DNA of 64,000 nucleotides, taken from Thermomicrobiales bacterium (lineage in GTDB: Bacteria > Chloroflexota > Chloroflexia > Thermomicrobiales > UBA6265). Shown in pieces: positions 1 through 64,000 of the stretch. Below the pieces are notes generated by a model, which saw nothing but the letters and a program-made list of their open reading frames with translations, was not told the DNA's origin and did no database searches. The stretch covers positions 85,551-149,550 of the forward strand of contig JAMLHN010000004.1 in assembly GCA_023957115.1 (NCBI GenBank), written 5' to 3'. Both the position numbers and the translations under genes were made by a program. How positions within the stretch are numbered: the first letter of the stretch is position 1; each line of letters starts with the position of its first letter.

Positions 1-1
1 C

Positions 2-478
2 CGCTTCGGCACATCGAACGGCCGCTATCTGATGGATGACCAGATCGCCGAAGCCACGGCTCAATACCTGCGAGACATCGGATTCGACATCGAATTCGAT
101 GCACCCGAGTACAGCGTCTTTACCCAGCGCTCGCAGGACGGTGAATACAACATCTACTTGAGCTCGCGCACCGGATCGACGACCGCGAACGATCCGGCCG
201 TGCTCAGTGACTTCTACACGCCCTATTCGTCGCAACGATTCAAATACAGCAATCCCCGGGTAGACGAACTGATCGAGCAGGGTCTTGCCGCTGTCGACGC
301 ATCCGAGGAGGAGCTGAACGCGATCTACGGTGAAGTGCAAGCAATTGTATGGGAGGAGGCCCCCTGGGCGGTCCTCTACTACCTCCCCAGCCTGGTCGCC
401 GTCAACAAGAAGCTGCAAGGCTTCGAGCCACGCGCTGACGAGATGTACTACTTCTTCACGTCACACATCGCGGACTAG
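2..478 (+). CDS. Peptide-type ABC transporter substrate-binding protein, C-terminal part (5' truncated by window)
   Basis: The reading frame is open from base 2 and continues upstream of the window, so the ATG at 32 is internal. The visible ~158 residues are the C-terminal lobe of an SBP_bac_5 (family 5) solute-binding protein: the opening GRYLMDDQIAEA block, the YSNPRVDELIEQG block and the closing region where the ligand-binding domain ends (YLPSLVAVNKKLQGF) are typical. Such proteins deliver peptides or other small solutes to DppB/DppC permeases outside the membrane. Its permeases follow at 1886 and 2972 but are now separated from it by an insertion sequence that begins 10 bp after its stop codon. 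Confidence 0.9.
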   Translation, partial: RFGTSNGRYLMDDQIAEATAQYLRDIGFDIEFDAPEYSVFTQRSQDGEYNIYLSSRTGSTTANDPAVLSDFYTPYSSQRFKYSNPRVDELIEQGLAAVDASEEELNAIYGEVQAIVWEEAPWAVLYYLPSLVAVNKKLQGFEPRADEMYYFFTSHIAD

Positions 479-488
479 GCGAGGCGGA
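479..488 (+). repeat. Target site duplication, left copy
   Basis: The ten bases GCGAGGCGGA directly outside the left inverted repeat are repeated exactly at 1745-1754 outside the right one. A 10-bp duplication fits ISAs1-family insertion. It starts immediately after the stop codon of the binding-protein gene. Confidence 0.92.
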
Positions 489-504
489 CAGGGCCATCGC
501 ATCT
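489..504 (+). repeat. IS left terminal inverted repeat
   Basis: Sixteen bases identical to the reverse complement of 1729-1744; beyond the perfect part the next bases match partly. The transposase stop codon (504-506) overlaps the inner edge. Confidence 0.93.
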
Positions 505-1640
505 TATTGAGCGAGGGTGACGCCGAGCACGTGGAGCAAATAGCCGTCGTCCCAGCCAGCTTTGAGGCGACTGGCCTTGACGCCGACTTTGCGGGTGGGA
601 TCGGCACGCAGCAGATTGAGCACTAGCTTGCGCAGCAGCGCCAGATTGGCGGCGGCATGCCCCACCCGCGCTCGACTGCCATCTTCCCGAAACGCCACAT
701 CCAGCACCCAGTGCACCTGGTTTTCGATGCCCCAGTGACTGCGCACCGCATGCGCAATCGCGTGGGCATCCCCCGGCAAACTCGACAGATAATAGCGCGT
801 GTGCTGCACGCAGGTCTCCCCGATCTGGCGCTGGCCCACCACCTGGGCAATGGTGCGCAATCCCGGCCATGCCCCCGTCGGATTGAGCCACGCGATCACC
901 GCGGCATCGTCGATGGTGCGGCACGTGCGTGTTTCCAGGCGCCCGTGCCCTTTTTCCTTGGTCGTGGTCTGGTGCTCGGGATCAGCCAGGGCAAAACTGT
1001 CGATGACATCGCGCAGCATATCGGGCTGATTCTCCTTCAAGGCCAGCACATAGTCGCCGCCCTGGGCCACGATCTGAGCGGCAATGGCGGTTTGGCACCC
1101 CATAGCATCAATGGTGACGGTCTGGCCGGTCAGATCGAGCTGGCGGAGCAAGCGGGGAATGGCGGTGATCTCGTTGCTCTTGTCATCAACGGCAACTTGA
1201 CCAAGCACCAACCGATTGGCACTGGACCAGGCGCTTACCAGATGGGGTGCCCGCTGTCCTGGGTGGCGCGCGGCCCGCACTGTTTTGCCATCGATCGCGA
1301 CAATGCCGGTCGGCTCGTCCGCACCCGCCGCCTCCGTGGCCAGGAGGCGCGCCCAGCGCACCAGGCCCTGCTCCAGTTGCTCCGGATCGAGCCGACTGAA
1401 GACCCGGCCGAAGGTATCGTGCGAGGGGATGCCATTGGGCAGCTTGAGCCAGGTGCGCAGCCAGGGCAGCTTGATCTCTCCCCATTCCGCTACTTCCACC
1501 CAGCTTTCGGCGCCTGCTAACACGGCGCACAGCGCGATGGTGACCACATCCAGGAGCTGGTGGCGTTTGGTGCGCTCGATGCGCGGGTCAACCAGATCGT
1601 GAAAACAGTCGGCGATACGGGGAACGGGACACGCGGACAT
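504..1640 (-). CDS. ISAs1-family transposase
   Basis: About 378 residues, the usual length for ISAs1 (H-repeat-associated) transposases. The N-terminus has the family helper domain (FHDLVDPR... HQLLDVVTIALCAVLAGAESW). The catalytic DDE triad is visible: Asp in VAIDGKT (about residue 117), Asp in TIDAMGCQ (about 177) and Glu in SHWGIENQ (about 305). The ATG at 1640 is chosen because homology begins there; the frame is open further upstream but that part is outside recognisable protein and crosses the IS end. It fills almost the whole element and looks functional. Confidence 0.93.
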   Translation of the reverse strand: MSACPVPRIADCFHDLVDPRIERTKRHQLLDVVTIALCAVLAGAESWVEVAEWGEIKLPWLRTWLKLPNGIPSHDTFGRVFSRLDPEQLEQGLVRWARLLATEAAGADEPTGIVAIDGKTVRAARHPGQRAPHLVSAWSSANRLVLGQVAVDDKSNEITAIPRLLRQLDLTGQTVTIDAMGCQTAIAAQIVAQGGDYVLALKENQPDMLRDVIDSFALADPEHQTTTKEKGHGRLETRTCRTIDDAAVIAWLNPTGAWPGLRTIAQVVGQRQIGETCVQHTRYYLSSLPGDAHAIAHAVRSHWGIENQVHWVLDVAFREDGSRARVGHAAANLALLRKLVLNLLRADPTRKVGVKASRLKAGWDDGYLLHVLGVTLAQ

Positions 1641-1728
1641 GCCGAGACCTTGCCTGCGGGGCGCGGGAGCGGACCAGCCCAGTCGCGGGCGGTGTCCAGC
1701 AGTATGCGGTCTCAGCCACACAAGAATT

Positions 1729-1744
1729 AGATGCGATGGCCCTG
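1729..1744 (+). repeat. IS right terminal inverted repeat
   Basis: AGATGCGATGGCCCTG, the exact reverse complement of 489-504. Confidence 0.93.
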
Positions 1745-1754
1745 GCGAGGCGGA
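1745..1754 (+). repeat. Target site duplication, right copy
   Basis: GCGAGGCGGA, identical to 479-488. Confidence 0.92.
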
Positions 1755-1885
1755 TGATCGGCTTGCACGGCATTGCGCCGCGGCTTCCGGGAGCACGACG
1801 TGCAGGATTGCCTGGCCAGCGCGCCTCCTGCCGCGGACGACGCCGTCCGCTCCGTCATGACCTTGGCGCAATCCGGTTCGTACCC

Positions 1886-2812
1886 ATGATCACCGGTCGC
1901 TATCTCCTCGAGCGGTTGCTTCAGCTCCTCGTCACGCTCTGGGCGATCTCGCTGGTTGTCTTCGTCATGCTCCGGCTGGCACCGGGCGACCCGGCGTCGA
2001 TCATGATGGGCGAACAGGCGAGTCCAGAGCAGGTCGACGCCCTGCGGCGTGACATGGGGCTGGATGAACCGATTCTCGTGCAATACGTCCGGTACATGGA
2101 AAACCTGCTGCATGGGGACTTCGGGCGCAGCGTCCGTTCTCACCGGCCCGCGCTCGAGGTGGTAGCCGAGCGCATTCCGGCCACACTGCAGCTGATGGCA
2201 AGCGGTTTTCTCCTGGCGCTCGTTGTCGGTCTGCCGATTGGCATCCTCTCAGCCGTCAAGCACGGTTCGATGATCGACGCGCTGGCCAGGCTGCTGGCCC
2301 TGCTGGCGCAGGCAATCCCCGGGTTTTGGCTGGGGCTGATGATGATCATCGTCTTCTCGGTCAAATTCGGCTGGCTTCCGGTTGCCGGTCGAGGCAGCAT
2401 CGCGCACCTCATCATGCCCACCATCACCCTCAGCTTTTATTTCCTCGGGTTGATCATTCGCATTACCCGCTCCGAGTTGCTCGATGTGCTGAATCAGGAC
2501 TACATGCGCACCGCCCGCGCGAAAGGTCTGGCTGAGCGGATCGTGCTGATTCGGCATGGACTGCGCAACAGCATGATGCCGCTTATCACAATCCTGGGAC
2601 TAGAACTCGGCACTCTGCTGGGCGGTGCGGTGATTACGGAAACCGTCTTTTCCTGGCCCGGCATGGGAACACTCACCGTCAACTCCATCTATATGCACGA
2701 CTATCCGATCGTCCAGGCATCGGTACTGCTCTTCGGCGCGCTCTTCATCGTGATCAACGCCGTCGTCGACATTCTCTATTTCTCTATCGATCCAAGACTT
2801 CGAACGGCGTAA
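1886..2812 (+). CDS. DppB-type ABC transporter permease
   Basis: 308 residues of the DppB/OppB family of inner-membrane permeases for peptides, nickel or related solutes. It begins MITGRYLLERLLQLLVTLWA with the first membrane helix, has the family extracytoplasmic block RLAPGDPASIMMGEQ, and the cytoplasmic EAA-loop region RTARAKGLAERIVLIRHGLRN that contacts the ATPase. The frame is open from 1736, but that upstream part includes IS terminal sequence, so the ATG at 1886, where family similarity starts, is preferred. It pairs with the DppC-type gene that follows. Confidence 0.92.
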   Translation: MITGRYLLERLLQLLVTLWAISLVVFVMLRLAPGDPASIMMGEQASPEQVDALRRDMGLDEPILVQYVRYMENLLHGDFGRSVRSHRPALEVVAERIPATLQLMASGFLLALVVGLPIGILSAVKHGSMIDALARLLALLAQAIPGFWLGLMMIIVFSVKFGWLPVAGRGSIAHLIMPTITLSFYFLGLIIRITRSELLDVLNQDYMRTARAKGLAERIVLIRHGLRNSMMPLITILGLELGTLLGGAVITETVFSWPGMGTLTVNSIYMHDYPIVQASVLLFGALFIVINAVVDILYFSIDPRLRTA

Positions 2813-2971
2813 CGGCGGCAGACGTGCCGAACGCATAATTGCGGACAGGATCCGAACATCGCGGCTTCGATCTCGAATCGGCTGCTCATAGAGCCGGCCA
2901 GCCAATCACTCGCGGCTGCAACGCCCTCGCGTTGGCGCCGCACCTGGCAGCGCGTCCGCCGGCAACGTCTG

Positions 2972-3781
2972 ATGCTGCTCGGACTTGTCATCTTCCTGGC
3001 CATTATCGCAATCACCATCGCGGCGCCTCTCATCGCTCCACGCAGCCCGGAGCAGCAACAGGTGACCTGGCGCCTGAAACCTCCCGGCTCACAGAATCCC
3101 GATGGCTCGGTCAACTGGCTCGGCACTGACCAGCTCGGGCGTGATGTTCTCAGCCGAACGGTCTACGGCGGCCGGTTGTCACTGGTCATCGCCCTCACAT
3201 CGGCCATCGTGGCCGGTCTGGTTGGACTGCTCTTCGGTTTGCTGGCTGGGTATTTCGGCGGCGCGATCGGCGTCATCGTCGGCCGGCTGTCGGATCTTCA
3301 GCTTGCCCTGCCGCTCGTTCTGGTTGCACTTGTCATCGTGGGACTCATCGGATCGAGTCTACGCAATATCGTGCTGGTTTTTATCGTCACGAGCTGGCCG
3401 GCCTATGCGCGGATGATTCGAGCATCGACGATGCGCGTCAAGCACATGGACTTTGTCGAAGCCGGTCACGCACTTGGCGCACGCACACCACAGATTCTGC
3501 GGCGACATATTTTTCCAAATGTGCTCACCTCCCTTATCGTGCTGGCGTCATTCGATGTTTCCCGCATGATCCAGCTGGAAGCCTCGCTCGGATTCCTCGG
3601 ACTTGGCGTGCAGCCACCAACCCCAACCTGGGGAAATATGCTGGCCGATGGCCGCGGCTACCTGACGACGGCCTGGTGGATTGCCACCTTTCCCGGTATC
3701 GCCATCGTCCTCACCTCGGCAGCCGTCAATTTCATCGGGGATGGACTGCGCGACATCCTCGACCCGCGCATGACCACCTGA
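2972..3781 (+). CDS. DppC-type ABC transporter permease (start uncertain)
   Basis: DppC/OppC-family permease: the block NWLGTDQLGRDVLSRTVYGGR and the EAA-loop region (FVEAGHALGARTPQILRRHIFPN) are clear. 2972 is the first ATG/GTG/TTG in frame, but it sits at the edge of the first membrane helix and gives only 269 residues. The frame upstream to 2858 reads like the missing cytoplasmic N-terminus (basic, RRTWQRVRRQRL just before the helix), and an AGGA at 2847-2850 precedes an ATC at 2858, which would give 307 residues, the normal length. Either a non-standard start or a mutated start codon is likely. Confidence 0.88.
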   Translation: MLLGLVIFLAIIAITIAAPLIAPRSPEQQQVTWRLKPPGSQNPDGSVNWLGTDQLGRDVLSRTVYGGRLSLVIALTSAIVAGLVGLLFGLLAGYFGGAIGVIVGRLSDLQLALPLVLVALVIVGLIGSSLRNIVLVFIVTSWPAYARMIRASTMRVKHMDFVEAGHALGARTPQILRRHIFPNVLTSLIVLASFDVSRMIQLEASLGFLGLGVQPPTPTWGNMLADGRGYLTTAWWIATFPGIAIVLTSAAVNFIGDGLRDILDPRMTT

Positions 3782-3835
3782 CAAGAACTGATTCGAAGCA
3801 ATGAGATCGATCGCACGCAGAAAGGAACAGAACCG

Positions 3836-4249
3836 ATGAGTATCGTCGAGCCAACCTATAGCGCACGCTCCTACAGCATGGGCCTGCCGACAAGAACGCT
3901 GAACACGATGCGCAACCACCACATCGTGCTCGACAGTCCCGGTTTGCGAGAAGCGATCATGCAGGGCGAGGCGTTCGTGGCCGCCGTTTCCTCATGCGCG
4001 GTCGCTATCATCGAACGACGCGCTCCCGAGATGGAGATCCCGCTCGAGCGCATCGACGTGTCGATCGACGCCTATCAGAATCCCGATATCGTCTTCTTCG
4101 ATCACATCGATCTGCATTTCCGCATGGTTGGTCCCACCCAGGAACAAGCCGAGGCGCTGGTCAACCGGTTCAAGGAACTCTGTGTGCTCTTTCGTACAAT
4201 TTCCGCTGCTACGACCGTCAATACTGACGTCGCCGTCGCCGCCGAGTAG
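3836..4249 (+). CDS. OsmC-family protein
   Basis: 137 residues with the OsmC/Ohr fold signature: an early R-x-HHIVLDSP strand, a long helix bearing the first cysteine (AAVSSCAVAIIERRAP) and a second cysteine in the C-terminal ELCVLFRTIS segment. In OsmC/Ohr these two cysteines reduce organic hydroperoxides; whether this divergent member is active cannot be told. AAAGGA lies 9 bp before the ATG. It sits between the DppC permease (55 bp upstream) and the M29-like gene (43 bp downstream), so it probably belongs to the importer operon rather than being a free-standing stress gene. Confidence 0.8.
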   Translation: MSIVEPTYSARSYSMGLPTRTLNTMRNHHIVLDSPGLREAIMQGEAFVAAVSSCAVAIIERRAPEMEIPLERIDVSIDAYQNPDIVFFDHIDLHFRMVGPTQEQAEALVNRFKELCVLFRTISAATTVNTDVAVAAE

Positions 4250-4292
4250 CGCGACACACGCAGGATCAGCTCAGCATGAATGACGAAACACG

Positions 4293-5252
4293 ATGAGTGA
4301 CTTTCCAATCGACGGCACGCTTATGCCCGGCGCCCGGCGAATCGTCTCGGTCTGCGCAGGGGTGCAACCGGGCGAGCAGGTCGTGATCGTTTCCGATACC
4401 AACCGGCCGCGTTCGGTTATCACCGCATTACTGGAAGCGGTCACCGAAGCGGGCGGGATCGGATCGGCCATTATCACCAAGCCCGTTCCGTCCGGCGCCG
4501 AGCCACCGGACGCGGTCCGGGCTGCCATCCATGCCTCCGATGTCACCTTGGCTGTCACCAGTGGCGCGCTCTATCACACACGCGCGGTGCAGGATGCCGG
4601 GGACCTGCGCTTCCTTGGGCTTACCGCGTTTATCCCCGAGGTGTTGCGTGAGGGCGGCGTGTTCGCCGACTTCCCGGCGCTGGCGCCACGTGCCTACCGG
4701 CTGGCCGAGCTGCTCTTCCGTGCGCGTACCGCCCGGGTGACCGCACCCGGCGGAACCGACCTGACCGTCGATCTCACCGGACGCGACGCCGTGCCGATCA
4801 CGGCGCTGGCCCACGAGCGCGGGGAAAAGAATGGCTGTCCCGATATCGAGGCATTCATCGCCCCCATCGAATCCAGCGCCAACGGCGTGGTGTTGGTCGA
4901 TGCGTCTGCCTCGGTTGCCGGTGTCCTCTCGGAGCCCATCCGCATCACGGTCGAGAACGGGCGCGCGGTTTCCATCGAGGGTGGCGCGGGAGCGGACGCG
5001 GTTCGCGCCGCGCTCGAAGCCGCCGGGTTCGATTCGGTCTACCAACTGGCCGAGTTTGCCTTCGGGCTCAATCCGAACGGCATCATCCGTGGCGTCATCG
5101 TCGAGGACGAAGGCGTCGCCGGCACCGGCCACATCGCCCTCGGCAGCAACATCCACTTTGGCGGCGCGAACGACGCTCCACTCCATCTCGATTTCGTCTA
5201 TCGCGAACCGACCTTGTGGCTGGATGGGGAACAGGTCGAGATCGTCGGGTAG
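4293..5252 (+). CDS. M29 aminopeptidase / NicX-like metalloenzyme
   Basis: 319 residues resembling the thermophilic M29 aminopeptidase fold shared by leucyl aminopeptidase AmpS/PepS and 2,5-dihydroxypyridine 5,6-dioxygenase (NicX). The N-terminal Rossmann-like half (VQPGEQVVIVSDTNRP) is followed by the metal-binding C-terminal half: E-D-E-G-V-A-G-T-G-H-I-A-L-G-S-N and the HLDFVYREPTL strand supply Glu, His and Asp ligands. It ends the importer operon, so it may process the imported solute. Peptidase and ring-cleaving dioxygenase roles cannot be separated from sequence alone. The shorter length than classic M29 peptidases (about 400) favours the NicX-like branch. Confidence 0.75.
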   Translation: MSDFPIDGTLMPGARRIVSVCAGVQPGEQVVIVSDTNRPRSVITALLEAVTEAGGIGSAIITKPVPSGAEPPDAVRAAIHASDVTLAVTSGALYHTRAVQDAGDLRFLGLTAFIPEVLREGGVFADFPALAPRAYRLAELLFRARTARVTAPGGTDLTVDLTGRDAVPITALAHERGEKNGCPDIEAFIAPIESSANGVVLVDASASVAGVLSEPIRITVENGRAVSIEGGAGADAVRAALEAAGFDSVYQLAEFAFGLNPNGIIRGVIVEDEGVAGTGHIALGSNIHFGGANDAPLHLDFVYREPTLWLDGEQVEIVG

Positions 5253-5286
5253 CGTGCCGTTCCGCCCCAGCCCAGCATCGCATGAG

Positions 5287-5340
5287 GTAGACGCCGGCCC
5301 TGCGCCGGCGGTGCTTCGCCGGCACAGGGCCGGCGTCTAC
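5287..5340. repeat. Long GC-rich palindrome between convergent genes
   Basis: Two 24-base arms (5287-5310 and 5317-5340) pair at 23 of 24 positions around a 6-base loop. It lies between the convergent genes ending at 5252 and 5372. There is no U-tract, so it is either a non-canonical bidirectional terminator or a REP-like mobile palindrome. Confidence 0.8.
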
Positions 5341-5371
5341 GCTATCCCCGAGCAATCACCCGGATTCCATA

Positions 5372-6270
5372 TTACATGCGGAGGCGGGGATCCAGGGCGT
5401 CCCGGAGGGCGTCGCCGACGAAATTGAGCCCCATAACGGTCATGAAGATGGCGGCGCCCGGTCCGAAGACGAGCCAGGGGGCATCCTGCAGGTATTGCCG
5501 CCCTTCGCTCACCATGCGTCCCCAACTGGCCGCGGGAGGGCTCACCCCGAGCCCAAGAAAGCTCAGGCTCGCTTCCGCAAGAATGGCGAACGCGACGCTC
5601 AGCGACGTCTGCACGATGAGTGGCGCCGCAATATTCGGCAGGATATGGCGGACCATGATCCGGGTGTGCTTGGTGCCAACTGTATGCGCCGCGAGCACGA
5701 ACTCCTGCTCTTTGTCACCAGGACCTGTCCGCGAGCGACCCGCGCAAAGGTCGGGATATAGACCACCGCAATGGCGAATATGGGCGCCGAGATACCGGCC
5801 CCAACGACGGTGGCAACCGCAATTGCCAGCACAAGCGCGGGAAAGGCGAGGATCGAGTCCATCAACCGCATGGCGACATTGTCGACGCGGCCGCCGAAAT
5901 AACCCGCGGAGATGCCGATGGCCGTCCCGATGGCGAGCGCGGCGCCGACCGCAACGATACCCACCAGCAGACTCACCCGCGCGCCGTAGATGACCCGGCT
6001 GAGGATGTCCCGTCCGAGATCGTCGGTACCAAGCCAATGACTGCGGCTCGGCGATTGCAGCGCGTTGAGGATATCGGTCTTGGCCGGATCGTACGGCGCC
6101 AGCAACGGAGCAAAGATGGCGCAGAGCATGACGAGCGCGCAGATCACGAGTCCCAGCGGCGCCATGCGGGCCTTCAAGAGACGACGAAGCACCACGAATG
6201 AGCGGCCCGTGCGCCGGGTGTCCAACACCGGAGAAGCTGCCTGTTCGAGTGAGGAGCTCATCGTCGACAC
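5372..6270 (-). pseudogene. DppC-type ABC permease, frameshifted
   Basis: The N-terminal two thirds are read in one frame from ATG 6270 (through FARVARGQVLVT) and the C-terminal third continues in another frame (KEQEFVLAAHTVGTKH to the stop at 5372). The two parts join at about 5714-5716, where one base is missing. Together they make a normal DppC protein with the HWLGTDDLGRDILSRVIYGAR block and the EAA region MVRHILPNIAAPLIVQTSLS. The break is in the cytoplasmic loop that contacts the ATPase. The neighbouring binding-protein gene also carries a nonsense codon, which makes genuine decay more likely than a single read error. Confidence 0.85.
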
Positions 6271-6276
6271 GGCAAT

Positions 6277-7221
6277 CTATCGCATCCGAATTCTGGGATC
6301 GAGGGCAGCATACAGCAAGTCGGCGATCAGATTGGCGCCGATGAATCCGATGACCGTCAGGAGCACCACCCCCTGCAGGACGGGGTAATCACGCGCAAAC
6401 ACGGAATCGACGATCAAACGGCCCACCCCAGGGATGGCGAAGATATATTCGGTGATTACCGCTCCGGCGATCAGGTTCCCAACCTGCAGCCCGACGACGG
6501 TCACGACCGGGATCAACGCATTGCGCAGTCCGTGCCGAATGACCACGCGGCGTTCGACGAGTCCCTTGGCGCGGGCGGTGCGGATGTAATCCTGCGCCAG
6601 CGCCTCCAGCAGGCTCGAACGGGTCATACGCATGATGACGGCGGCCAGCGCCATTCCCAGTGTGATCGAGGGCAGCAGCAACGAGCGAAACCCCTCCACT
6701 GGATCCTGGAAGATGTCGACATAGCCAGAGGTCGGCAACCAGCCGAGCCGTATGGAAAAGAAGAAGATGAGCAGCAGACCGATGAGAAAATTGGGCATCG
6801 ATACCCCAAGCAGGGCAAAGGTCGTGGCCGCGGTATCGAGCCGGGAATTGCGCCGGGTCGCGGAGATGACACCGACGGGTAACGCCACCGCGAGCCCGAT
6901 GATCATGGCCATCACGCTCAGCTGCAACGTCGGCTTGACCCGGGAGAGCACGACATCCAGCACCGGCTCGCGGGTGCGAATCGACTCGCCCAGGTCGCCT
7001 TGCAGGGCGTTTCCGAGCCAGCTCAGATATTGCCGGTAGAGTGGGCGGTCGAGGCCCAGGTCGGCCCGAATGCGCGCAATCGCTTCGGGATCCTGAACCT
7101 CGCCCGCCATGACCTGCACGGGATCACCCGGAATCAGGTGCATCAACGAAAAGATCGTGACGCTGACCAGCAAGAGAACCGGAACGGTTCCAATGAGTCT
7201 TTGCAGCAGAAACGCCGCCAC
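6277..7221 (-). CDS. DppB-type ABC transporter permease
   Basis: 314 residues, intact, GTG start. It has the DppB N-terminal helix (FLLQRLIGTVPVLLLVSVTI), the periplasmic block HLIPGDPVQVMAGE and the EAA loop RTARAKGLVERRVVIRHGLRN. It starts 9 bp after the stop of the upstream binding-protein gene and ends 6 bp before the DppC start, so the three were one operon on the minus strand behind gamma-glutamyltransferase. With both partner genes broken it is probably no longer useful. Confidence 0.92.
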   Translation of the reverse strand: MAAFLLQRLIGTVPVLLLVSVTIFSLMHLIPGDPVQVMAGEVQDPEAIARIRADLGLDRPLYRQYLSWLGNALQGDLGESIRTREPVLDVVLSRVKPTLQLSVMAMIIGLAVALPVGVISATRRNSRLDTAATTFALLGVSMPNFLIGLLLIFFFSIRLGWLPTSGYVDIFQDPVEGFRSLLLPSITLGMALAAVIMRMTRSSLLEALAQDYIRTARAKGLVERRVVIRHGLRNALIPVVTVVGLQVGNLIAGAVITEYIFAIPGVGRLIVDSVFARDYPVLQGVVLLTVIGFIGANLIADLLYAALDPRIRMR

Positions 7222-7230
7222 CGCGACGAA

Positions 7231-8838
7231 CTAGCTGAGCGAAACCGGGCCGAACCGCATCATGCCGTCAGGCACCGGCTGATACCCCTGGAGACGATTG
7301 GTCATGGCCTTCGGTTCGTCTGGATGCCAGATGAAGATGGCCGGGACCTCCTCCTGGAGAATCTCCGTCACCTGCGCGTAGATCTGCGCCCGTTCTGCCT
7401 GATCGGAGACGACTCGTCCCTGCTCGAGCAACTCGTTGACTTCGGCGTTATCGAAACCGCCGTAGTTCATCCCACCCTCCACGTGGAAGTGTTGGAAGGT
7501 GTTGCCATCGGGGTCCGGCCGGCCGCTCCATTGCGACCAGGTCGCCTCGAAGTTCTTTGCCACCGTGTCGGCAATCTGCGTGGCGGTGTCCACCTGGATC
7601 ACCTCCATGGTGATCCCGACCTCGGCGAGCATCGCCTGCATCAACTGGGCGACCTGAAGGTTGCTGGGCGTCGGCTCGGTCTTGAAGGCAAACGAGAAGC
7701 CGTCGGGCATTCCCGCCTCTTCGAGCTTGGCGCGGGCGAGATCGAGATCGACGGTCCGGGCAGGGATATCGGTGGCATAGGCCCAGCTGGCCGGCGAGAT
7801 CGGGCCATTTGCCGGCACGCCAATACCGAGATAGATGCCCTGAACGATTGCATCGATATCGACGGCGGCGGCGACAGCCTCCCGCAGCGCCTTGTTGTCG
7901 AAGGGAGCGGCCGTGCCGTTCAACCAGATGAACCAGACGGCAAGCGATGGAACGTCGATCGTCGTGAGATTTGCGTCTTCTCGCGTGTCGGCCACGAAAC
8001 GAGGCGGCACCGAATCGACGATATCGAGCTCGCCATTCTGGAGCGCGGCAATCCGGACGGAGTCGTCGAGGATCACACGGTACTGCACTTCATCGAGATA
8101 GGGCAGCTCCGCTTCCCAATAGTTCTCGTTGCGCGCCAGATAGAGGTGATCGTCCTTCTGCCACTCGACGAATGTGAACGGTCCGGTGCCGACCGGGTTC
8201 CGAGCGAGATCTTCGCCATATTCCTCGATGGCTGCCGGGGAGATGATCATCCCGGTGCGATCGGTCAGGGTGGCAAGCAGGGCGGAGTTGGGCGCTTCCA
8301 GGTTCAGCTAAACGGTGTAGTCATCGACCACCTCGACCGAGGTGATACCGGCGACCTCACCGCGCCGCAGCGACTGCAGGTTGGGATCCATCATACGATC
8401 GAAATTGACCTTGACGGCTTCGGCATTGAAATCCGTTCCATCATGGAAGGTAACCCCCTGCCGCAGATGGAAGATATACGTTTGCGGGTCGGGCGTCTCC
8501 CACGACTCGGCAAGCCCAGGCTCGATGGCGAGGTTCTCCCCGAGTCTGACGAGCGCATCGTAAACATTGAAATAGATCTGGCGATCGAGCTTCGATCCGG
8601 AAAAGTGGGGATCCATGGTCGCGGCGTCGAGATAGAGCCCAACCCGCAGGGTTCCGCCAGGCTGGGGCGATCCATCCTGGAATCTGGCCATCGTTGCAAA
8701 GCCAGGACGCCCGGCCGCCAAACCTGAAACCGGCCCAAAGGCGGCAGCTCCGCCGAATGCGGCAGCGCCACCGAGCAGGCGCCTGCGAGAGAGTCTCACC
8801 GACTCGCCAGGGCGAGTTTGCACGTCACGATCCTCCAC
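7231..8838 (-). pseudogene. Peptide-type substrate-binding protein interrupted by an in-frame stop
   Basis: A family 5 solute-binding protein. The N-terminus has a twin-arginine signal (SRRRLLGGAAAFGG) and the FHDGTDFNAEAVKVNFDRM block; after VEVVDDYTV an in-frame TAG (8308-8310) occurs, and the same frame resumes at once with LNLEAPNSALLATLTDRTGM and runs through the rest of the protein to 7231. A single substitution from AAG or CAG would give this TAG. The GTG at 8838 is chosen as start because AAAGGAAA lies just upstream. It follows gamma-glutamyltransferase and precedes DppB/DppC genes. Confidence 0.88.
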
Positions 8839-9054
8839 GATCTTTCCTTTCGTCGCGTCTACGCGGACAGAATGAAACCAGAGCATACCCGCCGGTCAAA
8901 ATGGCGTCAAATAAGAATCTCCCGGCGATAAGTAACAATCTCCCGGGCCCCACGCGGACACCTGGCAATGAAGAAGACGGGGCCAGCGCCCAGGGGGCAG
9001 GCCGACGATTTCTGGCAGTTGCTCAGGACGCAGAACCTCTCGCACAACCGTACG

Positions 9055-10725
9055 CTAGATCCCCTCGGCCATTCCCTCGACGCGCGGATCGGATCCGCCC
9101 ACGAGGACATGGCGCTCCGGATCGCGTGCAATCAACTGCGCGCCGCTAATCATGCTCCAGGCGGGGACGACATTGACGGTATGTCCGAGCTCGGCCAGCG
9201 CGTCGATCGTCGCCTGGTCCGTCTGGGCCTCGACGCGCAGCTCGACCGGGTTGCCGAGCTCAGCCGGATAGGTCGCGGGCCAGACCGCCCAACGGGGCAG
9301 CTCGGCGGCTTCCTGCACGTCGAGCCCGGCATCGAGCAGCCCGGTCAGCATCTGGAGGTTCCATTGCGGTTGCCCGTCACCGCCGGGCGTGCCGCCAACC
9401 ATCACCGGCGTACCATGTTCGTCGGACACGAGGAAGCAATTAAGCGTGTGCATCGGCTTCTTGCCCGGGGCATAGCAATTGGGACTCCCCTCTTCCAGGG
9501 AGAAACAGTGACCGGCACGATTATTGAGCACGATACCGGTTTCTCCGGCGACCACACCGCTGCCAAAGGCATCCGAAATCGAGCAAATCAGCGAGACCAT
9601 CAGCCCGTCGCCGTCGATGACGCAGAGATAGGTCGTGTCACCCGGCTTCAGTATCCCGGGCTGGACGTTCGGATTCGCGCGGGTCGGGTCGATCTGCTCG
9701 CGCCGCGATGCGGCCCAGTCTACGGAGAGCAAACGATCGAGTGGCGCGTCGACCACCGTTGGGTCGCCAGCGTAGGCGAGCCGGTCGGCAAAGGAGAGCT
9801 TGAGCGCCTCAGCCATGAGGTGAATACCCGGCGCCCGATCGACCCCGAGCGTCCCCATGTCGTCATTGGCAATGATATTGAGCGCTTCCAGGTTGACGAA
9901 TCCCTGGGTCGGCAGTCCCGTTTGATAGACGGTATGTCCCCGGTAGGTCGTCGAAAGCGGGGCGGTCACGGTCGCCTCGTGATCGGCGAAATCCTCCGCG
10001 GTCATGGCGCCCCCATTTGCCGTCAGATAGGCGCCGATCTGCCGGGCGATCTCCCCTCGATAGAAGACGTCGTTGCCACCCTTGGCAATCGCCGCCAGGG
10101 AGCGGGCCAAGTCGGGTTGCTTCAACACCGTTCCCACACGGGGCCGTTGACCATTCGGCAGAAAGACCGCCGCCGAGCACGGAAAGCGACGAAGCAGTTC
10201 CTCCCGCATAGGGAACCACCGCGCGACCATGGGCGAAACTGGAAACCCATCCGCGGCGTAACGGATGGCCGGGGCGGCAAGCTCCGTCATCGGGCGGGTG
10301 CCGTAGCGTTCGTGAAGCGCAAACATCCCGGCCACGAACCCCGGCACCGAGGGAGACAACGGACCATGTTGCGGGAGCAGCCGGCCATCCCCCTCGGCAT
10401 GCGCGCGCATATCGTCTAGGCTTGCGCCCCGGGGACTGATTCCACTGCTCAAAACCGCAACCGGTTCGGGATCGGATGGTGAAGCAACCAGCGCGAAGAG
10501 ATCTCCGCCGAGCCCGGTCATGGCCGGCAGAACGACGCCCGCCGTCAACGCGCCGGCGATGGCGGCATCGACCGCGTTGCCACCGGCTGCCAGCGTGGTC
10601 AGCATGCTGCTGCTCACCAAAGGATGCGCGCTCGCAACCAGTCCACCTGTGGCAAACACCGGCGCCCCACGGCGGCGCAGCGCCATAGGGGTGGGCGCGG
10701 TCAACTCATCCGAAAAACCGATCAT
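9055..10725 (-). CDS. ggt: Gamma-glutamyltransferase family protein
   Basis: 556 residues of the Ntn-hydrolase gamma-glutamyltransferase family. The large-subunit start (GGLVASAHPLVSSSMLTTLAAGGNAVDAA) is followed by the self-processing site DTTYLCVID, whose first threonine is the expected nucleophile, and by the Gly-rich CSISDAFGSGVVAGETG and NNR region of the small subunit. No signal peptide is seen, so it may act in the cytoplasm. ATG 10725 is preferred to the GTG at 10752 because AGGAG lies 10 bp before it. It lies just upstream of an importer operon on the same strand, suggesting cleavage of imported gamma-glutamyl or related amide compounds. Confidence 0.9.
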   Translation of the reverse strand: MIGFSDELTAPTPMALRRRGAPVFATGGLVASAHPLVSSSMLTTLAAGGNAVDAAIAGALTAGVVLPAMTGLGGDLFALVASPSDPEPVAVLSSGISPRGASLDDMRAHAEGDGRLLPQHGPLSPSVPGFVAGMFALHERYGTRPMTELAAPAIRYAADGFPVSPMVARWFPMREELLRRFPCSAAVFLPNGQRPRVGTVLKQPDLARSLAAIAKGGNDVFYRGEIARQIGAYLTANGGAMTAEDFADHEATVTAPLSTTYRGHTVYQTGLPTQGFVNLEALNIIANDDMGTLGVDRAPGIHLMAEALKLSFADRLAYAGDPTVVDAPLDRLLSVDWAASRREQIDPTRANPNVQPGILKPGDTTYLCVIDGDGLMVSLICSISDAFGSGVVAGETGIVLNNRAGHCFSLEEGSPNCYAPGKKPMHTLNCFLVSDEHGTPVMVGGTPGGDGQPQWNLQMLTGLLDAGLDVQEAAELPRWAVWPATYPAELGNPVELRVEAQTDQATIDALAELGHTVNVVPAWSMISGAQLIARDPERHVLVGGSDPRVEGMAEGI

Positions 10726-10849
10726 TGGGGAAAGACTCCTTTTTTCGCTCACGACCCTGGACGCCTCGAATCCTCGAGCAACTTACCGGATTGTGAACGC
10801 AGGTCACGCGGCACGTACCAGATCGATCCCGCAAGGCGATCACGCGCGA

Positions 10850-11518
10850 CTAGCTCAGGTCGCGGTCTTCCATTTCCCAGGTGTGATCCAGGGTGTGGTA
10901 CGCCGTGTGGCGGATGAGGTAGCGCAGCGGCCACTTCTTCGCCATCTTGCCCTCGGCATGATGGGTGCGAATGGCCGCGCAATATGCTTCGTGATAGGCA
11001 CGCAGTTTTGCATCGTCGCGCCATTCTCCGGCTGGCAAGGGCTGAACTCCTATCCCTTTCCCCCAATCGTATTCCGCCCCAATGACGTGCCGCACGACGT
11101 TTTCGCGGTCACGGCCACCCCCTCGCGGACCTTTGCGCAGTTCGTCCGAAACCCGGTACCGCACCTCATCGAACAAGGTCCAGCACGCCTGCATCAGCGC
11201 CAGCTCTCGTTCCAGTTCGACGTTGGAAACAGGCTGCCGGTCGAACGCGGAAAAGGCGAACGAGATCCCCCAGAAATCGGTCGAACCAGTACCAGGGTAG
11301 GTCTCGACGACCGTGGGCTCCCCGACCGAAGCGAAGGCTTCGGACATCCCGGCCAATTGCGCGATCGTTGCATAGCGCGGGATATACGAGGTCAATCGTT
11401 CGATCGCTAGCTCAGGTGCCTTGGCGCCGCGTTCGAGTCCGGGCCAATCGGGCGCGTATGCAACGACCTTCTTCCCTTTTGGACCGATTTCCAACGCCAC
11501 CCGAAGTTCGTTCGCCAT
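10850..11518 (-). CDS. DinB-like family protein
   Basis: 222 residues. The C-terminal two thirds form a DinB-like four-helix bundle with the usual metal-ligand histidines: one in RHVIGAEYDW and others in RHTAYHTLDHTWEMEDRD near the end. DinB-superfamily proteins include mycothiol/bacillithiol-dependent transferases and uncharacterised members. The N-terminal ~90 residues (VALEIGPKGKKVVAYAPDWPG) look like a separate small domain. The start is set by a strong GGAGG 6 bp before ATG 11518. It stands alone, 97 bp from the ggt start and divergent from the hydrolase at 11672. The exact reaction is unknown. Confidence 0.75.
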   Translation of the reverse strand: MANELRVALEIGPKGKKVVAYAPDWPGLERGAKAPELAIERLTSYIPRYATIAQLAGMSEAFASVGEPTVVETYPGTGSTDFWGISFAFSAFDRQPVSNVELERELALMQACWTLFDEVRYRVSDELRKGPRGGGRDRENVVRHVIGAEYDWGKGIGVQPLPAGEWRDDAKLRAYHEAYCAAIRTHHAEGKMAKKWPLRYLIRHTAYHTLDHTWEMEDRDLS

Positions 11519-11671
11519 GCCGGTCCTCCTGTCGATCGTATGTTCTGTTCGATGATACCCGCCAGACACAACGCGAGGTAGATTCCGGGTGTGCGATCGA
11601 GCCGGTGGGCCCTGCGTCTTGGGTACTATTCGCGCATCGACGGCATGACATCCAAGAGAGGGGACCAGACG

Positions 11672-12649
11672 ATGCTCCAGGAATTCACCGGGCGACCGGC
11701 CGATGTGCTCAAGCAGAACGAGGACTCCGCACATGGCGGCGATGGTTGGGTGCCCCGCGCGGGAACCCGGCTGGATGAGCTGGGCACTGTCTGGGAAGCA
11801 TGCGGCGTTCCGGCCGAGTGGTATCCGCTGCGTACCGTCCTGACCCATCGACCCGGTGGTGAGATCGACGATGTGCCCGACTACCGCGCCGCCCTCTGGC
11901 TGGCACCAATCGATCCAGCCAAAGCGCGCGACCAGCACGATGCCTTCATGGAGGTCTACCGCTCCAATGGAGTGAAGGTGATCGAGCTGGGGGAGATCGA
12001 CGCGCCGTTGCCAAACGCGTATTTCTGCCGGGACACCTTTTGCATGACCCCCCAGGGGGCGGTCATCTCGCGCATGGCCTCGGCCGCCCGGGCCGGCGAG
12101 GAACGCTGGGCCGCGGCGGCGCTCGCCCGCGAGGGGGTGCCCATCGTCCATTCGGTCGACCGGGATGGCACCTTCGAAGGAGCCGATGTCGTGGTCACCA
12201 ATGAAGATCTGGTCTTCGTTGGACTGGGCATGCGTTCGAATCGCTCCGGGGTGCAACAGGTCGCGCGGGCGTTTCGGGATGCGGGGATTGCCGAGGTGAT
12301 CGAGGTCGAGATCCCCTATGGATGCGGGCATATCGACGGCACGATCAATGTCATCGACAAGGATCTGGCGATGGTCATGCCAACCCAGCTCTCCTGGGTC
12401 GTCTACGAAAACCTGAAACGACACGGATTTACCGTCATCGACCTGCCGGATATGGCCGAATCGCAGGGTGGAATGGCGCTCAATATCGTGCCGTTGCGGC
12501 CGCGCGCCGTCGTCACCCCGGCTGGCAATGCCAAGACCAAAGCGCTGCTGGAACAGCATGGGGTCGAGGTCGTCGAGGTCGACGTTTCCGAGCTGATGAA
12601 GGGCGGCGGTTCGTGCCATTGCATGACCGGGGTCGTCTGGCGCGCCTGA
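11672..12649 (+). CDS. Amidinotransferase-fold hydrolase (dimethylarginine dimethylaminohydrolase-like)
   Basis: 325 residues of the guanidino-group-modifying (pentein) superfamily. Visible active-site elements are PNAYFCRDTF (Asp), EGADVV (Glu/Asp), CGHIDGT (His and Asp) and the C-terminal GGGSCHCMT, whose last cysteine is the probable nucleophile. Relatives hydrolyse methylated arginines to citrulline, deiminate arginine or transfer amidino groups; this one is closest in layout to DDAH/arginine deiminase-like hydrolases. ATG 11672 is chosen for the GAGAGGGG upstream; in-frame ATGs at 11591 and 11645 are alternatives. It precedes a toxin-antitoxin pair and is divergent from the DinB-like gene. 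Confidence 0.85.
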   Translation: MLQEFTGRPADVLKQNEDSAHGGDGWVPRAGTRLDELGTVWEACGVPAEWYPLRTVLTHRPGGEIDDVPDYRAALWLAPIDPAKARDQHDAFMEVYRSNGVKVIELGEIDAPLPNAYFCRDTFCMTPQGAVISRMASAARAGEERWAAAALAREGVPIVHSVDRDGTFEGADVVVTNEDLVFVGLGMRSNRSGVQQVARAFRDAGIAEVIEVEIPYGCGHIDGTINVIDKDLAMVMPTQLSWVVYENLKRHGFTVIDLPDMAESQGGMALNIVPLRPRAVVTPAGNAKTKALLEQHGVEVVEVDVSELMKGGGSCHCMTGVVWRA

Positions 12650-12696
12650 TCGACGATATACTGATAATCGGAATGTATGACTTTCGGAGCTGATGC

Positions 12697-12987
12697 ATGA
12701 CACGATCGAACTTGGTGCGCGTGCAAGAGAAGGGGCAAGTTACGCTGCCCGCCGCTGTCCGCGAAGAGCTTGGACTCAAACGTGGCGATCTCGTCTCGGT
12801 GACGGTCACGCCCGCTGGAGCGCTTGTCACTCCGCAAAAGGCTATTGCCGCCGCGCTGCTCGACAAGATTGGGGAGTCGCTCATGGTCCAAGGACTGACG
12901 TTGGACGATCTCATCGAATCGGGACGCGCCGAGCGAGGCGATTTGCTGCGCGAGATGTATGGGATCGAACCCACCACACCCGAGTAG
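12697..12987 (+). CDS. AbrB/MazE/SpoVT-type antitoxin
   Basis: 96 residues beginning with a swapped-hairpin AbrB DNA-binding domain (VRVQEKGQVTLPAAVREELGLKRGDLVSV), typical of VapB/MazE-like antitoxins. The C-terminal part (LDDLIESGRAERGDLLREMYG) would wrap the toxin. A PIN-domain reading frame overlaps its 3' end, giving the usual antitoxin-toxin order, but that toxin is frameshifted. The antitoxin itself is intact. Confidence 0.85.
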   Translation: MTRSNLVRVQEKGQVTLPAAVREELGLKRGDLVSVTVTPAGALVTPQKAIAAALLDKIGESLMVQGLTLDDLIESGRAERGDLLREMYGIEPTTPE

Positions 12988-13419
12988 GGTCTTTATCGAT
13001 TCGAGTGTTCTGATCGCCGCCTCGATCTCCAAGTCTGGCTATGCTCGCGATCTCGTTCTCATGGGGGTGGACGGACTCGTTCCGCTTGCCGTCAGTTCAT
13101 TCGTTCTGGTCGAGACCCGGCGAAATCTGGCGCGCAAATCCCCGGCGGGGTTACGGCGTTCGATGCATTCATTGCACTGGATTTCTTCCTTTGCACGAAT
13201 CCTCCTGATCGGCTCGTGAGGAAGGTTGCGCATCTTATTGAGCCGAAGGACGCAGCAATTGTTGCCGGCGCGTTAGCGGCGCAATGCCACACACTCGCCA
13301 CTTTCGACCATCGTCACCTACTCTCTGAGGCACGACAAATCGAGGAGCAATGGGGACTACACGTACAGACTCCAGGCGAACTCATTCAGCGCTTGGCGCT
13401 TCGCCCAGAAAGCGGCTAA
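12959..13419 (+). pseudogene. PIN-domain (VapC-like) toxin, frameshifted
   Basis: The first part (VFIDSSVLIAASISKSGYARDL, with the first catalytic Asp, to ETRRNLARKSPAG) is in one frame; from the GGGG run at 13147-13150 the remainder (VTAFDAFIALDFFL... LIEPKDAAIVAGALAAQCHTLATFDHRHLL, with the later acidic residues) is in another. Adding one G to the run restores a continuous PIN ribonuclease. The start overlaps the antitoxin by 29 bp. Either the toxin has been inactivated by slippage in the homopolymer or the run length is misread. Confidence 0.8.
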
Positions 13420-13465
13420 CTCGTCACTCAACATCGACACGGTCGCTGATCACCAGGAGACGGTT

Positions 13466-13762
13466 ATGGCATGTCCGGCAATTCACCCCGGTGAGATCTT
13501 GAAAGAGGAGCTCGATTTCCTGAGCATAAGCGGCGCTGATCTCGCGCGAGCGCTGGATGTTACGCCGAATCGCGTTTCCCAAATTCTCTCCGGGAAACGG
13601 GCAATCTCAACCGATACAGCATTGCGTTTGGGGTACTGGCTCGGTACCGGTCCCGAATTCTGGCTCAACCTCCAGCGGCAATATGAGCTCCGTCTCATCG
13701 AACAAACCGATGGTCCCCGAATTCGCGAACGTGTCACGCCATTGGTACGCGATGCTGCCTGA
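13466..13762 (+). CDS. higA: HigA-type XRE antitoxin, without an adjacent HigB
   Basis: 98 residues of the HigA/VapI plasmid-maintenance antidote family: the opening IHPGEILKEELDFL, a helix-turn-helix (SGADLARALDVTPNRVSQIL) and the conserved GYWLGTGPEFWLNLQRQYELR tail. It normally represses and neutralises a HigB (RelE-fold) toxin encoded just upstream. Here the upstream gene is the broken PIN toxin and the 320 bp downstream contain no convincing gene, so it appears to be an orphan. Confidence 0.88.
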   Translation: MACPAIHPGEILKEELDFLSISGADLARALDVTPNRVSQILSGKRAISTDTALRLGYWLGTGPEFWLNLQRQYELRLIEQTDGPRIRERVTPLVRDAA

Positions 13763-14082
13763 GCTCTGGAGCCAGCTTCGGTAGCGCGGGAAAGCCGTGA
13801 CCCAATCTCAACAACCGTTTTCAGATTGACCGGCCCGGGGGCCAATGTTCTGGGCTGCGCCGGTTATCGACCTACGGCTGGTTGCAAGGGCACAGCGGCC
13901 CAACGCTACGACCGACGCGTAGATCATTCGTAATCCGAGATGTGGACTTTTCAAGACCCGGGACTTCTTGCATCCTCTCGATAGACTGCAACCACTCACC
14001 GGGGATGAGATCGCTGAACAACATATTGGCGGCATCCAGAACGTGACAATTTGGACGTTCTGATGCAGAATATGCGCCCGAT
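13763..14082. other. Gene-free stretch
   Basis: About 320 bp between the orphan HigA and a small membrane protein. Open frames here are short and have no family features. I see no clear palindrome or promoter. Confidence 0.5.
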
Positions 14083-14601
14083 ATGGGCGCACAACCATTC
14101 TTGCTTTCGCTAGTGTCGTTTCTCGTTGCCATTCCCGTTGGGATCTGGGCGGTGCGGCGTGTTTCGGACGCACTTCGCCGGCACGATACCGCGCTCGACC
14201 GTCTCGACCAGGAACGGGTCACCGCCGTGCTGGCCCCGTACGACCGCGACGAAGACGCCCTCCAGCAAATCAACGAACTGCTCGATGATGAGGTCTCACT
14301 GATTCTCGAAATCGTCGATGAGCGCCTTCGGGGAGAACATGTCTCCCCAGAACATCACGCGCAGCTGCGCGCGATTCATCGGAAAGGGCTTGCCGCTCGA
14401 CAACGGTGCGGCGATCCCATCCTGAATATCGAGGTCTGCTGGCTCCAGGGATATGGATCACTGGCCATGACGGTGGACGTGTCGGAGCTCGATCGGACCC
14501 GTTTCGAACGCGAGCTCGCGTTTCGCTCGGCCGAGCTTCGGGAGACGCTGGCGCTTCGCCAGCGACAACGGAGCCCAGCGGCGTCGTACGCACACTCCTA
14601 G
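14083..14601 (+). CDS. Hypothetical protein with one N-terminal membrane helix
   Basis: 172 residues, not recognised. Residues about 5-24 (FLLSLVSFLVAIPVGIWAV) form a single membrane anchor, followed by a charged, probably helical cytoplasmic domain (RRVSDALRRHDTALDRLDQERV, LDDEVSLILEIVDERLRGEH). One segment, CGDPILNIEVCWLQG, holds two cysteines. No catalytic motif was seen. Codon pattern is consistent with a real gene, but the start and even its reality are less certain than for neighbours. Confidence 0.5.
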   Translation: MGAQPFLLSLVSFLVAIPVGIWAVRRVSDALRRHDTALDRLDQERVTAVLAPYDRDEDALQQINELLDDEVSLILEIVDERLRGEHVSPEHHAQLRAIHRKGLAARQRCGDPILNIEVCWLQGYGSLAMTVDVSELDRTRFERELAFRSAELRETLALRQRQRSPAASYAHS

Positions 14602-14931
14602 GGCAAGTTCGAAAAGGGGTCCGAAGCACGTTCGGCAATGGGCAAGCGGCAAAGGGATCGGCCAGAACCTGAATTCCTCCGGCCCCGATCTCCAGAGTCC
14701 CGCCAGATCATTCCCAACTCCTCATACCGAATCCGGGTGACGACGAAGGGGTATGAGTGCAACATGCAAGAGCGTCTGGACAACGCACACTGGACGCTGA
14801 GGATGAACGACGCCGTGCTGTCGCCTACGGACGCACCAAAGGGGTGTTAGCGCGAATGTAGAAGCGTTTGGACGTTGGAAATATGGCGAAGTGTTCCGAC
14901 GGGTTCCGTATCGATCCCAGCTCCCAGCTCC
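14602..14931. other. Gene-free stretch with two heptamer units
   Basis: About 330 bp with no convincing gene. Near its end, 14916-14929 holds two copies of CCCAGCT, which resemble the heptameric repeats seen elsewhere in the window. Confidence 0.5.
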
Positions 14932-15906
14932 TCATGTCGTCCAGGCAGGCAGGACCGGTTCCGGAACCTGCGCTCGCGCGGCGCCGGGTGAAAAGCCAAG
15001 GGTTCGCTTGAACGCACGGCTGAATGCGGCTTCGGAGTTGTAGCCGATCCGGCCGGCGGCTTCGGCGGCGGTGATCCCCTCCTCCCGGAGGAGTCCAAGC
15101 GCCACCTGCATTCGCCACCAGGTGACATAGGTCATGGCCGGTTGCCCAACCAGCTCCGTAAACCGGGCCGCGAACGCCGAGCGCGACATCGCCACCTCGT
15201 CCGCCAGTATGGCCACCGACCACTCCCGTGCGGGATCGCGATGGATGGCTGTCAACGCCCGGCCGATCTTCTCGTCACGCAAGGCGCCGAGCCAGCCACC
15301 TCTGGCGGCATCGGATTCCTCCAGCCAGGAGCGGATCGCCTGGATCACCAGCACATCGGAAAGCCGGGTAATGACCGCTTCCCCGCCCAGGCGGAGCGTG
15401 CGCGCCTCGGTTGCCATGTAACGCAAGGTGCTCTGCACCCATTCCCCTTGCGCTGAGGCACCCGACTCGATCCGGAGCACCTTCGGCAGAACCCCGATCA
15501 AGTTCGCCGCAGCCGCATGCTCGAACCGCACCGCCCCGCAGATCAGATCGGTGCGTTCTCCCCCGCCGTCGATCTGGAGCAGGTCGTATCGTTCGCTCAC
15601 GGCAGTGCGTGGTGTGTCCCAGAGGGAGATCGCACGACTGGAGGGATGGTTCGTCATCCGGTGCCCTGCTCCATGCGGGACCAGTACCACATCGCCAGCC
15701 CGGAGCTGCACCTCGTCTCCGTCTCCCAGATCGAGCCAGCAGCTCCCATGGGTCACCGCATGAAACAGCACGAAACCCGGCATCGCCGGGAGATCGAGCC
15801 CCCACGGCGCGGTGAACGCACACCGACTGTAAAAGAGCCCGGTCATGCGCAGGTAATAGAGGGCTTCACCAAGAGGATCGACTGGTTGCAGCATGGACGT
15901 ACTCAT
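14932..15906 (-). CDS. AraC-family transcriptional regulator (cupin sensor domain)
   Basis: 324 residues: an N-terminal cupin-type sensor (GLFYSRCAFTAPWGLDLPAMPG, LRAGDVVLVPHGAGHRM) and a C-terminal AraC DNA-binding domain with two helix-turn-helix motifs (WSVAILADEVAMSRSAFAARF and GLLREEGITAAEAAGRIGY) ending in the typical NSEAAFSRAFKRTLGFSPGA. It is divergently transcribed from the NmrA-like gene at 16064, and a perfect inverted repeat lies between the two starts, so it probably controls that gene and itself. Confidence 0.9.
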   Translation of the reverse strand: MSTSMLQPVDPLGEALYYLRMTGLFYSRCAFTAPWGLDLPAMPGFVLFHAVTHGSCWLDLGDGDEVQLRAGDVVLVPHGAGHRMTNHPSSRAISLWDTPRTAVSERYDLLQIDGGGERTDLICGAVRFEHAAAANLIGVLPKVLRIESGASAQGEWVQSTLRYMATEARTLRLGGEAVITRLSDVLVIQAIRSWLEESDAARGGWLGALRDEKIGRALTAIHRDPAREWSVAILADEVAMSRSAFAARFTELVGQPAMTYVTWWRMQVALGLLREEGITAAEAAGRIGYNSEAAFSRAFKRTLGFSPGAARAQVPEPVLPAWTT

Positions 15907-15926
15907 GAGAGAAGCGGATCAATTTC

Positions 15927-15961
15927 TGTCAGATCGTCCAGCCGAATCGGACGATCTGACA
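15927..15961. promoter_or_regulatory. Perfect 13-bp inverted repeat, candidate AraC-family operator
   Basis: TGTCAGATCGTCC (15927-15939) and its exact reverse complement (15949-15961) are separated by 9 bp. The site lies 20 bp upstream of the AraC-family start and about 100 bp upstream of the divergent NmrA-like gene, where a shared operator is expected. Confidence 0.75.
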
Positions 15962-16063
15962 AGAATCACGTACATTCAATCATAGATCAACCTCATCGAA
16001 GACCCCACTATGGACGCACGAACCGCCGAGCCGTTCGGCGGTCACACGATCCAGGAGGATGAG

Positions 16064-16936
16064 ATGAGCACAACACTCGAGCGAACGACCAGCGCAGGGA
16101 ACGGAACCAGACTGGGTCCGGTCTTTGTGGCAGGCGGTACCGGCAAGACCGGCCGGCGGGTGGCCGCGCGTCTTGAGGCGTTGGGCGTTCCCGTGCGGAT
16201 CGGCTCCCGCAGGTCACAACCCGCCTTCGATTGGGAACAGTCCCACGGCTGGGCCAGCGCTTTGGAGGGAAGCAAGGCCGTCTATGCCGCGTATGCGCCC
16301 GATCTGGCCGTTCCCGGCGCGGTCGCCGCCATCGAGCAGCTGATCGATCTTGCAAAGCGGGCGAGAATCGAGCGGTTCGTGCTTCTCTCCGGCCGGGGTG
16401 AACCGGAAGCGCAAGCGGCGGAAGCCTTGGTGCAGCACTCTGGGTTGGATTGGACCATCGTCCGCTGTGCCTGGTTCATGCAGAACTTCAGTGAAAACTA
16501 CTTCATCGACGGGATTCTGGCCGGAGAGCTTGCACTACCAGTGGGCGCCGTTCGAGAACCGTTTGTCGATGCAGACGATATTGCCGAGGTGGTGGCAACC
16601 GCTCTGACCCAACCGGGACATAACGGCCAACTCTACGAGCTTACCGGGCCGCGCACACTCACAATGGCCGAGGCAATGCAGGAGATCGCCCTGGCAACGG
16701 GCCGCGAGATTCGCTATACCGAGCTCGATCAAGAGGTCTACGAGCGTGAGATGCGCGCCGCCGGCCTGCCCAGCGAGGTCATCTGGTTGCTGCAGTATCT
16801 CTTCACTACGGTGCTGGACGGCCGCAACGCCTGGTTGGGCGATGGCGTCCAACGCGCGCTCGGGCGGCCTCCGCGTGATTTCCGCGACTATGCACGGGAC
16901 GCGGCGTCCACTGGATGCTGGAACCCGACATCGTAG
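16064..16936 (+). CDS. NmrA-like / NAD(P)H-binding atypical SDR protein
   Basis: 290 residues with an N-terminal Rossmann fold (VFVAGGTGKTGRRVAARLEALG, the atypical-SDR G-G-T-G-x-x-G motif) and the NmrA family pattern: ERFVLLSGRGE, LDWTIVRCAWFMQNF, EPFVDADDIAEVVATAL and ELTGPRTLTMAEAMQEIA. Members act as NAD(P)-sensing regulators or quinone/aldehyde reductases of the QorB type. ATG 16064 is preferred because AGGAGG lies 5 bp upstream; a frame from 16010 is open but lacks such a site. The gene is divergent from an AraC regulator, so induction by a specific small molecule is plausible. Confidence 0.88.
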   Translation: MSTTLERTTSAGNGTRLGPVFVAGGTGKTGRRVAARLEALGVPVRIGSRRSQPAFDWEQSHGWASALEGSKAVYAAYAPDLAVPGAVAAIEQLIDLAKRARIERFVLLSGRGEPEAQAAEALVQHSGLDWTIVRCAWFMQNFSENYFIDGILAGELALPVGAVREPFVDADDIAEVVATALTQPGHNGQLYELTGPRTLTMAEAMQEIALATGREIRYTELDQEVYEREMRAAGLPSEVIWLLQYLFTTVLDGRNAWLGDGVQRALGRPPRDFRDYARDAASTGCWNPTS

Positions 16937-16943
16937 GTATGGT

Positions 16944-17021
16944 GAGGGGGAGAATCACGGTCTCCCCTCGTACTCCCAACCAGAGCGCGCAACGTGGAGG
17001 GGCCCCGCGGGTTCCTCCACG
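16944..17021. terminator. Two hairpins between convergent genes
   Basis: First hairpin: 16944-16953 with 16961-16969 (GA-rich arm against TCTCCCCTC, one bulge). Second: CGTGGAGG at 16993-17000 with CCTCCACG at 17014-17021. They lie between the convergent genes ending at 16936 and 17138. No U-tract follows, so termination is inferred from position. Confidence 0.5.
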
Positions 17022-17137
17022 CTCGGTTTCCGAATTGGAGACCAAATCGCGGGCGGCGAGAGGGCGGACACGCCCTCAGCTACGATCGGCAAGGCAGCGC
17101 ACCTCATCGGAACAAAGGATCAGGTGTGGCGTGCTTC

Positions 17138-17680
17138 TCAGGACCCAGAATCTCGTTCCGAACGCCCGAACAACTCTTCGCCATCGTTACCAGCAACCGG
17201 GACGAGCGCACCCACCCCAATGAATGTGCTGGCGATTCCGAAAAAGCGCAGATAACGATGCTTGACTACGATCGACAAGAGCAACGCTCCGATCCCAGCG
17301 GTGATGTTCGCGACCGGGCCGCCAATGGCGCGGCCGCGATGCTGATCGGCTGAAATCGTTTCCCCAGTGTCGTCATACAGGGTGAAGGTCCGGATCGGGG
17401 TGAGCAGCAGGGTATCCATTGGCGCCTCGACCATGCGCGCGGTGACGATATGGCCCACGGCATGGACCGCCCCGGCAGCGGCCATACCGGCGGTGAAGCA
17501 AAGTCCGCTCCGGGTTCGGCGTTTGGCGTTCCCGAAGAACCGCCCGAGCACCTGTCCGGCCGCCAGCATACCGAGCGGTTGCACCCACCATCCACGCGTC
17601 ACCGCTACGTCGACATCCAGCACCTCGCCGATCCGTCTCCGCGGCTCATCCTGAATGAAGCGGTTCGCCAGTTGGTCCAT
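17138..17680 (-). CDS. Membrane protein with a degenerate site-2-protease-like motif
   Basis: 180 residues with several membrane helices (about 35-45, 62-80, 120-140, 145-165). The helix AGAVHAVGHIVTAR carries H-A-V-G-H where M50/S2P proteases have HExxH, so the catalytic glutamate is missing; GRAIGGPVANI resembles the family's A-G-P segment, and VPVAGNDGEEL occupies the place of the metal-ligand N-x-P...D-G motif. It is likely a non-proteolytic S2P relative. Its ATG is 2 bp after the stop of an Xre/MbcA-like antitoxin gene, a position where the paralogous locus at 25300 encodes a RES toxin. Function unknown. Confidence 0.65.
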   Translation of the reverse strand: MDQLANRFIQDEPRRRIGEVLDVDVAVTRGWWVQPLGMLAAGQVLGRFFGNAKRRTRSGLCFTAGMAAAGAVHAVGHIVTARMVEAPMDTLLLTPIRTFTLYDDTGETISADQHRGRAIGGPVANITAGIGALLLSIVVKHRYLRFFGIASTFIGVGALVPVAGNDGEELFGRSERDSGS

Positions 17681-17682
17681 AC

Positions 17683-18060
17683 CTACTCCGATTTCGTCGT
17701 GCGCGTGCGCCCACGACCCTTTGTCGCTTCGATCCGATCGAGGGCGGCGCGAACGACCTCGAACCGATCCTCCAGAATCGCCTCGATCAATGGTTGTCCC
17801 TCAGAGTCCGGACCCGGCTCGCGCAACCATGCATCTCTGGCCGCGGCAGTGGGAAACGCGGACTGCACCCGATCAGCCAGGAGATCCAGCTCTTCGAGCC
17901 GGGCGCGGGATTCATATTGCGGAAAGCTCTTTCCCGCCTGCCAACGGGCAATCGACCGTTCCGAAATTTCGAGCGTCTGCGCCAGCTCGGCGCGGGATAA
18001 CCCGAGCCGCTGCAACACCTGGTCGATGAATCGATCGAGCTGTACCGACGTATCAAGCAT
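17683..18060 (-). CDS. Xre/MbcA/ParS-type antitoxin-like protein
   Basis: 125 residues. The N-terminal helix-turn-helix (LGLSRAELAQTLEISERSIARW) and the C-terminal toxin-binding region (DAWLREPGPD... PLIEAILEDRFEVVRAALDRI) match the Xre/MbcA/ParS antitoxin family. It is clearly paralogous to the protein at 25915-26262 (shared SRAE-A--L--SERS-ARW-AG--FPQ-ESRARLE pattern), which is paired with a RES toxin. Here the partner is instead a small membrane protein 2 bp downstream. ATG 18060 is chosen because similarity starts there; the longer frame upstream is translated from tandem repeats. Confidence 0.82.
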   Translation of the reverse strand: MLDTSVQLDRFIDQVLQRLGLSRAELAQTLEISERSIARWQAGKSFPQYESRARLEELDLLADRVQSAFPTAAARDAWLREPGPDSEGQPLIEAILEDRFEVVRAALDRIEATKGRGRTRTTKSE

Positions 18061-18128
18061 GGTTCGCTCACGAGTACGCGTCGACAAAACGCGCCGGGCC
18101 GTTGCGGGAAGCATGACAAACCCGGCGC

Positions 18129-18168
18129 CAATGGGCAATGGGCAATGGGCAATGGGCAATGGGCAATG
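18129..18168 (+). repeat. Heptamer tandem repeat CAATGGG, 5.7 copies
   Basis: Five perfect head-to-tail CAATGGG units (18129-18163) followed by a partial unit CAATG. The same heptamer in rotated, reverse-complement form (TTGCCCA) occurs at 35366-35386. Confidence 0.95.
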
Positions 18169-18298
18169 TGGTGACGATACCGCCAATCGTCCCGAGGGCA
18201 TTTTGTCTGCCCCCGGATGAGGGCTGCCCCCTCACGGCAGCAGAGCGTCCGGTCCGCACCTCCGGCCAATGGGTGCGTCTCACCGATCAGAGCGTCGC

Positions 18299-18383
18299 CA
18301 TGATGAACGTTGCTGAGTTCACCGCCATACCGCGGTGGCGCGCCGCTCCCCCTTGTCATGCTGAACGCAGTGAAGAATCTCTC
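18299..18383 (+). repeat. Dispersed intergenic repeat, copy A
   Basis: About 85 bp that align with 40789-40884 over their whole length, including CTTGTCATGCTGAACGCAGT; copy B has a 9-bp internal duplication and scattered substitutions. The 3' core (GTCATGCTGAACG-AGTGA-GAATCTC) recurs near 51655-51746. Confidence 0.85.
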
Positions 18384-18450
18384 ATCATCCCGGCCAATGT
18401 CCGCGTTTGACAGCCGGCGCATTGGCCGGTATGCTCGAATGAGTTCATAG

Positions 18451-18484
18451 AAAATCGATTTTCCCAGATGCGACAATCGATTTT
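18451..18484. promoter_or_regulatory. Two LacI-type operator palindromes
   Basis: AAAATCGATTTT (18451-18462) is a perfect 12-bp palindrome and a second site centred on AATCGATT (18475-18482) lies 22 bp away, two helical turns. Both have the A/T-flanked central CG of LacI-family operators. They stand upstream of the sugar-isomerase-like gene and the LacI regulator, fitting autoregulation of the operon. Confidence 0.7.
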
Positions 18485-18530
18485 GTCTCACTCGGGGAAT
18501 CAAATTCGACGGATCGAAAGGGGAGCGCAG

Positions 18531-19358
18531 TTGCTACGCTTGGGAGTCGTCTCGGACACGATCTCCAACGATTACGACCATGCAGCCAGCCGGGCAGCCG
18601 CCTGGGGATTGCCGCACGTCGAGGTCTTCAGCGTCTGGGATCGCCCGGTCATCGAACTGAACGATGACGAGATCGAGCGCATTGCCGCCATCAGCACCGA
18701 ACACGGGGTGACGGTCTCGAATCTCGCCACGTTGATCATGCGTGTCCCTGCGACCGATGCGGCTCGAGCGGAACAGCTCCAACAATTCGACCGGGCCGTG
18801 GAAATTGCCGGCATCCTGGGGCTCGACCGCATTCGCTGCTACGCATTTCTGAAAGAGCCGTCGCTCGATAGCGTTTGGGACCGAATCATCGACGCGTTGA
18901 ACGCGCTTCTGGAACGAGCCCGAGGCGCCAATATCACGCTGCTGCTCGAAAACAGCAGCTATGCCAATGTCCAGATGGCGACCGAGTCGCGCGCGGTGCT
19001 CGATGCCATCGTCGATCCACGCCTACAACTTCTGTGGGATCCCGGCAACGCCTTCGCGTTGGGCGATCCAACCCCGACGGTCGAAGCCTGGCATCTGCTC
19101 AAGGACCGCGTTGCCCATATCCACCTCAAAGACTCGGTCGCCCATGGCAGCAACCACTGGGTTCCGCTGGGGGAAGGCGCACTCGACCTCGACGGTCTGC
19201 TCGCCGCGATCACCACCGATGGCTACCGCGGCATCGTCTCTCTAGAGACGTATTTCGACGATCCCGATCCCGCCGTGCGTGAGGAGAAGACCCGTATCTC
19301 GGCAGAGAACCTGCATCGGGCAATCGCCGCATGTCCCGTGGACACGGAGAGCGCATAA
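18531..19358 (+). CDS. Sugar phosphate isomerase/epimerase-like TIM-barrel protein
   Basis: 275 residues of the AP-endonuclease-2 / xylose-isomerase-like TIM-barrel family. Metal-ligand segments are visible: LLLENSS (Glu), LLWDPGNAF (Asp), VAHIHLKDS (His, Asp) and VSLETYFDDP (Glu). Members isomerise or epimerise sugars and inositols. TTG 18531 is preferred: GGGGAG lies just upstream and the conserved LLRLGVVSD strand starts there; the ATG at 18468 lies inside the operator region. It heads an operon with a LacI regulator and an importer, so the imported solute may be carbohydrate-related. Confidence 0.85.
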   Translation: MLRLGVVSDTISNDYDHAASRAAAWGLPHVEVFSVWDRPVIELNDDEIERIAAISTEHGVTVSNLATLIMRVPATDAARAEQLQQFDRAVEIAGILGLDRIRCYAFLKEPSLDSVWDRIIDALNALLERARGANITLLLENSSYANVQMATESRAVLDAIVDPRLQLLWDPGNAFALGDPTPTVEAWHLLKDRVAHIHLKDSVAHGSNHWVPLGEGALDLDGLLAAITTDGYRGIVSLETYFDDPDPAVREEKTRISAENLHRAIAACPVDTESA

Positions 19359-19380
19359 GGCATTCGACAGGGCGAACGCG

Positions 19381-20448
19381 ATGGCTCCAGATTCCGTCAG
19401 CACGAATACACGGGGCAGACCGCACCGGCGACCGACGATGAGCGACATCGCCAAACAGTTGGGGATTGCGCCATCGACCGTTTCGAATGCGCTTTCCGGC
19501 CGCCGGTTCGTGGAGCCAGAGCTTCGACAACGCATTTTGGAGACCGCCGATGCGCTCGACTACCGGCCGTCGGGTATCGCCCGGGCGCTACGGTTGCAGC
19601 GCACCTCCACCATCGCCCTGATGGTCGCCGATTTCGGCAGCTCAAACTCCCTGCTCAGCGTCCGGGCGATCGAAGACGAGGCATTGCCGGAGAACTATCA
19701 GCTCATCATCTGCAATACGAGCTTCGATGAAGAGCGGGAAGCCCGGCATATCGATCTCCTGGTCGACCAGCGGGTCAACGGGGTGATCGTGATGTCCTCG
19801 TCGCTGCATGACGTCCATATCAAGCGGCTTCAGCAAGAGTCGATTCATACGGTCCAGCTCAGCCGGCGCAGCATGGATGTTTCCGCGGACTTCGTCGGCG
19901 TCAACAACTTCGCCGGTATCGAGAGCGCGCTCACGCATCTGTGGGAGCTGGGGCATCGGGAGATCGTCTTCCTGGGCGGACAACCGGAAACCTCATCGGT
20001 CACGCAGGAAAAGCTCCGCGCGTTCAATGACGGCATCGCCAAACGGGGAACGTCGCCTGCCCCATTTATCGCCACCGACTTCAGTTTCGAAGACGGTTAT
20101 CGCGCCATGGTCGAGCTGCTGGAGGATCCGGACCGCCGGTTCACCGCTGTGCTGGCTGTGAACGACATGACCGCGCTGGCAGCCATCGATGCCGCGCTGG
20201 AGCGTGGCCTACGCGTTCCGCAGGATCTCTCGGTGGTAGGCTGGGACGACTCCGTCCTCGCCTCGTTGCGGACCGTGCAGCTCACGACGGTCCGCCAGCC
20301 GATGTACGAGATGGGCCGCGCCGCCGCCCGGTTGCTTCTGCAACGCCTGAACGGCACGCGCGACGAACCGACCGCTCAGATTTTCGATCCGGAGCTGATC
20401 GTGCGCGGGACGACCGCGCCACCAGCGCACTCCGCGCCGACAGCCTAA
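19381..20448 (+). CDS. LacI-family transcriptional regulator
   Basis: 355 residues. The LacI helix-turn-helix and hinge are clear (TMSDIAKQLGIAPSTVSNALSGRRFV, followed by LDYRPSGIARALR), then a periplasmic-binding-protein-like sensor domain (TIALMVADFGSSN, VNGVIVMSSSLHD, AVLAVNDMTALAAIDAALERGLRVPQDLSVVGWDD). It lies 22 bp after the isomerase-like gene and before a binding-protein gene, and LacI-type palindromes occur upstream of the first gene. It therefore probably represses its own operon and responds to the imported solute or a breakdown product. Confidence 0.93.
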   Translation: MAPDSVSTNTRGRPHRRPTMSDIAKQLGIAPSTVSNALSGRRFVEPELRQRILETADALDYRPSGIARALRLQRTSTIALMVADFGSSNSLLSVRAIEDEALPENYQLIICNTSFDEEREARHIDLLVDQRVNGVIVMSSSLHDVHIKRLQQESIHTVQLSRRSMDVSADFVGVNNFAGIESALTHLWELGHREIVFLGGQPETSSVTQEKLRAFNDGIAKRGTSPAPFIATDFSFEDGYRAMVELLEDPDRRFTAVLAVNDMTALAAIDAALERGLRVPQDLSVVGWDDSVLASLRTVQLTTVRQPMYEMGRAAARLLLQRLNGTRDEPTAQIFDPELIVRGTTAPPAHSAPTA

Positions 20449-20559
20449 CGAAAGGGGCACCATCGCGGGCACTCTGCATTTCTCCGCCGGTTCTTGAGTT
20501 ACCCGACTGCAAACACGCGGCAAGACGTTCAAACGATTCGTTCGAAGAGGAGCGCACCT

Positions 20560-22194
20560 ATGACCAGACAATTTTCTACTGGACCGTCGATCACCCGGCG
20601 CAAGCTGATGAGCACCACGGCGACAGCCGCAGCATCGATTTCGGCCATGAAGCTGGTCGATTCGCTCGCTGCTCCAAACCCGGGCGCCACGATCGCCTTT
20701 TCGCGCTGGCAGACCGGCACCAACACCTTCGTGTTGCCGGTCAATGGCGATCCGTATCGCTGGCCGTTTGCTCCAGCGATCCCGAACATTCTGTTCAACA
20801 AGACGGTCTATAGCGGGCTGATCAAATACGATCTCGACGGTGTGACCCCTATCCCGGATCTGGCCACCGAATGGTCGACCGAGGATGCCATCACCTGGAC
20901 CTTCAACCTGCGCGACGATGTCACATGGCACGATGGGACCCCGTTCACGGCCGAAGATGTGAAGTTCACCTTCGATGCCATGCTCGATCCCGAAAACACC
21001 GTTACCAACCGCGGCGTGCTCGTTACGCTCACCTCGACCGAGGTGGTCGATCCGCATACGGTCACGCTGACCTTCAGCGAGCCGGTCGCATCGCTGCCGG
21101 TGGGATTGGGCTATCTGATCTTCATCCTGCCGAAGCATCTGCTGGACGGAACCGATCTCAACAACCCGGTCGATTTCGTCGCCAACCCGGTCGGCACCGG
21201 TCCGTTCATGTTCAAGGAATTCGTCTCCGGCGACCCCACCACGGTTATCCCCAACCCGGACTACTTCGGGCAGGTCGCTCAGGTCGAAGCCGTTGTCTTC
21301 AAGCAGGTACCGGATCTCAACACGCAGATGTTGCAAATCCGCACCGGTGAGCTCGATGTCGCCTTTCCGGAAGTGCAGCAGCTCGATGCGATCGAGGGGC
21401 TCGATACGGTCACGGTAACCACCTCGACCCCAATCCAGTACTTCTTCATCGGGTTCAACAATCGCCGTCCGATCTTCCAGGACAAGCTGGTGCGGCAGGC
21501 GCTGGCCCATGCGGTCGACCGGGAGGCCATTGTCGAGGCGGTCATTCAGGGAAATGCAACCCTGGCAACCGGGCCGATCAATCCGGCCATCGAATGGGCG
21601 TACAACCCCAACGTCACCACCTATGACTACGACGAGGATCGGGCTAGGGACCTCCTTGCGGAAGCTGGTTGGACCGAGGGATCGGGCGGCATTCTGGAGA
21701 AGGACGGCGAGCAACTCTCGTTCACCATTTACTCCACCGCCGGCAACAGCACACGCGAGCAGATCAACACAGCACTGCAGCAGTACTTCGCCGCCGTGGG
21801 CGCCGACGCGAAGCTCGAGTTCCTGGAGCCGAATGTCTTCGACCAGAACATGTTCTCGTTCGAGTTCGACGCGTTGATGCACTTCTCGCAGCTACAGCCG
21901 GATCCGGATCTGATCAATTACTACGGAACCGACCGGGGCAACAACTACTTCGGGTATTCGAATCCCGAAGTGGACGAGCTGCTGGCGCAGGGGCGAGCCA
22001 CGGTCGATCAGGCCGAGCGCGCCGAGATCTATGGACGGTTCCAGGAGATCCTGGCGGACGATCTGCCGGTCATCTTCTTCTACTACCCGCATGAAATCGA
22101 TGTGATCAACAACCGGGTGGAGAACTACCCGCCGCTCGATTTCCGCAATGCAACGCTCTATCTCAACCAGATTACGTTGAGCGACGCCTCCTAA
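20560..22194 (+). CDS. Peptide-type ABC transporter substrate-binding protein
   Basis: 544 residues, family 5 solute-binding protein with an N-terminal twin-arginine-like export signal (SITRRKLMSTTATAAASISA). Typical blocks are TWHDGTPFTAEDVKFTFDAML, the TSTPIQYFFIGFNNRRP strand and GYSNPEVDELLAQG near the end. ATG 20560 follows GAGGAG at good spacing. It is followed at 13 bp by its DppB permease. Its ligand is unknown; the LacI regulator and isomerase-like protein upstream point to a sugar-containing compound, while the M20 peptidase downstream points to a peptide. Confidence 0.93.
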   Translation: MTRQFSTGPSITRRKLMSTTATAAASISAMKLVDSLAAPNPGATIAFSRWQTGTNTFVLPVNGDPYRWPFAPAIPNILFNKTVYSGLIKYDLDGVTPIPDLATEWSTEDAITWTFNLRDDVTWHDGTPFTAEDVKFTFDAMLDPENTVTNRGVLVTLTSTEVVDPHTVTLTFSEPVASLPVGLGYLIFILPKHLLDGTDLNNPVDFVANPVGTGPFMFKEFVSGDPTTVIPNPDYFGQVAQVEAVVFKQVPDLNTQMLQIRTGELDVAFPEVQQLDAIEGLDTVTVTTSTPIQYFFIGFNNRRPIFQDKLVRQALAHAVDREAIVEAVIQGNATLATGPINPAIEWAYNPNVTTYDYDEDRARDLLAEAGWTEGSGGILEKDGEQLSFTIYSTAGNSTREQINTALQQYFAAVGADAKLEFLEPNVFDQNMFSFEFDALMHFSQLQPDPDLINYYGTDRGNNYFGYSNPEVDELLAQGRATVDQAERAEIYGRFQEILADDLPVIFFYYPHEIDVINNRVENYPPLDFRNATLYLNQITLSDAS

Positions 22195-22206
22195 CGAGGA
22201 TTTCCG

Positions 22207-23157
22207 ATGGCGCGCTACCTGCTCGGCCGGTTCCTACAATCGATCATGCTCCTGCTCATTGTGAGCATGGTGGTCTTTGTGATCATTCACAAGGCCCCGG
22301 GTATGCCTGCTGTTCTGGTGGATCCGGATTCATCGTCCGGGGCCCAGATCGAGCAGGCGCGCGCCAATCTCGGGCTCGACGATCCGATCGCCGTGCAATA
22401 TCTGCGCTGGCTCCGCAACGCCGTTCAGGGGAACTTTGGCTATTCGTATCAGTTGAAAACACCGGTCCTCGACCTGGTGCTGGAACGACTGCCAGCCTCG
22501 TTGCTCCTCTCCGGTTCGGCGTTGCTGCTGGCCACGCTCATTGCGCTGCCGGTCGGCATCTGGTGTGCCGTTCGCCCCAAAGGCATCGTCGATACGCTTT
22601 CGACGCTCGGAAGCTTTGTCGGCGTGTCGATTCCGGTTTTCTGGTTCGGTCTGCTTGCCATGATGCTCTTCTCGGTCCGGTGGGGGTTGCTCCCGACCGG
22701 GGGAATGAAAACGCTGAATACGCCGTTTTCGCTTTCCGACCGGATCGAGCATCTCATCCTGCCAGCGGTCGTGCTGAGTCTGGTCCCCATGGCGCAACTT
22801 CTGCGCTACACACGGTCGAGCATGCGCTCGGTCATGCGGCAGGACTATTTGCGCACTGCGCGCAGCAAAGGACTTTCGGAGCAATCCGTGCTCGCCCGGC
22901 ATGCGCTTCGGAATGCCCTCATTCCCGTTGTCACGGTTTTTGGCTTGTTGCTGCCGGCGACCGTCAGTGGAGCGCCGGTCACCGAGGCAATCTTTTCCTG
23001 GCCGGGGATGGGCCGGCTGGCGGTCGATGCCGCGTTCCAACGTGACTATCCCGTGATCATGGGGGTCACGCTCGTCGTATCCACCATGGTCATCGTGACC
23101 AATCTCCTGGTCGACATTGCCTACGCAATTCTCGACCCGCGCATCGAGCTGCACTGA
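22207..23157 (+). CDS. DppB-type ABC transporter permease
   Basis: 316 residues, DppB family. It starts MARYLLGRFLQSIMLLLIVS with the first helix, has the periplasmic segment HKAPGMPAVLVDPDS in place of the usual PGDP, and the EAA loop RTARSKGLSEQSVLARHALRN. Its stop overlaps the next gene's start by one base, showing translational coupling with DppC. Confidence 0.93.
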   Translation: MARYLLGRFLQSIMLLLIVSMVVFVIIHKAPGMPAVLVDPDSSSGAQIEQARANLGLDDPIAVQYLRWLRNAVQGNFGYSYQLKTPVLDLVLERLPASLLLSGSALLLATLIALPVGIWCAVRPKGIVDTLSTLGSFVGVSIPVFWFGLLAMMLFSVRWGLLPTGGMKTLNTPFSLSDRIEHLILPAVVLSLVPMAQLLRYTRSSMRSVMRQDYLRTARSKGLSEQSVLARHALRNALIPVVTVFGLLLPATVSGAPVTEAIFSWPGMGRLAVDAAFQRDYPVIMGVTLVVSTMVIVTNLLVDIAYAILDPRIELH

Positions 23158-24056
23158 TGCACGCGATGCAAACCAGCGTCACCACGGCGCACGTGAGCCC
23201 CCTGGAGCACAGCCGGCTCTCGCATCTACGCTCGATCCTGACGACATTCGCGCGCAATCACAAGATTGCGGCAGTTGCGGGCATCTTTTTGTTCGTCCTA
23301 AGCCTGGCTGTGGCATTTGCCCCGCAGATCGCCCCGTACGACCCAAATCAGATCAGTCTGCGGGACCGGCTGTTGGGACCAAGTCTCGATCACTATTTCG
23401 GGACCGACGAAAGCGGACGTGACAACTTCTCGCGGGTCCTCTACGGCGGTCGGATCTCGCTGGTCGTTGGACTGGCCGCGATGGTGATCTCGATCGCGCT
23501 CGGGACCGTTCTCGGGCTCATCGCGGGTTTCCGCGGCGGGATCGTCGACGCCGTCATCATGCGCGCGACCGATGGCATGCTTGCCATTCCGACGTTCTTC
23601 TTCGTCCTCATCGTACTGGCGGTCTATCAGTCGACCCTGACGACGATTTCCATCGTCATCGGCCTGACAAGCTGGATGGGCTGCACCCGTATCGTCCGGG
23701 GTGAGGTGCTTCGTACCCAGCATATGGAGTTCGTCACGGCCTCGATCGCTTCTGGCGCGTCCTCGGTGCGTGTGCTGGGGCGGCACATCCTGCCACAGGC
23801 CGTACCGGCCATCGTGGTGACCAGCACCTTCTGTATCGCCCAGGCGATCTTGCTCGAATCGACGCTGAGCTATCTCGGGCTCGGTATTCAACCACCCCAG
23901 GCAAGCTGGGGCAACATGCTCTCGAATGCCCAGGACTTCATTTTCACCGCTCCCATGCAGGCGGTCTATCCCGGGCTTGCCATTCTGCTCACCGTTCTCG
24001 CCTTCAACGCGCTGGGCGAAGGCATCCGCGAGGCCACCGACCAATCCGAACGTTGA
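23157..24056 (+). CDS. DppC-type ABC transporter permease
   Basis: 299 residues, DppC family: a basic cytoplasmic N-terminus, first helix IAAVAGIFLFVLSLAVAFAP, the YFGTDESGRDNFSRVLYGGR block and EAA region FVTASIASGASSVRVLGRHI. ATG 23157 overlaps the DppB stop; ATG 23166 is an alternative. It is the inner-membrane partner of the preceding DppB; no ATPase gene follows. Confidence 0.92.
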   Translation: MHAMQTSVTTAHVSPLEHSRLSHLRSILTTFARNHKIAAVAGIFLFVLSLAVAFAPQIAPYDPNQISLRDRLLGPSLDHYFGTDESGRDNFSRVLYGGRISLVVGLAAMVISIALGTVLGLIAGFRGGIVDAVIMRATDGMLAIPTFFFVLIVLAVYQSTLTTISIVIGLTSWMGCTRIVRGEVLRTQHMEFVTASIASGASSVRVLGRHILPQAVPAIVVTSTFCIAQAILLESTLSYLGLGIQPPQASWGNMLSNAQDFIFTAPMQAVYPGLAILLTVLAFNALGEGIREATDQSER

Positions 24057-24109
24057 TCTGTCCACAGGAACCCATTTACCTATTTAGAAGAGGAAAGGAA
24101 CCGCTCTCC

Positions 24110-25273
24110 GTGTCGATCGAAGCACTCAAGGCCGATATTGCCACCTACCAGCAGGCGTTGCTGGACGATCTCGATCGGGTGGTGCATCTCGATTCGTTCA
24201 GTACCGATAAGGAAGATGTCGACCGGGTCGGCGCGGCGTTCACGGAAATCCTGGAGCAGAGCGGCGCAACCGTCACCAACTATCCAAACGACACGTACGG
24301 CAATACTGTGGTTGCAACCATGACGGGTTCTGGCGCTGCAAAGATCATGATGCTGGGACATATGGACACGGTTCACAAACGGGGAGCGACCGACCGCTAT
24401 CCCTACCGCATCGAAGGCGATATCGCCTATGGTCCCGGCACGGAAGATATGAAGGCAGCCGATCTGATGGGCGCCTATACGATGCGTATGTTGCGGGACA
24501 CCGGCTACGACGCGTTCGGAACCCTGACCCTGGTGCTCAACCCGGATGAAGAGATCGGGTCCCCGAGCTCACGCACGCTGATCGAGGATCTGGCCCGCCA
24601 GCATGATGTCGTGCTGGTGCTGGAAGGACCGCAAACCCGCCGGGAGATCGTGAGCCGCCGCAAGGGCGGAGCCAAGTTCATCCTGACCGTCCACGGTCAG
24701 GCCGCGCACGCCGGAGTCGAACCGGAGCTGGGTCGTAATGCGTTGCTGGAGCTGGCGCATCAGATCATCGGTCTGCAGGCGCTGAACGATCCCGAAACCG
24801 GTACCACCGTCAACGTCTGCATCGCCCAGGGTGGCGAAGTGGCCAATGTCATTCCGGACACCGCCACCGCGACGATCGATGTACGGGTCCTGAATGCGGC
24901 CGAGGCGGAACGAATCGTGGACGCCATCCGCCAGCAGACCGAAACGACGACCGTTCCCGATGTGACCTGCACCCTCGAAGGCGGCTTCCTGCGTCCACCC
25001 ATGGAAAAGACCCCGGTTACCGAAAAGCTGATCGCGCTTGCTCAGCAATTTGCCGAGGACTGCGGTTTCACGCTCGAGGAAATCACAATGGGCGGCGGCA
25101 CGGATGGGAACTTCACCGCTGCGATCGGCGTGCCGACGCTCGACGGACTGGGTCCAGACGGCGGTCTGTCGCACAGCGAACGGGAATTCCTGGAGATCCC
25201 CAGCATCTGGGAGCGTATGGCCGTATTGACCTTGCTCATCAAACATATTTCCGAGCACGGCCTGGATGCCTGA
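24110..25273 (+). CDS. M20-family metallopeptidase (glutamate carboxypeptidase-like)
   Basis: 387 residues of the M20 family (CPG2/ArgE/DapE type). Metal and catalytic residues are visible: MLGHMDTVHKRG (His, catalytic Asp), the bridging Asp in PGTEDMKAAD, the catalytic Glu pair in NPDEEIGSPSS, and the C-terminal metal-ligand His in GGLSHSEREF. The dimerisation domain includes KFILTVHGQAAHAGVEPELG. GTG 24110 is chosen, with AGGAAAGG upstream; an in-frame ATG at 24053 overlaps the DppC end. It closes the LacI operon and likely hydrolyses the imported peptide or N-acyl amino acid in the cytoplasm. Confidence 0.9.
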   Translation: MSIEALKADIATYQQALLDDLDRVVHLDSFSTDKEDVDRVGAAFTEILEQSGATVTNYPNDTYGNTVVATMTGSGAAKIMMLGHMDTVHKRGATDRYPYRIEGDIAYGPGTEDMKAADLMGAYTMRMLRDTGYDAFGTLTLVLNPDEEIGSPSSRTLIEDLARQHDVVLVLEGPQTRREIVSRRKGGAKFILTVHGQAAHAGVEPELGRNALLELAHQIIGLQALNDPETGTTVNVCIAQGGEVANVIPDTATATIDVRVLNAAEAERIVDAIRQQTETTTVPDVTCTLEGGFLRPPMEKTPVTEKLIALAQQFAEDCGFTLEEITMGGGTDGNFTAAIGVPTLDGLGPDGGLSHSEREFLEIPSIWERMAVLTLLIKHISEHGLDA

Positions 25274-25299
25274 CGGACCGGCCTGGCTGGGACGCCGTC

Positions 25300-25902
25300 T
25301 CATTCACCCGTGGTGGCCACCCTCGACCAGTCGACGAACAGCGCCGGGTTCAGCGTTTCGACCAACGTCAGGCTCGAACCGGAATGTAGACAATCTGGAA
25401 AAATGATCAGGTTGCCCTCGGGAAAGCGGGTGCAGCTGGGCACGAGCATTGCTTCCGCCCGCTCCCGCGCCGCCCGGGCGATCCTGTGAGTGAGTACGTA
25501 ATCCGCGGGCCGGCAGAGATCCTCCGGCTGGATGTCCGGCGTGCAGACGCGTGCGCAGTCTGATCCGGCGCAGAGCACCAGCACCGCGCCCAGCTCGAGA
25601 TGGAGCTGGGAGATCGTTTGGTGCGCCAGTTTGGAAAGCGTGGCCGGGGTGGTGTGACGTAACCGTTCGCCGAGCGCGACGTGCAACGCCAACCCCGTAT
25701 AGAGAGCGGGCCAGATGTCATCCTCAGAAAAGCGGTCTCTGCCGGGGTGAAAGCGTCCGGTGACCAGCAACGAACCGGTGGCATCGTCGGCGGCATAGCG
25801 TCGCCCATGGCATCGCCAGACGTCACCCGACCATGGCCGGATCTCGGCAGCCTCGAGCAATGAGCGGAGCGCGCCAGCGGAACCAGTCCGCTCGCTCCTC
25901 AT
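25300..25902 (-). CDS. RES-domain toxin
   Basis: 200 residues of the RES family, whose members degrade NAD+ (MbcT-like). The conserved Arg-rich/aromatic pattern is visible: RYAADDATGSLLVTGRFHPG, then YTGLALHVALGE with the family Tyr and Glu, and later the VDWSRV tail. The gene follows an Xre/MbcA-type antitoxin on the same strand with 12 bp between them. Together they form an Xre-RES toxin-antitoxin module. It is convergent with the M20 peptidase gene (27 bp gap). Confidence 0.85.
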   Translation of the reverse strand: MRSERTGSAGALRSLLEAAEIRPWSGDVWRCHGRRYAADDATGSLLVTGRFHPGRDRFSEDDIWPALYTGLALHVALGERLRHTTPATLSKLAHQTISQLHLELGAVLVLCAGSDCARVCTPDIQPEDLCRPADYVLTHRIARAARERAEAMLVPSCTRFPEGNLIIFPDCLHSGSSLTLVETLNPALFVDWSRVATTGE

Positions 25903-25914
25903 CGGCCCGATAGC

Positions 25915-26262
25915 CTAGACGAAGATGCCGGCATCGAGTGCTTCGAGCGCCGCCTCGACACGGTCGAAACGACCGCGGAGCAACGCATCGATAGGCGCGA
26001 GCCCTCCAAAGTAGCCGCTTGGAGCATGAAGCCAGTCAATCGCCGCGTCCTCCTCGGTAAACGATTCACGCAGACGATCGGCCAGCGCGGTCATCGTTTC
26101 CAGACGAGCGCGCGACTCATGCTGCGGAAACGTATTCCCTGCCGTCCAGCGCGCTACCGAGCGCTCGGAAGCATCGAGGGCGCTGGCAAACTCTGCCCGG
26201 GAAATACCAAGCTCGGTCGTTAGACGCTCGATGAGCGGGGAAAGAGGGGCTGTAGCAATCAT
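25915..26262 (-). CDS. Xre/MbcA/ParS-type antitoxin of the RES module
   Basis: 115 residues with an N-terminal helix-turn-helix (LGISRAEFASALDASERSVARW) and the C-terminal toxin-binding domain (DAAIDWLHAPSGYFGGLAPIDALLRGRFDRVEAALEAL). AGGAG 7 bp before ATG 26262 fixes the start. The RES toxin follows directly. Palindromes in the upstream 70 bp fit autoregulation. Confidence 0.9.
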   Translation of the reverse strand: MIATAPLSPLIERLTTELGISRAEFASALDASERSVARWTAGNTFPQHESRARLETMTALADRLRESFTEEDAAIDWLHAPSGYFGGLAPIDALLRGRFDRVEAALEALDAGIFV

Positions 26263-26276
26263 GTCCGATCTCCTCG

Positions 26277-26328
26277 AATGACGATACGGACCGTCATTCT
26301 GTCCGGCAAATTATGGCCGACAGAATGA
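26277..26328. promoter_or_regulatory. Overlapping palindromes upstream of the Xre-RES operon
   Basis: AATGACG (26277-26283) pairs with CGTCATT (26292-26298), and TCATTCTGTC (26294-26303) pairs with GACAGAATGA (26319-26328). They share one half and lie 15-66 bp upstream of the antitoxin start, where Xre autorepression is expected. Confidence 0.65.
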
Positions 26329-26361
26329 CAGCTCGCAAGTATTCAGGGTGCGGGTGTTCGA

Positions 26362-26907
26362 CTACGCCGGGGTGACTTCCAACTCGGCCACGTCCGCGGG
26401 CAGGTCTGCCTCCGCCAGCAAAGCGCGTAGATCGAGGCGGCGATGGCCATTCATCATGTTGGCAATCGCTTCGTCATTGCTGAGATTCTGGAACTGGGGC
26501 CACTCGGACGGATCGCGGTCCCAGGCGAGCTCGATGCCGTTGAAGTCCGGATCGTGCAGATAGAGCGCGATGTGGGTGCCGTGATCGTTGTAGCCGTCGA
26601 TCTGCCAACCGTTCTCCCGCAACCGCTTGAAGGCGACCGCCAGATCGCGCCGGGTTGGGTAGTTGATTGCGAAATGATAGAGCCCCGTTGAACCGCCCGC
26701 GGGCGGTTGCCCACCCGCGCTTTCCCAGGTGTTGAGCGCGATGTGATGGTGATAGCCACCGGCCGACAGGAACGCGGCGGTCCCCATGTTGTAGAGCAGA
26801 TCAAACCCGAGCACGTCACGGTAAAACCAGATCGCGCGGTCGAGATCGGCGACCTTGAGGTGGACATGCCCGATATGGGTTCCGGCCGGGATGGATGGTT
26901 GGGTCAT
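26362..26907 (-). CDS. VOC-family protein (catechol 2,3-dioxygenase-like)
   Basis: 181 residues of the vicinal-oxygen-chelate superfamily. The N-terminal module begins HIGHVHLKVADLDRAIWFYRDVLGF, with HHHIALNTWES and LYHFAINYP next, and ends ALYLHDPDFNGIELAWDRDP, supplying the His/His/Glu metal site. The layout fits catechol 2,3-dioxygenase-like or related ring-cleaving members. It is a monocistronic gene between two toxin-antitoxin modules. Confidence 0.88.
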   Translation of the reverse strand: MTQPSIPAGTHIGHVHLKVADLDRAIWFYRDVLGFDLLYNMGTAAFLSAGGYHHHIALNTWESAGGQPPAGGSTGLYHFAINYPTRRDLAVAFKRLRENGWQIDGYNDHGTHIALYLHDPDFNGIELAWDRDPSEWPQFQNLSNDEAIANMMNGHRRLDLRALLAEADLPADVAELEVTPA

Positions 26908-26991
26908 GGGTGGTCTTTCAGTCGATAGGATACGGCTCTTTACTTACGTATAGTAAGTCAATCCGATGGCAACTTCAATGCTTGGCCAAAC

Positions 26992-27435
26992 TCATTCTGG
27001 TGTATTCAGTTCGACCAAAGAGAGGAATTGAGCGGGAGTGACGATCAGCGCCGAATCAGCCGCTCGATCTGTTGCCAGCAGTCCACGATCACCCGTGATC
27101 AAGAAGTCGACACCATTTCCAGCGGCCGCATCCAGCAAGTACTGGTCATCTGGGTCGCTACTGCGGACTGGCCAGGATGCCTGTTCCCAGGGCGGCATGC
27201 CAACTTCCTGGATCAGCTTGAGGAGAGATTCGAGCATGCCCTCTGTGATTCTCGAGCGGAAGTACGGTTTCTCACGCACCTTGCGGCGTAATTCCTCTGC
27301 GATACCTGGCGGAAACACCAAGGCAAGATCACCAGCAATCGCGCTTCGCACAACATGCACAGTAGCCGTTTGCTTGTCTGGATTGAGGAGAAAACTAAGG
27401 AAGACATTCGCATCGATAACGACGCACGTCCTCAT
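26992..27435 (-). CDS. PIN-domain toxin (COG1569-type)
   Basis: 147 residues of the PIN ribonuclease fold: VVIDANVFLSFLLNPDK with the first acidic residue, the middle EELRRKVREKPYF, then DPDDQYLLDAAAGNGVDFLITGDRGLL with the remaining acidic cluster. The start ATG follows the antitoxin stop directly (TAAATG). It is the toxin of a Phd-PIN module and resembles the three PIN proteins at 59615-61937. Confidence 0.88.
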   Translation of the reverse strand: MRTCVVIDANVFLSFLLNPDKQTATVHVVRSAIAGDLALVFPPGIAEELRRKVREKPYFRSRITEGMLESLLKLIQEVGMPPWEQASWPVRSSDPDDQYLLDAAAGNGVDFLITGDRGLLATDRAADSALIVTPAQFLSLVELNTPE

Positions 27436-27768
27436 TTATGCGACCCGCCCCTGCTCGGCGCGTCGACGTCGCTCGATTCGGTCCTCCTCGATCGCCCGCT
27501 GGACCAGTTCCTCAGCCGCCTCCGGGGTGAGATCCTTGTTCAGTTCCGCCTGTATTCGCATGATCTCTTCCAACTGTTCGAGGCGTTTCCTGCGCCGAAG
27601 CTCATTGTCGGATTCTTGCAGGCGTTGGTATTCGGCCGGCGAAACGAGAAAGACATAGGGCTCACCGTGATTCTCGACCAGCACCGCATCGACCTCTTCG
27701 CGCGCGCTTTTTACGACTGCACCAAACCGATTCTTCGCTTCCGTCGCACTCACGGTTCGATTGACCAT
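27436..27768 (-). CDS. Phd/YefM-type antitoxin
   Basis: About 110 residues. The Phd/YefM DNA-binding fold is seen in TVSATEAKNRFGAVVKSAREEVDAVLVENHGEP and VSPAEYQRLQES, followed by a charged helical tail (LRRRKRLEQLEEIMRIQAEL) that should bind the toxin. ATG 27768 is chosen because GGAGG lies 5 bp before it; an upstream ATG (27780) lies inside the operator palindromes. Confidence 0.88.
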   Translation of the reverse strand: MVNRTVSATEAKNRFGAVVKSAREEVDAVLVENHGEPYVFLVSPAEYQRLQESDNELRRRKRLEQLEEIMRIQAELNKDLTPEAAEELVQRAIEEDRIERRRRAEQGRVA

Positions 27769-27780
27769 CACAGCCTCCAT

Positions 27781-27811
27781 ATTAGCTAATACGGAAGCTA
27801 TTATAATAGCT
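27781..27811. promoter_or_regulatory. Palindromic operator of the Phd-PIN module
   Basis: Two perfect palindromes sit just upstream of the antitoxin gene: ATTAGCTAAT (27781-27790) and AGCTATTATAATAGCT (27796-27811). They share TAGCT-type half sites, fitting cooperative autorepression by the Phd/YefM antitoxin. Confidence 0.78.
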
Positions 27812-27908
27812 AATCGGCTTTCGTTGATCAATCACAACGCAACGCCTTCTCCTCTACAATCCTGCTCACAACTGTGACATTCCGACGACGGAGCGTAAGA
27901 CAATCCAA

Positions 27909-28859
27909 ATGACAGACATCCCTCGGCGACTCAAGGTCGGTCTTTTTCTTCCCGCGGGCGAACTCTTTTATATGGGAGGAACCCCACGCTGGGACGACAT
28001 CCTCGGTATGGCCCGCGACGCTGAGGCGCTCGGATTCGATTCGGTCTGGATTCTCGATCATCAGTTGATCGAGTCGGACACCCCGGGTTGGGAGGGTGTC
28101 GAGCATGGCGCCTGGGACTGCTGGTCGATTCTCGCGGCCATTGCCGCCAGCACCAGTCGTATCGAGCTCGGTCCGTTCGTCAGCAACACGCTGCTCCGCA
28201 ATCCCGCGTTGACGGCCAAGATGGCGGATACGGTCGATGAGATCTCCGGAGGGCGGTTCATCCTCGGGCTCGGTGCGGGATGGCACCAACATGAGATCGA
28301 AGCGTTCGGGTTCCCGTACGACCACCGCGCCAGCCGGTTCGAAGAAGCTGTCCAGATCATCCAGCCCTTGCTGAAAACCGGATATGTCGATTTCGAAGGA
28401 ACCTACTACTCCGCACGCGAGTGCGAGTTACGGCCGCGCGGCCCGCGTCCGAACGGACCACCGATTCTGATCGGCACCAAGGGCGAGCGGGTGATGCGCG
28501 TCGCCGCCCGGTACGCTGATATCTGGAACGCCGAATGGCTGGCCACCCCGGAAGAAGCGAATCCATTGCTCGAACGGATCGATGCGGCCTGTGTCGATGT
28601 CGGTCGCGATCCCGCCACGCTGGAGCGGACCTTCGGTCTCCTGGTCGACGCACCCGGCTGGATCGCTGCCGATCACGATGACTTCGCGACCATCCACCGG
28701 CTCGGGATCAAATCAGCACTGACCGGTTCGGCTGAGGAGATCGCAGCGGGACTGAACGCGTTTGCCGATCGCGGTACGACGCACGTGCAAATCTGGCTGG
28801 GACCGAATACTCGAGAGGGAATCGAAGCATTGGCCCCAGTATTGGAGTTGCTAACGTAG
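27909..28859 (+). CDS. LLM-class (F420-dependent type) flavin oxidoreductase
   Basis: 316 residues of the bacterial luciferase-like TIM-barrel family. Typical blocks are GFDSVWILDHQLI, SRIELGPFVSNTLLRNPALTAKMADTVDEISGGRFILGLGAGWHQHE, and LRPRGPRPNGPPILIGTKGER. The pattern fits TIGR03560-like F420-dependent oxidoreductases. It is a clear paralogue of the protein at 58674-59624, and like that one it sits beside a Phd-PIN module. It may form a transcription unit with the enolase-superfamily gene 51 bp downstream. Substrate unknown. Confidence 0.88.
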   Translation: MTDIPRRLKVGLFLPAGELFYMGGTPRWDDILGMARDAEALGFDSVWILDHQLIESDTPGWEGVEHGAWDCWSILAAIAASTSRIELGPFVSNTLLRNPALTAKMADTVDEISGGRFILGLGAGWHQHEIEAFGFPYDHRASRFEEAVQIIQPLLKTGYVDFEGTYYSARECELRPRGPRPNGPPILIGTKGERVMRVAARYADIWNAEWLATPEEANPLLERIDAACVDVGRDPATLERTFGLLVDAPGWIAADHDDFATIHRLGIKSALTGSAEEIAAGLNAFADRGTTHVQIWLGPNTREGIEALAPVLELLT

Positions 28860-28910
28860 CGCACCATTACCTTCTACTTTTTGCCCTTTACTCACAGATG
28901 GAGTGAATCG

Positions 28911-30116
28911 ATGAAGATCACGAAGATGCGGCTACGGGAGCTGACCGGGACGATCGAGCATCCGGAGGGACCATTCTGGGAAGAACGGTTGATCCGGCCG
29001 GTGGATGTCTATCCCGAGTTTCAAAAACAAACCGGGGCGGAGACGAATTGGCAACCGATCAAATCGGGCGAGACTACGAGCACCATCGTCTTAATCTTCA
29101 TCGAGATCGAGACCGACGCGGGGATCACCGGTCTGGGCGGTCCGGTCGATCGCGGAACGGCCGCGCATCTTCATCTCCACTACCGCAACAAGCTGATCGG
29201 GATGGATCCACTGGCTACCGAGCGCATCTGGGACATCCTCTATCGTGACGGCGTGCATGACCGCAAAGGCACGCCGATGTTCTCCATCAGCGCCATCGAC
29301 AATGCCCTCTGGGATCTGCGTGGCAAGGCGATGGGGCGACCGGTGCATGTGCTCCTCGGCGGTCCAACTCGGACCGAGCTCCCGGCTTACGCCTCGATGC
29401 TCGGGTTCTCCCTGGAGCCGGAGAAGGTCACTGCCCGGGCGAAGGAATACGCCGCCATGGGGTACGCCGCGCAGAAATGGTTCCCGCGCTGGGGACCGAG
29501 TGACGGTCGCGAGGGAATTCGCAAGAATGTCGCGCTGATGGAAAACTTGCGAGATTCAGCCGGGCCTGAAAGCGACATCATGATCGACGCGTGGATGTCG
29601 TGGGACGTACCGTACACCCTCGATATGGCCCAGCGGCTCAAACCGTATGAACCGCGCTGGCTGGAAGAACCGGTGTTGCCGGACAAGATCAAGCAGTACG
29701 CCGAGATTCGCGACAAATCAGTGGTGCCGATCTCCGGCGGCGAGCACGAGTACACGCGCTGGGGGATCAAAGAGCTGCTGGATGCGCGCGCTGTCGATGT
29801 GATGCAGGCGGATACCTATTGGGCCGGTGGGATCAGCGAGATGGTCAAGATCTGCCACCTTTGCGCCGCATACGACATCCCTATCGTGCCACATGGGCAT
29901 TCGGTGCCGGCCAATGTGCAGCTCTCGGCCGCCCTCTCACCGGTGGAGGTGCCCTATGTCGAGTTCCTGGTCAAATGGAACCAGATCCTGCAGTTCTTCT
30001 ACAAGGACCCGGTCGTGCCGGTGAACGGAACCGTGACGGTTCCGGCCAAACCGGGTATGGGCGTCGAGCTCGACCCGGCGAAGATCGACTCGGAGCGGGA
30101 GTTCACGGTCGATTGA
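28911..30116 (+). CDS. Enolase-superfamily enzyme (mandelate racemase/muconate lactonizing type, rhamnonate-dehydratase-like)
   Basis: 401 residues. The N-terminal capping domain is followed by the barrel with family ligands: Lys-containing AQKWFPRWGPSDG, Asp in MIDAWMSWD, Glu in LEEPVLPD and the SGGEHEYTRWGIKELL segment, then IVPHGHSVPAN with a catalytic His. The GEHEYTR block resembles L-rhamnonate and related acid-sugar dehydratases. ATG 28911 follows TGGAGTG; the frame is open from 28881. Reaction: probably Mg-dependent dehydration of an aldonic acid, but the exact sugar cannot be assigned. Confidence 0.87.
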   Translation: MKITKMRLRELTGTIEHPEGPFWEERLIRPVDVYPEFQKQTGAETNWQPIKSGETTSTIVLIFIEIETDAGITGLGGPVDRGTAAHLHLHYRNKLIGMDPLATERIWDILYRDGVHDRKGTPMFSISAIDNALWDLRGKAMGRPVHVLLGGPTRTELPAYASMLGFSLEPEKVTARAKEYAAMGYAAQKWFPRWGPSDGREGIRKNVALMENLRDSAGPESDIMIDAWMSWDVPYTLDMAQRLKPYEPRWLEEPVLPDKIKQYAEIRDKSVVPISGGEHEYTRWGIKELLDARAVDVMQADTYWAGGISEMVKICHLCAAYDIPIVPHGHSVPANVQLSAALSPVEVPYVEFLVKWNQILQFFYKDPVVPVNGTVTVPAKPGMGVELDPAKIDSEREFTVD

Positions 30117-30136
30117 GGCAACACATACGATGATGA

Positions 30137-30167
30137 ACGTTGACGCGCAGTAGCCGCACGTCAACGT
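30137..30167. terminator. Hairpin between convergent genes
   Basis: ACGTTGACG (30137-30145) and CGTCAACGT (30159-30167) form a perfect 9-bp stem with a 13-base loop, between genes ending at 30116 and 30183. There is no U-tract; the role is inferred from position. Confidence 0.5.
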
Positions 30168-30182
30168 ACATCGCGACAGCGA

Positions 30183-31823
30183 TCAGTTCATTTCCGCCAG
30201 CGCCTTTGTGATCTCCGGAGCAGCCCGCATGGCCAGCGCCGCAATCGTCAGCGTCGGATTACCGGTGCCGGTGGTGGGGAAGAGACTGGAACCGGCAATC
30301 CAGAGATTGGGATGGTCCCAGGTCCGGCCAAAGGAATCGGTAACGGACGACGATTGCTCACTTCCCATACAGCAGGTGCCCATGACATGCCCCGCCCCCT
30401 GGACGGCCTCGACATGCGTCAGCTGGGTGGTGCCAAGCGCATCGAAGATGGCGGTGAATTGATCGCGCGCGGCCGCGAGTGCGTCCTTGGCATAGTCATC
30501 GATCACATAGTGCAGCTCGGGCCTGGGCAAACCGATGGCATCCATTTTGTCCGAAAGCGTGACGCGGGAATTCGGGTCTGGAAGCTGCTCGCAAAGCGCA
30601 GCCATACGGACAGCCCGCACATTGAGCTTGGCGACCTGATCGTAGAGATCGGTCCCCCACATGCCTTGCTCGATCAAGTTCACCGACCAGGAAACGGGAT
30701 CCATTCCCGGCCACGACCAACCATCGTTGCCGATCTCGATCCGGAATGCACCGCGAGTCGACCGCTCGTCACCGTCGCGCAACTGCTCGATACCAGCGGT
30801 CGACAAGGGTGACCGGTAGGGTCCCATCGGATCGTTGGCAAGCGCGTACGAGAGCTGGGATGGATGGTCCATCAGGTGACGCCCGACCAGGTCGCTGGAA
30901 TTGGCGAGCCCGTTGGGCAGCTTGTCCGTGGCCGACATCAGGAGCAGCTTGGGGGTCTCGATCGCATGCGCCGCGACCACCACGATCTTTGCGGTCAGCG
31001 ATTCGTCGGTCTTGTCGGGCCGGCGGTAGTGGACCGTGGTGATCGCGCCGTTCTCGTCCGCATCGAGCCGAAAGACCACGGAACTGTCACGAATCTCCGC
31101 CCCAGCCTGCGTCGCCAGATCGAGATGCACGGTCGCGTCGTATTTGGCGCCGATCGGGCACATGGGAATGCAAAACGCATTGCCGCAGCATTGTGGCCGT
31201 CCGTTGTACTCCGCCTCGGTGCTCACCCGGGCGGCCGGGGTGGCCAGGACTTCGAGGTCGAGTGTTCGTGCAGCCGCCTCGAATTTCTTGTCCGACCAGG
31301 TCAATGGAATCGCCGGCATCGGGAAATCGCCGCTGCGGGGTGCGCCATTGAATTGACCGGAATCCCCGGCCACGCCGATCGTCTGCTCCGCGGTCAGATA
31401 CCACGGTTCGAGATCGTCATAGGTGATCGGCCAGTCGACGGCGACACCATAGGTCGACTTCATGGAAAAGTCGTTCGGGATCAGGCGAATCGCCGTTCCG
31501 AGCCAGTGCCAAGTCGTACCGCCCACCAACCGTTCGTAGTTGCTGGCGAACATATCGGGCCCGGTCTGGACGTAATAACTCTGCGGATCGAGCGACGACG
31601 GGGTCGGCGCCCAGGGGGAGTTGGGATAGGCCGCTTCGGGCAACGACGGGATGGCGCTGGCAAACGCACGCGACACGCCGGTGCTGCGGTCCATGGGCGG
31701 TCCCGCTTCCAGGATGATGACCTTCGCGCCCGATTGGGCAAGCTGCCAGCCGATCAGCGCGCCGGCAACCCCCGAGCCAACGATCGCCACATCGCAGTCG
31801 AATCCAGATTGCTGGTTGGTCAT
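30183..31823 (-). CDS. GMC-family oxidoreductase (sugar/alcohol dehydrogenase large subunit)
   Basis: 546 residues. The FAD-binding Rossmann motif VAIVGSGVAGALIGWQLAQSG is at the N-terminus; NYERLVGGTTWHWLG and the C-terminal VQGAGHVMGTCCMGS and SLFPTTGTGNPTLTIAALAMRAA are GMC signatures, including the catalytic His region. A Cys-rich stretch (GRPQCCGNAFCIPMCPIG) resembles the large subunits of membrane gluconate/fructose/sorbitol dehydrogenases. It is translated 15 bp after a small-subunit gene, so the two form a periplasm-facing dehydrogenase complex; no cytochrome subunit is adjacent. Confidence 0.9.
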   Translation of the reverse strand: MTNQQSGFDCDVAIVGSGVAGALIGWQLAQSGAKVIILEAGPPMDRSTGVSRAFASAIPSLPEAAYPNSPWAPTPSSLDPQSYYVQTGPDMFASNYERLVGGTTWHWLGTAIRLIPNDFSMKSTYGVAVDWPITYDDLEPWYLTAEQTIGVAGDSGQFNGAPRSGDFPMPAIPLTWSDKKFEAAARTLDLEVLATPAARVSTEAEYNGRPQCCGNAFCIPMCPIGAKYDATVHLDLATQAGAEIRDSSVVFRLDADENGAITTVHYRRPDKTDESLTAKIVVVAAHAIETPKLLLMSATDKLPNGLANSSDLVGRHLMDHPSQLSYALANDPMGPYRSPLSTAGIEQLRDGDERSTRGAFRIEIGNDGWSWPGMDPVSWSVNLIEQGMWGTDLYDQVAKLNVRAVRMAALCEQLPDPNSRVTLSDKMDAIGLPRPELHYVIDDYAKDALAAARDQFTAIFDALGTTQLTHVEAVQGAGHVMGTCCMGSEQSSSVTDSFGRTWDHPNLWIAGSSLFPTTGTGNPTLTIAALAMRAAPEITKALAEMN

Positions 31824-31838
31824 GTTCTGGGTCCTCGC

Positions 31839-32381
31839 TCAGCTCACGCTATTTGCCGGAATGAGTGGATCGGTCGAGGGCTCATCGGCCCAGCCGCCAT
31901 AGAAGTGACAGACTGCCCAGGAAAAGGTGTACATAGCCTGCCAGGAGGTCATCTGGTAGTAGGCGCTTCCGCGGTCGGGCAGCGGCCGGCCGGCAAACAG
32001 GTCGGCATACCAGAACTTGAGGATGACCTCAGCGGTCGCCTTCGCCAGATCCGGCTCGATCGGCTGACCGGGCGCCGGTGGGTTTGCGCGGAGCTCCTCG
32101 AAACCGGATTCCAGCGCGTCATCGGTGAAGATCAACTGATAGAGCACCGTTGCCCGCTGGGTCGTGAAGTTGCCACCGCCACAAAGGGTTTGCGAGAGGT
32201 CGATAAGCTGTTGCAGACGATCAGGGTCGACCGATACCGGGGTGGCTTGCGCCGCAACCGCATCGGTTCCCAGGTGCACTGCCATTGCCGCCGAAGCAAC
32301 CGATCCGAGCAAGAGGCGGCGACGAGTCAGCTCGATCGGGAGGGGCTGCGCGAAGGACAGCCCAATCTGTTCATCGTTCAT
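31839..32381 (-). CDS. Gluconate/sorbitol dehydrogenase-type small subunit (twin-arginine)
   Basis: 180 residues. A twin-arginine signal (IELTRRRLLLGSVASAAMA) leads into a mature protein starting AQATPVSVDPDRLQQLIDLSQTLCGG, typical of the gluconate 2-dehydrogenase subunit 3 / FAD-dependent sugar dehydrogenase small-subunit family. It escorts the GMC subunit through the Tat pathway. ATG 32381 is chosen for AAGGTGG upstream; the frame is open further. The tail contains YYQMTSWQAMYTFSWAVCHFYGGW. Confidence 0.82.
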   Translation of the reverse strand: MNDEQIGLSFAQPLPIELTRRRLLLGSVASAAMAVHLGTDAVAAQATPVSVDPDRLQQLIDLSQTLCGGGNFTTQRATVLYQLIFTDDALESGFEELRANPPAPGQPIEPDLAKATAEVILKFWYADLFAGRPLPDRGSAYYQMTSWQAMYTFSWAVCHFYGGWADEPSTDPLIPANSVS

Positions 32382-32580
32382 CGTCCACCTTCTCTTTCGG
32401 TTTGGGTTCCCGATGACATCCAGGGCATCGCACACATCGCCCGACACGTCCGGAATAGCTACGTTCTCAGCTTCGGTCTCGCTCGGTGCATGGTACAGGG
32501 GAAGTGGTCCATTTGTCTCTGGCTCGATTTGCGGATCGGCGCATCGCCGTCTCTGGAGATCGAGCCATGCGCGAGCACGT

Positions 32581-33042
32581 TCAACTCAACGGCTCGGCAT
32601 GCGAATCGAGATGGGCAACCACTGCCGCAAGCATGGTCTCCAGCTCGGCAAGCTGATCGCCGTCGAGCGCACCCTCCAGCGAGGTACGAATGGCCCGGCC
32701 CAACACCGTGCGGGCACGTTCCGCCAGCTCGAAGCCCTCGGGGGTCATGCGGATGAGACTGCTGCGATTATCCTCGGGGCACGTCGTTCGCTCGATCAGC
32801 CCGCGCGCCTCCATCCGCCGGAGCTGGTGCGAGAGGCGGCTCTTCTCCCAGGCCAGGCCGCATCGCAGCTCGAAGGAATGCAGTGACTCATTCGGGGTCT
32901 CGAGGAGCGCGATCAGCACGGCGGCATCGGCATCGGACAACCCGGTTTCCCGGTAGAGCGCACGGTTGATCTGCCCGGCCAGATGGCCATAGACGACCTG
33001 CAGGCGACTCCAGGCAATGATGGCGGCATCGCATCGGTCCAT
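32581..33042 (-). CDS. MarR-family transcriptional regulator
   Basis: 153 residues with a winged helix-turn-helix: ETGLSDADAAVLIALLET, RCGLAWEKSRLSHQLRRMEARGLIER and wing TCPEDNRSSLIRMTPEG. It is divergent from the LLM-FAD fusion gene. ATG 33042 is preferred to the upstream start at 33072 because the latter lies inside the operator; a -10 (TATACT) and -35 (TTGACG) place transcription start at or very near this ATG, so the message is probably leaderless. It likely represses both divergent promoters. Confidence 0.9.
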   Translation of the reverse strand: MDRCDAAIIAWSRLQVVYGHLAGQINRALYRETGLSDADAAVLIALLETPNESLHSFELRCGLAWEKSRLSHQLRRMEARGLIERTTCPEDNRSSLIRMTPEGFELAERARTVLGRAIRTSLEGALDGDQLAELETMLAAVVAHLDSHAEPLS

Positions 33043-33064
33043 AGAAGCGAGTATAGCGCCGATT

Positions 33065-33109
33065 GTTGACACGTCAACCTCGCTCGATCATACTGGTTGA
33101 CGTGTCAAC
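33065..33109. promoter_or_regulatory. Divergent promoters with paired MarR operators
   Basis: GTTGACACGTCAAC (33065-33078) and GTTGACGTGTCAAC (33096-33109) are reverse complements with perfect 6-bp arms, 31 bp apart. The first covers both -35 boxes: TTGACA (33066-33071), 17 bp, CATACT (33089-33094) forward; TTGACG, 16 bp, TATACT (33055-33050) in reverse. The second covers the forward start point. This explains repression of both genes by the MarR protein. Confidence 0.82.
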
Positions 33110-33124
33110 TATGGAGCTTCCTGC

Positions 33125-35305
33125 ATGCCCTACTACGGACATCGTCTTTCTTTCGGAACCCTGCTCGATCCCGTTACCGATCCGCCGGAGCGGGCGGTCG
33201 AGCTGGCGCGGCTGAGCGAATCGCTTGGCTACGACCTGGTCATGCTGCGGGACGAGCCGCACCGGCCCGATCTGCTCGACGCCTGGACCGCCCTGACCTG
33301 GATTGCCGGTCAAACCGAGCGGGTCTGGCTGGGCGCCATGGTGCAACGGTTGCACCGGCGGCTGCCGGCTGTCATCGGGCGGCAGCTTGCCAGTCTCGAT
33401 CTGCTCAGCAGCGGTCGGGCCGAGTTCGCGTTCGGCCCGGTCGAATCGTTGAACGAGGTCGAAGCGCTGGATGAGGCCATCGACATCGTGCGCGCCATTC
33501 TTGATGTGGCCGAACTGGGAACAGTGACCATCGACGGTCGCCATTTCCCGGTGATGGGCGCGCAACGCGGTCCGCTCCCCCAGCACACGATTCCCGTCTG
33601 GCTTTCGGGAAGCGCCCTGCCGGTGCTGGAGCTGGCGGGACGCACGGCGGATGGTTGGATCGGAACCGCTGCCGAGCTGCCACTGGCCAATGCGGTCATC
33701 GACTCCGCCGCGACCGCATCCGGCCGGGAGCCAAGCGAGATTTCCCGTATCGTGACCGTCCAGGCCGGCGATCCGTTACTGCCACTCGTCATCGAGCATG
33801 GCGCTGGAATCATCCTGCTCGATTCCAACGATCCGGCGGTCATCGAACGCTTTGCGCGTGAGGCGATTCCGGCGCTTCGCGTAGCGGTCGACGAGGCGCG
33901 CGCTGATCTACCAGCGGTCGTACCCGCAAAACCAGCCCGTATGCGGGCAAAACGGCGCGAGGGAATCGCGTATGACGCCATTCCGATCACGCTCCAGGCG
34001 CATGCCGTCGAACCCGGCGATGCCGCCTATGCACGGTTGCGCTCCAACTACCTACGTGGTGGATCGCCTGGATTGATCCTTCGCCCAGGCACGCCGGAGG
34101 AGGTCGCCGAGGCGATCGCCTTTGCGCGAGAGCACCGGGAGCTTCCCTTCTCGGTTCGCAGTCGCGGGCATGGGATCAGTGGTCGTTCGACCAATGACGG
34201 CGGTTTGATCGTCGATCTGCGGCTGATGAACAAGGTCGAGATTCTGGACGAGACGACCCGCCGGATCCGGGTCCAGCCGGGAGCGCGCTGGATGGATGTC
34301 GCGGCCGCGATCGAGCCATACGGTTGGGCGCTGAGCTCCGGTGACTATGGCGGGGTCGGTGTTGGCGGTTTGGCAACAGCCGGCGGGGTCGGTTGGCTGG
34401 TACGCGAGCATGGCCTGACCATCGACCACATGCGCAAGGCGCAGATCGTCTTGGCGGACGGCTCGATTCTCGAAACCAGCGAAACGGAGCGCCCCGATCT
34501 TTTCTGGGCAATCCGTGGCGCCGGAGCGAATATGGGCATCGTGACCAGCTTCGACTTCGAGGTCGATCCGATCGGTCAGGTCGGCTGGGCGCAGCTCGTG
34601 CTCGACGCCACCGATATCGCCGGATTCCTGCAAGCCTGGGGTTCCTGGATCGACAACGCGCCGCGCGATACCACCAGCTTCATGATCATGGGACAGCAGC
34701 GAAGCGCACGTCAGATGTACGCGCACGTGCTGACGGTGATCGATTCGGACGATCCGGAAACGATCGTCAGCCGGTTACAGCCACTGGCCGATGTCGCCCG
34801 CGTTCTGCAACAGCGAATCTCGATCGAGACGTATGCCGATGTCATGGCCAATGCCAGCGATCACTATCACCAGGGCCAAGGCGATCCGGCGGTGCGATCT
34901 GGACTCCTGAACCAGATCACGCCCGAGTTCGCCGAAGCCGCCAGTCGCATGATTCAGGGCGGAGGCTCGTATTTCTTCCAGATCCGCTCGATGGGCGGCG
35001 CGGTGGCCGATGTGCCGCCGGAGGCAACCGCGTTCGTCAATCGCTCGGCCAAGTTCTCGGTGGTCGCATTTGGGCCGAGCCGGTCGCGGTTGAACGCCTA
35101 CTGGAACGAGATGACCCCGCTATTCGATGGGCTCTACCTCAGCTTCGAAACCGATACCAGCCCAGAGCGGCTCCTGGACGCCTTTCCGCAACCGGCCCTG
35201 AGCAAGCTCCAGCGGTTGAAAGAACACTACGACCCAACCAATCTCTTCCGCGATAACTTCAACGTGTTGACGGGAGTTAGGAGCGAGGAGTTGGGAGTTA
35301 GGTAA
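33125..35305 (+). CDS. Fused LLM flavin oxidoreductase and FAD-linked (BBE-type) oxidase
   Basis: 726 residues, two enzymes in one chain. Residues about 1-255 are a luciferase-like barrel (SLGYDLVMLRDEP, LASLDLLSSGRAEFAFGP, IPVWLSGSALPVLELAGRTADGW). After a linker, residues about 295-715 are an FAD_binding_4/BBE oxidase: RSRGHGISGRSTNDGG gives the histidine (about 349) expected to hold FAD covalently, and DPTNLFRDNFNV is the BBE tail. The second covalent Cys of berberine-bridge enzymes is absent (GDYGGVGVGG). A MarR regulator controls it. The last ~10 residues are encoded by heptamer repeats. It could be two steps of one oxidation. Confidence 0.88.
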   Translation: MPYYGHRLSFGTLLDPVTDPPERAVELARLSESLGYDLVMLRDEPHRPDLLDAWTALTWIAGQTERVWLGAMVQRLHRRLPAVIGRQLASLDLLSSGRAEFAFGPVESLNEVEALDEAIDIVRAILDVAELGTVTIDGRHFPVMGAQRGPLPQHTIPVWLSGSALPVLELAGRTADGWIGTAAELPLANAVIDSAATASGREPSEISRIVTVQAGDPLLPLVIEHGAGIILLDSNDPAVIERFAREAIPALRVAVDEARADLPAVVPAKPARMRAKRREGIAYDAIPITLQAHAVEPGDAAYARLRSNYLRGGSPGLILRPGTPEEVAEAIAFAREHRELPFSVRSRGHGISGRSTNDGGLIVDLRLMNKVEILDETTRRIRVQPGARWMDVAAAIEPYGWALSSGDYGGVGVGGLATAGGVGWLVREHGLTIDHMRKAQIVLADGSILETSETERPDLFWAIRGAGANMGIVTSFDFEVDPIGQVGWAQLVLDATDIAGFLQAWGSWIDNAPRDTTSFMIMGQQRSARQMYAHVLTVIDSDDPETIVSRLQPLADVARVLQQRISIETYADVMANASDHYHQGQGDPAVRSGLLNQITPEFAEAASRMIQGGGSYFFQIRSMGGAVADVPPEATAFVNRSAKFSVVAFGPSRSRLNAYWNEMTPLFDGLYLSFETDTSPERLLDAFPQPALSKLQRLKEHYDPTNLFRDNFNVLTGVRSEELGVR
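35273..35302 (+). repeat. Heptamer tandem repeat GGAGTTA-type, four units
   Basis: GGAGTTA, GGAGCGA, GGAGTTG, GGAGTTA, then GG. The array forms the last codons and stop of the LLM-FAD fusion gene, so repeat DNA has been captured into the reading frame. Confidence 0.85.
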
Positions 35306-35365
35306 TCGTCAAATTGGTGTTTGCGTCTTTCAGATTGCTGACTGCGGGCTGCTGACTGCCCACTT

Positions 35366-35386
35366 TTGCCTCTTGCCCATTGCCCT
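35366..35386 (+). repeat. Heptamer tandem repeat TTGCCCA-type, three units
   Basis: TTGCCTC, TTGCCCA, TTGCCCT. The middle unit is the reverse complement of a rotation of the CAATGGG unit at 18129. Confidence 0.8.
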
Positions 35387-35406
35387 CTCCACCAAGGAAC
35401 CCACCT

Positions 35407-36303
35407 ATGACCTACAACCACGATCTGCAGTTCGGCGTCTTCGTCAGCCCGATTGCCGAGCCGGCACACCATGGAGCCGAGCTGGCAATGGTGGCGGAGG
35501 CCGCTGGACTCGATCTGATCACCTTCCAGGATCATCCGTACAATCCGCAGTTTCTCGATACGTGGACATTGATCGCCTACGCGGCCTCGGTGACGAAGAC
35601 GATCCGTCTCGCTGGCAATGTGCTCAATCTGCCCTTGCGCGATCCCGTGCAACTGGCGACGGCGACCGCGAGCCTCGACCGGTTGAGCGGCGGCCGGATC
35701 GAGCTGGGGATCGGCGCGGGCGCATTCTGGGACGGAATCGGCGCGATGGGCGGTAAAAAGCTCACTGCTGGGCAATCGATCGAGGCACTGGGGGAAGGGA
35801 TCGAGCTCATTCGTGAAATCTGGAAGGCGGATGAGCCGACCTCACTGGCGACCAATGGCAATCATTACCGGGTCGAGGGGGTCGCCCGCGGACCGGCGCC
35901 GGCGCATGAGATCGGTATCTGGGTGGGAGCGTACAAACCGCGCATCCTGCGGTTGACCGGGCGATTGGCCGATGGCTGGCTCCCCTCGCTCGGGTACCTG
36001 CCCGATGGTCCAGCCAGCTTGACCGCGATGAATGCCGAGATCGATGCGGCCGCCATCGCTGCCGGGCGCGATCCGTCCGCCATCCGGCGCATGCTCAATA
36101 TCAACGGTCGCTTCATGGAGTCCGAACGCGGTCTCTTCCAGGGTCCGGTCGATTCATGGGCACGCCAGATCGTCGAACTGAACCGCGACTACGGTATCTC
36201 GACCTTCATCCTGGCCGCGGACGACCCGCAAACGATCGCATTGTTCGGAACCGTGGTCGCGCCATTGGCACGGGAGCTTGCCGGAGAGATCGTCCGCGCC
36301 TGA
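35407..36303 (+). CDS. LLM-class flavin-dependent oxidoreductase
   Basis: 298 residues of the luciferase-like family: FGVFVSPIAEPAHHGAEL, AAGLDLITFQDHPYN, ATASLDRLSGGRIELGIGAGAFWDGI and the downstream RLTGRLADGWLPSLGYLP. The start at 35407 follows AAGGA and matches the family N-terminus; an upstream ATG at 35380 lies within repeat-rich spacer. It follows the LLM-FAD fusion on the same strand and may be co-transcribed under MarR control. Substrate unknown. Confidence 0.88.
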   Translation: MTYNHDLQFGVFVSPIAEPAHHGAELAMVAEAAGLDLITFQDHPYNPQFLDTWTLIAYAASVTKTIRLAGNVLNLPLRDPVQLATATASLDRLSGGRIELGIGAGAFWDGIGAMGGKKLTAGQSIEALGEGIELIREIWKADEPTSLATNGNHYRVEGVARGPAPAHEIGIWVGAYKPRILRLTGRLADGWLPSLGYLPDGPASLTAMNAEIDAAAIAAGRDPSAIRRMLNINGRFMESERGLFQGPVDSWARQIVELNRDYGISTFILAADDPQTIALFGTVVAPLARELAGEIVRA

Positions 36304-36489
36304 GCGCTCCTCCGTGGCGATCGAACTGCATGCGTTTCCATGGTTCGCCTGTTCATGAGAAGATGCCCTATCTTCAACCCGCTCCGCGGCAGATCGGTCG
36401 TAGGCAAACGAGAAGGACCGGAGAAACATGAGACGTAGCTTCTCAATATCGAGCCGGTCCGCTCGTCTCAGCAATCCGGGAGAGAATCA

Positions 36490-38466
36490 TTGAAACGTAT
36501 CGTGCTCGTGCTGACCATGATGCTGACGCTCGCCGGAGGTCCAATCACAGCCGCTCAAAACGCAACACCGGTTGCTGGACCGGACTTTAGCGGCATTCAA
36601 CCGGTTCTGAACGATTGCTCGTTTCTGAACCGCTCGGGCGCCAATCTGGTGACCGACGACATTGGCGACATCGTGTGTGGCACGATCACCGTGCCGGAGA
36701 ATTGGTCGATTCCTGATGGACGGCAGATCGAGATCAGCTTCGTTGTGCTCGTCAGCCCCAGTGAGGAATCCCGACCCGACCCGATTGTCTATCTCTCGGG
36801 CGGACCTGGAGAGAGCACGCTCTCCGGTATCGGTGGCTATGCCACCATCTTCCAGGAGCTGCGCCAGGATCGGGATATCATCCTGTTCGATCAACGCGGC
36901 ACCCATTTTTCGTCCCCGCTCCGGTGCAGCACGTTCGCGCTCGACAGCTCTATCGCCCAGCAGCTCGGAACGCCAGAAGCCGATGATGACGACAACGACG
37001 ATTCGACGTTCGGGCCGTTGCCAGATGCCGCCACCCTCATGGATCAGGCGCGAGCGGCTGTCGCAGAGAACACCCAGCGTTGCATAGACGATCTGACCGC
37101 AACCGGTGTGGATCTGAGCCAGTACAACAGCCACGCCAGCGCGAACGACACGATTGCGTTGATGCATGCGCTGGAAGTCGACCAGTTCAATCTCTACGGC
37201 ATTTCCTACGGCACGCGCCTTGCACTCGCCATCATGCGCGACCACCCAAATGCCGGCATCCGCTCAGTGGTGCTCGATTCCACCTTCCCGCCAGAGATCA
37301 ACGGGTTCGAGCGATATCCCGCCGAGATCCACGAAGTGGTGCTTCAGGTGTTTGCCGCCTGCTACCGCGACAACGCGTGCAATACCGCCTACCCGCATCT
37401 GAAGGAGCGATTCAAGGCACTACTGGAGACCCTGCGAACCACCCCGGTCATCGCATCCACCGGGGATCCCATCGCCGATGAGGACCTGGTGGAGATCGTG
37501 AAACTCGTCTCGAAGAACGCGGAGCTTGGGATAGCGATTCCGGTGATGATCGAGCAACTCGAACAGGGCGACACGACCGCGATCGAAGCCGTGGCCTCCG
37601 GTACGTTCTTCTCTGACGAAGCGGACGACGCCACACCCGAGGCCGCCGGCGTTTCGGATGAAGCCCCCGGTACGCCGGATGTGAGCGTGGAGCCGGCCGC
37701 CGTTCCCGGCGCGGACGAGGCCGATGCCTTTATGGCTGCGCTCGGCGAGTCACTGGCGACCGCCCCGATCTCGCGGCGGTCCGATGTGCTCTTCCATCTG
37801 GCGCTGCTCGACAACGGCCCCCATACCGTCGATGCGCTCGAGCAGTTCGTGACACGCGCGTTCCCCGGCGACGATGAGGCGAACGACCGCGAAACACTAA
37901 CGCAGCTGATCGATTCCATGGACGCCGATGGCATCGCTCAAGTCTTTGCCGCCGCGGCGAGCTTGAGCAGCCTGATCGATCTGCAGACATTTGGACTCTC
38001 GAACGAAGTGTTCAACTCGGTCGAGTGCAACGAGGAGATCCCGTTCGAGAACTTCGCGGTCACGGTAGAAACGGCCAACAACCTCGAGATCCCGCAGATC
38101 GCCTATTCCGAAGTGCAGACGATCGCCCAGCAGTTTGCCACCTGCGAAATCTGGAACTCCGGCACCGCCGAGCCGATCGAGGCGGAACCGGTCGTGAGCG
38201 ATATTCCGACGCTGATCTTCGCCGGAACGTATGACTACCAAACGCCGCCCACCTGGAACAAGAGTGCTTTCGTTGGGCTGCAGAACGCGACCTTCGTGCA
38301 ATTCCCAGCGACCAATCATGGGGTGATCGTCGGGCAAAACGCGTGTGCCTCCGCCATCACCGGGAGCTTCTTCGACAATCCGGACGCGCTGCCGGACATT
38401 TTGTGCAGCGACGAAAGCCGGCCAGTCTGGATACTGCCGGATGGATCGGTAACCCAACCAAACTAG
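36490..38466 (+). CDS. Secreted alpha/beta hydrolase (tripeptidyl aminopeptidase/proline iminopeptidase-like, TAP C-terminal)
   Basis: 658 residues, TTG start with GGGAGAG upstream. A signal peptide (LVLTMMLTLAGGPITAAQ) leads to a mature end rich in A-T-P. The oxyanion segment YLSGGPGES, the DQRGTHFS turn, the nucleophile elbow GISYGTRLA (Ser), the acid in FAGTYDYQTPP and the His in FPATNHGVIVG complete a catalytic triad. The last part matches the TAP-like C-terminal domain. A low-complexity acidic insert (about 375-415, DDATPEAAGVSDEAPGTPD) interrupts the cap domain. It likely trims peptides outside the cytoplasm, feeding the importers nearby. Confidence 0.9.
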   Translation: MKRIVLVLTMMLTLAGGPITAAQNATPVAGPDFSGIQPVLNDCSFLNRSGANLVTDDIGDIVCGTITVPENWSIPDGRQIEISFVVLVSPSEESRPDPIVYLSGGPGESTLSGIGGYATIFQELRQDRDIILFDQRGTHFSSPLRCSTFALDSSIAQQLGTPEADDDDNDDSTFGPLPDAATLMDQARAAVAENTQRCIDDLTATGVDLSQYNSHASANDTIALMHALEVDQFNLYGISYGTRLALAIMRDHPNAGIRSVVLDSTFPPEINGFERYPAEIHEVVLQVFAACYRDNACNTAYPHLKERFKALLETLRTTPVIASTGDPIADEDLVEIVKLVSKNAELGIAIPVMIEQLEQGDTTAIEAVASGTFFSDEADDATPEAAGVSDEAPGTPDVSVEPAAVPGADEADAFMAALGESLATAPISRRSDVLFHLALLDNGPHTVDALEQFVTRAFPGDDEANDRETLTQLIDSMDADGIAQVFAAAASLSSLIDLQTFGLSNEVFNSVECNEEIPFENFAVTVETANNLEIPQIAYSEVQTIAQQFATCEIWNSGTAEPIEAEPVVSDIPTLIFAGTYDYQTPPTWNKSAFVGLQNATFVQFPATNHGVIVGQNACASAITGSFFDNPDALPDILCSDESRPVWILPDGSVTQPN

Positions 38467-38569
38467 GCGCGATCGGGCCGATTCCGATCCTCACCATGCG
38501 CCACAGCAGTGCGTCCGGTGTCTCCGGGCGCATTGCCGCACATCTCGGCGCAATCCGGTCGACATTGCC

Positions 38570-40537
38570 TCATCCTCCGCGCGCCACATCTCCCAAATAG
38601 TGCTCCCGGTTGAGCGGATTCGGACCGGTGCGGACGCGCTCGGGAGGAATTCCTTCGACCGGACGGTACCCAGCGTGAGCGGAAAACCAGACTCCCTCAC
38701 CGCGGGTAAGCCGGGGAAGTTGCTGCTCGATAATGCGCAGCTCATCGGTCGGGATGATGCATTCGATGCGCCGCAGATCTCCGTCGCCCGCGATCTGTTC
38801 GATGGCTCCCCGCGCGGCGGCCAACCCATTCACCACACCGGCGACCAGATCGAGCGGAAGCTCCACCTCGAGCCGCTCCACCGGTTCACAAACTACCGTT
38901 CTGGCTTGCCGCAGTGCGTCGAAGAGCGGTAATGGGGCGAGCTTGCGGAAATCGGCGGCGACCGTTACCGGCGACCAATAGGCCAGCGAATGGAGCGTGA
39001 CTACGCAATCGGTCACCTGCCAACCGTGCACCCCCTGCGGCAGCCAGTCGAAGACCGTTTCCTCGATGGCCCGATAGAACGCGGGCGGCAACGAGCCAAG
39101 CTCTCGCTCGTAGCGAATCCCGCTTCCCAGCGGGCCTGCCTCGACGCGGAAACCCAACCCTGCCGCGAATGGATTCTCCGCACTCCCGATAATCTCGACC
39201 GCTTCGCCGGAACCAGCCACCCGCTCGATGCAGATGATGCGACTCGGACCGAAGGTGGCGCGAACGTCGTAGTCGCGGAGCAACGTTTCCGCCAGCACGT
39301 CTTTCTGCACATCGCCGAAGACGGAGACCGACAGCCCGTCGTCCGTGACGCGCAACCCGATGAGTGGATCTTGCTCGGCGAGCTGGTCGAGCGCGGTGTG
39401 GAGCGCGTTTGCCTGGGCCGGATCGATTGGCGCAACGATGCTCTCGAACGATGGAGCCGGAAAGGCACGCTCGAAACGGTCCTCACGAGCGACCGGGACG
39501 CCGATCCAATCGTCGATGCGGGCGAAGCGGAGTCCGTGCACTACGGCGATCTCTCCGGCGCGGGCACGGTCGGTCACAACCGTGTTGCCCGCTTCGAAGC
39601 GGTCGACCGCCACAATGCGTTCCTCTGACTGGACTCCCGCTTCGGTTCCGTTATCCCGATACACCGTGATCCGCTGCCGGGGCGCAAGCGTGCCAGCCTC
39701 GATCCGCGCATAGGCGAGCTTTTCTCCACGATTGGTACGCGCGATCTTGAAGATGCGCGCCGCTACCGGGGCATCATCGCAGCGCTCGATCGGAACGAGC
39801 CACTGCTCGATCCCGTTCAGCAACCCGCGTACGCCCACACCGGAGCGGGCCGACCCACAGAAAAGCGGCGACACCGCACCGGAGCCGATCTGGGCACGTA
39901 GCGCAGCTCCCAGGAACCCGTCAGATAGTTCGCCGCCGGTGCGATCGAACTCCCCGATGACGCGGTCGTCCAGCTCGGCCAACTGATCGACCAACGATCT
40001 GCGCCAGACATCGTGGGACCAGTCGACGGGCTCGACGGTTACGTCTGATTCCCCTACCCCGATCGCACGGTTCAAGGGAATCACCGAGAGCTGAAGCTTG
40101 CGGCAGATATCAGTCAACACCGCATCGGGCCGGGCGCCCATACGGTCGATCTTGTTGATGAAAAGAATCAACGGGCATCCCGCCACCCGGATGGCGCGGG
40201 CAAGCTTGACTGTTTGCGGCTGCACCCCTTCGACCGCGGAAACGACCAGCACGACGGCATCGAGCACACAGAGCGAACGCCCGACCTCGGCCACGAAGTC
40301 GGCATGCCCGGGGGTGTCGATGAGATTGATCTCAAGGTCGTTCAGGTGAAAAGCGGCAACTGCCGCTTTGATCGTGATGCCGCGCGTCCGCTCGAGCTCC
40401 AGGGTATCGGTTTGGGTGGTGCCTCTATCGACACTACCTGGAGCGGCTATGACCCCAGTTTCGAAGAGGATACGTTCGGTAAGAGTCGTTTTACCGGCGT
40501 CGACATGCGCCAGGATTCCAATGGTGACGATCGCCAT
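38570..40537 (-). CDS. Tet(M)-like ribosomal protection GTPase (EF-G-related)
   Basis: 655 residues, the length of Tet(M)/Tet(O)/Otr(A) proteins. The GTPase domain has GILAHVDAGKTTLTERIL (P-loop), the RGITIKAA switch, DTPGHADF and NKID. Domains II-V follow; the diagnostic domain IV tip YWSPVTVAADFRKLAPL matches the SPV(S) loop with which Tet(M) displaces tetracycline from the decoding centre, and the C-terminus (AGYRPVEG) also fits. ATG 40537 is chosen because the conserved MAIVTIGILAHVDAGK starts there. It is likely a chromosomal homologue of intrinsic type; resistance is inferred, not shown. Confidence 0.9.
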   Translation of the reverse strand: MAIVTIGILAHVDAGKTTLTERILFETGVIAAPGSVDRGTTQTDTLELERTRGITIKAAVAAFHLNDLEINLIDTPGHADFVAEVGRSLCVLDAVVLVVSAVEGVQPQTVKLARAIRVAGCPLILFINKIDRMGARPDAVLTDICRKLQLSVIPLNRAIGVGESDVTVEPVDWSHDVWRRSLVDQLAELDDRVIGEFDRTGGELSDGFLGAALRAQIGSGAVSPLFCGSARSGVGVRGLLNGIEQWLVPIERCDDAPVAARIFKIARTNRGEKLAYARIEAGTLAPRQRITVYRDNGTEAGVQSEERIVAVDRFEAGNTVVTDRARAGEIAVVHGLRFARIDDWIGVPVAREDRFERAFPAPSFESIVAPIDPAQANALHTALDQLAEQDPLIGLRVTDDGLSVSVFGDVQKDVLAETLLRDYDVRATFGPSRIICIERVAGSGEAVEIIGSAENPFAAGLGFRVEAGPLGSGIRYERELGSLPPAFYRAIEETVFDWLPQGVHGWQVTDCVVTLHSLAYWSPVTVAADFRKLAPLPLFDALRQARTVVCEPVERLEVELPLDLVAGVVNGLAAARGAIEQIAGDGDLRRIECIIPTDELRIIEQQLPRLTRGEGVWFSAHAGYRPVEGIPPERVRTGPNPLNREHYLGDVARGG

Positions 40538-40788
40538 GCCATTCCATTTCGTCGAAGATCTTCCGGACAACTGGACTCTTCGACGATTGGCGCATTGGAA
40601 TCTCCTTCCTCAGGATCGAGCGTTGTGATGGCGACACTCGGGTGGCCGGCACGGGATGCGCAAGGGCAAACATTCGGAATTTCATTATAGAGAGCAAACG
40701 TAGGTTCCGCCATTGCTGACGGACGTTGAGGTGTAGTTCAGGTTCTAGTACGCGTGGCCTCCGAGCCTGGTCGTTGACCGCGACGTCG

Positions 40789-40884
40789 TCATGATGAAGG
40801 TTGCCGAGGTTGCCGAGTTCGCCGCCAGACCGCGCTGGCGCTCCGTTCTCCCTTGTCATGCTGAACGCAGTGACGCATCGCTCC
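40789..40884 (+). repeat. Dispersed intergenic repeat, copy B
   Basis: Aligns with copy A (18299-18383) over the whole length; differs by a 9-bp direct duplication (GAGGTTGCC region) and scattered substitutions. Both end in CTTGTCATGCTGAACGCAGT. Confidence 0.85.
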
Positions 40885-41020
40885 ACGTCTGGGTGCCCAA
40901 ACGTCCTGGCGGGCCCGGCGCTTGAGTGCGCAGCGTTCATCATGGCGCCGCTACAGCGGGCATTTACCAAAACGTGAACCGCACCCCCGCCAACAGCGTC
41001 CTTGCCTCTTTCATGGGGAT

Positions 41021-41046
41021 CATGTATCTTGGATCCAAAATACATG
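41021..41046. promoter_or_regulatory. 26-bp near-perfect palindrome, candidate GntR operator
   Basis: CATGTATCTTGGA (41021-41033) faces TCCAAAATACATG (41034-41046); 12 of 13 positions pair. It lies 25 bp upstream of the GntR start, the expected place for autoregulation of the downstream operon. Confidence 0.78.
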
Positions 41047-41070
41047 ATCAATCTATCTTGGAGCTCAGAC

Positions 41071-41730
41071 GTGCAGGCAACCACCGAGATAATGCCGGTC
41101 ACCGTTCAGACGGCGGCCACCAATCAGATCAGGCAGTGGATTCTCGATGGCAAGCTCGCCCCTGGTGAGCGGCTTCATCAGGACCAACTGGCCGAGGCGC
41201 TCAATGTCAGCCGCATGCCGGTACGCGAGGCGATCCGCCAACTGGCGTCCGAGGGGTTGGTCACCGTCGTTGCCCACCGCGGCGCGTTCGTCGCCTCGCT
41301 CGATCCTGAGGAGATCCGGGAGCTCTATCGCGTGCGTTCTGCCCTGGAATGCCTGGCGGTGCGCTATTCCGTGCCAAAGATCACCGACGAGACTGTGCAG
41401 GAGCTTGGGCGTCTGCTCGCCGATATGCGAGCGGTCGAGTCAGAGAACAAGGAAGAGGAAACGATCGAGCTGGATCGCCGGTTCCACGACCTGCTCATGG
41501 AGCCGGCGAATATGGGCTATCTCCAGGGGTTGATCCGGCAGTCACGGCAAAAATCGGAAGCGTTCCGGCGTGCCCATACCTACATTCCCGGACGCTCGCA
41601 TATCTCCAACCAGGAGCACCGGCAGATCCTGGACGCGGTGTCTCGGCGCGCTGCTCCCCTCGCAGAACAGCTCGTCGAAGAACATCTGACGAACGCCGCC
41701 AATCATCTGATCGCGTACCTGTCCAGGTAG
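41071..41730 (+). CDS. GntR-family regulator (FCD subfamily)
   Basis: About 219 residues. The winged helix (IRQWILDGKLAPGERLHQDQLAEALNVSRMPVREAIRQLASEGLV) is followed by an FCD ligand domain with metal-ligand positions in ELYRVRSALE, the RRFHDLLMEPA helix and ISNQEHRQILDAV. GTG 41071 is chosen with GGAG 7 bp upstream; the frame is open from 41002. The gene is 18 bp upstream of DppB and heads an eight-gene same-strand run, so it most likely controls uptake and breakdown of the solute imported here. FCD ligands are usually small organic acids. Confidence 0.9.
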   Translation: MQATTEIMPVTVQTAATNQIRQWILDGKLAPGERLHQDQLAEALNVSRMPVREAIRQLASEGLVTVVAHRGAFVASLDPEEIRELYRVRSALECLAVRYSVPKITDETVQELGRLLADMRAVESENKEEETIELDRRFHDLLMEPANMGYLQGLIRQSRQKSEAFRRAHTYIPGRSHISNQEHRQILDAVSRRAAPLAEQLVEEHLTNAANHLIAYLSR

Positions 41731-41748
41731 ATCGGGAGCCGTGCTGCC

Positions 41749-42699
41749 ATGCCTCGCTGGGTAGCCATCCGAATTCTGTCGACAATCCCGACGCTCGTTG
41801 GCGTCGCCATCCTCGTCTTCCTGCTGGTGCGGTTCATCCCGGGAACCGTGGTGGAGCAGATCCTCGGGGCGCAGTTCGACATCAGCCAAGGGCAGATCGA
41901 TGCCCTACGCGCCTACTTCGGACTCGACCAGCCACTCTATCGACAATTCTGGACTTGGGCGAGCGGCATCCTGCAGGGTGATTTTGGAACGTCCTGGCGG
42001 CTTGGCGTATCCGTACGCTCGCTCATCTGGTCACGTCTCCCGGTCACGCTCGAGCTCGCCTTCCTGAGTCTCATCGTCGCGCTCGCAATCGCCCTTCCCG
42101 CCGGAATCATCTCCGCGCTGCGTCGTGGAACGGCGGTCGATGCCGGCGTCCGAGCCGTTTCCCTGCTGGGCCTGTCGCTGCCGGAATTCTGGCTCGGCAC
42201 CCTGTTCGTCTTGCTTTCGTCGCGCTACTTCGGCTGGTCTCCCGCTGCCCGTTACGTCCCCTTCCGTGAGGACCCTGTGCAGAATCTGGCATCCATGGCG
42301 TTTCCAGCACTCACGCTGGGTCTCGTGCTCGCCGCGAACCTCTCTCGAATGACGCGGTCGGCCCTGCTCGATGTGATGAGCCGCGACTACATCCGCACGG
42401 CTCGCGCCAAGGGGCTCTCCGAGCACCGGGTGCTGACCCGCCATGCGTTGCGAACGGCGGTGATTCCGATCATGACCGTCGTCGGCCTTCAGGTCGGATA
42501 CCTGCTGGGCGGCGTGGTAGTCATCGAGCAGGTCTTCACGATTCCGGGTATGGGACGCCTGGCGGTCAACGCGATCCAGCAACGGGACTACCCGCTCGTC
42601 CAGGGCGTCATTCTCGTCAGCGCGCTGCTCTTCATCTTCGTCAATCTGGTCGTCGATCTGCTCTATGCCGTGCTCGATCCCCGAGCTCGCGTTCGCTAA
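41749..42699 (+). CDS. DppB-type ABC transporter permease
   Basis: 316 residues, DppB family: MPRWVAIRILSTIPTLVGVA first helix, VRFIPGTVVEQILGAQ block (PGT instead of PGDP), EAA loop RTARAKGLSEHRVLTRHALRT. It starts 18 bp after the GntR stop and ends 15 bp before the DppC start, in one operon. Confidence 0.93.
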   Translation: MPRWVAIRILSTIPTLVGVAILVFLLVRFIPGTVVEQILGAQFDISQGQIDALRAYFGLDQPLYRQFWTWASGILQGDFGTSWRLGVSVRSLIWSRLPVTLELAFLSLIVALAIALPAGIISALRRGTAVDAGVRAVSLLGLSLPEFWLGTLFVLLSSRYFGWSPAARYVPFREDPVQNLASMAFPALTLGLVLAANLSRMTRSALLDVMSRDYIRTARAKGLSEHRVLTRHALRTAVIPIMTVVGLQVGYLLGGVVVIEQVFTIPGMGRLAVNAIQQRDYPLVQGVILVSALLFIFVNLVVDLLYAVLDPRARVR

Positions 42700-42714
42700 A
42701 TGGGAGCTCGACCG

Positions 42715-43611
42715 ATGGATCTGACGCACACCCAGTCGAGTGAGATGAGCTCCGGATTCTCTGTACGGCCGCGGACTCGTTCGCGTATCGCGAGACTTTC
42801 TGCCTGGATCCGGCGCAATCCCCTGCTGTTCTTCGGGACGCTGACCCTCGTCATCCTGGTTTTCTGCGCGATTTTCGCGCCCTGGATCGCACCGTACGAT
42901 CCGCTCGGCATCGCACCCCGCGACAGTCTGAAACCTCCCAGCCGGGCGCATTGGTTCGGCACGGACCGGTATGGGCGAGACGTCTTCAGCCGGGTGCTCT
43001 ATGGCAGCCGCAACTCGCTACTCGTCGCGACAACGGCCGTCGCCATCAGCGCGTCGGTCGGCGGACTGCTCGGACTCGCGAGCGGTTACTTCGGCGGAGT
43101 ACTCGATCTCACGATCGGCCGGATCATGGACATCATCTTCAGCTTTCCGGCGCTCCTCCTCGCCATCGCAATCGCCGCAGTGCTCACGCCGGGTTCGCGC
43201 AACGCCATCATCGCCATTGCGATCGTCTATATCCCCTTGTTCTCCCGTATCGTGCGCGGCCCCACGATCGCCGAGGTGTCGCAGGAGTATGTGGAAGCCG
43301 CGCGGGTCACCGGCTCCGGAAGTGGACGCATCCTCATGCGGCATGTCGCACCCAATGTGCTTTCGCCCTGGATCGTTCAGGTCTCCGTTGCCCTCTCACA
43401 TGCCCTTCTGCTCGAAGCCGCGCTTGGATTCCTGGGACTCGGCGTTCAACCGCCGGCTCCCTCCTGGGGGCTGATGCTGAACGAAGCCAGCGACTTCATC
43501 GACGCCGCCCCATGGCTCTCGATCTTTCCCGGTCTTGCCATCGTGCTCGCCGTGCTGGCCTTCAACCTCGTCGGCGATGGCTTGCGCGACACATTGGATC
43601 CCGTTTTGTAG
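42715..43611 (+). CDS. DppC-type ABC transporter permease
   Basis: 298 residues, DppC family: basic N-terminus, first helix LFFGTLTLVILVFCAIFAPW, HWFGTDRYGRDVFSRVLYGSR and EAA region YVEAARVTGSGSGRILMRHV. ATG 42715 is preferred (GGGAG 8 bp upstream) to ATG 42700, which adjoins the DppB stop. Partner of the preceding DppB. Confidence 0.92.
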   Translation: MDLTHTQSSEMSSGFSVRPRTRSRIARLSAWIRRNPLLFFGTLTLVILVFCAIFAPWIAPYDPLGIAPRDSLKPPSRAHWFGTDRYGRDVFSRVLYGSRNSLLVATTAVAISASVGGLLGLASGYFGGVLDLTIGRIMDIIFSFPALLLAIAIAAVLTPGSRNAIIAIAIVYIPLFSRIVRGPTIAEVSQEYVEAARVTGSGSGRILMRHVAPNVLSPWIVQVSVALSHALLLEAALGFLGLGVQPPAPSWGLMLNEASDFIDAAPWLSIFPGLAIVLAVLAFNLVGDGLRDTLDPVL

Positions 43612-43708
43612 CCCCGCGTCACCGGTCCGGAGGAACCGGAGCGCGCTCTCTACCGTCGTTCAGATCGCAATCGAATCGACCGATCTCACACACAAGGAGC
43701 GCAGTTCG

Positions 43709-45292
43709 ATGATTACGCGAAGAGAACTCATTCAAGGTTCGGGCGCCGCCGCAGGCCTCGCGCTTGCGACGCGGGTCGACGGCGCATTCGCCGCCGCCGG
43801 CACCGCCGGGACGTCCCGTCTCGCCCGGGCCCAAACGCCCACAGCGGGTGGCACGCTCATCAGCGCATCGACCTCGTCCCCCACCGGGCTCGATCCGCAT
43901 TCGGTCGCGCTGCTGGCCAACTACCGGGTGACTCGGCTGATGTACAGTCCATTGGTCAATCTTTCGGCCGAGCTCGTTCCGATCCCGGCGCTGGCGGAAT
44001 CCTGGGAGATGCCGGATGACGTCACATACATCTTCCACCTGCGTTCCGGGGTGACCTTCCATAGCGGCAAGACCATGACCAGCGCCGATGTCAAGTACTC
44101 GCTCGACCGCATTCTGGACGAAGCGACCGGCGCCTGGGCCCGGGGTTCGTTCGCCAGCGTGGCTTCGGCCGAGACGCCGGACGATGCAACCTTCAAGGTC
44201 ACGTTGAGCTCCCCCTTCTCCGGGTTCATCGCCGCGATGTTCAACTTGCTGGTGGTGCCGGCCGAAATTGCCGATCAACCGGCCGACTACCTCATGACCA
44301 ATGTCGATGGCACCGGTCCCTTCATGTTGGAGAGCTGGACCCCGGATGTCGATCTCAAGCTGGTGCGGCACCCAGGCTACTGGGAAGCGGGGCTGCCGTA
44401 CCTCGACGGGGTCACGATCCGCGTCATTCCGGAAGAAAACTCGATTCTGTCCGCCCTGGAGACGGGCGAGATCGATCACTATGTGTTGGAAGACAACAAG
44501 TCCTACGCCCCACTCGAATCGGAGGGCACGCTCTCGCTGGTCACGATTCCGGCGATGGGGACGAATGTCGTCAATATCAACCATCGCAAGGAAGAGCTGC
44601 AGGACGAGCGGGTACGGCAGGCGCTCAGTCTGGCGATGAACCGTTCGGAGATCTTGCAGATCGCCGGCTCGGATGTGGGGGTCGTTTCCGGACCGATTCC
44701 CCCGACGCATCAGCTCTATTCGGTGCCCGTGGAAGAGCTGGCCTTCTATGAAACCAATATCGAGCAGGCGAAGGCGCTGCTGGCCGAAGCCGGCTATCCG
44801 GACGGCTTCTCGCTCGATATTCTCTACATCCCCACCTATCCCCTGATGGAACTCTCGGCCATCACGCTGGCCGCGCAATGGGCGGAGATCGGCATCAAGG
44901 CCGAACCGAGGTCGACCGATATCGGCGTCTGGCTCGACTTGCGGACCAAGACCTACGACTACTACATCAGCACGAATCTCGACTTCCCGACCATCGACCC
45001 CGACGTCTATCTTTTCGACACCTTCCATTCATCGAGCGCGCCGGCTCAATGGGATGCCTGGAGCGATCCGGAAATCGACGCGCTGCTCGAAGAAGGACAT
45101 GCCACGAGCGATGTCGAAGCGCGGCAGGCTATCTTTGCCGAAATCCAGAAGCTATTGGTCGAACGGTGCGCGGCCTTCTGGACCTATGCCCAGAATTTCG
45201 TCAACGTCTTGCAACCGGATGTGATGGGGTTCGTTGCCCATCCAAGCGGCTATCCACTTGGATATGACCGCGTCTGGATCGAAACTGCCTGA
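43709..45292 (+). CDS. Peptide-type ABC transporter substrate-binding protein
   Basis: 527 residues, family 5 solute-binding protein. The N-terminus MITRRELIQGSGAAAGLALA is a twin-arginine-type export signal; blocks such as LAESWEMPDDVTYIFHLRSG, VTFHSGKTMTSADVKYSLDRI and the C-terminal SDPEIDALLEEGH are typical. AAGGAG stands upstream of ATG 43709. Here the binding-protein gene follows the permeases, unlike the other sets. It delivers the substrate of the GntR-controlled operon. Confidence 0.93.
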   Translation: MITRRELIQGSGAAAGLALATRVDGAFAAAGTAGTSRLARAQTPTAGGTLISASTSSPTGLDPHSVALLANYRVTRLMYSPLVNLSAELVPIPALAESWEMPDDVTYIFHLRSGVTFHSGKTMTSADVKYSLDRILDEATGAWARGSFASVASAETPDDATFKVTLSSPFSGFIAAMFNLLVVPAEIADQPADYLMTNVDGTGPFMLESWTPDVDLKLVRHPGYWEAGLPYLDGVTIRVIPEENSILSALETGEIDHYVLEDNKSYAPLESEGTLSLVTIPAMGTNVVNINHRKEELQDERVRQALSLAMNRSEILQIAGSDVGVVSGPIPPTHQLYSVPVEELAFYETNIEQAKALLAEAGYPDGFSLDILYIPTYPLMELSAITLAAQWAEIGIKAEPRSTDIGVWLDLRTKTYDYYISTNLDFPTIDPDVYLFDTFHSSSAPAQWDAWSDPEIDALLEEGHATSDVEARQAIFAEIQKLLVERCAAFWTYAQNFVNVLQPDVMGFVAHPSGYPLGYDRVWIETA

Positions 45293-45359
45293 ACGCGACC
45301 AGGTCTCGCCCACCGTGCCGGGCGAGACCGCCACCATTCGACTTCAAGAAAGGACACCA

Positions 45360-45809
45360 ATGGGAACGCGAATTCGTTTCGAATTCGTCGACGAGGGGGT
45401 TTCCGCGGTCGCGGAGCTCGATGAGATTTCCGCACCGCGCTCGTGCGCGGCCGTGCTTGCGGCGCTTCCCCAGGAGGGAGACGCGCATCACGCAACGTAT
45501 TCCGGGAGTGAGGTGGCGTTTGTGCTGGACCGGGATCTGCACATTGGCTTGGAGAACGCAACCTCCAAGGTGATCCCCGGCGATCTCGCCTATACGCGTT
45601 TCGAAGGAGGCGTGATGTTTGGCGTTCCCGAGAGCTTTAGCGAGCTTGCCTGGTTCTACGACCGGGACGCAACGCCGAGCATGGCCGACGGTCCGGTGCC
45701 GATGAACATCATCGGCACGTTCGTCGAAGGCTTTGCCGAGTTTGCCCAGGTCTGCCGGGTGATGCGCCGCAGTGGCGTCAAGCACGTCAAGATCACGGTC
45801 GAGGAATAG
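45360..45809 (+). CDS. DUF3830-like small protein (cyclophilin-like fold)
   Basis: 149 residues, matching the uncharacterised DUF3830 type: a beta-rich protein starting TRIRFEFVDEGVSAVAELDE, with APRSCAAVLAALPQEGDAHHATYSGSEVAFVLD (the cyclophilin-like strand pattern) and ENATSKVIPGDLAYTRFEGG, then MFGVPESFSELAWFYDRD. The fold is related to small cyclophilin-like proteins and kynurenine-pathway-like lyase families. ATG 45360 follows AAAGG. It lies between a binding-protein gene and a gamma-glutamyltransferase gene with 3 bp to the latter, so a role in breakdown of the imported compound is likely, but its reaction is unknown. Confidence 0.7.
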   Translation: MGTRIRFEFVDEGVSAVAELDEISAPRSCAAVLAALPQEGDAHHATYSGSEVAFVLDRDLHIGLENATSKVIPGDLAYTRFEGGVMFGVPESFSELAWFYDRDATPSMADGPVPMNIIGTFVEGFAEFAQVCRVMRRSGVKHVKITVEE

Positions 45810-45812
45810 TCC

Positions 45813-47462
45813 ATGGCCTGGCCAAATCGGGGACTGAGTCATCGATCGGTGGCGGTTGGCGCGCGCGGTATGGTCGCCTCCGCGCATCCAGCGGCAACGC
45901 TTGCCGGCCTGCAGATGTTGCAACGTGGCGGCAATGCGGTCGACGCGATCATTGCCACCGCGGCGGCGCTCAATGTGGCCGAACCCTATATGTCCGGTAT
46001 CGGCGGGGTTGGCTATCTGCTCTCGTTTCAGGCGAGCGATCGCGCATTACGCGTGCTGAACTACAACGGCACTGCTCCCAAAGCCGCGTTTCCCGACGCC
46101 TTTCGCAACCGCCGGGAGCAAGAGCACGGTCCGAAATCGCCCATGATTCCGGCGGCAGCGGGTGGCTGGTTGACCGCCCTGGAAACGGCAGGCCGGCTCG
46201 ATCCGGCCACGGTCTTTGCCCCGGCCATCGATTTGGCCGAAACCGGCGTTCCGCTCACCCCGAAAGGGGAGTATTTCTACCGCAACTCGATCAACGGCGG
46301 TCATCTGGACGGTCCAACCAAAGCCGTCTTCTTTCCCGGGGATCGTGTCCCTCCGGCGGGTACCGTCATCCGGCAACCCAAGCTGGCGGCCACCTTTCGG
46401 GACGTCGTCGCGGGCGGGATGGACGTCTTCTACCGCGGCGCGATCGCAGACGAGATCGTACGGGCCGTACAGGCGCAAGGCGGTTTGCTCGGCGCGGACG
46501 ATCTGGCCGAGTTCCAGCCTTTTTGGCAGGAGACGATCTCCGTCGGCTATCGCGGCTATCGGGTCCATTCGGCTCCCCCACCCTGCTCCGGAATCCAGTA
46601 TCTGGAAGCGCTCGCGCTCCTGGAACCCTACGATCTCGCAGGCATGGGGCAGAACAGCCCGGAATCGATTCACCTGATCGCCGAAGCGTTCAAGCTGGCA
46701 GGGGCCGACCGAATCGCATACGCGCCCCTGGCCGCCGATTGTCCGACCGAAGATCTCCTGAGTCCTGCCTATCTCGATCGACGGCGGGAGGAGATCCAGC
46801 CGGATATGGCTGGATCGAGTCCGGGCGAACGGTTCGACGGCCGGTTGACCTCCGGAACCAGCATCACCGCGGGAGAGGTTCGGGGCAAGCACAAGGTTCC
46901 CGAATCGACCACACATTTCTGCGTCATCGACGCCGATGGCAACGCCGCCGCGATTACCCAGAGTCTGGGCGATGGATTTGGCAGCGGCGTGATGGCCGGC
47001 GAAACCGGGTTGATGCTCAACAACTTCAATTTCTGGTTCGACTCGGATCGGGAGAGTCCCAATCTGATCGGCCCCGGCAAGACGATCGAGATGTGTATGG
47101 CGCCTGCGGCGATGACCCATGCCGATGGGCGGCTCTTCGGTATGATCGGGACCCCGGGATCGTTTGGCATCGTACAAACCACCCCGCAGATGATCATGAA
47201 TCTGCTCGACCATGGCTTCAGCATCCAGGCCGCGATCGAGGCGCCCCGGTTCCGAGCCTACGAGCGGACGATTCTGGAAATGGAAGCGCGCATACCGAAG
47301 ACGACTCGGGATGAGCTGGCCCGGAAGGGTCATGAAATCCGGCTGATCGACGACTGGTCGTTCCTCGTCGGTGGCGGACAGGGCGTCATGATCGATCCAG
47401 ACACCGGGGCACGATTCGGCGGAGCCGATCCACGTCGCGACGGCGTCGCGTTGGGGTATTGA
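45813..47462 (+). CDS. Gamma-glutamyltransferase family protein (second copy)
   Basis: 549 residues of the gamma-glutamyltransferase family without a signal peptide. N-terminal GARGMVASAHPAATLAGLQMLQRGGNAVDAI is followed by the processing site ESTTHFCVIDADG with the nucleophile threonine at about 366, and GDGFGSGVMAGETGLMLNNFNFWFD of the small subunit. It starts 3 bp after the DUF3830-like gene. Only distantly similar to the copy at 9055-10725, so the two probably act on different amides. It might be a true transpeptidase or an acylase-like amidohydrolase acting on the imported solute. Confidence 0.9.
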   Translation: MAWPNRGLSHRSVAVGARGMVASAHPAATLAGLQMLQRGGNAVDAIIATAAALNVAEPYMSGIGGVGYLLSFQASDRALRVLNYNGTAPKAAFPDAFRNRREQEHGPKSPMIPAAAGGWLTALETAGRLDPATVFAPAIDLAETGVPLTPKGEYFYRNSINGGHLDGPTKAVFFPGDRVPPAGTVIRQPKLAATFRDVVAGGMDVFYRGAIADEIVRAVQAQGGLLGADDLAEFQPFWQETISVGYRGYRVHSAPPPCSGIQYLEALALLEPYDLAGMGQNSPESIHLIAEAFKLAGADRIAYAPLAADCPTEDLLSPAYLDRRREEIQPDMAGSSPGERFDGRLTSGTSITAGEVRGKHKVPESTTHFCVIDADGNAAAITQSLGDGFGSGVMAGETGLMLNNFNFWFDSDRESPNLIGPGKTIEMCMAPAAMTHADGRLFGMIGTPGSFGIVQTTPQMIMNLLDHGFSIQAAIEAPRFRAYERTILEMEARIPKTTRDELARKGHEIRLIDDWSFLVGGGQGVMIDPDTGARFGGADPRRDGVALGY

Positions 47463-47464
47463 AC

Positions 47465-48241
47465 ATGGATTCGAGCAAGAGATTCACCGGCAAGACCGCG
47501 CTCGTCACGGGAGCCGGTTCCGGGATCGGAGAAGCCATCGCCCGCCGATTTGCGGATGAGGGCGCCCAGGTCGTAGTGACCGGGGTGCACACTGAGAACA
47601 CGATGGCGGTGGTGGAATCGATTCGCGCCGCCGGCGGCGAGGCAATCGGGCGGCAATTGGACGTTAGCGATTCGGCCGCAATGACTGCCGCGGTCGCGTT
47701 TGCGGTAGAACGGTACGGCGCGCTCGACATCATGGTCGCCAATGCCGGTCTGGCCGGGTCGTCCGCGTATCTCGGCCCGTTGATCGACGTCAGCGACGAC
47801 GACTGGCAGCGCATCATCGATGTCAACCTGACCGGAGTTTTCTACTCCGCACGCGAAGCGGCCAAGGTCATGATTCCTCGCGGTCAGGGTTGCATCATCA
47901 CCATCGGCTCGGTCAACAGCTTTGTGCCGGAGGGCGATGTCCCCGCCTATGCCGCCGCCAAAGGCGGGGTCTTGCTGCTGACCCGCAGCCTTGGCCGGGA
48001 TCTCGGTCCGTTCGGTATCCGGGTCAATGGCATCGCACCCGGCGCCACGGAGACGCCGCGTCTTTCGCGCACGATTGCCGCGCATGGCCGCAACTGGGAG
48101 GAGATCGGAGCGTCGATCCCCGTGCGACGGCACGCCGCCGCGTCCGAGATCGCCTCGGTGGCGGCGTTTCTGGCGTCCGACGACGCGAGCTACGTGCAAG
48201 GGGAGATGATCGTGGTCGATGGAGGGATGCTCTGCACATGA
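47465..48241 (+). CDS. SDR-family NAD(P)-dependent oxidoreductase
   Basis: 258 residues of the classical short-chain dehydrogenase family. TALVTGAGSGIGEAIARRFADEG is the TGxxxGIG cofactor motif, VANAGLAG the NAG motif, the catalytic Ser is in IGSVNSF and Tyr/Lys in PAYAAAKGG. ATG 47465 starts 2 bp after the GGT stop; the stop overlaps the next gene by 4 bases. It likely oxidises or reduces a hydroxyl group of the substrate processed by this operon. Confidence 0.93.
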   Translation: MDSSKRFTGKTALVTGAGSGIGEAIARRFADEGAQVVVTGVHTENTMAVVESIRAAGGEAIGRQLDVSDSAAMTAAVAFAVERYGALDIMVANAGLAGSSAYLGPLIDVSDDDWQRIIDVNLTGVFYSAREAAKVMIPRGQGCIITIGSVNSFVPEGDVPAYAAAKGGVLLLTRSLGRDLGPFGIRVNGIAPGATETPRLSRTIAAHGRNWEEIGASIPVRRHAAASEIASVAAFLASDDASYVQGEMIVVDGGMLCT

Positions 48242-49479
48242 GCACGTCGAGTACCTGGCACGTTGGATGCCGGGTTTGCGACTGGCGCGGCGCACCCGGG
48301 CTTTATCCCCATGGTTGTCCGATCTGCCTGGAACGGGGGGAGGTTCAGGCGGTCGTCGTCGAACCGCCCCGGCAGCCAAACCCGAATCCACGTACCGGCA
48401 CGGGGCGCGGCATCTGGAACCGGTGGGGCAACTGGCTTCCCGCCGTTCCGGCTGAGCACCGGCGTTCCCTGGGCGAGGGGGACAGTCCGTTGCTGCGCGT
48501 CGATTGGCTCTCGGAGGTCACTGGTTGCGCCGAGGTCTATCTCAAGATGGAAGCAACCAACCCGACCGCGGCGCATAAGGACCGCTTCCATGCAGTCTCG
48601 ACCGCGGTGGCCGCGTCGCTTGGTATGCGCGGAGTCTTCTCCTCATCGACCGGGAACCATGGATTGTCGATGACCGCCTATGCCCGGCTGCATGGCCTGG
48701 AATCGGTCGTGATCAGCAATCCGCGCATGCCAGCACTGCTGCAACGAGCGATCCGATTCGCCGGCGGGGTTCCGTTCATGGTCGATTCGGAGGTCGGCGC
48801 CGCAATCGCCGCCGATCTGGTCGCCACCGGCGAATGGCTGCCCGCTTCGACCCTCTGGCCAATGCCGATCGGCAGCCCATACGGCGCGGAGGGGTACAAA
48901 ACCATCGCCTGGGAGATCGCCGAAGAACTGGCGACCCCGCCCGCCTGGATCCTGATACCGACCGCGGGAGCCGATCTGTTGACCGGCATCTGGTTGGGAT
49001 ACGAGGATCTGGCGCGGATGGGAACAATCGAGCATCTGCCCCGACTCTGCGCTTGCCAGCCTGCCGGCGCGGCTCCGCTGGTCCAGACGCTCCGGAGCGG
49101 GAAGACGACGATCGAGCGACTGGACCATGCCTACTCCATCGCACTTTCGATTGCCGATCCGATCACCGGGCAAATCGCGATGGACGCCCTGGCCGCCACC
49201 GATGGCGACGCCGTAGCGGTTTCGGATGCGGAGATTCTGGCAATGGGCGAGCTACTGGCGCGTCACGGGCTGCTGGTCGAACCTTCGTCAGCCGCATCGG
49301 TCGCCTCACTCTCCCATCTGGCCGAACGTCATCCGGAAATGCGCGATCGACCCGTCGTCTGCATCATCACTTCATCGGCCCTGAAATGGCTGGACGATTA
49401 CGGCGCCGCGGCCGCCGGGGCCGGTATTCCGGTCGATACTCTCGATGACGCATGGGGGGTGATCGACGCGCGGTCGTAA
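48238..49479 (+). CDS. PLP-dependent enzyme, threonine synthase-like, with N-terminal zinc ribbon
   Basis: 413 residues. The N-terminus has two CxxC pairs (VGCRVCDWRG and HGCPICLERG, Cys 11, 14, 27, 30), a zinc-ribbon-like module as in some threonine synthases. The fold type II barrel follows: NPTAAHKDRF with the PLP lysine at about 114, SSSTGNHGLSMTAYARLHGL binding the phosphate, and late SSALKWLDDY. The start overlaps the SDR stop. Threonine synthase itself normally sits in amino-acid biosynthesis operons, so here a dehydratase or lyase acting on a substituted amino acid is more likely. Confidence 0.87.
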   Translation: MSTSSTWHVGCRVCDWRGAPGLYPHGCPICLERGEVQAVVVEPPRQPNPNPRTGTGRGIWNRWGNWLPAVPAEHRRSLGEGDSPLLRVDWLSEVTGCAEVYLKMEATNPTAAHKDRFHAVSTAVAASLGMRGVFSSSTGNHGLSMTAYARLHGLESVVISNPRMPALLQRAIRFAGGVPFMVDSEVGAAIAADLVATGEWLPASTLWPMPIGSPYGAEGYKTIAWEIAEELATPPAWILIPTAGADLLTGIWLGYEDLARMGTIEHLPRLCACQPAGAAPLVQTLRSGKTTIERLDHAYSIALSIADPITGQIAMDALAATDGDAVAVSDAEILAMGELLARHGLLVEPSSAASVASLSHLAERHPEMRDRPVVCIITSSALKWLDDYGAAAAGAGIPVDTLDDAWGVIDARS

Positions 49480-49500
49480 CGCCCCCGGGCATGCCGCGTT

Positions 49501-49576
49501 CAATGTCCAGGGTCCGGGGCCCAATGATGCCGTTCCAGGCTCTTGCTCTAGACCCTGTGCATTGGGCTTTGGACCC
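49501..49576 (+). repeat. Degenerate heptamer repeats
   Basis: Period-7 runs: CAATGTC CAGGGTC CGGGGCC CAATGAT at 49501-49528, and ATTGGGC TTTGGAC at 49561-49574 followed by CC. They resemble the (A)(T/C)TGG(G/A)C units near 53786 and 58637. Confidence 0.6.
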
Positions 49577-49762
49577 GTGGGAAGAACGGCTCCTGACGCA
49601 TCCATTCTTGTACGGCGTGCACAGTCCACGAGACTGACAAACGGCAATACACAGATTGCTCACCAATTGCCTTGACCGCCCATCGGTTACCGCCTACAGT
49701 GTCGCCTAACTCCACGGGAGCAAATGGACAACGGCGCGATTTGCGTAGGGAGGAACAACCGA

Positions 49763-51568
49763 ATGTCGGAACAGCATGCAGTGCAACAGCTTGCCTGGGA
49801 GATTTCCACGGGCCGGCTGAATCGTCGAGATCTCTTCAAGCGCGCAGCGGCGCTGGGAATCTCGGCATCGGTGCTCGGCAGCATCATGACCAAGAGTGTC
49901 GTACCGGCACTCGCGCAGGATCTGGCAGAGGTCCCGCGGGAAGACACGCTCATTGCCGTTCGCGGCGGGACCCAGGGCAAATTCACCGAAGGCGATCTCC
50001 TCTGGAATCCCTACCTCCCACTGGCCAACCATCAGTTGGCCGTGCAAATGGTCTACGAACCCCTTGCGGTCTATAGCGCGTTCACCGATACCTTCACCTA
50101 TTGGCTGGCCGAGAGTCACGAGTACAACGAGGACTACTCGCAGCTGACGGTCAAGACTCGCCCGAACGTCTCCTGGAGCGACGGCACGCCCTTCACCGCC
50201 GAAGACGTCGCCTGGACCTTCAACCAGTTGGTCGAGGTCGGACCGGCCGTGAAGTTCGGTGCGGACGTGCAGATCTCGCTGCAAGAGGCAACGGCCACCG
50301 ACGACACCACCGTCGTCTTCGATTTCATCGAATCAGCCCCGCGCTTCTTCGAGTTCATCTCCTACAAGTTCGATATCGGCTGTTTCATCGTGCCGAAGCA
50401 CATCTTCGAGAACGAGGACTTCACCTCCTACGCCGCGTACGATCCGGTGACGACCGCTCCCTGGAAAGTGGTCTATTCCGCGCCGGAGCAGAAGGTGCTC
50501 GACCGGCTCGACTCGTGGTGGGGCGTCGACGCCGGAGTTGGCAAGCTCCCCGAACCGCTCCGCTATATCTTCCTGCCGGATCCAGGCGAGCAGAATCTCG
50601 CCGCCGGCGTGATCTCCAACCAGTACGACATCTCCACCGGTATCCAGCCGACCACCTTCGAAACCGTCTTCAACGGAAACGACCAAACCACCACCTGGAG
50701 CGGCAAGGACGTGCCGTTCGGCAATATCGACTGGTGGCCGCACTCGCTGTATGTGAACAATACGGTCGAACCATGGAGCGATCCCAACGTCCGCTGGGCG
50801 CTCAGTTACTACATCGACCGAGATCAGATCATCGAGTTCGGCTGGAACGGCGCGAGTCTGCCATCCACCCTCTTCGTGCCCGACTACCCCGGTCTGCAAC
50901 CATTCATGGAAGCAGTCGAGCCGATGTTCGAGCAGTATCCCTATCTGGAATACAACCCGGAAAAGGGCGACGCGCTGCTCGAGGCCAAGGGTTGGACCAA
51001 GGACGGTGACAACTGGAAGGACGAAGCCGGGAACGATGTCTCCCTCGAGATCATGAGCTTCTTCGACTTCACCTCGGTCGGTCCGGTGGTGGTCGAGCAG
51101 CTGAAACGTGCCGGCATCGATGCCACCTACTCCGAGCCGCCCGACTTCTTCACCCGTTTCTATGCTGGTGACTACACAGGCGCCCTCTTCGGACACGGCG
51201 GAAGCTACAGCTCGGACATCTACTACTCGATGCGGCTCTACCAGAGCGCCTCGACCGAGATTCCGGGTGGTCACCTGGCCAACTTCTCACTTTGGAAGAA
51301 TTCCGACTACGACGCGCTGGTGGACCAGCTCTATACCACCAGCCCGTCCGATATGGAGGCAACGATCGAGATCTGGAAGCAGGGCATGGAGCTCTGGTTG
51401 CCGGACTACCCGGACATCCAGCTCACCCAGGGTATTCACCGCCTGCCGATGAACCAGACCTACTGGACCGGTTGGCCGACCCAGGACGATCCGTATATCA
51501 ACCCGGCGCACTTCCACCTGACCTTCCAGATGGTCATGCACCGGCTCTCGAAGGCCGCAGCCTCGTAG
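49763..51568 (+). CDS. Peptide-type ABC transporter substrate-binding protein
   Basis: 601 residues, family 5 solute-binding protein with a twin-arginine-like signal (RLNRRDLFKRAAALGISASV). Blocks include VSWSDGTPFTAEDVAWTFNQL, the WWPHSLYVNNTVEPWSDPNVR strand and a C-terminal Trp/Tyr-rich ligand-binding region (NQTYWTGWPTQDDPYINPAH) that suggests carbohydrate or oligosaccharide binding, as in cello-oligosaccharide-type members. GGGAGG precedes ATG 49763. Permeases follow at 51817 and 52825. Confidence 0.93.
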   Translation: MSEQHAVQQLAWEISTGRLNRRDLFKRAAALGISASVLGSIMTKSVVPALAQDLAEVPREDTLIAVRGGTQGKFTEGDLLWNPYLPLANHQLAVQMVYEPLAVYSAFTDTFTYWLAESHEYNEDYSQLTVKTRPNVSWSDGTPFTAEDVAWTFNQLVEVGPAVKFGADVQISLQEATATDDTTVVFDFIESAPRFFEFISYKFDIGCFIVPKHIFENEDFTSYAAYDPVTTAPWKVVYSAPEQKVLDRLDSWWGVDAGVGKLPEPLRYIFLPDPGEQNLAAGVISNQYDISTGIQPTTFETVFNGNDQTTTWSGKDVPFGNIDWWPHSLYVNNTVEPWSDPNVRWALSYYIDRDQIIEFGWNGASLPSTLFVPDYPGLQPFMEAVEPMFEQYPYLEYNPEKGDALLEAKGWTKDGDNWKDEAGNDVSLEIMSFFDFTSVGPVVVEQLKRAGIDATYSEPPDFFTRFYAGDYTGALFGHGGSYSSDIYYSMRLYQSASTEIPGGHLANFSLWKNSDYDALVDQLYTTSPSDMEATIEIWKQGMELWLPDYPDIQLTQGIHRLPMNQTYWTGWPTQDDPYINPAHFHLTFQMVMHRLSKAAAS

Positions 51569-51654
51569 AAGTTGGGGAGTTCACGGAATGCGGAGAGCGC
51601 GAATCGTGCTCTCCGCAAACCCGAACGGAAGCTCGGCTTTGCGTCACTCCACGA

Positions 51655-51746
51655 AGAGAGATCCTTCACTTCGTTCAGGATGACAACAGGCAAAACGCCT
51701 CAACCCACCGCATTGTCATGCTGCGCAACGCGAAGAATCTCGCTCG
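51655..51746. repeat. Dispersed repeat core, inverted pair
   Basis: The core seen in copies A and B recurs here in both orientations: 51655-51686 reads GAGATCCTTCACTTCGTTCAGGATGACAA-like on the plus strand and 51713-51746 reads TTGTCATGCTGCGCAACGCGAAGAATCTC-like in the other orientation. It lies between the binding-protein and permease genes, 25-110 bp before the DppB start. Confidence 0.75.
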
Positions 51747-51816
51747 TTCCGGCCCACACGAATTGTCTCGGTAAGCAGATACGTTCTCTCGCAAACATCC
51801 CTAGCAGGTATCGGTC

Positions 51817-52821
51817 ATGACCCTTTCCTATGCCCTGAAACGTATCGGCATGTTCCTCCTCGTCGTCTGGCTGGCGGCGACCGTGAACTTCTTCCTCCCC
51901 CGGCTTGGAGGGGGCGATCCGGTTCGCCAGAAGATGATGCAAACCGCGGCCCTGGGCGGAAACGTGCAGGGCGGCATGGACGAGGTGGTAGCCGAGTACA
52001 ACAAGAAATTCGGCCTCGATACCCCCCTCTGGCAACAATACGTCAACTACCTTTGGGATCTGCTCCACTTCGATTTCAATTATTCGATTGCAAATTACCC
52101 GGCCCGCGTGATCGACATCATCGGCCACTCCCTTCCCTGGACGGTCGGATTGCTCCTGACGGCAACCCTCATTTCCTGGATCATCGGGAGCATTCTGGGC
52201 GCCTTTATGGGCTGGCCACGTTCGCCGAAGTTCCTCGCGTTCGTGATGCCGCCGCTGCTCTCGTTGAACGCAATTCCGTTCTTCCTTTTGGGTCTAATCC
52301 TGATCTATCTCTTTGCGTTCCGGTTTCCCTGGTTCCCGACAACCGGCGGGTATTACGCGGGGACCTTTCCAGACTGGTCGCTGGAGTTTGCCTGGAATGT
52401 GTTCAAGCATTCGGTGCTCCCTGCCCTGTCGATCATTCTGGTCTCCATTGGCGGTTGGGCATTGACCATGCGGTCGGTGATCATCACCACGACCGGAGAA
52501 GATTATGTCACCTTCGCCGATGCCAAGGGGCTCAAGAACCGGACCATCTTCATGCGCTATGCGGTACGCAACGCGCTCCTGCCCCAGGCTACGGCGCTCG
52601 CCCTGGTGCTCGGGCAGATCATCGCCGGAACGGTCCTCGTGGAGGTCATCTTCTCCTACCCCGGTATCGGCACCACCCTCTACTACGCCATCCGGGGTTC
52701 CGACTACACCCTCATCCAGGGCATCGTCTTCTTCCTCATCCTTTCCATTGCACTGGCCACGCTGATTCTCGACCTGCTCTATCCGTTCATCGATCCGCGC
52801 ATTACCTATACAAAGGCGTAA
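51817..52821 (+). CDS. DppB-type ABC transporter permease (carbohydrate-type)
   Basis: 334 residues, DppB family: MTLSYALKRIGMFLLVVWLAATVNFFLPR first helix, EAA loop TFADAKGLKNRTIFMRYAVRN. It is longer than the other DppB proteins in the window and has the FRFPWFPTTGGYYAGTF insertion typical of the cello-oligosaccharide-type branch. Preceded by the binding-protein gene and followed by DppC with 3 bp spacing. Confidence 0.92.
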   Translation: MTLSYALKRIGMFLLVVWLAATVNFFLPRLGGGDPVRQKMMQTAALGGNVQGGMDEVVAEYNKKFGLDTPLWQQYVNYLWDLLHFDFNYSIANYPARVIDIIGHSLPWTVGLLLTATLISWIIGSILGAFMGWPRSPKFLAFVMPPLLSLNAIPFFLLGLILIYLFAFRFPWFPTTGGYYAGTFPDWSLEFAWNVFKHSVLPALSIILVSIGGWALTMRSVIITTTGEDYVTFADAKGLKNRTIFMRYAVRNALLPQATALALVLGQIIAGTVLVEVIFSYPGIGTTLYYAIRGSDYTLIQGIVFFLILSIALATLILDLLYPFIDPRITYTKA

Positions 52822-52824
52822 TCC

Positions 52825-53751
52825 GTGAGTCTTGTCGTCGGTCAGCAGACCGCTCCCACCACTGTTCCCGCTTCAGCTCCCACGCCTGTACACGTGGGGC
52901 GTGCTGCCCGGTCCTGGGGCTATCTGCGCCGCAACCGATCGCTGCTCGTCGGGGTCACATTGCTGGCCGGGCTGGCGCTGTTTGTGATCATCGGACACCT
53001 GACCGTCGATGTGCGCGATTCGGCGCCCATGTCCACCGGTAGTCTGAAACACCCCTCGACTGCGCTTCCGTTTGGAAGCGACAAGCAGGGCCGCAACCTC
53101 TATGCCGTCATGGTGGAAGGCACGCCGCTCACCCTGCGGCTCGGCTTGATCGCCGGGTTCATCGGATTGATGATCGGGGCAATCGTTGGTTTCCTGGCGG
53201 GGTACTACGGTGGCTGGGTGGACGCTATTCTGCGTGTGATCATCGATGTCGGGCTCACCATTCCAGCATTGCTGATCCTCATCATTCTGGCCATGCGATC
53301 GCAAGCCGGCATGACGGTCGATCAGATGACCTTTGCCATCTCCTGCCTGGCCTGGCTCTATCCGGCGCGCATCGTTCGCGCTCAGGTGTTGACGCTGAAA
53401 GAGCGCGGCTACGTGCAAATTGCCAAGCTCTCCGGTATGACCGGGCGTGAAGTCATCGTGAAAGAGCTCTTGCCGAACCTGCTCCCCTATCTGGTCGCCG
53501 GACTGGTCGGCTCGATCTCGGCAGCCGTGCTGGCGGCAATCGGATTGGAAATGCTCGGGCTCGGACCGTTCGAAGCGCCGACCCTGGGCATGACCCTCTA
53601 TTGGGTTAACTACAACGCGGCCATCATCAACGGCTGGTGGTGGTGGTGGTTGCCACCCATCATCATCATCGCGATGCTCTTTACCGGGCTTTTCCTGACC
53701 GCCGTCGGACTGGACGAGCTGGCGAATCCGCGGCTGCGCAATCGGGTGTAA
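52825..53751 (+). CDS. DppC-type ABC transporter permease
   Basis: 308 residues, GTG start. DppC family: N-terminal basic cytoplasmic part, first helix LLVGVTLLAGLALFVIIGHL, PFGSDKQGRNLYAVMVEGTP block (variant of GTDxxGRD), EAA region YVQIAKLSGMTGREVIVKELLPN. A Trp-rich stretch NGWWWWWLPPIIIIAML lies in the penultimate helix. Completes the fifth importer. Confidence 0.92.
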   Translation: MSLVVGQQTAPTTVPASAPTPVHVGRAARSWGYLRRNRSLLVGVTLLAGLALFVIIGHLTVDVRDSAPMSTGSLKHPSTALPFGSDKQGRNLYAVMVEGTPLTLRLGLIAGFIGLMIGAIVGFLAGYYGGWVDAILRVIIDVGLTIPALLILIILAMRSQAGMTVDQMTFAISCLAWLYPARIVRAQVLTLKERGYVQIAKLSGMTGREVIVKELLPNLLPYLVAGLVGSISAAVLAAIGLEMLGLGPFEAPTLGMTLYWVNYNAAIINGWWWWWLPPIIIIAMLFTGLFLTAVGLDELANPRLRNRV

Positions 53752-54086
53752 GGGCCGGAGCGCGAAGAGTCGTCCAGAGCCCGGTGCCCAATATCCAGTG
53801 CACGCGTTCTTTGCAACCTGCGCGATCCTCCTATAAGGACGTGTTCGGCTTCTCAAACACGATCGTCCCTACAAACCGGGCTCCGGGTCATCGTGCTCCT
53901 CATGCCTTGAAATTGGCCTCATCGAGCTTCTCCGGACGCCGGGCTCCGGCCCCCTATTGCGAACACGGTGCAACTCTCAAGCGGGTGCGGTTCGGATTTC
54001 CGTTGCTTGCGTCCATCCCGGATTGTGCATATCCTACCTATTGAGTCGGATATCCGTCTCTTCACTATTTGGGAGAGGAAGATCAC
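53752..54086. other. Gene-free stretch with heptamer pair and weak inverted repeat
   Basis: 335 bp. GCCCAAT ATCCAGT at 53786-53799 is a two-unit heptamer run, and ATATCC (54029-54034) faces GGATAT (54048-54053) 35 bp before the siderophore-type binding-protein gene. No gene was recognised. Confidence 0.5.
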
Positions 54087-55103
54087 ATGACCTCATGTAC
54101 ACGACGCGTCGCAATCCGATCGACGGCATTGGCTGGAATGGCTGCACTCATTGGCACGAGCGTTCGCGCCCAGGAAGCATCCCCGGCAGCAACACCGATA
54201 TCGACCGGGTTTCCTATCACCGTAGTGACCGCGAACGGCTCCACGGAAGTCTCCGCCCCGGCCGAACGCGTGGTAGCGCTCTCCTACCCCGATGTCGATA
54301 CGGTTGTTGCCCTGGGGGTCACTCCGGTCGGTGTGCAACGGGATGTCTTCACGGAATCGGGCATCCCCGTGTGGCTGGAGGGAAAGATTGCCGCGGAAGA
54401 TACGGTCGTGCTGGAGATCCCCGAGGAGGTTCCGATCGAGGAGATCGTCGAGCTGCAGCCCGATCTGATCCTGGACACCCTGGGCACCCGCAGCGCCCCG
54501 ATCTTCGACCGGCTGAACGGAATTGCGCCCACTGTTTCCGGAATGCCTGAGCTGCAACAGGACCTGGTCTCTGATCGAACACGGCTCATCGGGGCTCTGC
54601 TCGGCAAATCCGAGGAAGCGGAAGCCACACTGGCCGCAATCGAGGAGGAGATCACGGCATTTGCGGCCGATCACCCACAGTTGCAGGGCAAGACATTTTC
54701 CTTCGGCTACACAGGAGCGGTCGAAAATATCGGTGTGATCGTTTCTCCCGATCACTTTGTCGTTCAGCTCTTGTCGCGTTTTGGACTTTCGGTGGCGCCG
54801 GCGTTGCTCGACTCCGATCTCCCCGCCCGCGGAGCGCCCGGTAGTGTTTCGATCAGCTGGGAACAAGTGCAGCTACTGGACGCCGATATCATCATGCTCG
54901 GATTCTCCAACCCAGAGCTGCAACAGCAGTTCGAAGAATCGCCGCTCTTCGGAAGCCTGGCGGCAGCACAACGCGGAAACTTCCTGACCATCACCTCAGA
55001 AATGGCAACTGCGCTCAATGTCCCCAGCGCGGGCAACATTCTATGGACACTCGATCAGCTGCGCGACCTGTTCCAGCAGCTCGATTTCATTCGCGAGGCC
55101 TGA
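54087..55103 (+). CDS. Fe3+-siderophore/cobalamin-type ABC substrate-binding protein
   Basis: 338 residues of the BtuF/FepB-like (TroA superfamily) binding-protein family, with an N-terminal export signal (RRVAIRSTALAGMAALIGTSVRAQ) and mature start EASPAATPI. Family strands include ERVVALSYPDVDTVVALGVTPVGV, EIVELQPDLILDTLG and SWEQVQLLDADIIMLGF. GGGAGAGG precedes ATG 54087. No permease or ATPase of the FecCD/BtuCD kind is adjacent, so it is an orphan; it is 29 bp upstream of the monooxygenase gene and may be co-transcribed. Confidence 0.88.
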   Translation: MTSCTRRVAIRSTALAGMAALIGTSVRAQEASPAATPISTGFPITVVTANGSTEVSAPAERVVALSYPDVDTVVALGVTPVGVQRDVFTESGIPVWLEGKIAAEDTVVLEIPEEVPIEEIVELQPDLILDTLGTRSAPIFDRLNGIAPTVSGMPELQQDLVSDRTRLIGALLGKSEEAEATLAAIEEEITAFAADHPQLQGKTFSFGYTGAVENIGVIVSPDHFVVQLLSRFGLSVAPALLDSDLPARGAPGSVSISWEQVQLLDADIIMLGFSNPELQQQFEESPLFGSLAAAQRGNFLTITSEMATALNVPSAGNILWTLDQLRDLFQQLDFIREA

Positions 55104-55132
55104 TTCACCCCCTCCGCTAGAAAGGACTCCAC

Positions 55133-56320
55133 ATGAGCTCTCGGCCGACCCGCCAGGCTCGCATGGGCACCCATTTCATGTCTCCACGCTGGAATGCGGC
55201 CGGTTGGCGCCTCTACAAAGGGGACCAGGATCCGGTCATGGATTTCGAACACTACCGCGCGATGGCGCCCTTGGCCGAACGCGCGCGTTTCGATTTCGTC
55301 CTCCAGTCTGACATCCTCGCTCTTCACGATCTCGAGCCAGACAGTTTTGCCCGTTCAGTCAATCGCTGGCCGGAACCAGTCACCCTTGCCAGCGCGCTCG
55401 CGGTGATCACCTCCAATATTGGATTCGTCGTGACCATGTCCACCACATTCCAGGAACCATTCCATGTGGCCCGCATGATCGCCTCCCTGGATCATCTGAG
55501 CAAAGGCCGCGCGTCCTGGAATGTAGTGACCTCGAACGACTATCCGGATGGACCGAGCTTCCGTCTGGATCAGCGGCCCAAGCCCGAACAGCGGCCCGAG
55601 CAATCGCTTGAGTTCGTGAACGTGGTCAAGGCACTATGGGACAGCTGGGACGATGATGCGATCGTCTTCGATAGAGAAAACGGTATCTATGCCGATCGCT
55701 CCAAGGTACATGAGATCAACCACAACGGAACATGGCACACCGTGCAAGGGCCGTTGAATGTGTCGCGCCCGCCGCAAGGACACCCCGTCATCCTCACTGC
55801 CGGCGGGTCAGCGGATTTCCGCGAACGTGCCTCCAAAATGGCCGATGTGCTCTTCACGGCATTCGATACGATCGACGACGGTGTGCGTTTCACGGCCGAT
55901 GTGCGCGAGCGCGCCCAAAAGAACGGCCGGCAGCCGGATGATGTGCTGGTGATGCCGACATTTGCCGCGATCATCGGCGAAACCGAAACCGACGCGCAGG
56001 CAAAATGGAAAGACTTCCAGCGGATCGCGCCGCATCATGCCAGATTTCGGGGAACGAACATCGAGAAAGCCGGACGTATCGGATCGTATCGACAGATCGC
56101 CGATCAGATCGAGCAGTGGTGGGAGGCGGGGGCAGTCGATGGATTCGTCTATGTGCCGCTCGAGCTGCCGGTGGATTTGCAGCTCTGGGCCGATCTGATG
56201 GCACCCGAGCTGCAACGCCGCGGAGTTCTCCCCACGCATTACGAGGGCTCCACACTCCGAGAGAACCTTGGTCTCCCCCGACCGGCAGTCGATCGGAGCG
56301 GCAAGCTCAGTCTGGCGTAG
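55133..56320 (+). CDS. NtaA/SnaA/DszA-type FMN-dependent monooxygenase
   Basis: 395 residues of the two-component monooxygenase branch of the luciferase-like superfamily (nitrilotriacetate, pristinamycin, dibenzothiophene sulfone type). Signatures: ARFDFVLQSD, VTLASALAVITSNIGFVVTMSTTFQEPFHVARMIASLDHLSKGRASWNVVTS, EFVNVVKALWDSWDDDAIV and the late GAVDGFVYVPLELP. Such enzymes need FMNH2 from a partner reductase, which is not adjacent here. The context with an orphan siderophore-type binding protein suggests oxidation of a chelate or sulfur compound, but this is a guess. Confidence 0.88.
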   Translation: MSSRPTRQARMGTHFMSPRWNAAGWRLYKGDQDPVMDFEHYRAMAPLAERARFDFVLQSDILALHDLEPDSFARSVNRWPEPVTLASALAVITSNIGFVVTMSTTFQEPFHVARMIASLDHLSKGRASWNVVTSNDYPDGPSFRLDQRPKPEQRPEQSLEFVNVVKALWDSWDDDAIVFDRENGIYADRSKVHEINHNGTWHTVQGPLNVSRPPQGHPVILTAGGSADFRERASKMADVLFTAFDTIDDGVRFTADVRERAQKNGRQPDDVLVMPTFAAIIGETETDAQAKWKDFQRIAPHHARFRGTNIEKAGRIGSYRQIADQIEQWWEAGAVDGFVYVPLELPVDLQLWADLMAPELQRRGVLPTHYEGSTLRENLGLPRPAVDRSGKLSLA

Positions 56321-56348
56321 GGCTCGGCACGGCTAGCGAGTATTGAGA

Positions 56349-56385
56349 TCCAAAGAAGCCCGGCGATACGCCGGGCTTCTTTGGA
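56349..56385. terminator. Perfect bidirectional terminator hairpin
   Basis: TCCAAAGAAGCCCGGCG (56349-56365) and CGCCGGGCTTCTTTGGA (56369-56385) form a perfect 17-bp stem with a 3-base loop. A-rich and T-rich stem ends give a short U-run in both directions. It lies between the convergent genes ending at 56320 and 56413. Confidence 0.88.
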
Positions 56386-56412
56386 ATCGTCGGGATTCGC
56401 AGACATTCGAAA

Positions 56413-57471
56413 CTAATCCGCGGCCGAGGCCACCGTTCCCTGCGTAGCCTCCAGCACCTCGTCCAGGCCACGGTTCCCGAGTACGGGATTCTCCTTATAG
56501 AGGAAGCAGGAGACCGCGCGGCCTTCGTCGGTGCGGTAGAGCGGTGGCGCCTGCTGGCGGCAGATGTCCATCACATGCGGACACCGATTTGCGAAGCGAC
56601 ACCCCTGGCTGGGAACCGACGCGACCGATTGGGATTCGTCGTCCAGCTTTTCCTTTTTCCAGGTCTGCGAGAGATCGATCACCGGGATCGACTCGATCAG
56701 CAACTGGGTATACGGATGAAGCGGTTGCCGCACCACCAGATCCACATCGCCGACCTCGGCCACATCGCCCCGGTAGAGCACGATGATGTTTCGGCTGATC
56801 TGATAGGCCGTCGTCAGGTCGTGCGTGATGTAGAGCATGGAGATACCGAAGTCGTCGTGCAGCTTGCGCAGACTCTCGAGGATCGTCGCGCGGAGTGAGG
56901 CATCGACCATGGAAACCGGCTCGTCCGCAATGATCAACCGGGGCCGAATCAGTAACGCCCGGGCAACCATGATGCGCTGGCGTTGCCCGCCGGACAGCTG
57001 ATGCGGATGCCGGCCGAGGGTATCGTCCGGCCGCAAGCCAACGGCGCTGAGCGATTCCTCCATCAGGGTCTGCGCCTCGGCTGGGCTCTTGGCCAGCTTG
57101 AACTTTTCGATCGGTACTTTCAGGACATGATCGACCTTGTAGAAGGGGTTATAGACTTCGTATGGGTCCTGCATGATCGTCTGTACGTCACGCAGAAACT
57201 GGATCTGCGCATCCTTGGACAGCTTGCGGATGTCCGTGCCCCGATAGAGCACCTCGCCGCTAGTCGGTGACGTCAGCCCGAGCAGCAACCGTACCAGCGT
57301 CGTCTTGCCAGAACCCGACTCTCCCACCACCGCCGTGATGGTCGGCGGAGCTTCCTGCACGGTCATCGTGAAGTCGTTCAGCGCCACGGTGGACTGTTTC
57401 TGCTTGCCAGTGATGGTTTTCTGACCGAAGATTTTGCTGGCGTGGCGAATCTCCATGAGCTTGGTCATCAT
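56413..57471 (-). CDS. Dipeptide/oligopeptide ABC transporter ATP-binding protein, DppF/OppF type
   Basis: 352 residues. Walker A GESGSGKT at 50-57, Q-loop TIMQDPYE, signature LSGGQRQR at 159-166, Walker B LIIADEP at 179-185, switch His in MLYITHDL. The C-terminal oligopeptide-transporter region (RFANRCPHVMDICRQQAPPLY) is present. It starts 9 bp after the DppD stop, so the two form an ATPase heterodimer. With no other ATPase in the window they may drive the five importer sets here. Confidence 0.93.
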   Translation of the reverse strand: MMTKLMEIRHASKIFGQKTITGKQKQSTVALNDFTMTVQEAPPTITAVVGESGSGKTTLVRLLLGLTSPTSGEVLYRGTDIRKLSKDAQIQFLRDVQTIMQDPYEVYNPFYKVDHVLKVPIEKFKLAKSPAEAQTLMEESLSAVGLRPDDTLGRHPHQLSGGQRQRIMVARALLIRPRLIIADEPVSMVDASLRATILESLRKLHDDFGISMLYITHDLTTAYQISRNIIVLYRGDVAEVGDVDLVVRQPLHPYTQLLIESIPVIDLSQTWKKEKLDDESQSVASVPSQGCRFANRCPHVMDICRQQAPPLYRTDEGRAVSCFLYKENPVLGNRGLDEVLEATQGTVASAAD

Positions 57472-57480
57472 CGTCCTCCT

Positions 57481-58482
57481 CTAGTAGAGATGACAGGAGA
57501 CCAGCCGGTTCGGCCGGATTTCGCGCAGCGGCGGCTCTTCCGCCTCGCAGCGATCGAAGGCAAACGGGCACCGTTGCCGGAAGGCGCACCCCGAGGGCCG
57601 GTCGAGCAACGATGGCGGCAGCCCCGGAATCCCCTTGAGCGTTCCCTTATGCTCGATCGAGGGGAGACTGTTGATCAGCAGTTGGCTGTACGGATGCAAA
57701 GGATCGCTGAAGAGATCGGCCGATTGCGACACTTCGGCGAATTCCCCCGCGTACATGATGCCCACCCGGTCGGCTACCTGGGCCATCAAACCCATGTCGT
57801 GTCCGATGAGCAAAATCGAGGCGCCAAGGTCTTCCTGCACCTTCAGCAAGGTATCCATCACCTGCCGCTGAACCACCACGTCCAACGCGCTGGTCGGCTC
57901 GTCGGCAATGATCAGCTTGGGCCGCAGACTGATGGCAATGGCGATGCAGACCCGCTGCTTCATACCACCGCTCAGCTCGTGCGGGTACATATCGGCCACA
58001 TCCTTGCGCAGGCCGACGCTGTCCAGCAGCTCGTACACCCGGGCGTCCATCTGCTTGTCGTTCAAGCCGATGTCGTGGTCCTTCATCCCATCGATGAGCT
58101 GCGGTTTGATCTTGACGACCGGGTTGAGCGAGTTCATCGCCCCCTGCGCCACCAGCGCGATCTTGTTCAGCCGCATGGAACGCATTTGTTCCTCGGAAAG
58201 GCGCACCAAATCGGTGCCATCGAGGATCACCTCGCCCGTTTCGATCCGGCCGGGTGGTTTGATCATGCGCAGGAGGGCAAGCGCGATGGTCGATTTTCCG
58301 GAACCAGACTCGCCCACCAACCCAAGCCGCTCATGCGCGCGGATGTCGAAGCTGACGTTTTCGACCGCTTTCACCGCGCCACGGGAGGTGTGGTAGTAGA
58401 CCGAGAGTCCGTTGACGGTCAGCACCGGGGCGGTGTCGATACGTTTGGAGGCCGTCTGGATATCGTCGACCGTGTTCACCAT
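57481..58482 (-). CDS. Dipeptide/oligopeptide ABC transporter ATP-binding protein, DppD/OppD type
   Basis: 333 residues. Walker A GESGSGKS at 57-64, signature LSGGMKQR at about 170-177, Walker B LIIADEP at about 190-196, switch His in LLIGHDM, and the C-terminal CAFRQRCPFAFDRCEAEEPPL region. ATG 58482 is chosen because AAAGG precedes it and the conserved N-terminus fits; the longer frame crosses the divergent promoter and heptamer repeats. Divergent from the LLM gene at 58674. Confidence 0.93.
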   Translation of the reverse strand: MVNTVDDIQTASKRIDTAPVLTVNGLSVYYHTSRGAVKAVENVSFDIRAHERLGLVGESGSGKSTIALALLRMIKPPGRIETGEVILDGTDLVRLSEEQMRSMRLNKIALVAQGAMNSLNPVVKIKPQLIDGMKDHDIGLNDKQMDARVYELLDSVGLRKDVADMYPHELSGGMKQRVCIAIAISLRPKLIIADEPTSALDVVVQRQVMDTLLKVQEDLGASILLIGHDMGLMAQVADRVGIMYAGEFAEVSQSADLFSDPLHPYSQLLINSLPSIEHKGTLKGIPGLPPSLLDRPSGCAFRQRCPFAFDRCEAEEPPLREIRPNRLVSCHLY

Positions 58483-58585
58483 CGTTGGTGTCCTTTGCGT
58501 TCCCGCCGGTCCACGCGTGGACCGGTGCGAGTGTGTTGTACCTGGCATGCGTTGCCGGAATTCGGTGACAGGGAGAATCATAGCC

Positions 58586-58658
58586 GAAGATTCCGGGTCC
58601 GGAGCCCGGGCCCCGGACTTGGTACCATCCCCGAGCATTGGACACTGGACACTGGACC
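58586..58658 (+). repeat. Heptamer tandem repeats between divergent genes
   Basis: ATTGGAC ACTGGAC ACTGGAC (58637-58657) precede the LLM start by 16 bp, and a degenerate period-7 run (GGGTCCG GAGCCCG GGCCCCG GACTTGG) lies at about 58596-58623. The array thus sits in the promoter/leader between the DppD and LLM genes. Confidence 0.78.
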
Positions 58659-58673
58659 GTCAGGAGAACTCCC

Positions 58674-59624
58674 ATGCCTCGTCCGCTCAAAGTCGGCGTG
58701 TTGCTCCCGGATACCGAGCATCAGATGAACGGCGAATCGGCACGTTGGTCCGATCTGGCGGCAATGGTGCGGACCGCCGAGGCGGTCGGGTTCGACTCTG
58801 TCTGGGTGACCGATCATCTGATCCATCGTGCCGACAAACCGGTCGATACGCCGGTCGAGATCGGCGGCGATCTGCGCGAGCTGGAAGGTCCGTGGGAATG
58901 CTGGTCGCTGCTATCGGGGCTTGCCGCAATCACGAACCGGGTCGAGATCGGCACACTGGTGATTTGCCAGTCGTTCCGCAATCCGGCGCTGCTGGCCAAA
59001 ATGGCCGACACCGTCGAGGAGATCAGCGGTGGACGGCTCATCCTCGGGCTCGGCGCGGGTTGGAACGAACCGGAGTACCGCGCCTTTGGCTATCCCTTCG
59101 ATCACCGGGTCGACCGGTTCGAAGAAGGGATCGAGATCATCACGTCGTTGTTGCGCACCAGCCATTGCGATCTTGACGGACGCTGGTATCAAGTACGCGA
59201 CTGCGAGCTGCGCCCGCGCGGCCCACGTCCGGAGGGGCCGCCAATCGTCATCGGCACTGCCGGGGAGCGCATGCTCAGTCTGACCGCCAAATATGCCGGC
59301 GGCTGGAACACGTGGTTTTCGCAGACAAACAATGATCTGGAGAACTTGAAGGTGCTGATGCAACGGGTCGATGCCGCCTGCGAAGCCCAGGGGCGCGATC
59401 CGACAACGCTTTCTCGCTCATCGGCGGTCAAGGTCGAGATCGGTCCGCACGCGCCGTCAGCCATGTCAGTTGCGCCGCTCACCGGCGATCCGGAAGCCCT
59501 GGCTGAGCAGCTGCGTGCCTACGCCGCCGCGGGGATCGACCACGTCCAGCTCTGGATCGAGCCAAACACCGTCGCTGGCTACGAAGCGTTCGGGAAGGTG
59601 CTGGAACTGCTCGATCAGGGATAG
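58674..59624 (+). CDS. LLM-class (F420-dependent type) flavin oxidoreductase
   Basis: 316 residues, paralogous to the protein at 27909-28859. Blocks: VGFDSVWVTDHLI, NRVEIGTLVICQSFRNPALLAKMADTVEEISGGRLILGLGAGWNEPE, LRPRGPRPEGPPIVIGTAGER. AGGAGA precedes ATG 58674. Its last ~23 codons (IEPNTVAGYEAFGKVLELLDQG) are repeated as a 79-bp fragment at 60488-60566, beyond a Phd-PIN cassette, so the gene's 3' end marks an insertion junction. Substrate unknown. Confidence 0.9.
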   Translation: MPRPLKVGVLLPDTEHQMNGESARWSDLAAMVRTAEAVGFDSVWVTDHLIHRADKPVDTPVEIGGDLRELEGPWECWSLLSGLAAITNRVEIGTLVICQSFRNPALLAKMADTVEEISGGRLILGLGAGWNEPEYRAFGYPFDHRVDRFEEGIEIITSLLRTSHCDLDGRWYQVRDCELRPRGPRPEGPPIVIGTAGERMLSLTAKYAGGWNTWFSQTNNDLENLKVLMQRVDAACEAQGRDPTTLSRSSAVKVEIGPHAPSAMSVAPLTGDPEALAEQLRAYAAAGIDHVQLWIEPNTVAGYEAFGKVLELLDQG

Positions 59625-59627
59625 GAC
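59550..59627 (+). repeat. Direct repeat R1 (3' end of LLM gene)
   Basis: Matches 60488-60566 at about 95% (three substitutions and one indel over 79 columns). It includes the LLM stop and also the last codons and stop of the PIN toxin on the other strand. Confidence 0.92.
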
Positions 59628-60073
59628 GATTCGATTTTCAGCAGAACGGTATGAAACTCTGCTGGAGTCAAAATGATCGGTCGCTCCCATCGGCCTCGCT
59701 TATCAAGTAGATCGAGGTCGCCCGAAACCAGAATGTCGAGTTCATTGCGGGTCGCGTAGGCGAAAAGATAGTCATCCTTGACGTCTCGAAACACGCGTGG
59801 CACGTCGCCAACTATCGGCTCCAGCAGCTCGGTCACGGATTGAAGATCCTGCAGGAACGTGTCGAATTGGAGGCCGGAGATTTTGGCACGCAAGTAGGGC
59901 TTCGAGCGAACGGCCCTGTCGAGCTCTGTGATTTGCTCAGGGGGTAAGGCTGCCCGAAACGTTCCAGCGAACATCGCTCGTACGATGTGAACGATCAAAC
60001 CTTCTGGTTGAGCGCTCAAGAGATAACTGATGTAGATATTGGTGTCGAGAATGACCGGTTTGGCCAGCGTCAC
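59615..60073 (-). CDS. PIN-domain toxin, first of three tandem modules
   Basis: 152 residues of the PIN ribonuclease fold: VILDTNIYISYLLSAQPEG, middle LDRAVRSKPYLRAKI, DVKDDYLFAYATRNELDILVSGDLDLL with the acidic cluster. Its start overlaps the antitoxin stop by 4 bases. Its stop and last few codons lie inside repeat R1, that is, within DNA of the convergent LLM gene (10-bp overlap), so its C-terminus was formed by the insertion event. Confidence 0.88.
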   Translation of the reverse strand: MTLAKPVILDTNIYISYLLSAQPEGLIVHIVRAMFAGTFRAALPPEQITELDRAVRSKPYLRAKISGLQFDTFLQDLQSVTELLEPIVGDVPRVFRDVKDDYLFAYATRNELDILVSGDLDLLDKRGRWERPIILTPAEFHTVLLKIESSYP

Positions 60074-60399
60074 TCGACGAACCGAAATGTCGCGTTGGCG
60101 ATGATTCGGTTCATCGTCTCATGAGAGAGTTCCTCAACCAATGCTGTACGGGCCTCGTCATCGAGATCACTGGTACGCTCCTTGATCTCAAGCCGCAAAC
60201 GCTCCATTCGATCGAACGCTTCCTGCCGGCGCTGGCGGTCATCGACTTCACGCAACCGGCGGTATTCGTCGAGCGAGATGATGGCCGCCTCTGGGGCTCC
60301 CCGGCGCTCGACGAGCACGGCATCGGCGGTCTCACTCAGTTCGTCGATGACCGAGCCGAGCGTGCCTTCCAGTTCGTCCAATGTGCGGATCTTTTCCAT
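60070..60399 (-). CDS. Phd-type antitoxin, first of three tandem modules
   Basis: 109 residues. N-terminus EKIRTLDELEGTLGSVIDELSETADAVLVERRGAPEAAIISLDEYRRLREV has the Phd fold, followed by a charged helix for toxin binding (DRQRRQEAFDRMERLRLEIKER). ATG 60399 is chosen as the point where family similarity begins. Coupled to the PIN gene at 59615 by a 4-base overlap. Confidence 0.83.
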   Translation of the reverse strand: MEKIRTLDELEGTLGSVIDELSETADAVLVERRGAPEAAIISLDEYRRLREVDDRQRRQEAFDRMERLRLEIKERTSDLDDEARTALVEELSHETMNRIIANATFRFVE

Positions 60400-60487
60400 A
60401 TCGAAGTCCCACGAGGAAACAAACGCGCTGTTTAGGTTGAGGATACTATGCGATCGAACCAACCATAATCCCCGCGATTGCATCCCG

Positions 60488-60566
60488 CTCCGGATCGAGC
60501 CGAACACCGTCGCTGGCTACGAGGCGTTCGGGAAGGTGCTGGAACTGCTCGATCAGGGATAAGGAC
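60488..60566 (+). repeat. Direct repeat R2 (duplicated 3' end of LLM gene)
   Basis: A fragment repeating the last ~70 bp of the LLM gene and its stop (59550-59627). No coding sequence of the LLM gene precedes it, so it is a gene fragment. With R1 it brackets the first Phd-PIN cassette. Confidence 0.92.
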
Positions 60567-60604
60567 TACGGTCGTTGTTTTTCGGAACTCGGCTTGGGCC
60601 GTCG

Positions 60605-61054
60605 CTACGTCGGCATTTGTTCGAAGAGTTCGAGGAACTCTCGTGCCGTCAGGATTCTGGGGCGTTCCAGCTGATCTCTGATATCCAAGAGATCTCGATC
60701 TCCTGAGACGATGTAGTCGGCATCAGTGTCGTACGCCATTTCCAGAAGGTAGTTGTCCTTGCGGTCTCGGAGGAGGTGGAGAACTTCCGCGTCCGGATCA
60801 CGATACGAAGGTATCGATACCTCCTCGATCAGCGAGATGAGGACTTCCAGGTCTTCATCAGAGATACGAGCGCGAAGCGTTGGCTTGTGCTCGACCGATT
60901 TCCGGATCTCCGCAATCAGTCGATCAGATCGCACCAACCGGTATCGACCTGACGAGATCGATTCAAAGGTCTGAACAATGGTTCCGCTGCTGTCATTCGC
61001 CACGAGCAGATAGCTGATGAAGATGTTGGCATCGACAACAACGCGAGGGACCAT
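60605..61054 (-). CDS. PIN-domain toxin, second module
   Basis: 149 residues, PIN fold: VVVDANIFISYLLVANDSSG, EIRKSVEHKPTLRARISDED, RKDNYLLEMAYDTDADYIVSGDRDLLDIRDQL. ATG 61054 is preferred to TTG 61057, which directly adjoins the antitoxin stop. About 40 bp separate its end from repeat R2. Confidence 0.88.
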   Translation of the reverse strand: MVPRVVVDANIFISYLLVANDSSGTIVQTFESISSGRYRLVRSDRLIAEIRKSVEHKPTLRARISDEDLEVLISLIEEVSIPSYRDPDAEVLHLLRDRKDNYLLEMAYDTDADYIVSGDRDLLDIRDQLERPRILTAREFLELFEQMPT

Positions 61055-61057
61055 CAA

Positions 61058-61387
61058 CTATTCTGCGTAGCGGACAATGCCCTTCTCGAAGAGGGCATCT
61101 ACTGCATCGCGCACAATCTCATCTGCAATTTGCTTGGCCTGTTCCGATGTGAGATCCGTGTTCTTTGCGAGCACTCTTGAGCGAAGCCCCCGAGCTCGCT
61201 CGAGCCAAACCCGTCGTCGCTCCTCTTCTTCCAACTCAGACAATCGCTCGAGCTGTTGGAGCGGAACAATGGCGACTCTCGGCTGTCCGTGACTCTCCAC
61301 AATGATCGGTTCTCCGTCGTCGATCACTTGCTGCGTGACCGAACCAAAATTGACTTTGGCTTCAGTTGCTGAGATGGTCCGAACCAT
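61058..61387 (-). CDS. Phd/YefM-type antitoxin, second module
   Basis: 109 residues. VRTISATEAKVNFGSVTQQVIDDGEPIIVESHGQPRVAIVPLQQLERL is the Phd/YefM fold; the tail (EEEERRRVWLERARGLRSRVL) is helical and charged. GGAGG 5 bp upstream fixes ATG 61387. The upstream region holds repeated ATCGATC sites. Confidence 0.88.
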   Translation of the reverse strand: MVRTISATEAKVNFGSVTQQVIDDGEPIIVESHGQPRVAIVPLQQLERLSELEEEERRRVWLERARGLRSRVLAKNTDLTSEQAKQIADEIVRDAVDALFEKGIVRYAE

Positions 61388-61403
61388 ACCGGCCTCCAGG
61401 AGA

Positions 61404-61449
61404 AATCGATCAACGTATCGATCAAAAGAGTAATCGATCCTTTGATCAA
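61404..61449. promoter_or_regulatory. Repeated ATCGATC sites upstream of the second Phd-PIN module
   Basis: AATCGATCAA (61404-61413), TATCGATCAA (61416-61425), AATCGATCC (61432-61440) and TTTGATCAA (61441-61449) lie just upstream of the antitoxin. The repeats overlap the end of the third PIN gene and fit autoregulation. Confidence 0.68.
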
Positions 61450-61937
61450 TTTGCAGGAGTCCTGGAAACGGCGAGGGCGTCTCGGCTCCGGGGTGATTGC
61501 GAGCCGTGCACAGAAAACATTCCCAGGAACTCGGTGACGGTGAGGATTCCTGGTTGGGACAAGCTGTCGCGGATATCCAGAATGTCGCGATCGCCGGTGA
61601 CCAGGTAGTCAGCACGTCCCATTACACACGCGGTCAACAGAAAATCGTCTCCCCTGTCGCGAAACACGCGGGGAATGGGATCCGCGCTTGGCCGGATGAT
61701 CTCCGCGATGTTCCGAAGAAGCTGAACAAAACGCCGAGCTTGCTCATCCGAAATCGCAGGATGGAAGGATTGTTTACGCTCCCAAACGTCGAGAAGCTCC
61801 CCAAGCACTTCCTCCGGGACGAGCATGGAGTACTCGTTCCGAATGGCACAGTTCACGAGCTCGGCTATGGGTGCCGAGGGCCGTGCAACTGCCAGCAACG
61901 CGCTGAACAATACATTTGTGTCAATGAGTGCCCGCAC
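61446..61937 (-). CDS. PIN-domain toxin, third module
   Basis: 163 residues, PIN fold: RALIDTNVLFSALLAVARPSAP, EEVLGELLDVWERKQSFHPAI, RGDDFLLTACVMGRADYLVTGDRDILDIRDSL. The C-terminus is extended (SVHGSQSPRSRDALAVSRTPAN), and its stop codon lies inside the operator repeats of the next module. It follows its antitoxin at 6 bp. Confidence 0.87.
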   Translation of the reverse strand: MRALIDTNVLFSALLAVARPSAPIAELVNCAIRNEYSMLVPEEVLGELLDVWERKQSFHPAISDEQARRFVQLLRNIAEIIRPSADPIPRVFRDRGDDFLLTACVMGRADYLVTGDRDILDIRDSLSQPGILTVTEFLGMFSVHGSQSPRSRDALAVSRTPAN

Positions 61938-61943
61938 TGATCG

Positions 61944-62276
61944 CTATCGTTGCTCGAAGCGATGCCAAGCCTTTTGGACTACGGCATCCATAACAGCGTC
62001 GCTGAGTTCCTGCACCATCTGATCCGCTTCGTCTGGAGTCATCCCAGCCTGTCGTTCGGCCAAGCTTTCGCGCAGTTGTCGAAACTCTTCGAGCAACTCC
62101 GCACGACGCTTCTTTTCTTTCGCCTCACGAAGCAGGCGAAGGTCCTCGATCGAGATGATTGCCGCGGCCGGTACCCCGTGGTGTTCGATAACACGGATCT
62201 CGTCGTCCTGCCGGACCTCGCGAAGCACCGCTCCGAGACTGTTCTTCAGCTCACTTGCGCTAATCGCCTTTTCCAA
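61944..62276 (-). CDS. Phd-type antitoxin, third module
   Basis: 110 residues, TTG start. EKAISASELKNSLGAVLREVRQDDEIRVIEHHGVPAAAIISIEDLRLL is the Phd fold, followed by KEKKRRAELLEEFRQLRESLAERQAGMTPDEADQMVQELSDAV. Preceded by an array of GTAC-centred sites and followed by the PIN gene. Confidence 0.85.
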   Translation of the reverse strand: MEKAISASELKNSLGAVLREVRQDDEIRVIEHHGVPAAAIISIEDLRLLREAKEKKRRAELLEEFRQLRESLAERQAGMTPDEADQMVQELSDAVMDAVVQKAWHRFEQR

Positions 62277-62294
62277 TGGATCACCCCGGATGAA

Positions 62295-62323
62295 TCGTAC
62301 AAAATATCGTACGAAATAGTACG
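62295..62323. promoter_or_regulatory. GTAC-centred site array upstream of the third Phd-PIN module
   Basis: TCGTAC at 62295-62300 and 62307-62312 and AGTACG at 62318-62323 place GTAC centres 12 and 10 bp apart within A/T-rich DNA, about 20-45 bp upstream of the antitoxin start. Confidence 0.65.
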
Positions 62324-62479
62324 CGATTTATCGGACGATAGTTTGTTTGGGACCGCTGTTTCCGGAACGGCGTCCACGCCCGGACCACATGCGAGCGCCT
62401 CCGGTGGGACGTTTCCGGCCCAACCGGAGGCACAACCCCCGCAGAAAAGATGATTAGTCACTGATCATGTGACGGCTCT

Positions 62480-63427
62480 TTAGTCGGCCGGCGGTCCTCC
62501 GGGGCCGTCCTGACCACCATCCGGGGGAGGACCACCCGGCCCCTCGCCCCCGCCGCCAGGTCCACCCTGACCGCCGCCCATGCCTTCGGCCGAGACGTTC
62601 TGGGGATCGACGCTGATGCTAATGGTGCCGGTGAAACCATCGGTCAGCCAATCATCCGAGACCGGCTGCACATCGAGGAAGAACCCAGGCTCGTCGTCGT
62701 GATCACCAAGGATATTGTCTTCTTCATTGGTAGTACGCAGGTCGTCCTGGCGACCGGCATAGGGTTCCAGCTGAAGCACCTGATCGGTGATCGCGTCGTC
62801 GAAGAAGAGCTGGCCGGTATGGATGGTCTGGCCACCGTCGTAAGTCTTGCCAGCTTCGCCGTCTTCCACCACCTTCATATGAATGTGAATCGTCCGGCTG
62901 AGGTACCAACCGGGATAGATCGTCTCGAATTCGGCCACACCGGTTTCATCAGTCAGCTGGATACCACGCAGAAAGCGCAGATCGGCCGCTTCCTCCATCA
63001 GCGCCGGGTCAGCATCCGGACCGGGGTTGTTCCCCTCGACCCCGGAGTAGTAGCCATGCGCATCGCAATGCCAGATATCGACCGCGGCATTGGTGAGCGG
63101 CTGGCAGGTGGTCGCATTGTTGACCAGGATCTTCAATCGCAACGGGGCGCCAGGGCGGCCATCGGTAATGTCCTGGCGGATCAGGTCGCCGTCGAGAAAG
63201 TACGGTCCTTCGGTCAGCTCCGGGGTCAGCACACAAGCATTCACGCTCGTGCTATCCGTACCCGTGCCCGGGGTGGCGCCTTCCTGAGCCAGAACGCCGA
63301 GCTTCGACGCTCCAACGCCGGCCGCCGCGACGGCGCCGGCCGCCAGCACGGTCCGCCGGGTTGCCAGAACATGCGCCGATGTAACGACTGGGGATGTGTT
63401 CGATTGCGAGTCAACTGAATGGGTCAT
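62480..63427 (-). CDS. Intradiol ring-cleavage dioxygenase-like protein, exported
   Basis: 315 residues. A hydrophobic export segment with an RR pair (ATRRTVLAAGAVAAAGVGAS) leads to a mature start EGATPGTGTDS. The intradiol dioxygenase beta-fold follows: LTPELTEGPYFLDGDLIR, VDIWHCDAHGYYSGVEG (Tyr ligand), YPGWYLSRTIHIHMKV (Tyr and two His), the Fe(III) site of catechol 1,2- and protocatechuate-type enzymes. The C-terminus is a Gly/Pro-rich tail (about 40 residues). GGAGGAA precedes ATG 63427. Exported intradiol proteins are known in several soil bacteria, but the substrate here is unknown. Confidence 0.88.
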   Translation of the reverse strand: MTHSVDSQSNTSPVVTSAHVLATRRTVLAAGAVAAAGVGASKLGVLAQEGATPGTGTDSTSVNACVLTPELTEGPYFLDGDLIRQDITDGRPGAPLRLKILVNNATTCQPLTNAAVDIWHCDAHGYYSGVEGNNPGPDADPALMEEAADLRFLRGIQLTDETGVAEFETIYPGWYLSRTIHIHMKVVEDGEAGKTYDGGQTIHTGQLFFDDAITDQVLQLEPYAGRQDDLRTTNEEDNILGDHDDEPGFFLDVQPVSDDWLTDGFTGTISISVDPQNVSAEGMGGGQGGPGGGGEGPGGPPPDGGQDGPGGPPAD

Positions 63428-63658
63428 ACGTGCAATTCCTCCGTGATGGTTCCGAGGTCGTATCTCCAACACGCAGAATAGTAGATTCCATCCAACGGAG
63501 TTTCTGATGAATACGCTGGGAATTTGCTTGGAAGCCGAACGAGACGTTGCCTGGCGGAGGACTCGTCATGTGACGCGGCACTTTCTATACTTGCCGAACA
63601 TTCTCGACCGCCGGTCGAATCTGGTTCGATTGGCTTTGTAGCGCCTCAGATAGACGTG

Positions 63659-64000
63659 ATGTTCGATCCTTCGTCAGCCTCTTCCCTGCGTGCCCGGCTC
63701 AGCATTCCGCTGGGCGGGGTTTTCACGCTCTTCGCGCTCTTCGCGATCCTGGCCGAAGGGGTTGTGCTGGATGGACGCACCTGGCTCGACCGCACCACCA
63801 GTCTGCACATTCGGGAGTACGCCACCTCGGACCGAACCGAAGCGGTTCGCGCCATTACCGAACTGGGATCCAGTTGGTTCGCAGCCATCGTCTGTGGTGG
63901 AATCCTGCTTTGGCTGATCTGGAGCCGACGGTGGAGCACGGCGATTGCCATTGGCGGAATCTTCGTTTTCGCCAAGGTTCTGGAAACCACGCTCAAGCTG
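63659..64000 (+). CDS. PAP2-type phosphatase/membrane protein, N-terminal part (3' truncated by window)
   Basis: 114 codons visible with no stop before the window ends. The start MFDPSSASSLRARL is followed by a membrane helix (IPLGGVFTLFALFAILAEG), a loop with LDRTTSLHIREYATSDRTEAV, a second helix (WFAAIVCGGILLWLIW) and a third (TAIAIGGIFVFAKVLE). The pattern TTLKL at the end is where the KxxxxxRP phosphatase motif of PAP2 proteins usually begins. Assigned to the PAP2 superfamily from this layout; the catalytic motifs lie beyond the window. Confidence 0.65.
   Translation, partial: MFDPSSASSLRARLSIPLGGVFTLFALFAILAEGVVLDGRTWLDRTTSLHIREYATSDRTEAVRAITELGSSWFAAIVCGGILLWLIWSRRWSTAIAIGGIFVFAKVLETTLKL

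Follow-up and report, generated by a model that had tools for sequence, protein, structure and literature searches.

An importer-linked operon of a Thermomicrobiales bacterium that probably takes up and hydrolyses a small peptide-like amide, with a divergent GGT-family protein

The draft genome of a Thermomicrobiales bacterium (GCA_023957115.1, 4.26 Mb in 89 contigs) carries a group of eight genes in which a GntR-type regulator and parts of a peptide importer are joined to a GGT-family protein, a DUF3830 protein, a dehydrogenase and a PLP enzyme. The question raised by this locus is which compound is imported and what is done to it. We analysed it within a window of 64,000 nucleotides (positions 85,551-149,550 of contig JAMLHN010000004.1), to which all coordinates below refer. 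An earlier note on this DNA had described the genes as a regulated operon for the import and breakdown of a gamma-glutamyl-type compound. The regulated import-plus-catabolism operon is borne out, its core being conserved in the distant Chloroflexota genome G328 (locus L248), but the gamma-glutamyl substrate now appears unlikely. Our preferred reading, to which we give a probability of about 0.6, is a GntR/FCD-regulated operon that imports and hydrolyses a small amide resembling a peptide; an N-acyl amino acid or an unusual dipeptide is the most likely substrate.

Operon structure and candidate operator

The genes gntR-dppB-dppC-sbp-DUF3830-ggt-sdr-plp occupy positions 41071-49479, all co-directional on the + strand as the earlier note had it, and the Pfam scores of all eight open reading frames are far over the cut-offs, which makes the family assignments secure. 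Most junctions are as tight as had been claimed (2-20 bp), with stop-to-start gaps of 18 bp for gntR-dppB, 0 for dppB-dppC, 3 bp for DUF3830-ggt and 2 bp for ggt-sdr, but two gaps are longer (97 bp for dppC-sbp and 67 bp for sbp-DUF3830); of the two overlaps reported, the 4 bp (ATGA) shared by sdr and plp are certain and the second is not. The 67-bp gap contains a strong hairpin (45302-45329, + strand; 10-bp stem, -25.5 kcal/mol, z = -3.4, no T run). Hairpins 3' of binding-protein genes are a frequent arrangement, and this one could possibly stabilise the sbp mRNA upstream of it. Terminator-like sites in the operon region are fewer than the shuffle mean, and the sole promoter-like match lies at 49672, past the end of the operon and ahead of the next sbp gene.

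The regulator gene gntR (41071-41730, + strand; Pfam GntR 72 bits, FCD 95.5 bits) has a GTG start with GGAG upstream. Situated 21 bp before this start is a 32-bp palindrome, GATCATGTATCTTGGATCCAAAATACATGATC (41018-41049, assigned to neither strand), the halves of which (GATCATGTATCTTGGA and TCCAAAATACATGATC) are 94% complementary and have no spacer between them. With up to three mismatches allowed, its 24-bp core matches a single site in the genome of 4.26 Mb, and no matches are expected from shuffles of the window. The position and form of the palindrome fit an autoregulatory FCD-GntR operator, and it is a probable candidate for that role. The gntR upstream regions of loci L248, L128 and L129 have no palindrome, and the short inverted repeats found ahead of gntR in L250 and L130 are unlike that of the window.

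The importer is represented by two permease genes, dppB (41749-42699; BPD_transp_1, 139 bits) and dppC (42700-43611; Pfam BPD_transp_1 and OppC_N), and by a family 5 solute-binding protein gene, sbp (43709-45292; SBP_bac_5, 278 bits), all on the + strand. The binding protein starts with a twin-arginine-like sequence (MITRRELIQG) and has AgaA (6hlx, 1.3e-48) as its best solved relative; every NCBIfam model for the permeases and the binding protein scores under its cut-off. There is no ABC ATPase gene inside the operon, and candidate ATPases lie outside it, the nearest DppD/DppF-type genes seen being located at 56416-58638 on the opposite strand, 7 kb downstream. We propose that the binding protein and DppBC would import the compound with ATPases encoded elsewhere. 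The window alone holds five Dpp-type cassettes.

Conservation of the core cassette

Locus L248 of G328 carries an orthologous core consisting of GntR, DppBC, the binding protein, DUF3830 and the short-chain dehydrogenase/reductase (SDR). Identities to the window proteins are 60% for DppB, 63% for DppC (over 240 aa), 51% for the binding protein, about 50% for DUF3830, 45% for SDR and 33% for GntR, and the L248 DUF3830 protein is the closest relative of the one in the window. Apart from G328, no relative of the binding protein above 39% identity was found in about 530 Chloroflexota genomes. The L248 cassette differs in having an amidohydrolase in place of the GGT-family protein and the PLP enzyme, and in its arrangement, with gntR and DUF3830 divergent from dppB-dppC-sbp-amidohydrolase-sdr. 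Because the core is orthologous while an amidohydrolase sits in the GGT slot, the conserved unit is importer, DUF3830 and SDR, with an exchangeable hydrolase, and an operon assembled from interchangeable modules is the best reading of these data. With the cassette conserved in two distant Chloroflexota genomes, it becomes possible to ask which ligand the two binding proteins share and which bond is cut by the two hydrolases.

The earlier note had placed DUF3830, GGT and the PLP enzyme on a single route, and this trio was found nowhere else. DUF3830 is held by 44 of the 158 genomes of the class, among which a PLP enzyme of this subgroup lies near it, outside the window, only at L038; the 99 further loci that were compared, which belong to the GGT branch or to close relatives of it, have no DUF3830 nearby. 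Where GGT and PLP genes do pair, the PLP enzymes are of other subfamilies: within the order, the GGT gene adjoins a CuyA/D-cysteine desulfhydrase-type PLP enzyme in genomes of three other families; SBP-DppBC accompanies the pair in L113, L114 and L116, with only a fragment nearby in L115 and L118 ending at a contig end. The 562 kb of control loci contain no PLP gene from which the chance of one lying near GGT could be estimated. In Rokubacteria the GGT gene is downstream of SBP-DppB-DppC in six loci, and overall DppB, DppC or a binding protein lies within 6 kb of GGT in 17 of 99 loci, versus DppB/C in 1 of 38 control loci, counts that include related genomes and are thus not independent.

As this trio does not recur in the genomes covered here, the reactions of GGT and the PLP enzyme may be additions unrelated to the rest. 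The core from GntR to SDR would then serve one compound and the later-inserted ggt and plp others, an explanation that agrees with the core of G328, which lacks both genes, and with the presence of each of them in other settings elsewhere. We nevertheless consider it rather improbable, as the 3-bp and 2-bp junctions and the 4-bp overlap bind DUF3830, ggt, sdr and plp to each other, and GGT-branch genes recur beside PLP enzymes and Dpp genes in other families.

A divergent branch of the GGT family

The ggt gene (45813-47462, + strand) encodes an Ntn hydrolase with a full-length match to PF01019 (G_glu_transpept, 404 bits versus a gathering score of 27) that misses the TIGR00066 equivalog cut-off (325 versus 358 bits). 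We mapped the window protein and 102 relatives onto E. coli GGT, whose residue numbers are used here unless stated otherwise. The nucleophile, Thr366 of the window protein (T391 in E. coli), is retained and is invariant in all 102 relatives. R114, N411, Q430, D433, S462, S463, G483 and G484 grip the gamma-glutamyl group or form the oxyanion site of known GGTs (PMC8062742). The window protein has N, G, F, W, M and C at the first six of these positions, and of the oxyanion glycines (GXXGG) it keeps G483 and has serine for G484. Its relatives share these replacements, with glycine at 411 in 99, tryptophan at 433 in 92 and serine at 484 in 95 of the 102. All Trp-bearing sequences fall in a single group of the FastTree phylogeny (100 tips, 93 with Trp, support 0.99), in a tree that has only six outgroup sequences and was sampled by similarity to the window protein. 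This D433W branch extends over Poribacteria, Latescibacterota, Planctomycetota, Gemmatimonadota, Rokubacteria, Nitrospinota and several Chloroflexota lineages; a single scan confirmed at least 378 relatives. GGT relatives on plasmids reach at most 39% identity and were set aside. The genome itself has eight GGT-family matches.

Compared with the enzymes of E. coli and B. licheniformis, the window protein has the same full-length family match, nucleophile and first oxyanion glycine, but R114, N411, Q430, D433, S462, S463 and G484 are all replaced. It further differs from known GGTs in its location in an importer operon and in lacking an apparent N-terminal signal peptide: members of the branch share the start MAWxNxGLAHRP, in which no signal peptide was recognised by eye, and hydrolysis is therefore probably intracellular. 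The best solved relative (2e-73) is the B. halodurans 'cephalosporin acylase' 2NLZ (class IV type), an activity known here from the database name only. D433 is replaced in 2NLZ too, although its residues at the eight positions above (S/Y/R/N/H/T/G/G) are not those of the window protein (N/G/F/W/M/C/G/S). A literature search found no paper that connects oxamate amidohydrolase or D-cysteate to GGT.

These alignments show that the protein has lost the residues that grip the gamma-glutamyl group, and a large, multi-phylum branch of the family is probably misannotated. Such a loss could strictly speaking be compatible with gamma-glutamyl hydrolysis: B. subtilis GGT keeps 40% of its hydrolysis with the D445A change, and extremophile enzymes that lack R114 and both serines are nonetheless reported as gamma-glutamyl enzymes (PMC8062742). 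A gamma-glutamyl substrate from which the GGT-family protein removes glutamate, as the earlier note had it, also agrees with the family membership and the retained threonine. Against this, six contacts, those to the alpha-amino and alpha-carboxyl groups included, are replaced together, D433 by a tryptophan, the replacements are conserved across the branch, and G328 has an amidohydrolase in the same slot; we regard a gamma-glutamyl substrate as improbable, and somewhat more so than separate compounds for the core and the added enzymes. Under our preferred reading of a peptide-like amide, the GGT-family protein would autoprocess at Thr366 inside the cell and hydrolyse an amide bond other than a gamma-glutamyl one.

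An importer-linked type of DUF3830

The DUF3830 gene (45360-45809, + strand) matches PF12903 with 98.6 bits versus a cut-off of 26, and its product is homologous to the DUF3830 protein 3KOP over residues 9-145 (3.6e-10). DUF3830 proteins fall into two types, A (43 loci) and B (18 loci), the window protein being of type B. An ABC importer is present within 6 kb in 15 of the 18 type-B loci, a set drawn from about ten lineages in which the three tandem L075 copies are counted singly, versus 1 of 43 type-A loci. The type-A loci were set aside as evidence for a link with GGT, having no relative of the window GGT-family protein and almost no importer nearby. The expectation that context would narrow the role of DUF3830 thus holds as regards the importer, but not as regards GGT, which has no DUF3830 neighbour at the 99 loci. 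The orthologue in L248 matches PF04126, a family of cyclophilin-like fold (28.7 bits versus 27); a single-sequence structure model of the window protein has a pLDDT of 35 and is unusable for the fold. We propose that DUF3830 would be a soluble, probably cyclophilin-like accessory protein of import cassettes, not of GGT. In the plasmid collection the window protein has no matches and the L038 protein has two, both rhizobial; the literature search found no paper that mentions DUF3830 or PF12903. Other type-B loci (L249, L250) have arylmalonate decarboxylase-like, amidase and aminotransferase genes as neighbours.

The D433W branch and the importer-linked DUF3830 type are the points that appear to be new here. 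More tentatively, and with somewhat less than even odds, the D433W branch could be a family of intracellular amidohydrolases, widespread and with a new specificity, part of it acting on Dpp-delivered N-acyl amino acids or dipeptides, with type-B DUF3830 as a dedicated partner of importer-linked catabolic operons. If this is true, many GGT-family matches in little-studied bacteria do something else, and DUF3830 gains a testable setting in importer-linked catabolism.

The PLP enzyme and the dehydrogenase

The last two genes encode an SDR (47465-48241, + strand; adh_short_C2, 221 bits), which scores over the cut-off of a PRK07231-type NCBIfam subfamily, and a ThrC-like fold-type II PLP enzyme (48238-49479, + strand; PALP, 182 bits) with a zinc-ribbon-like CxxC...CxxC N-terminus. 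The PLP enzyme resembles threonine synthase in its best solved relatives (2d1f and 2zsj) and in the motif of the Schiff-base lysine (Lys114, in AHKDR), but all NCBIfam threonine synthase models stay under their cut-offs (best 173 versus 303) and the phosphohomoserine-binding residues are replaced. The threonine synthase motif NPxRxEGQKT grips the substrate phosphate; in the alignment it reads SPYGAEGYKT in the window enzyme, whereas it is intact, as NPFRLEGQKT, in another ThrC-like protein that the genome encodes (L266). At the positions of N154, S155 and R160 of the T. thermophilus enzyme, which we take to be those that bind O-phosphohomoserine, the window enzyme has P, I and G and the L266 protein N, S and R. 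As L266 keeps the phosphate-site motif, the PLP enzyme of the operon is probably not the housekeeping threonine synthase.

The amino acid released by the hydrolase would probably bear a side-chain hydroxyl or another leaving group, and the PLP enzyme could convert it to a 2-oxo acid by elimination or deamination, with the SDR oxidising a hydroxyl. A loose-specificity scavenging operon for mixed short peptides with no defined pathway, which might be suggested by the five Dpp-type cassettes of the window and the eight GGT-family matches of the genome, is very improbable given the dedicated regulator with its own palindrome and the two unusual enzymes, which are not ordinary peptidases. Relatives of the PLP subgroup elsewhere adjoin M24, creatininase, enolase-superfamily, FAD oxidase and GntR genes and Dpp cassettes (L128-L130), and the one in L038 adjoins M24 and DUF3830.

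Genomic context

The 64-kb window contains five Dpp-type cassettes (1736-3778, 5602-8886, 20494-24053, 41749-45292, which is the one in the operon, and 49760-53751). One pair of DppD/DppF-type ATPase genes was identified in the window, at 56416-58638. A DppC/DppB/SBP cassette adjoins the second GGT-family gene of the window (9058-10752, minus strand) within the region 5602-10752 (minus strand). Mapping of the product of this second gene on E. coli GGT gives serine in place of R114 and cysteine in place of D433, and in the tree it is excluded from the D433W branch, the multi-phylum group containing the operon protein.

In two Chloroflexota genomes of a lineage other than that of the window (loci L211 and L213), a GGT-family gene and a threonine-dehydratase-like PLP gene are divergently oriented, with an SDR gene flanking the former on the side away from the PLP gene. 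Locus L075 of genome G135 carries three DUF3830 genes in tandem (9175-12202), adjoined by a GntR-DppBC-SBP cassette.

A tetracycline-resistance ribosomal-protection-like GTPase is encoded at 38570-40570 (minus strand). With 589 bits, its match to the Otr(A) model stays below the cut-off of 900, so that it counts as a relative and is not called as a resistance protein. The gene at 33125-35302 (plus strand) encodes a single 726-aa protein in which a luciferase-like monooxygenase domain is fused to a FAD_binding_4 oxidase domain.
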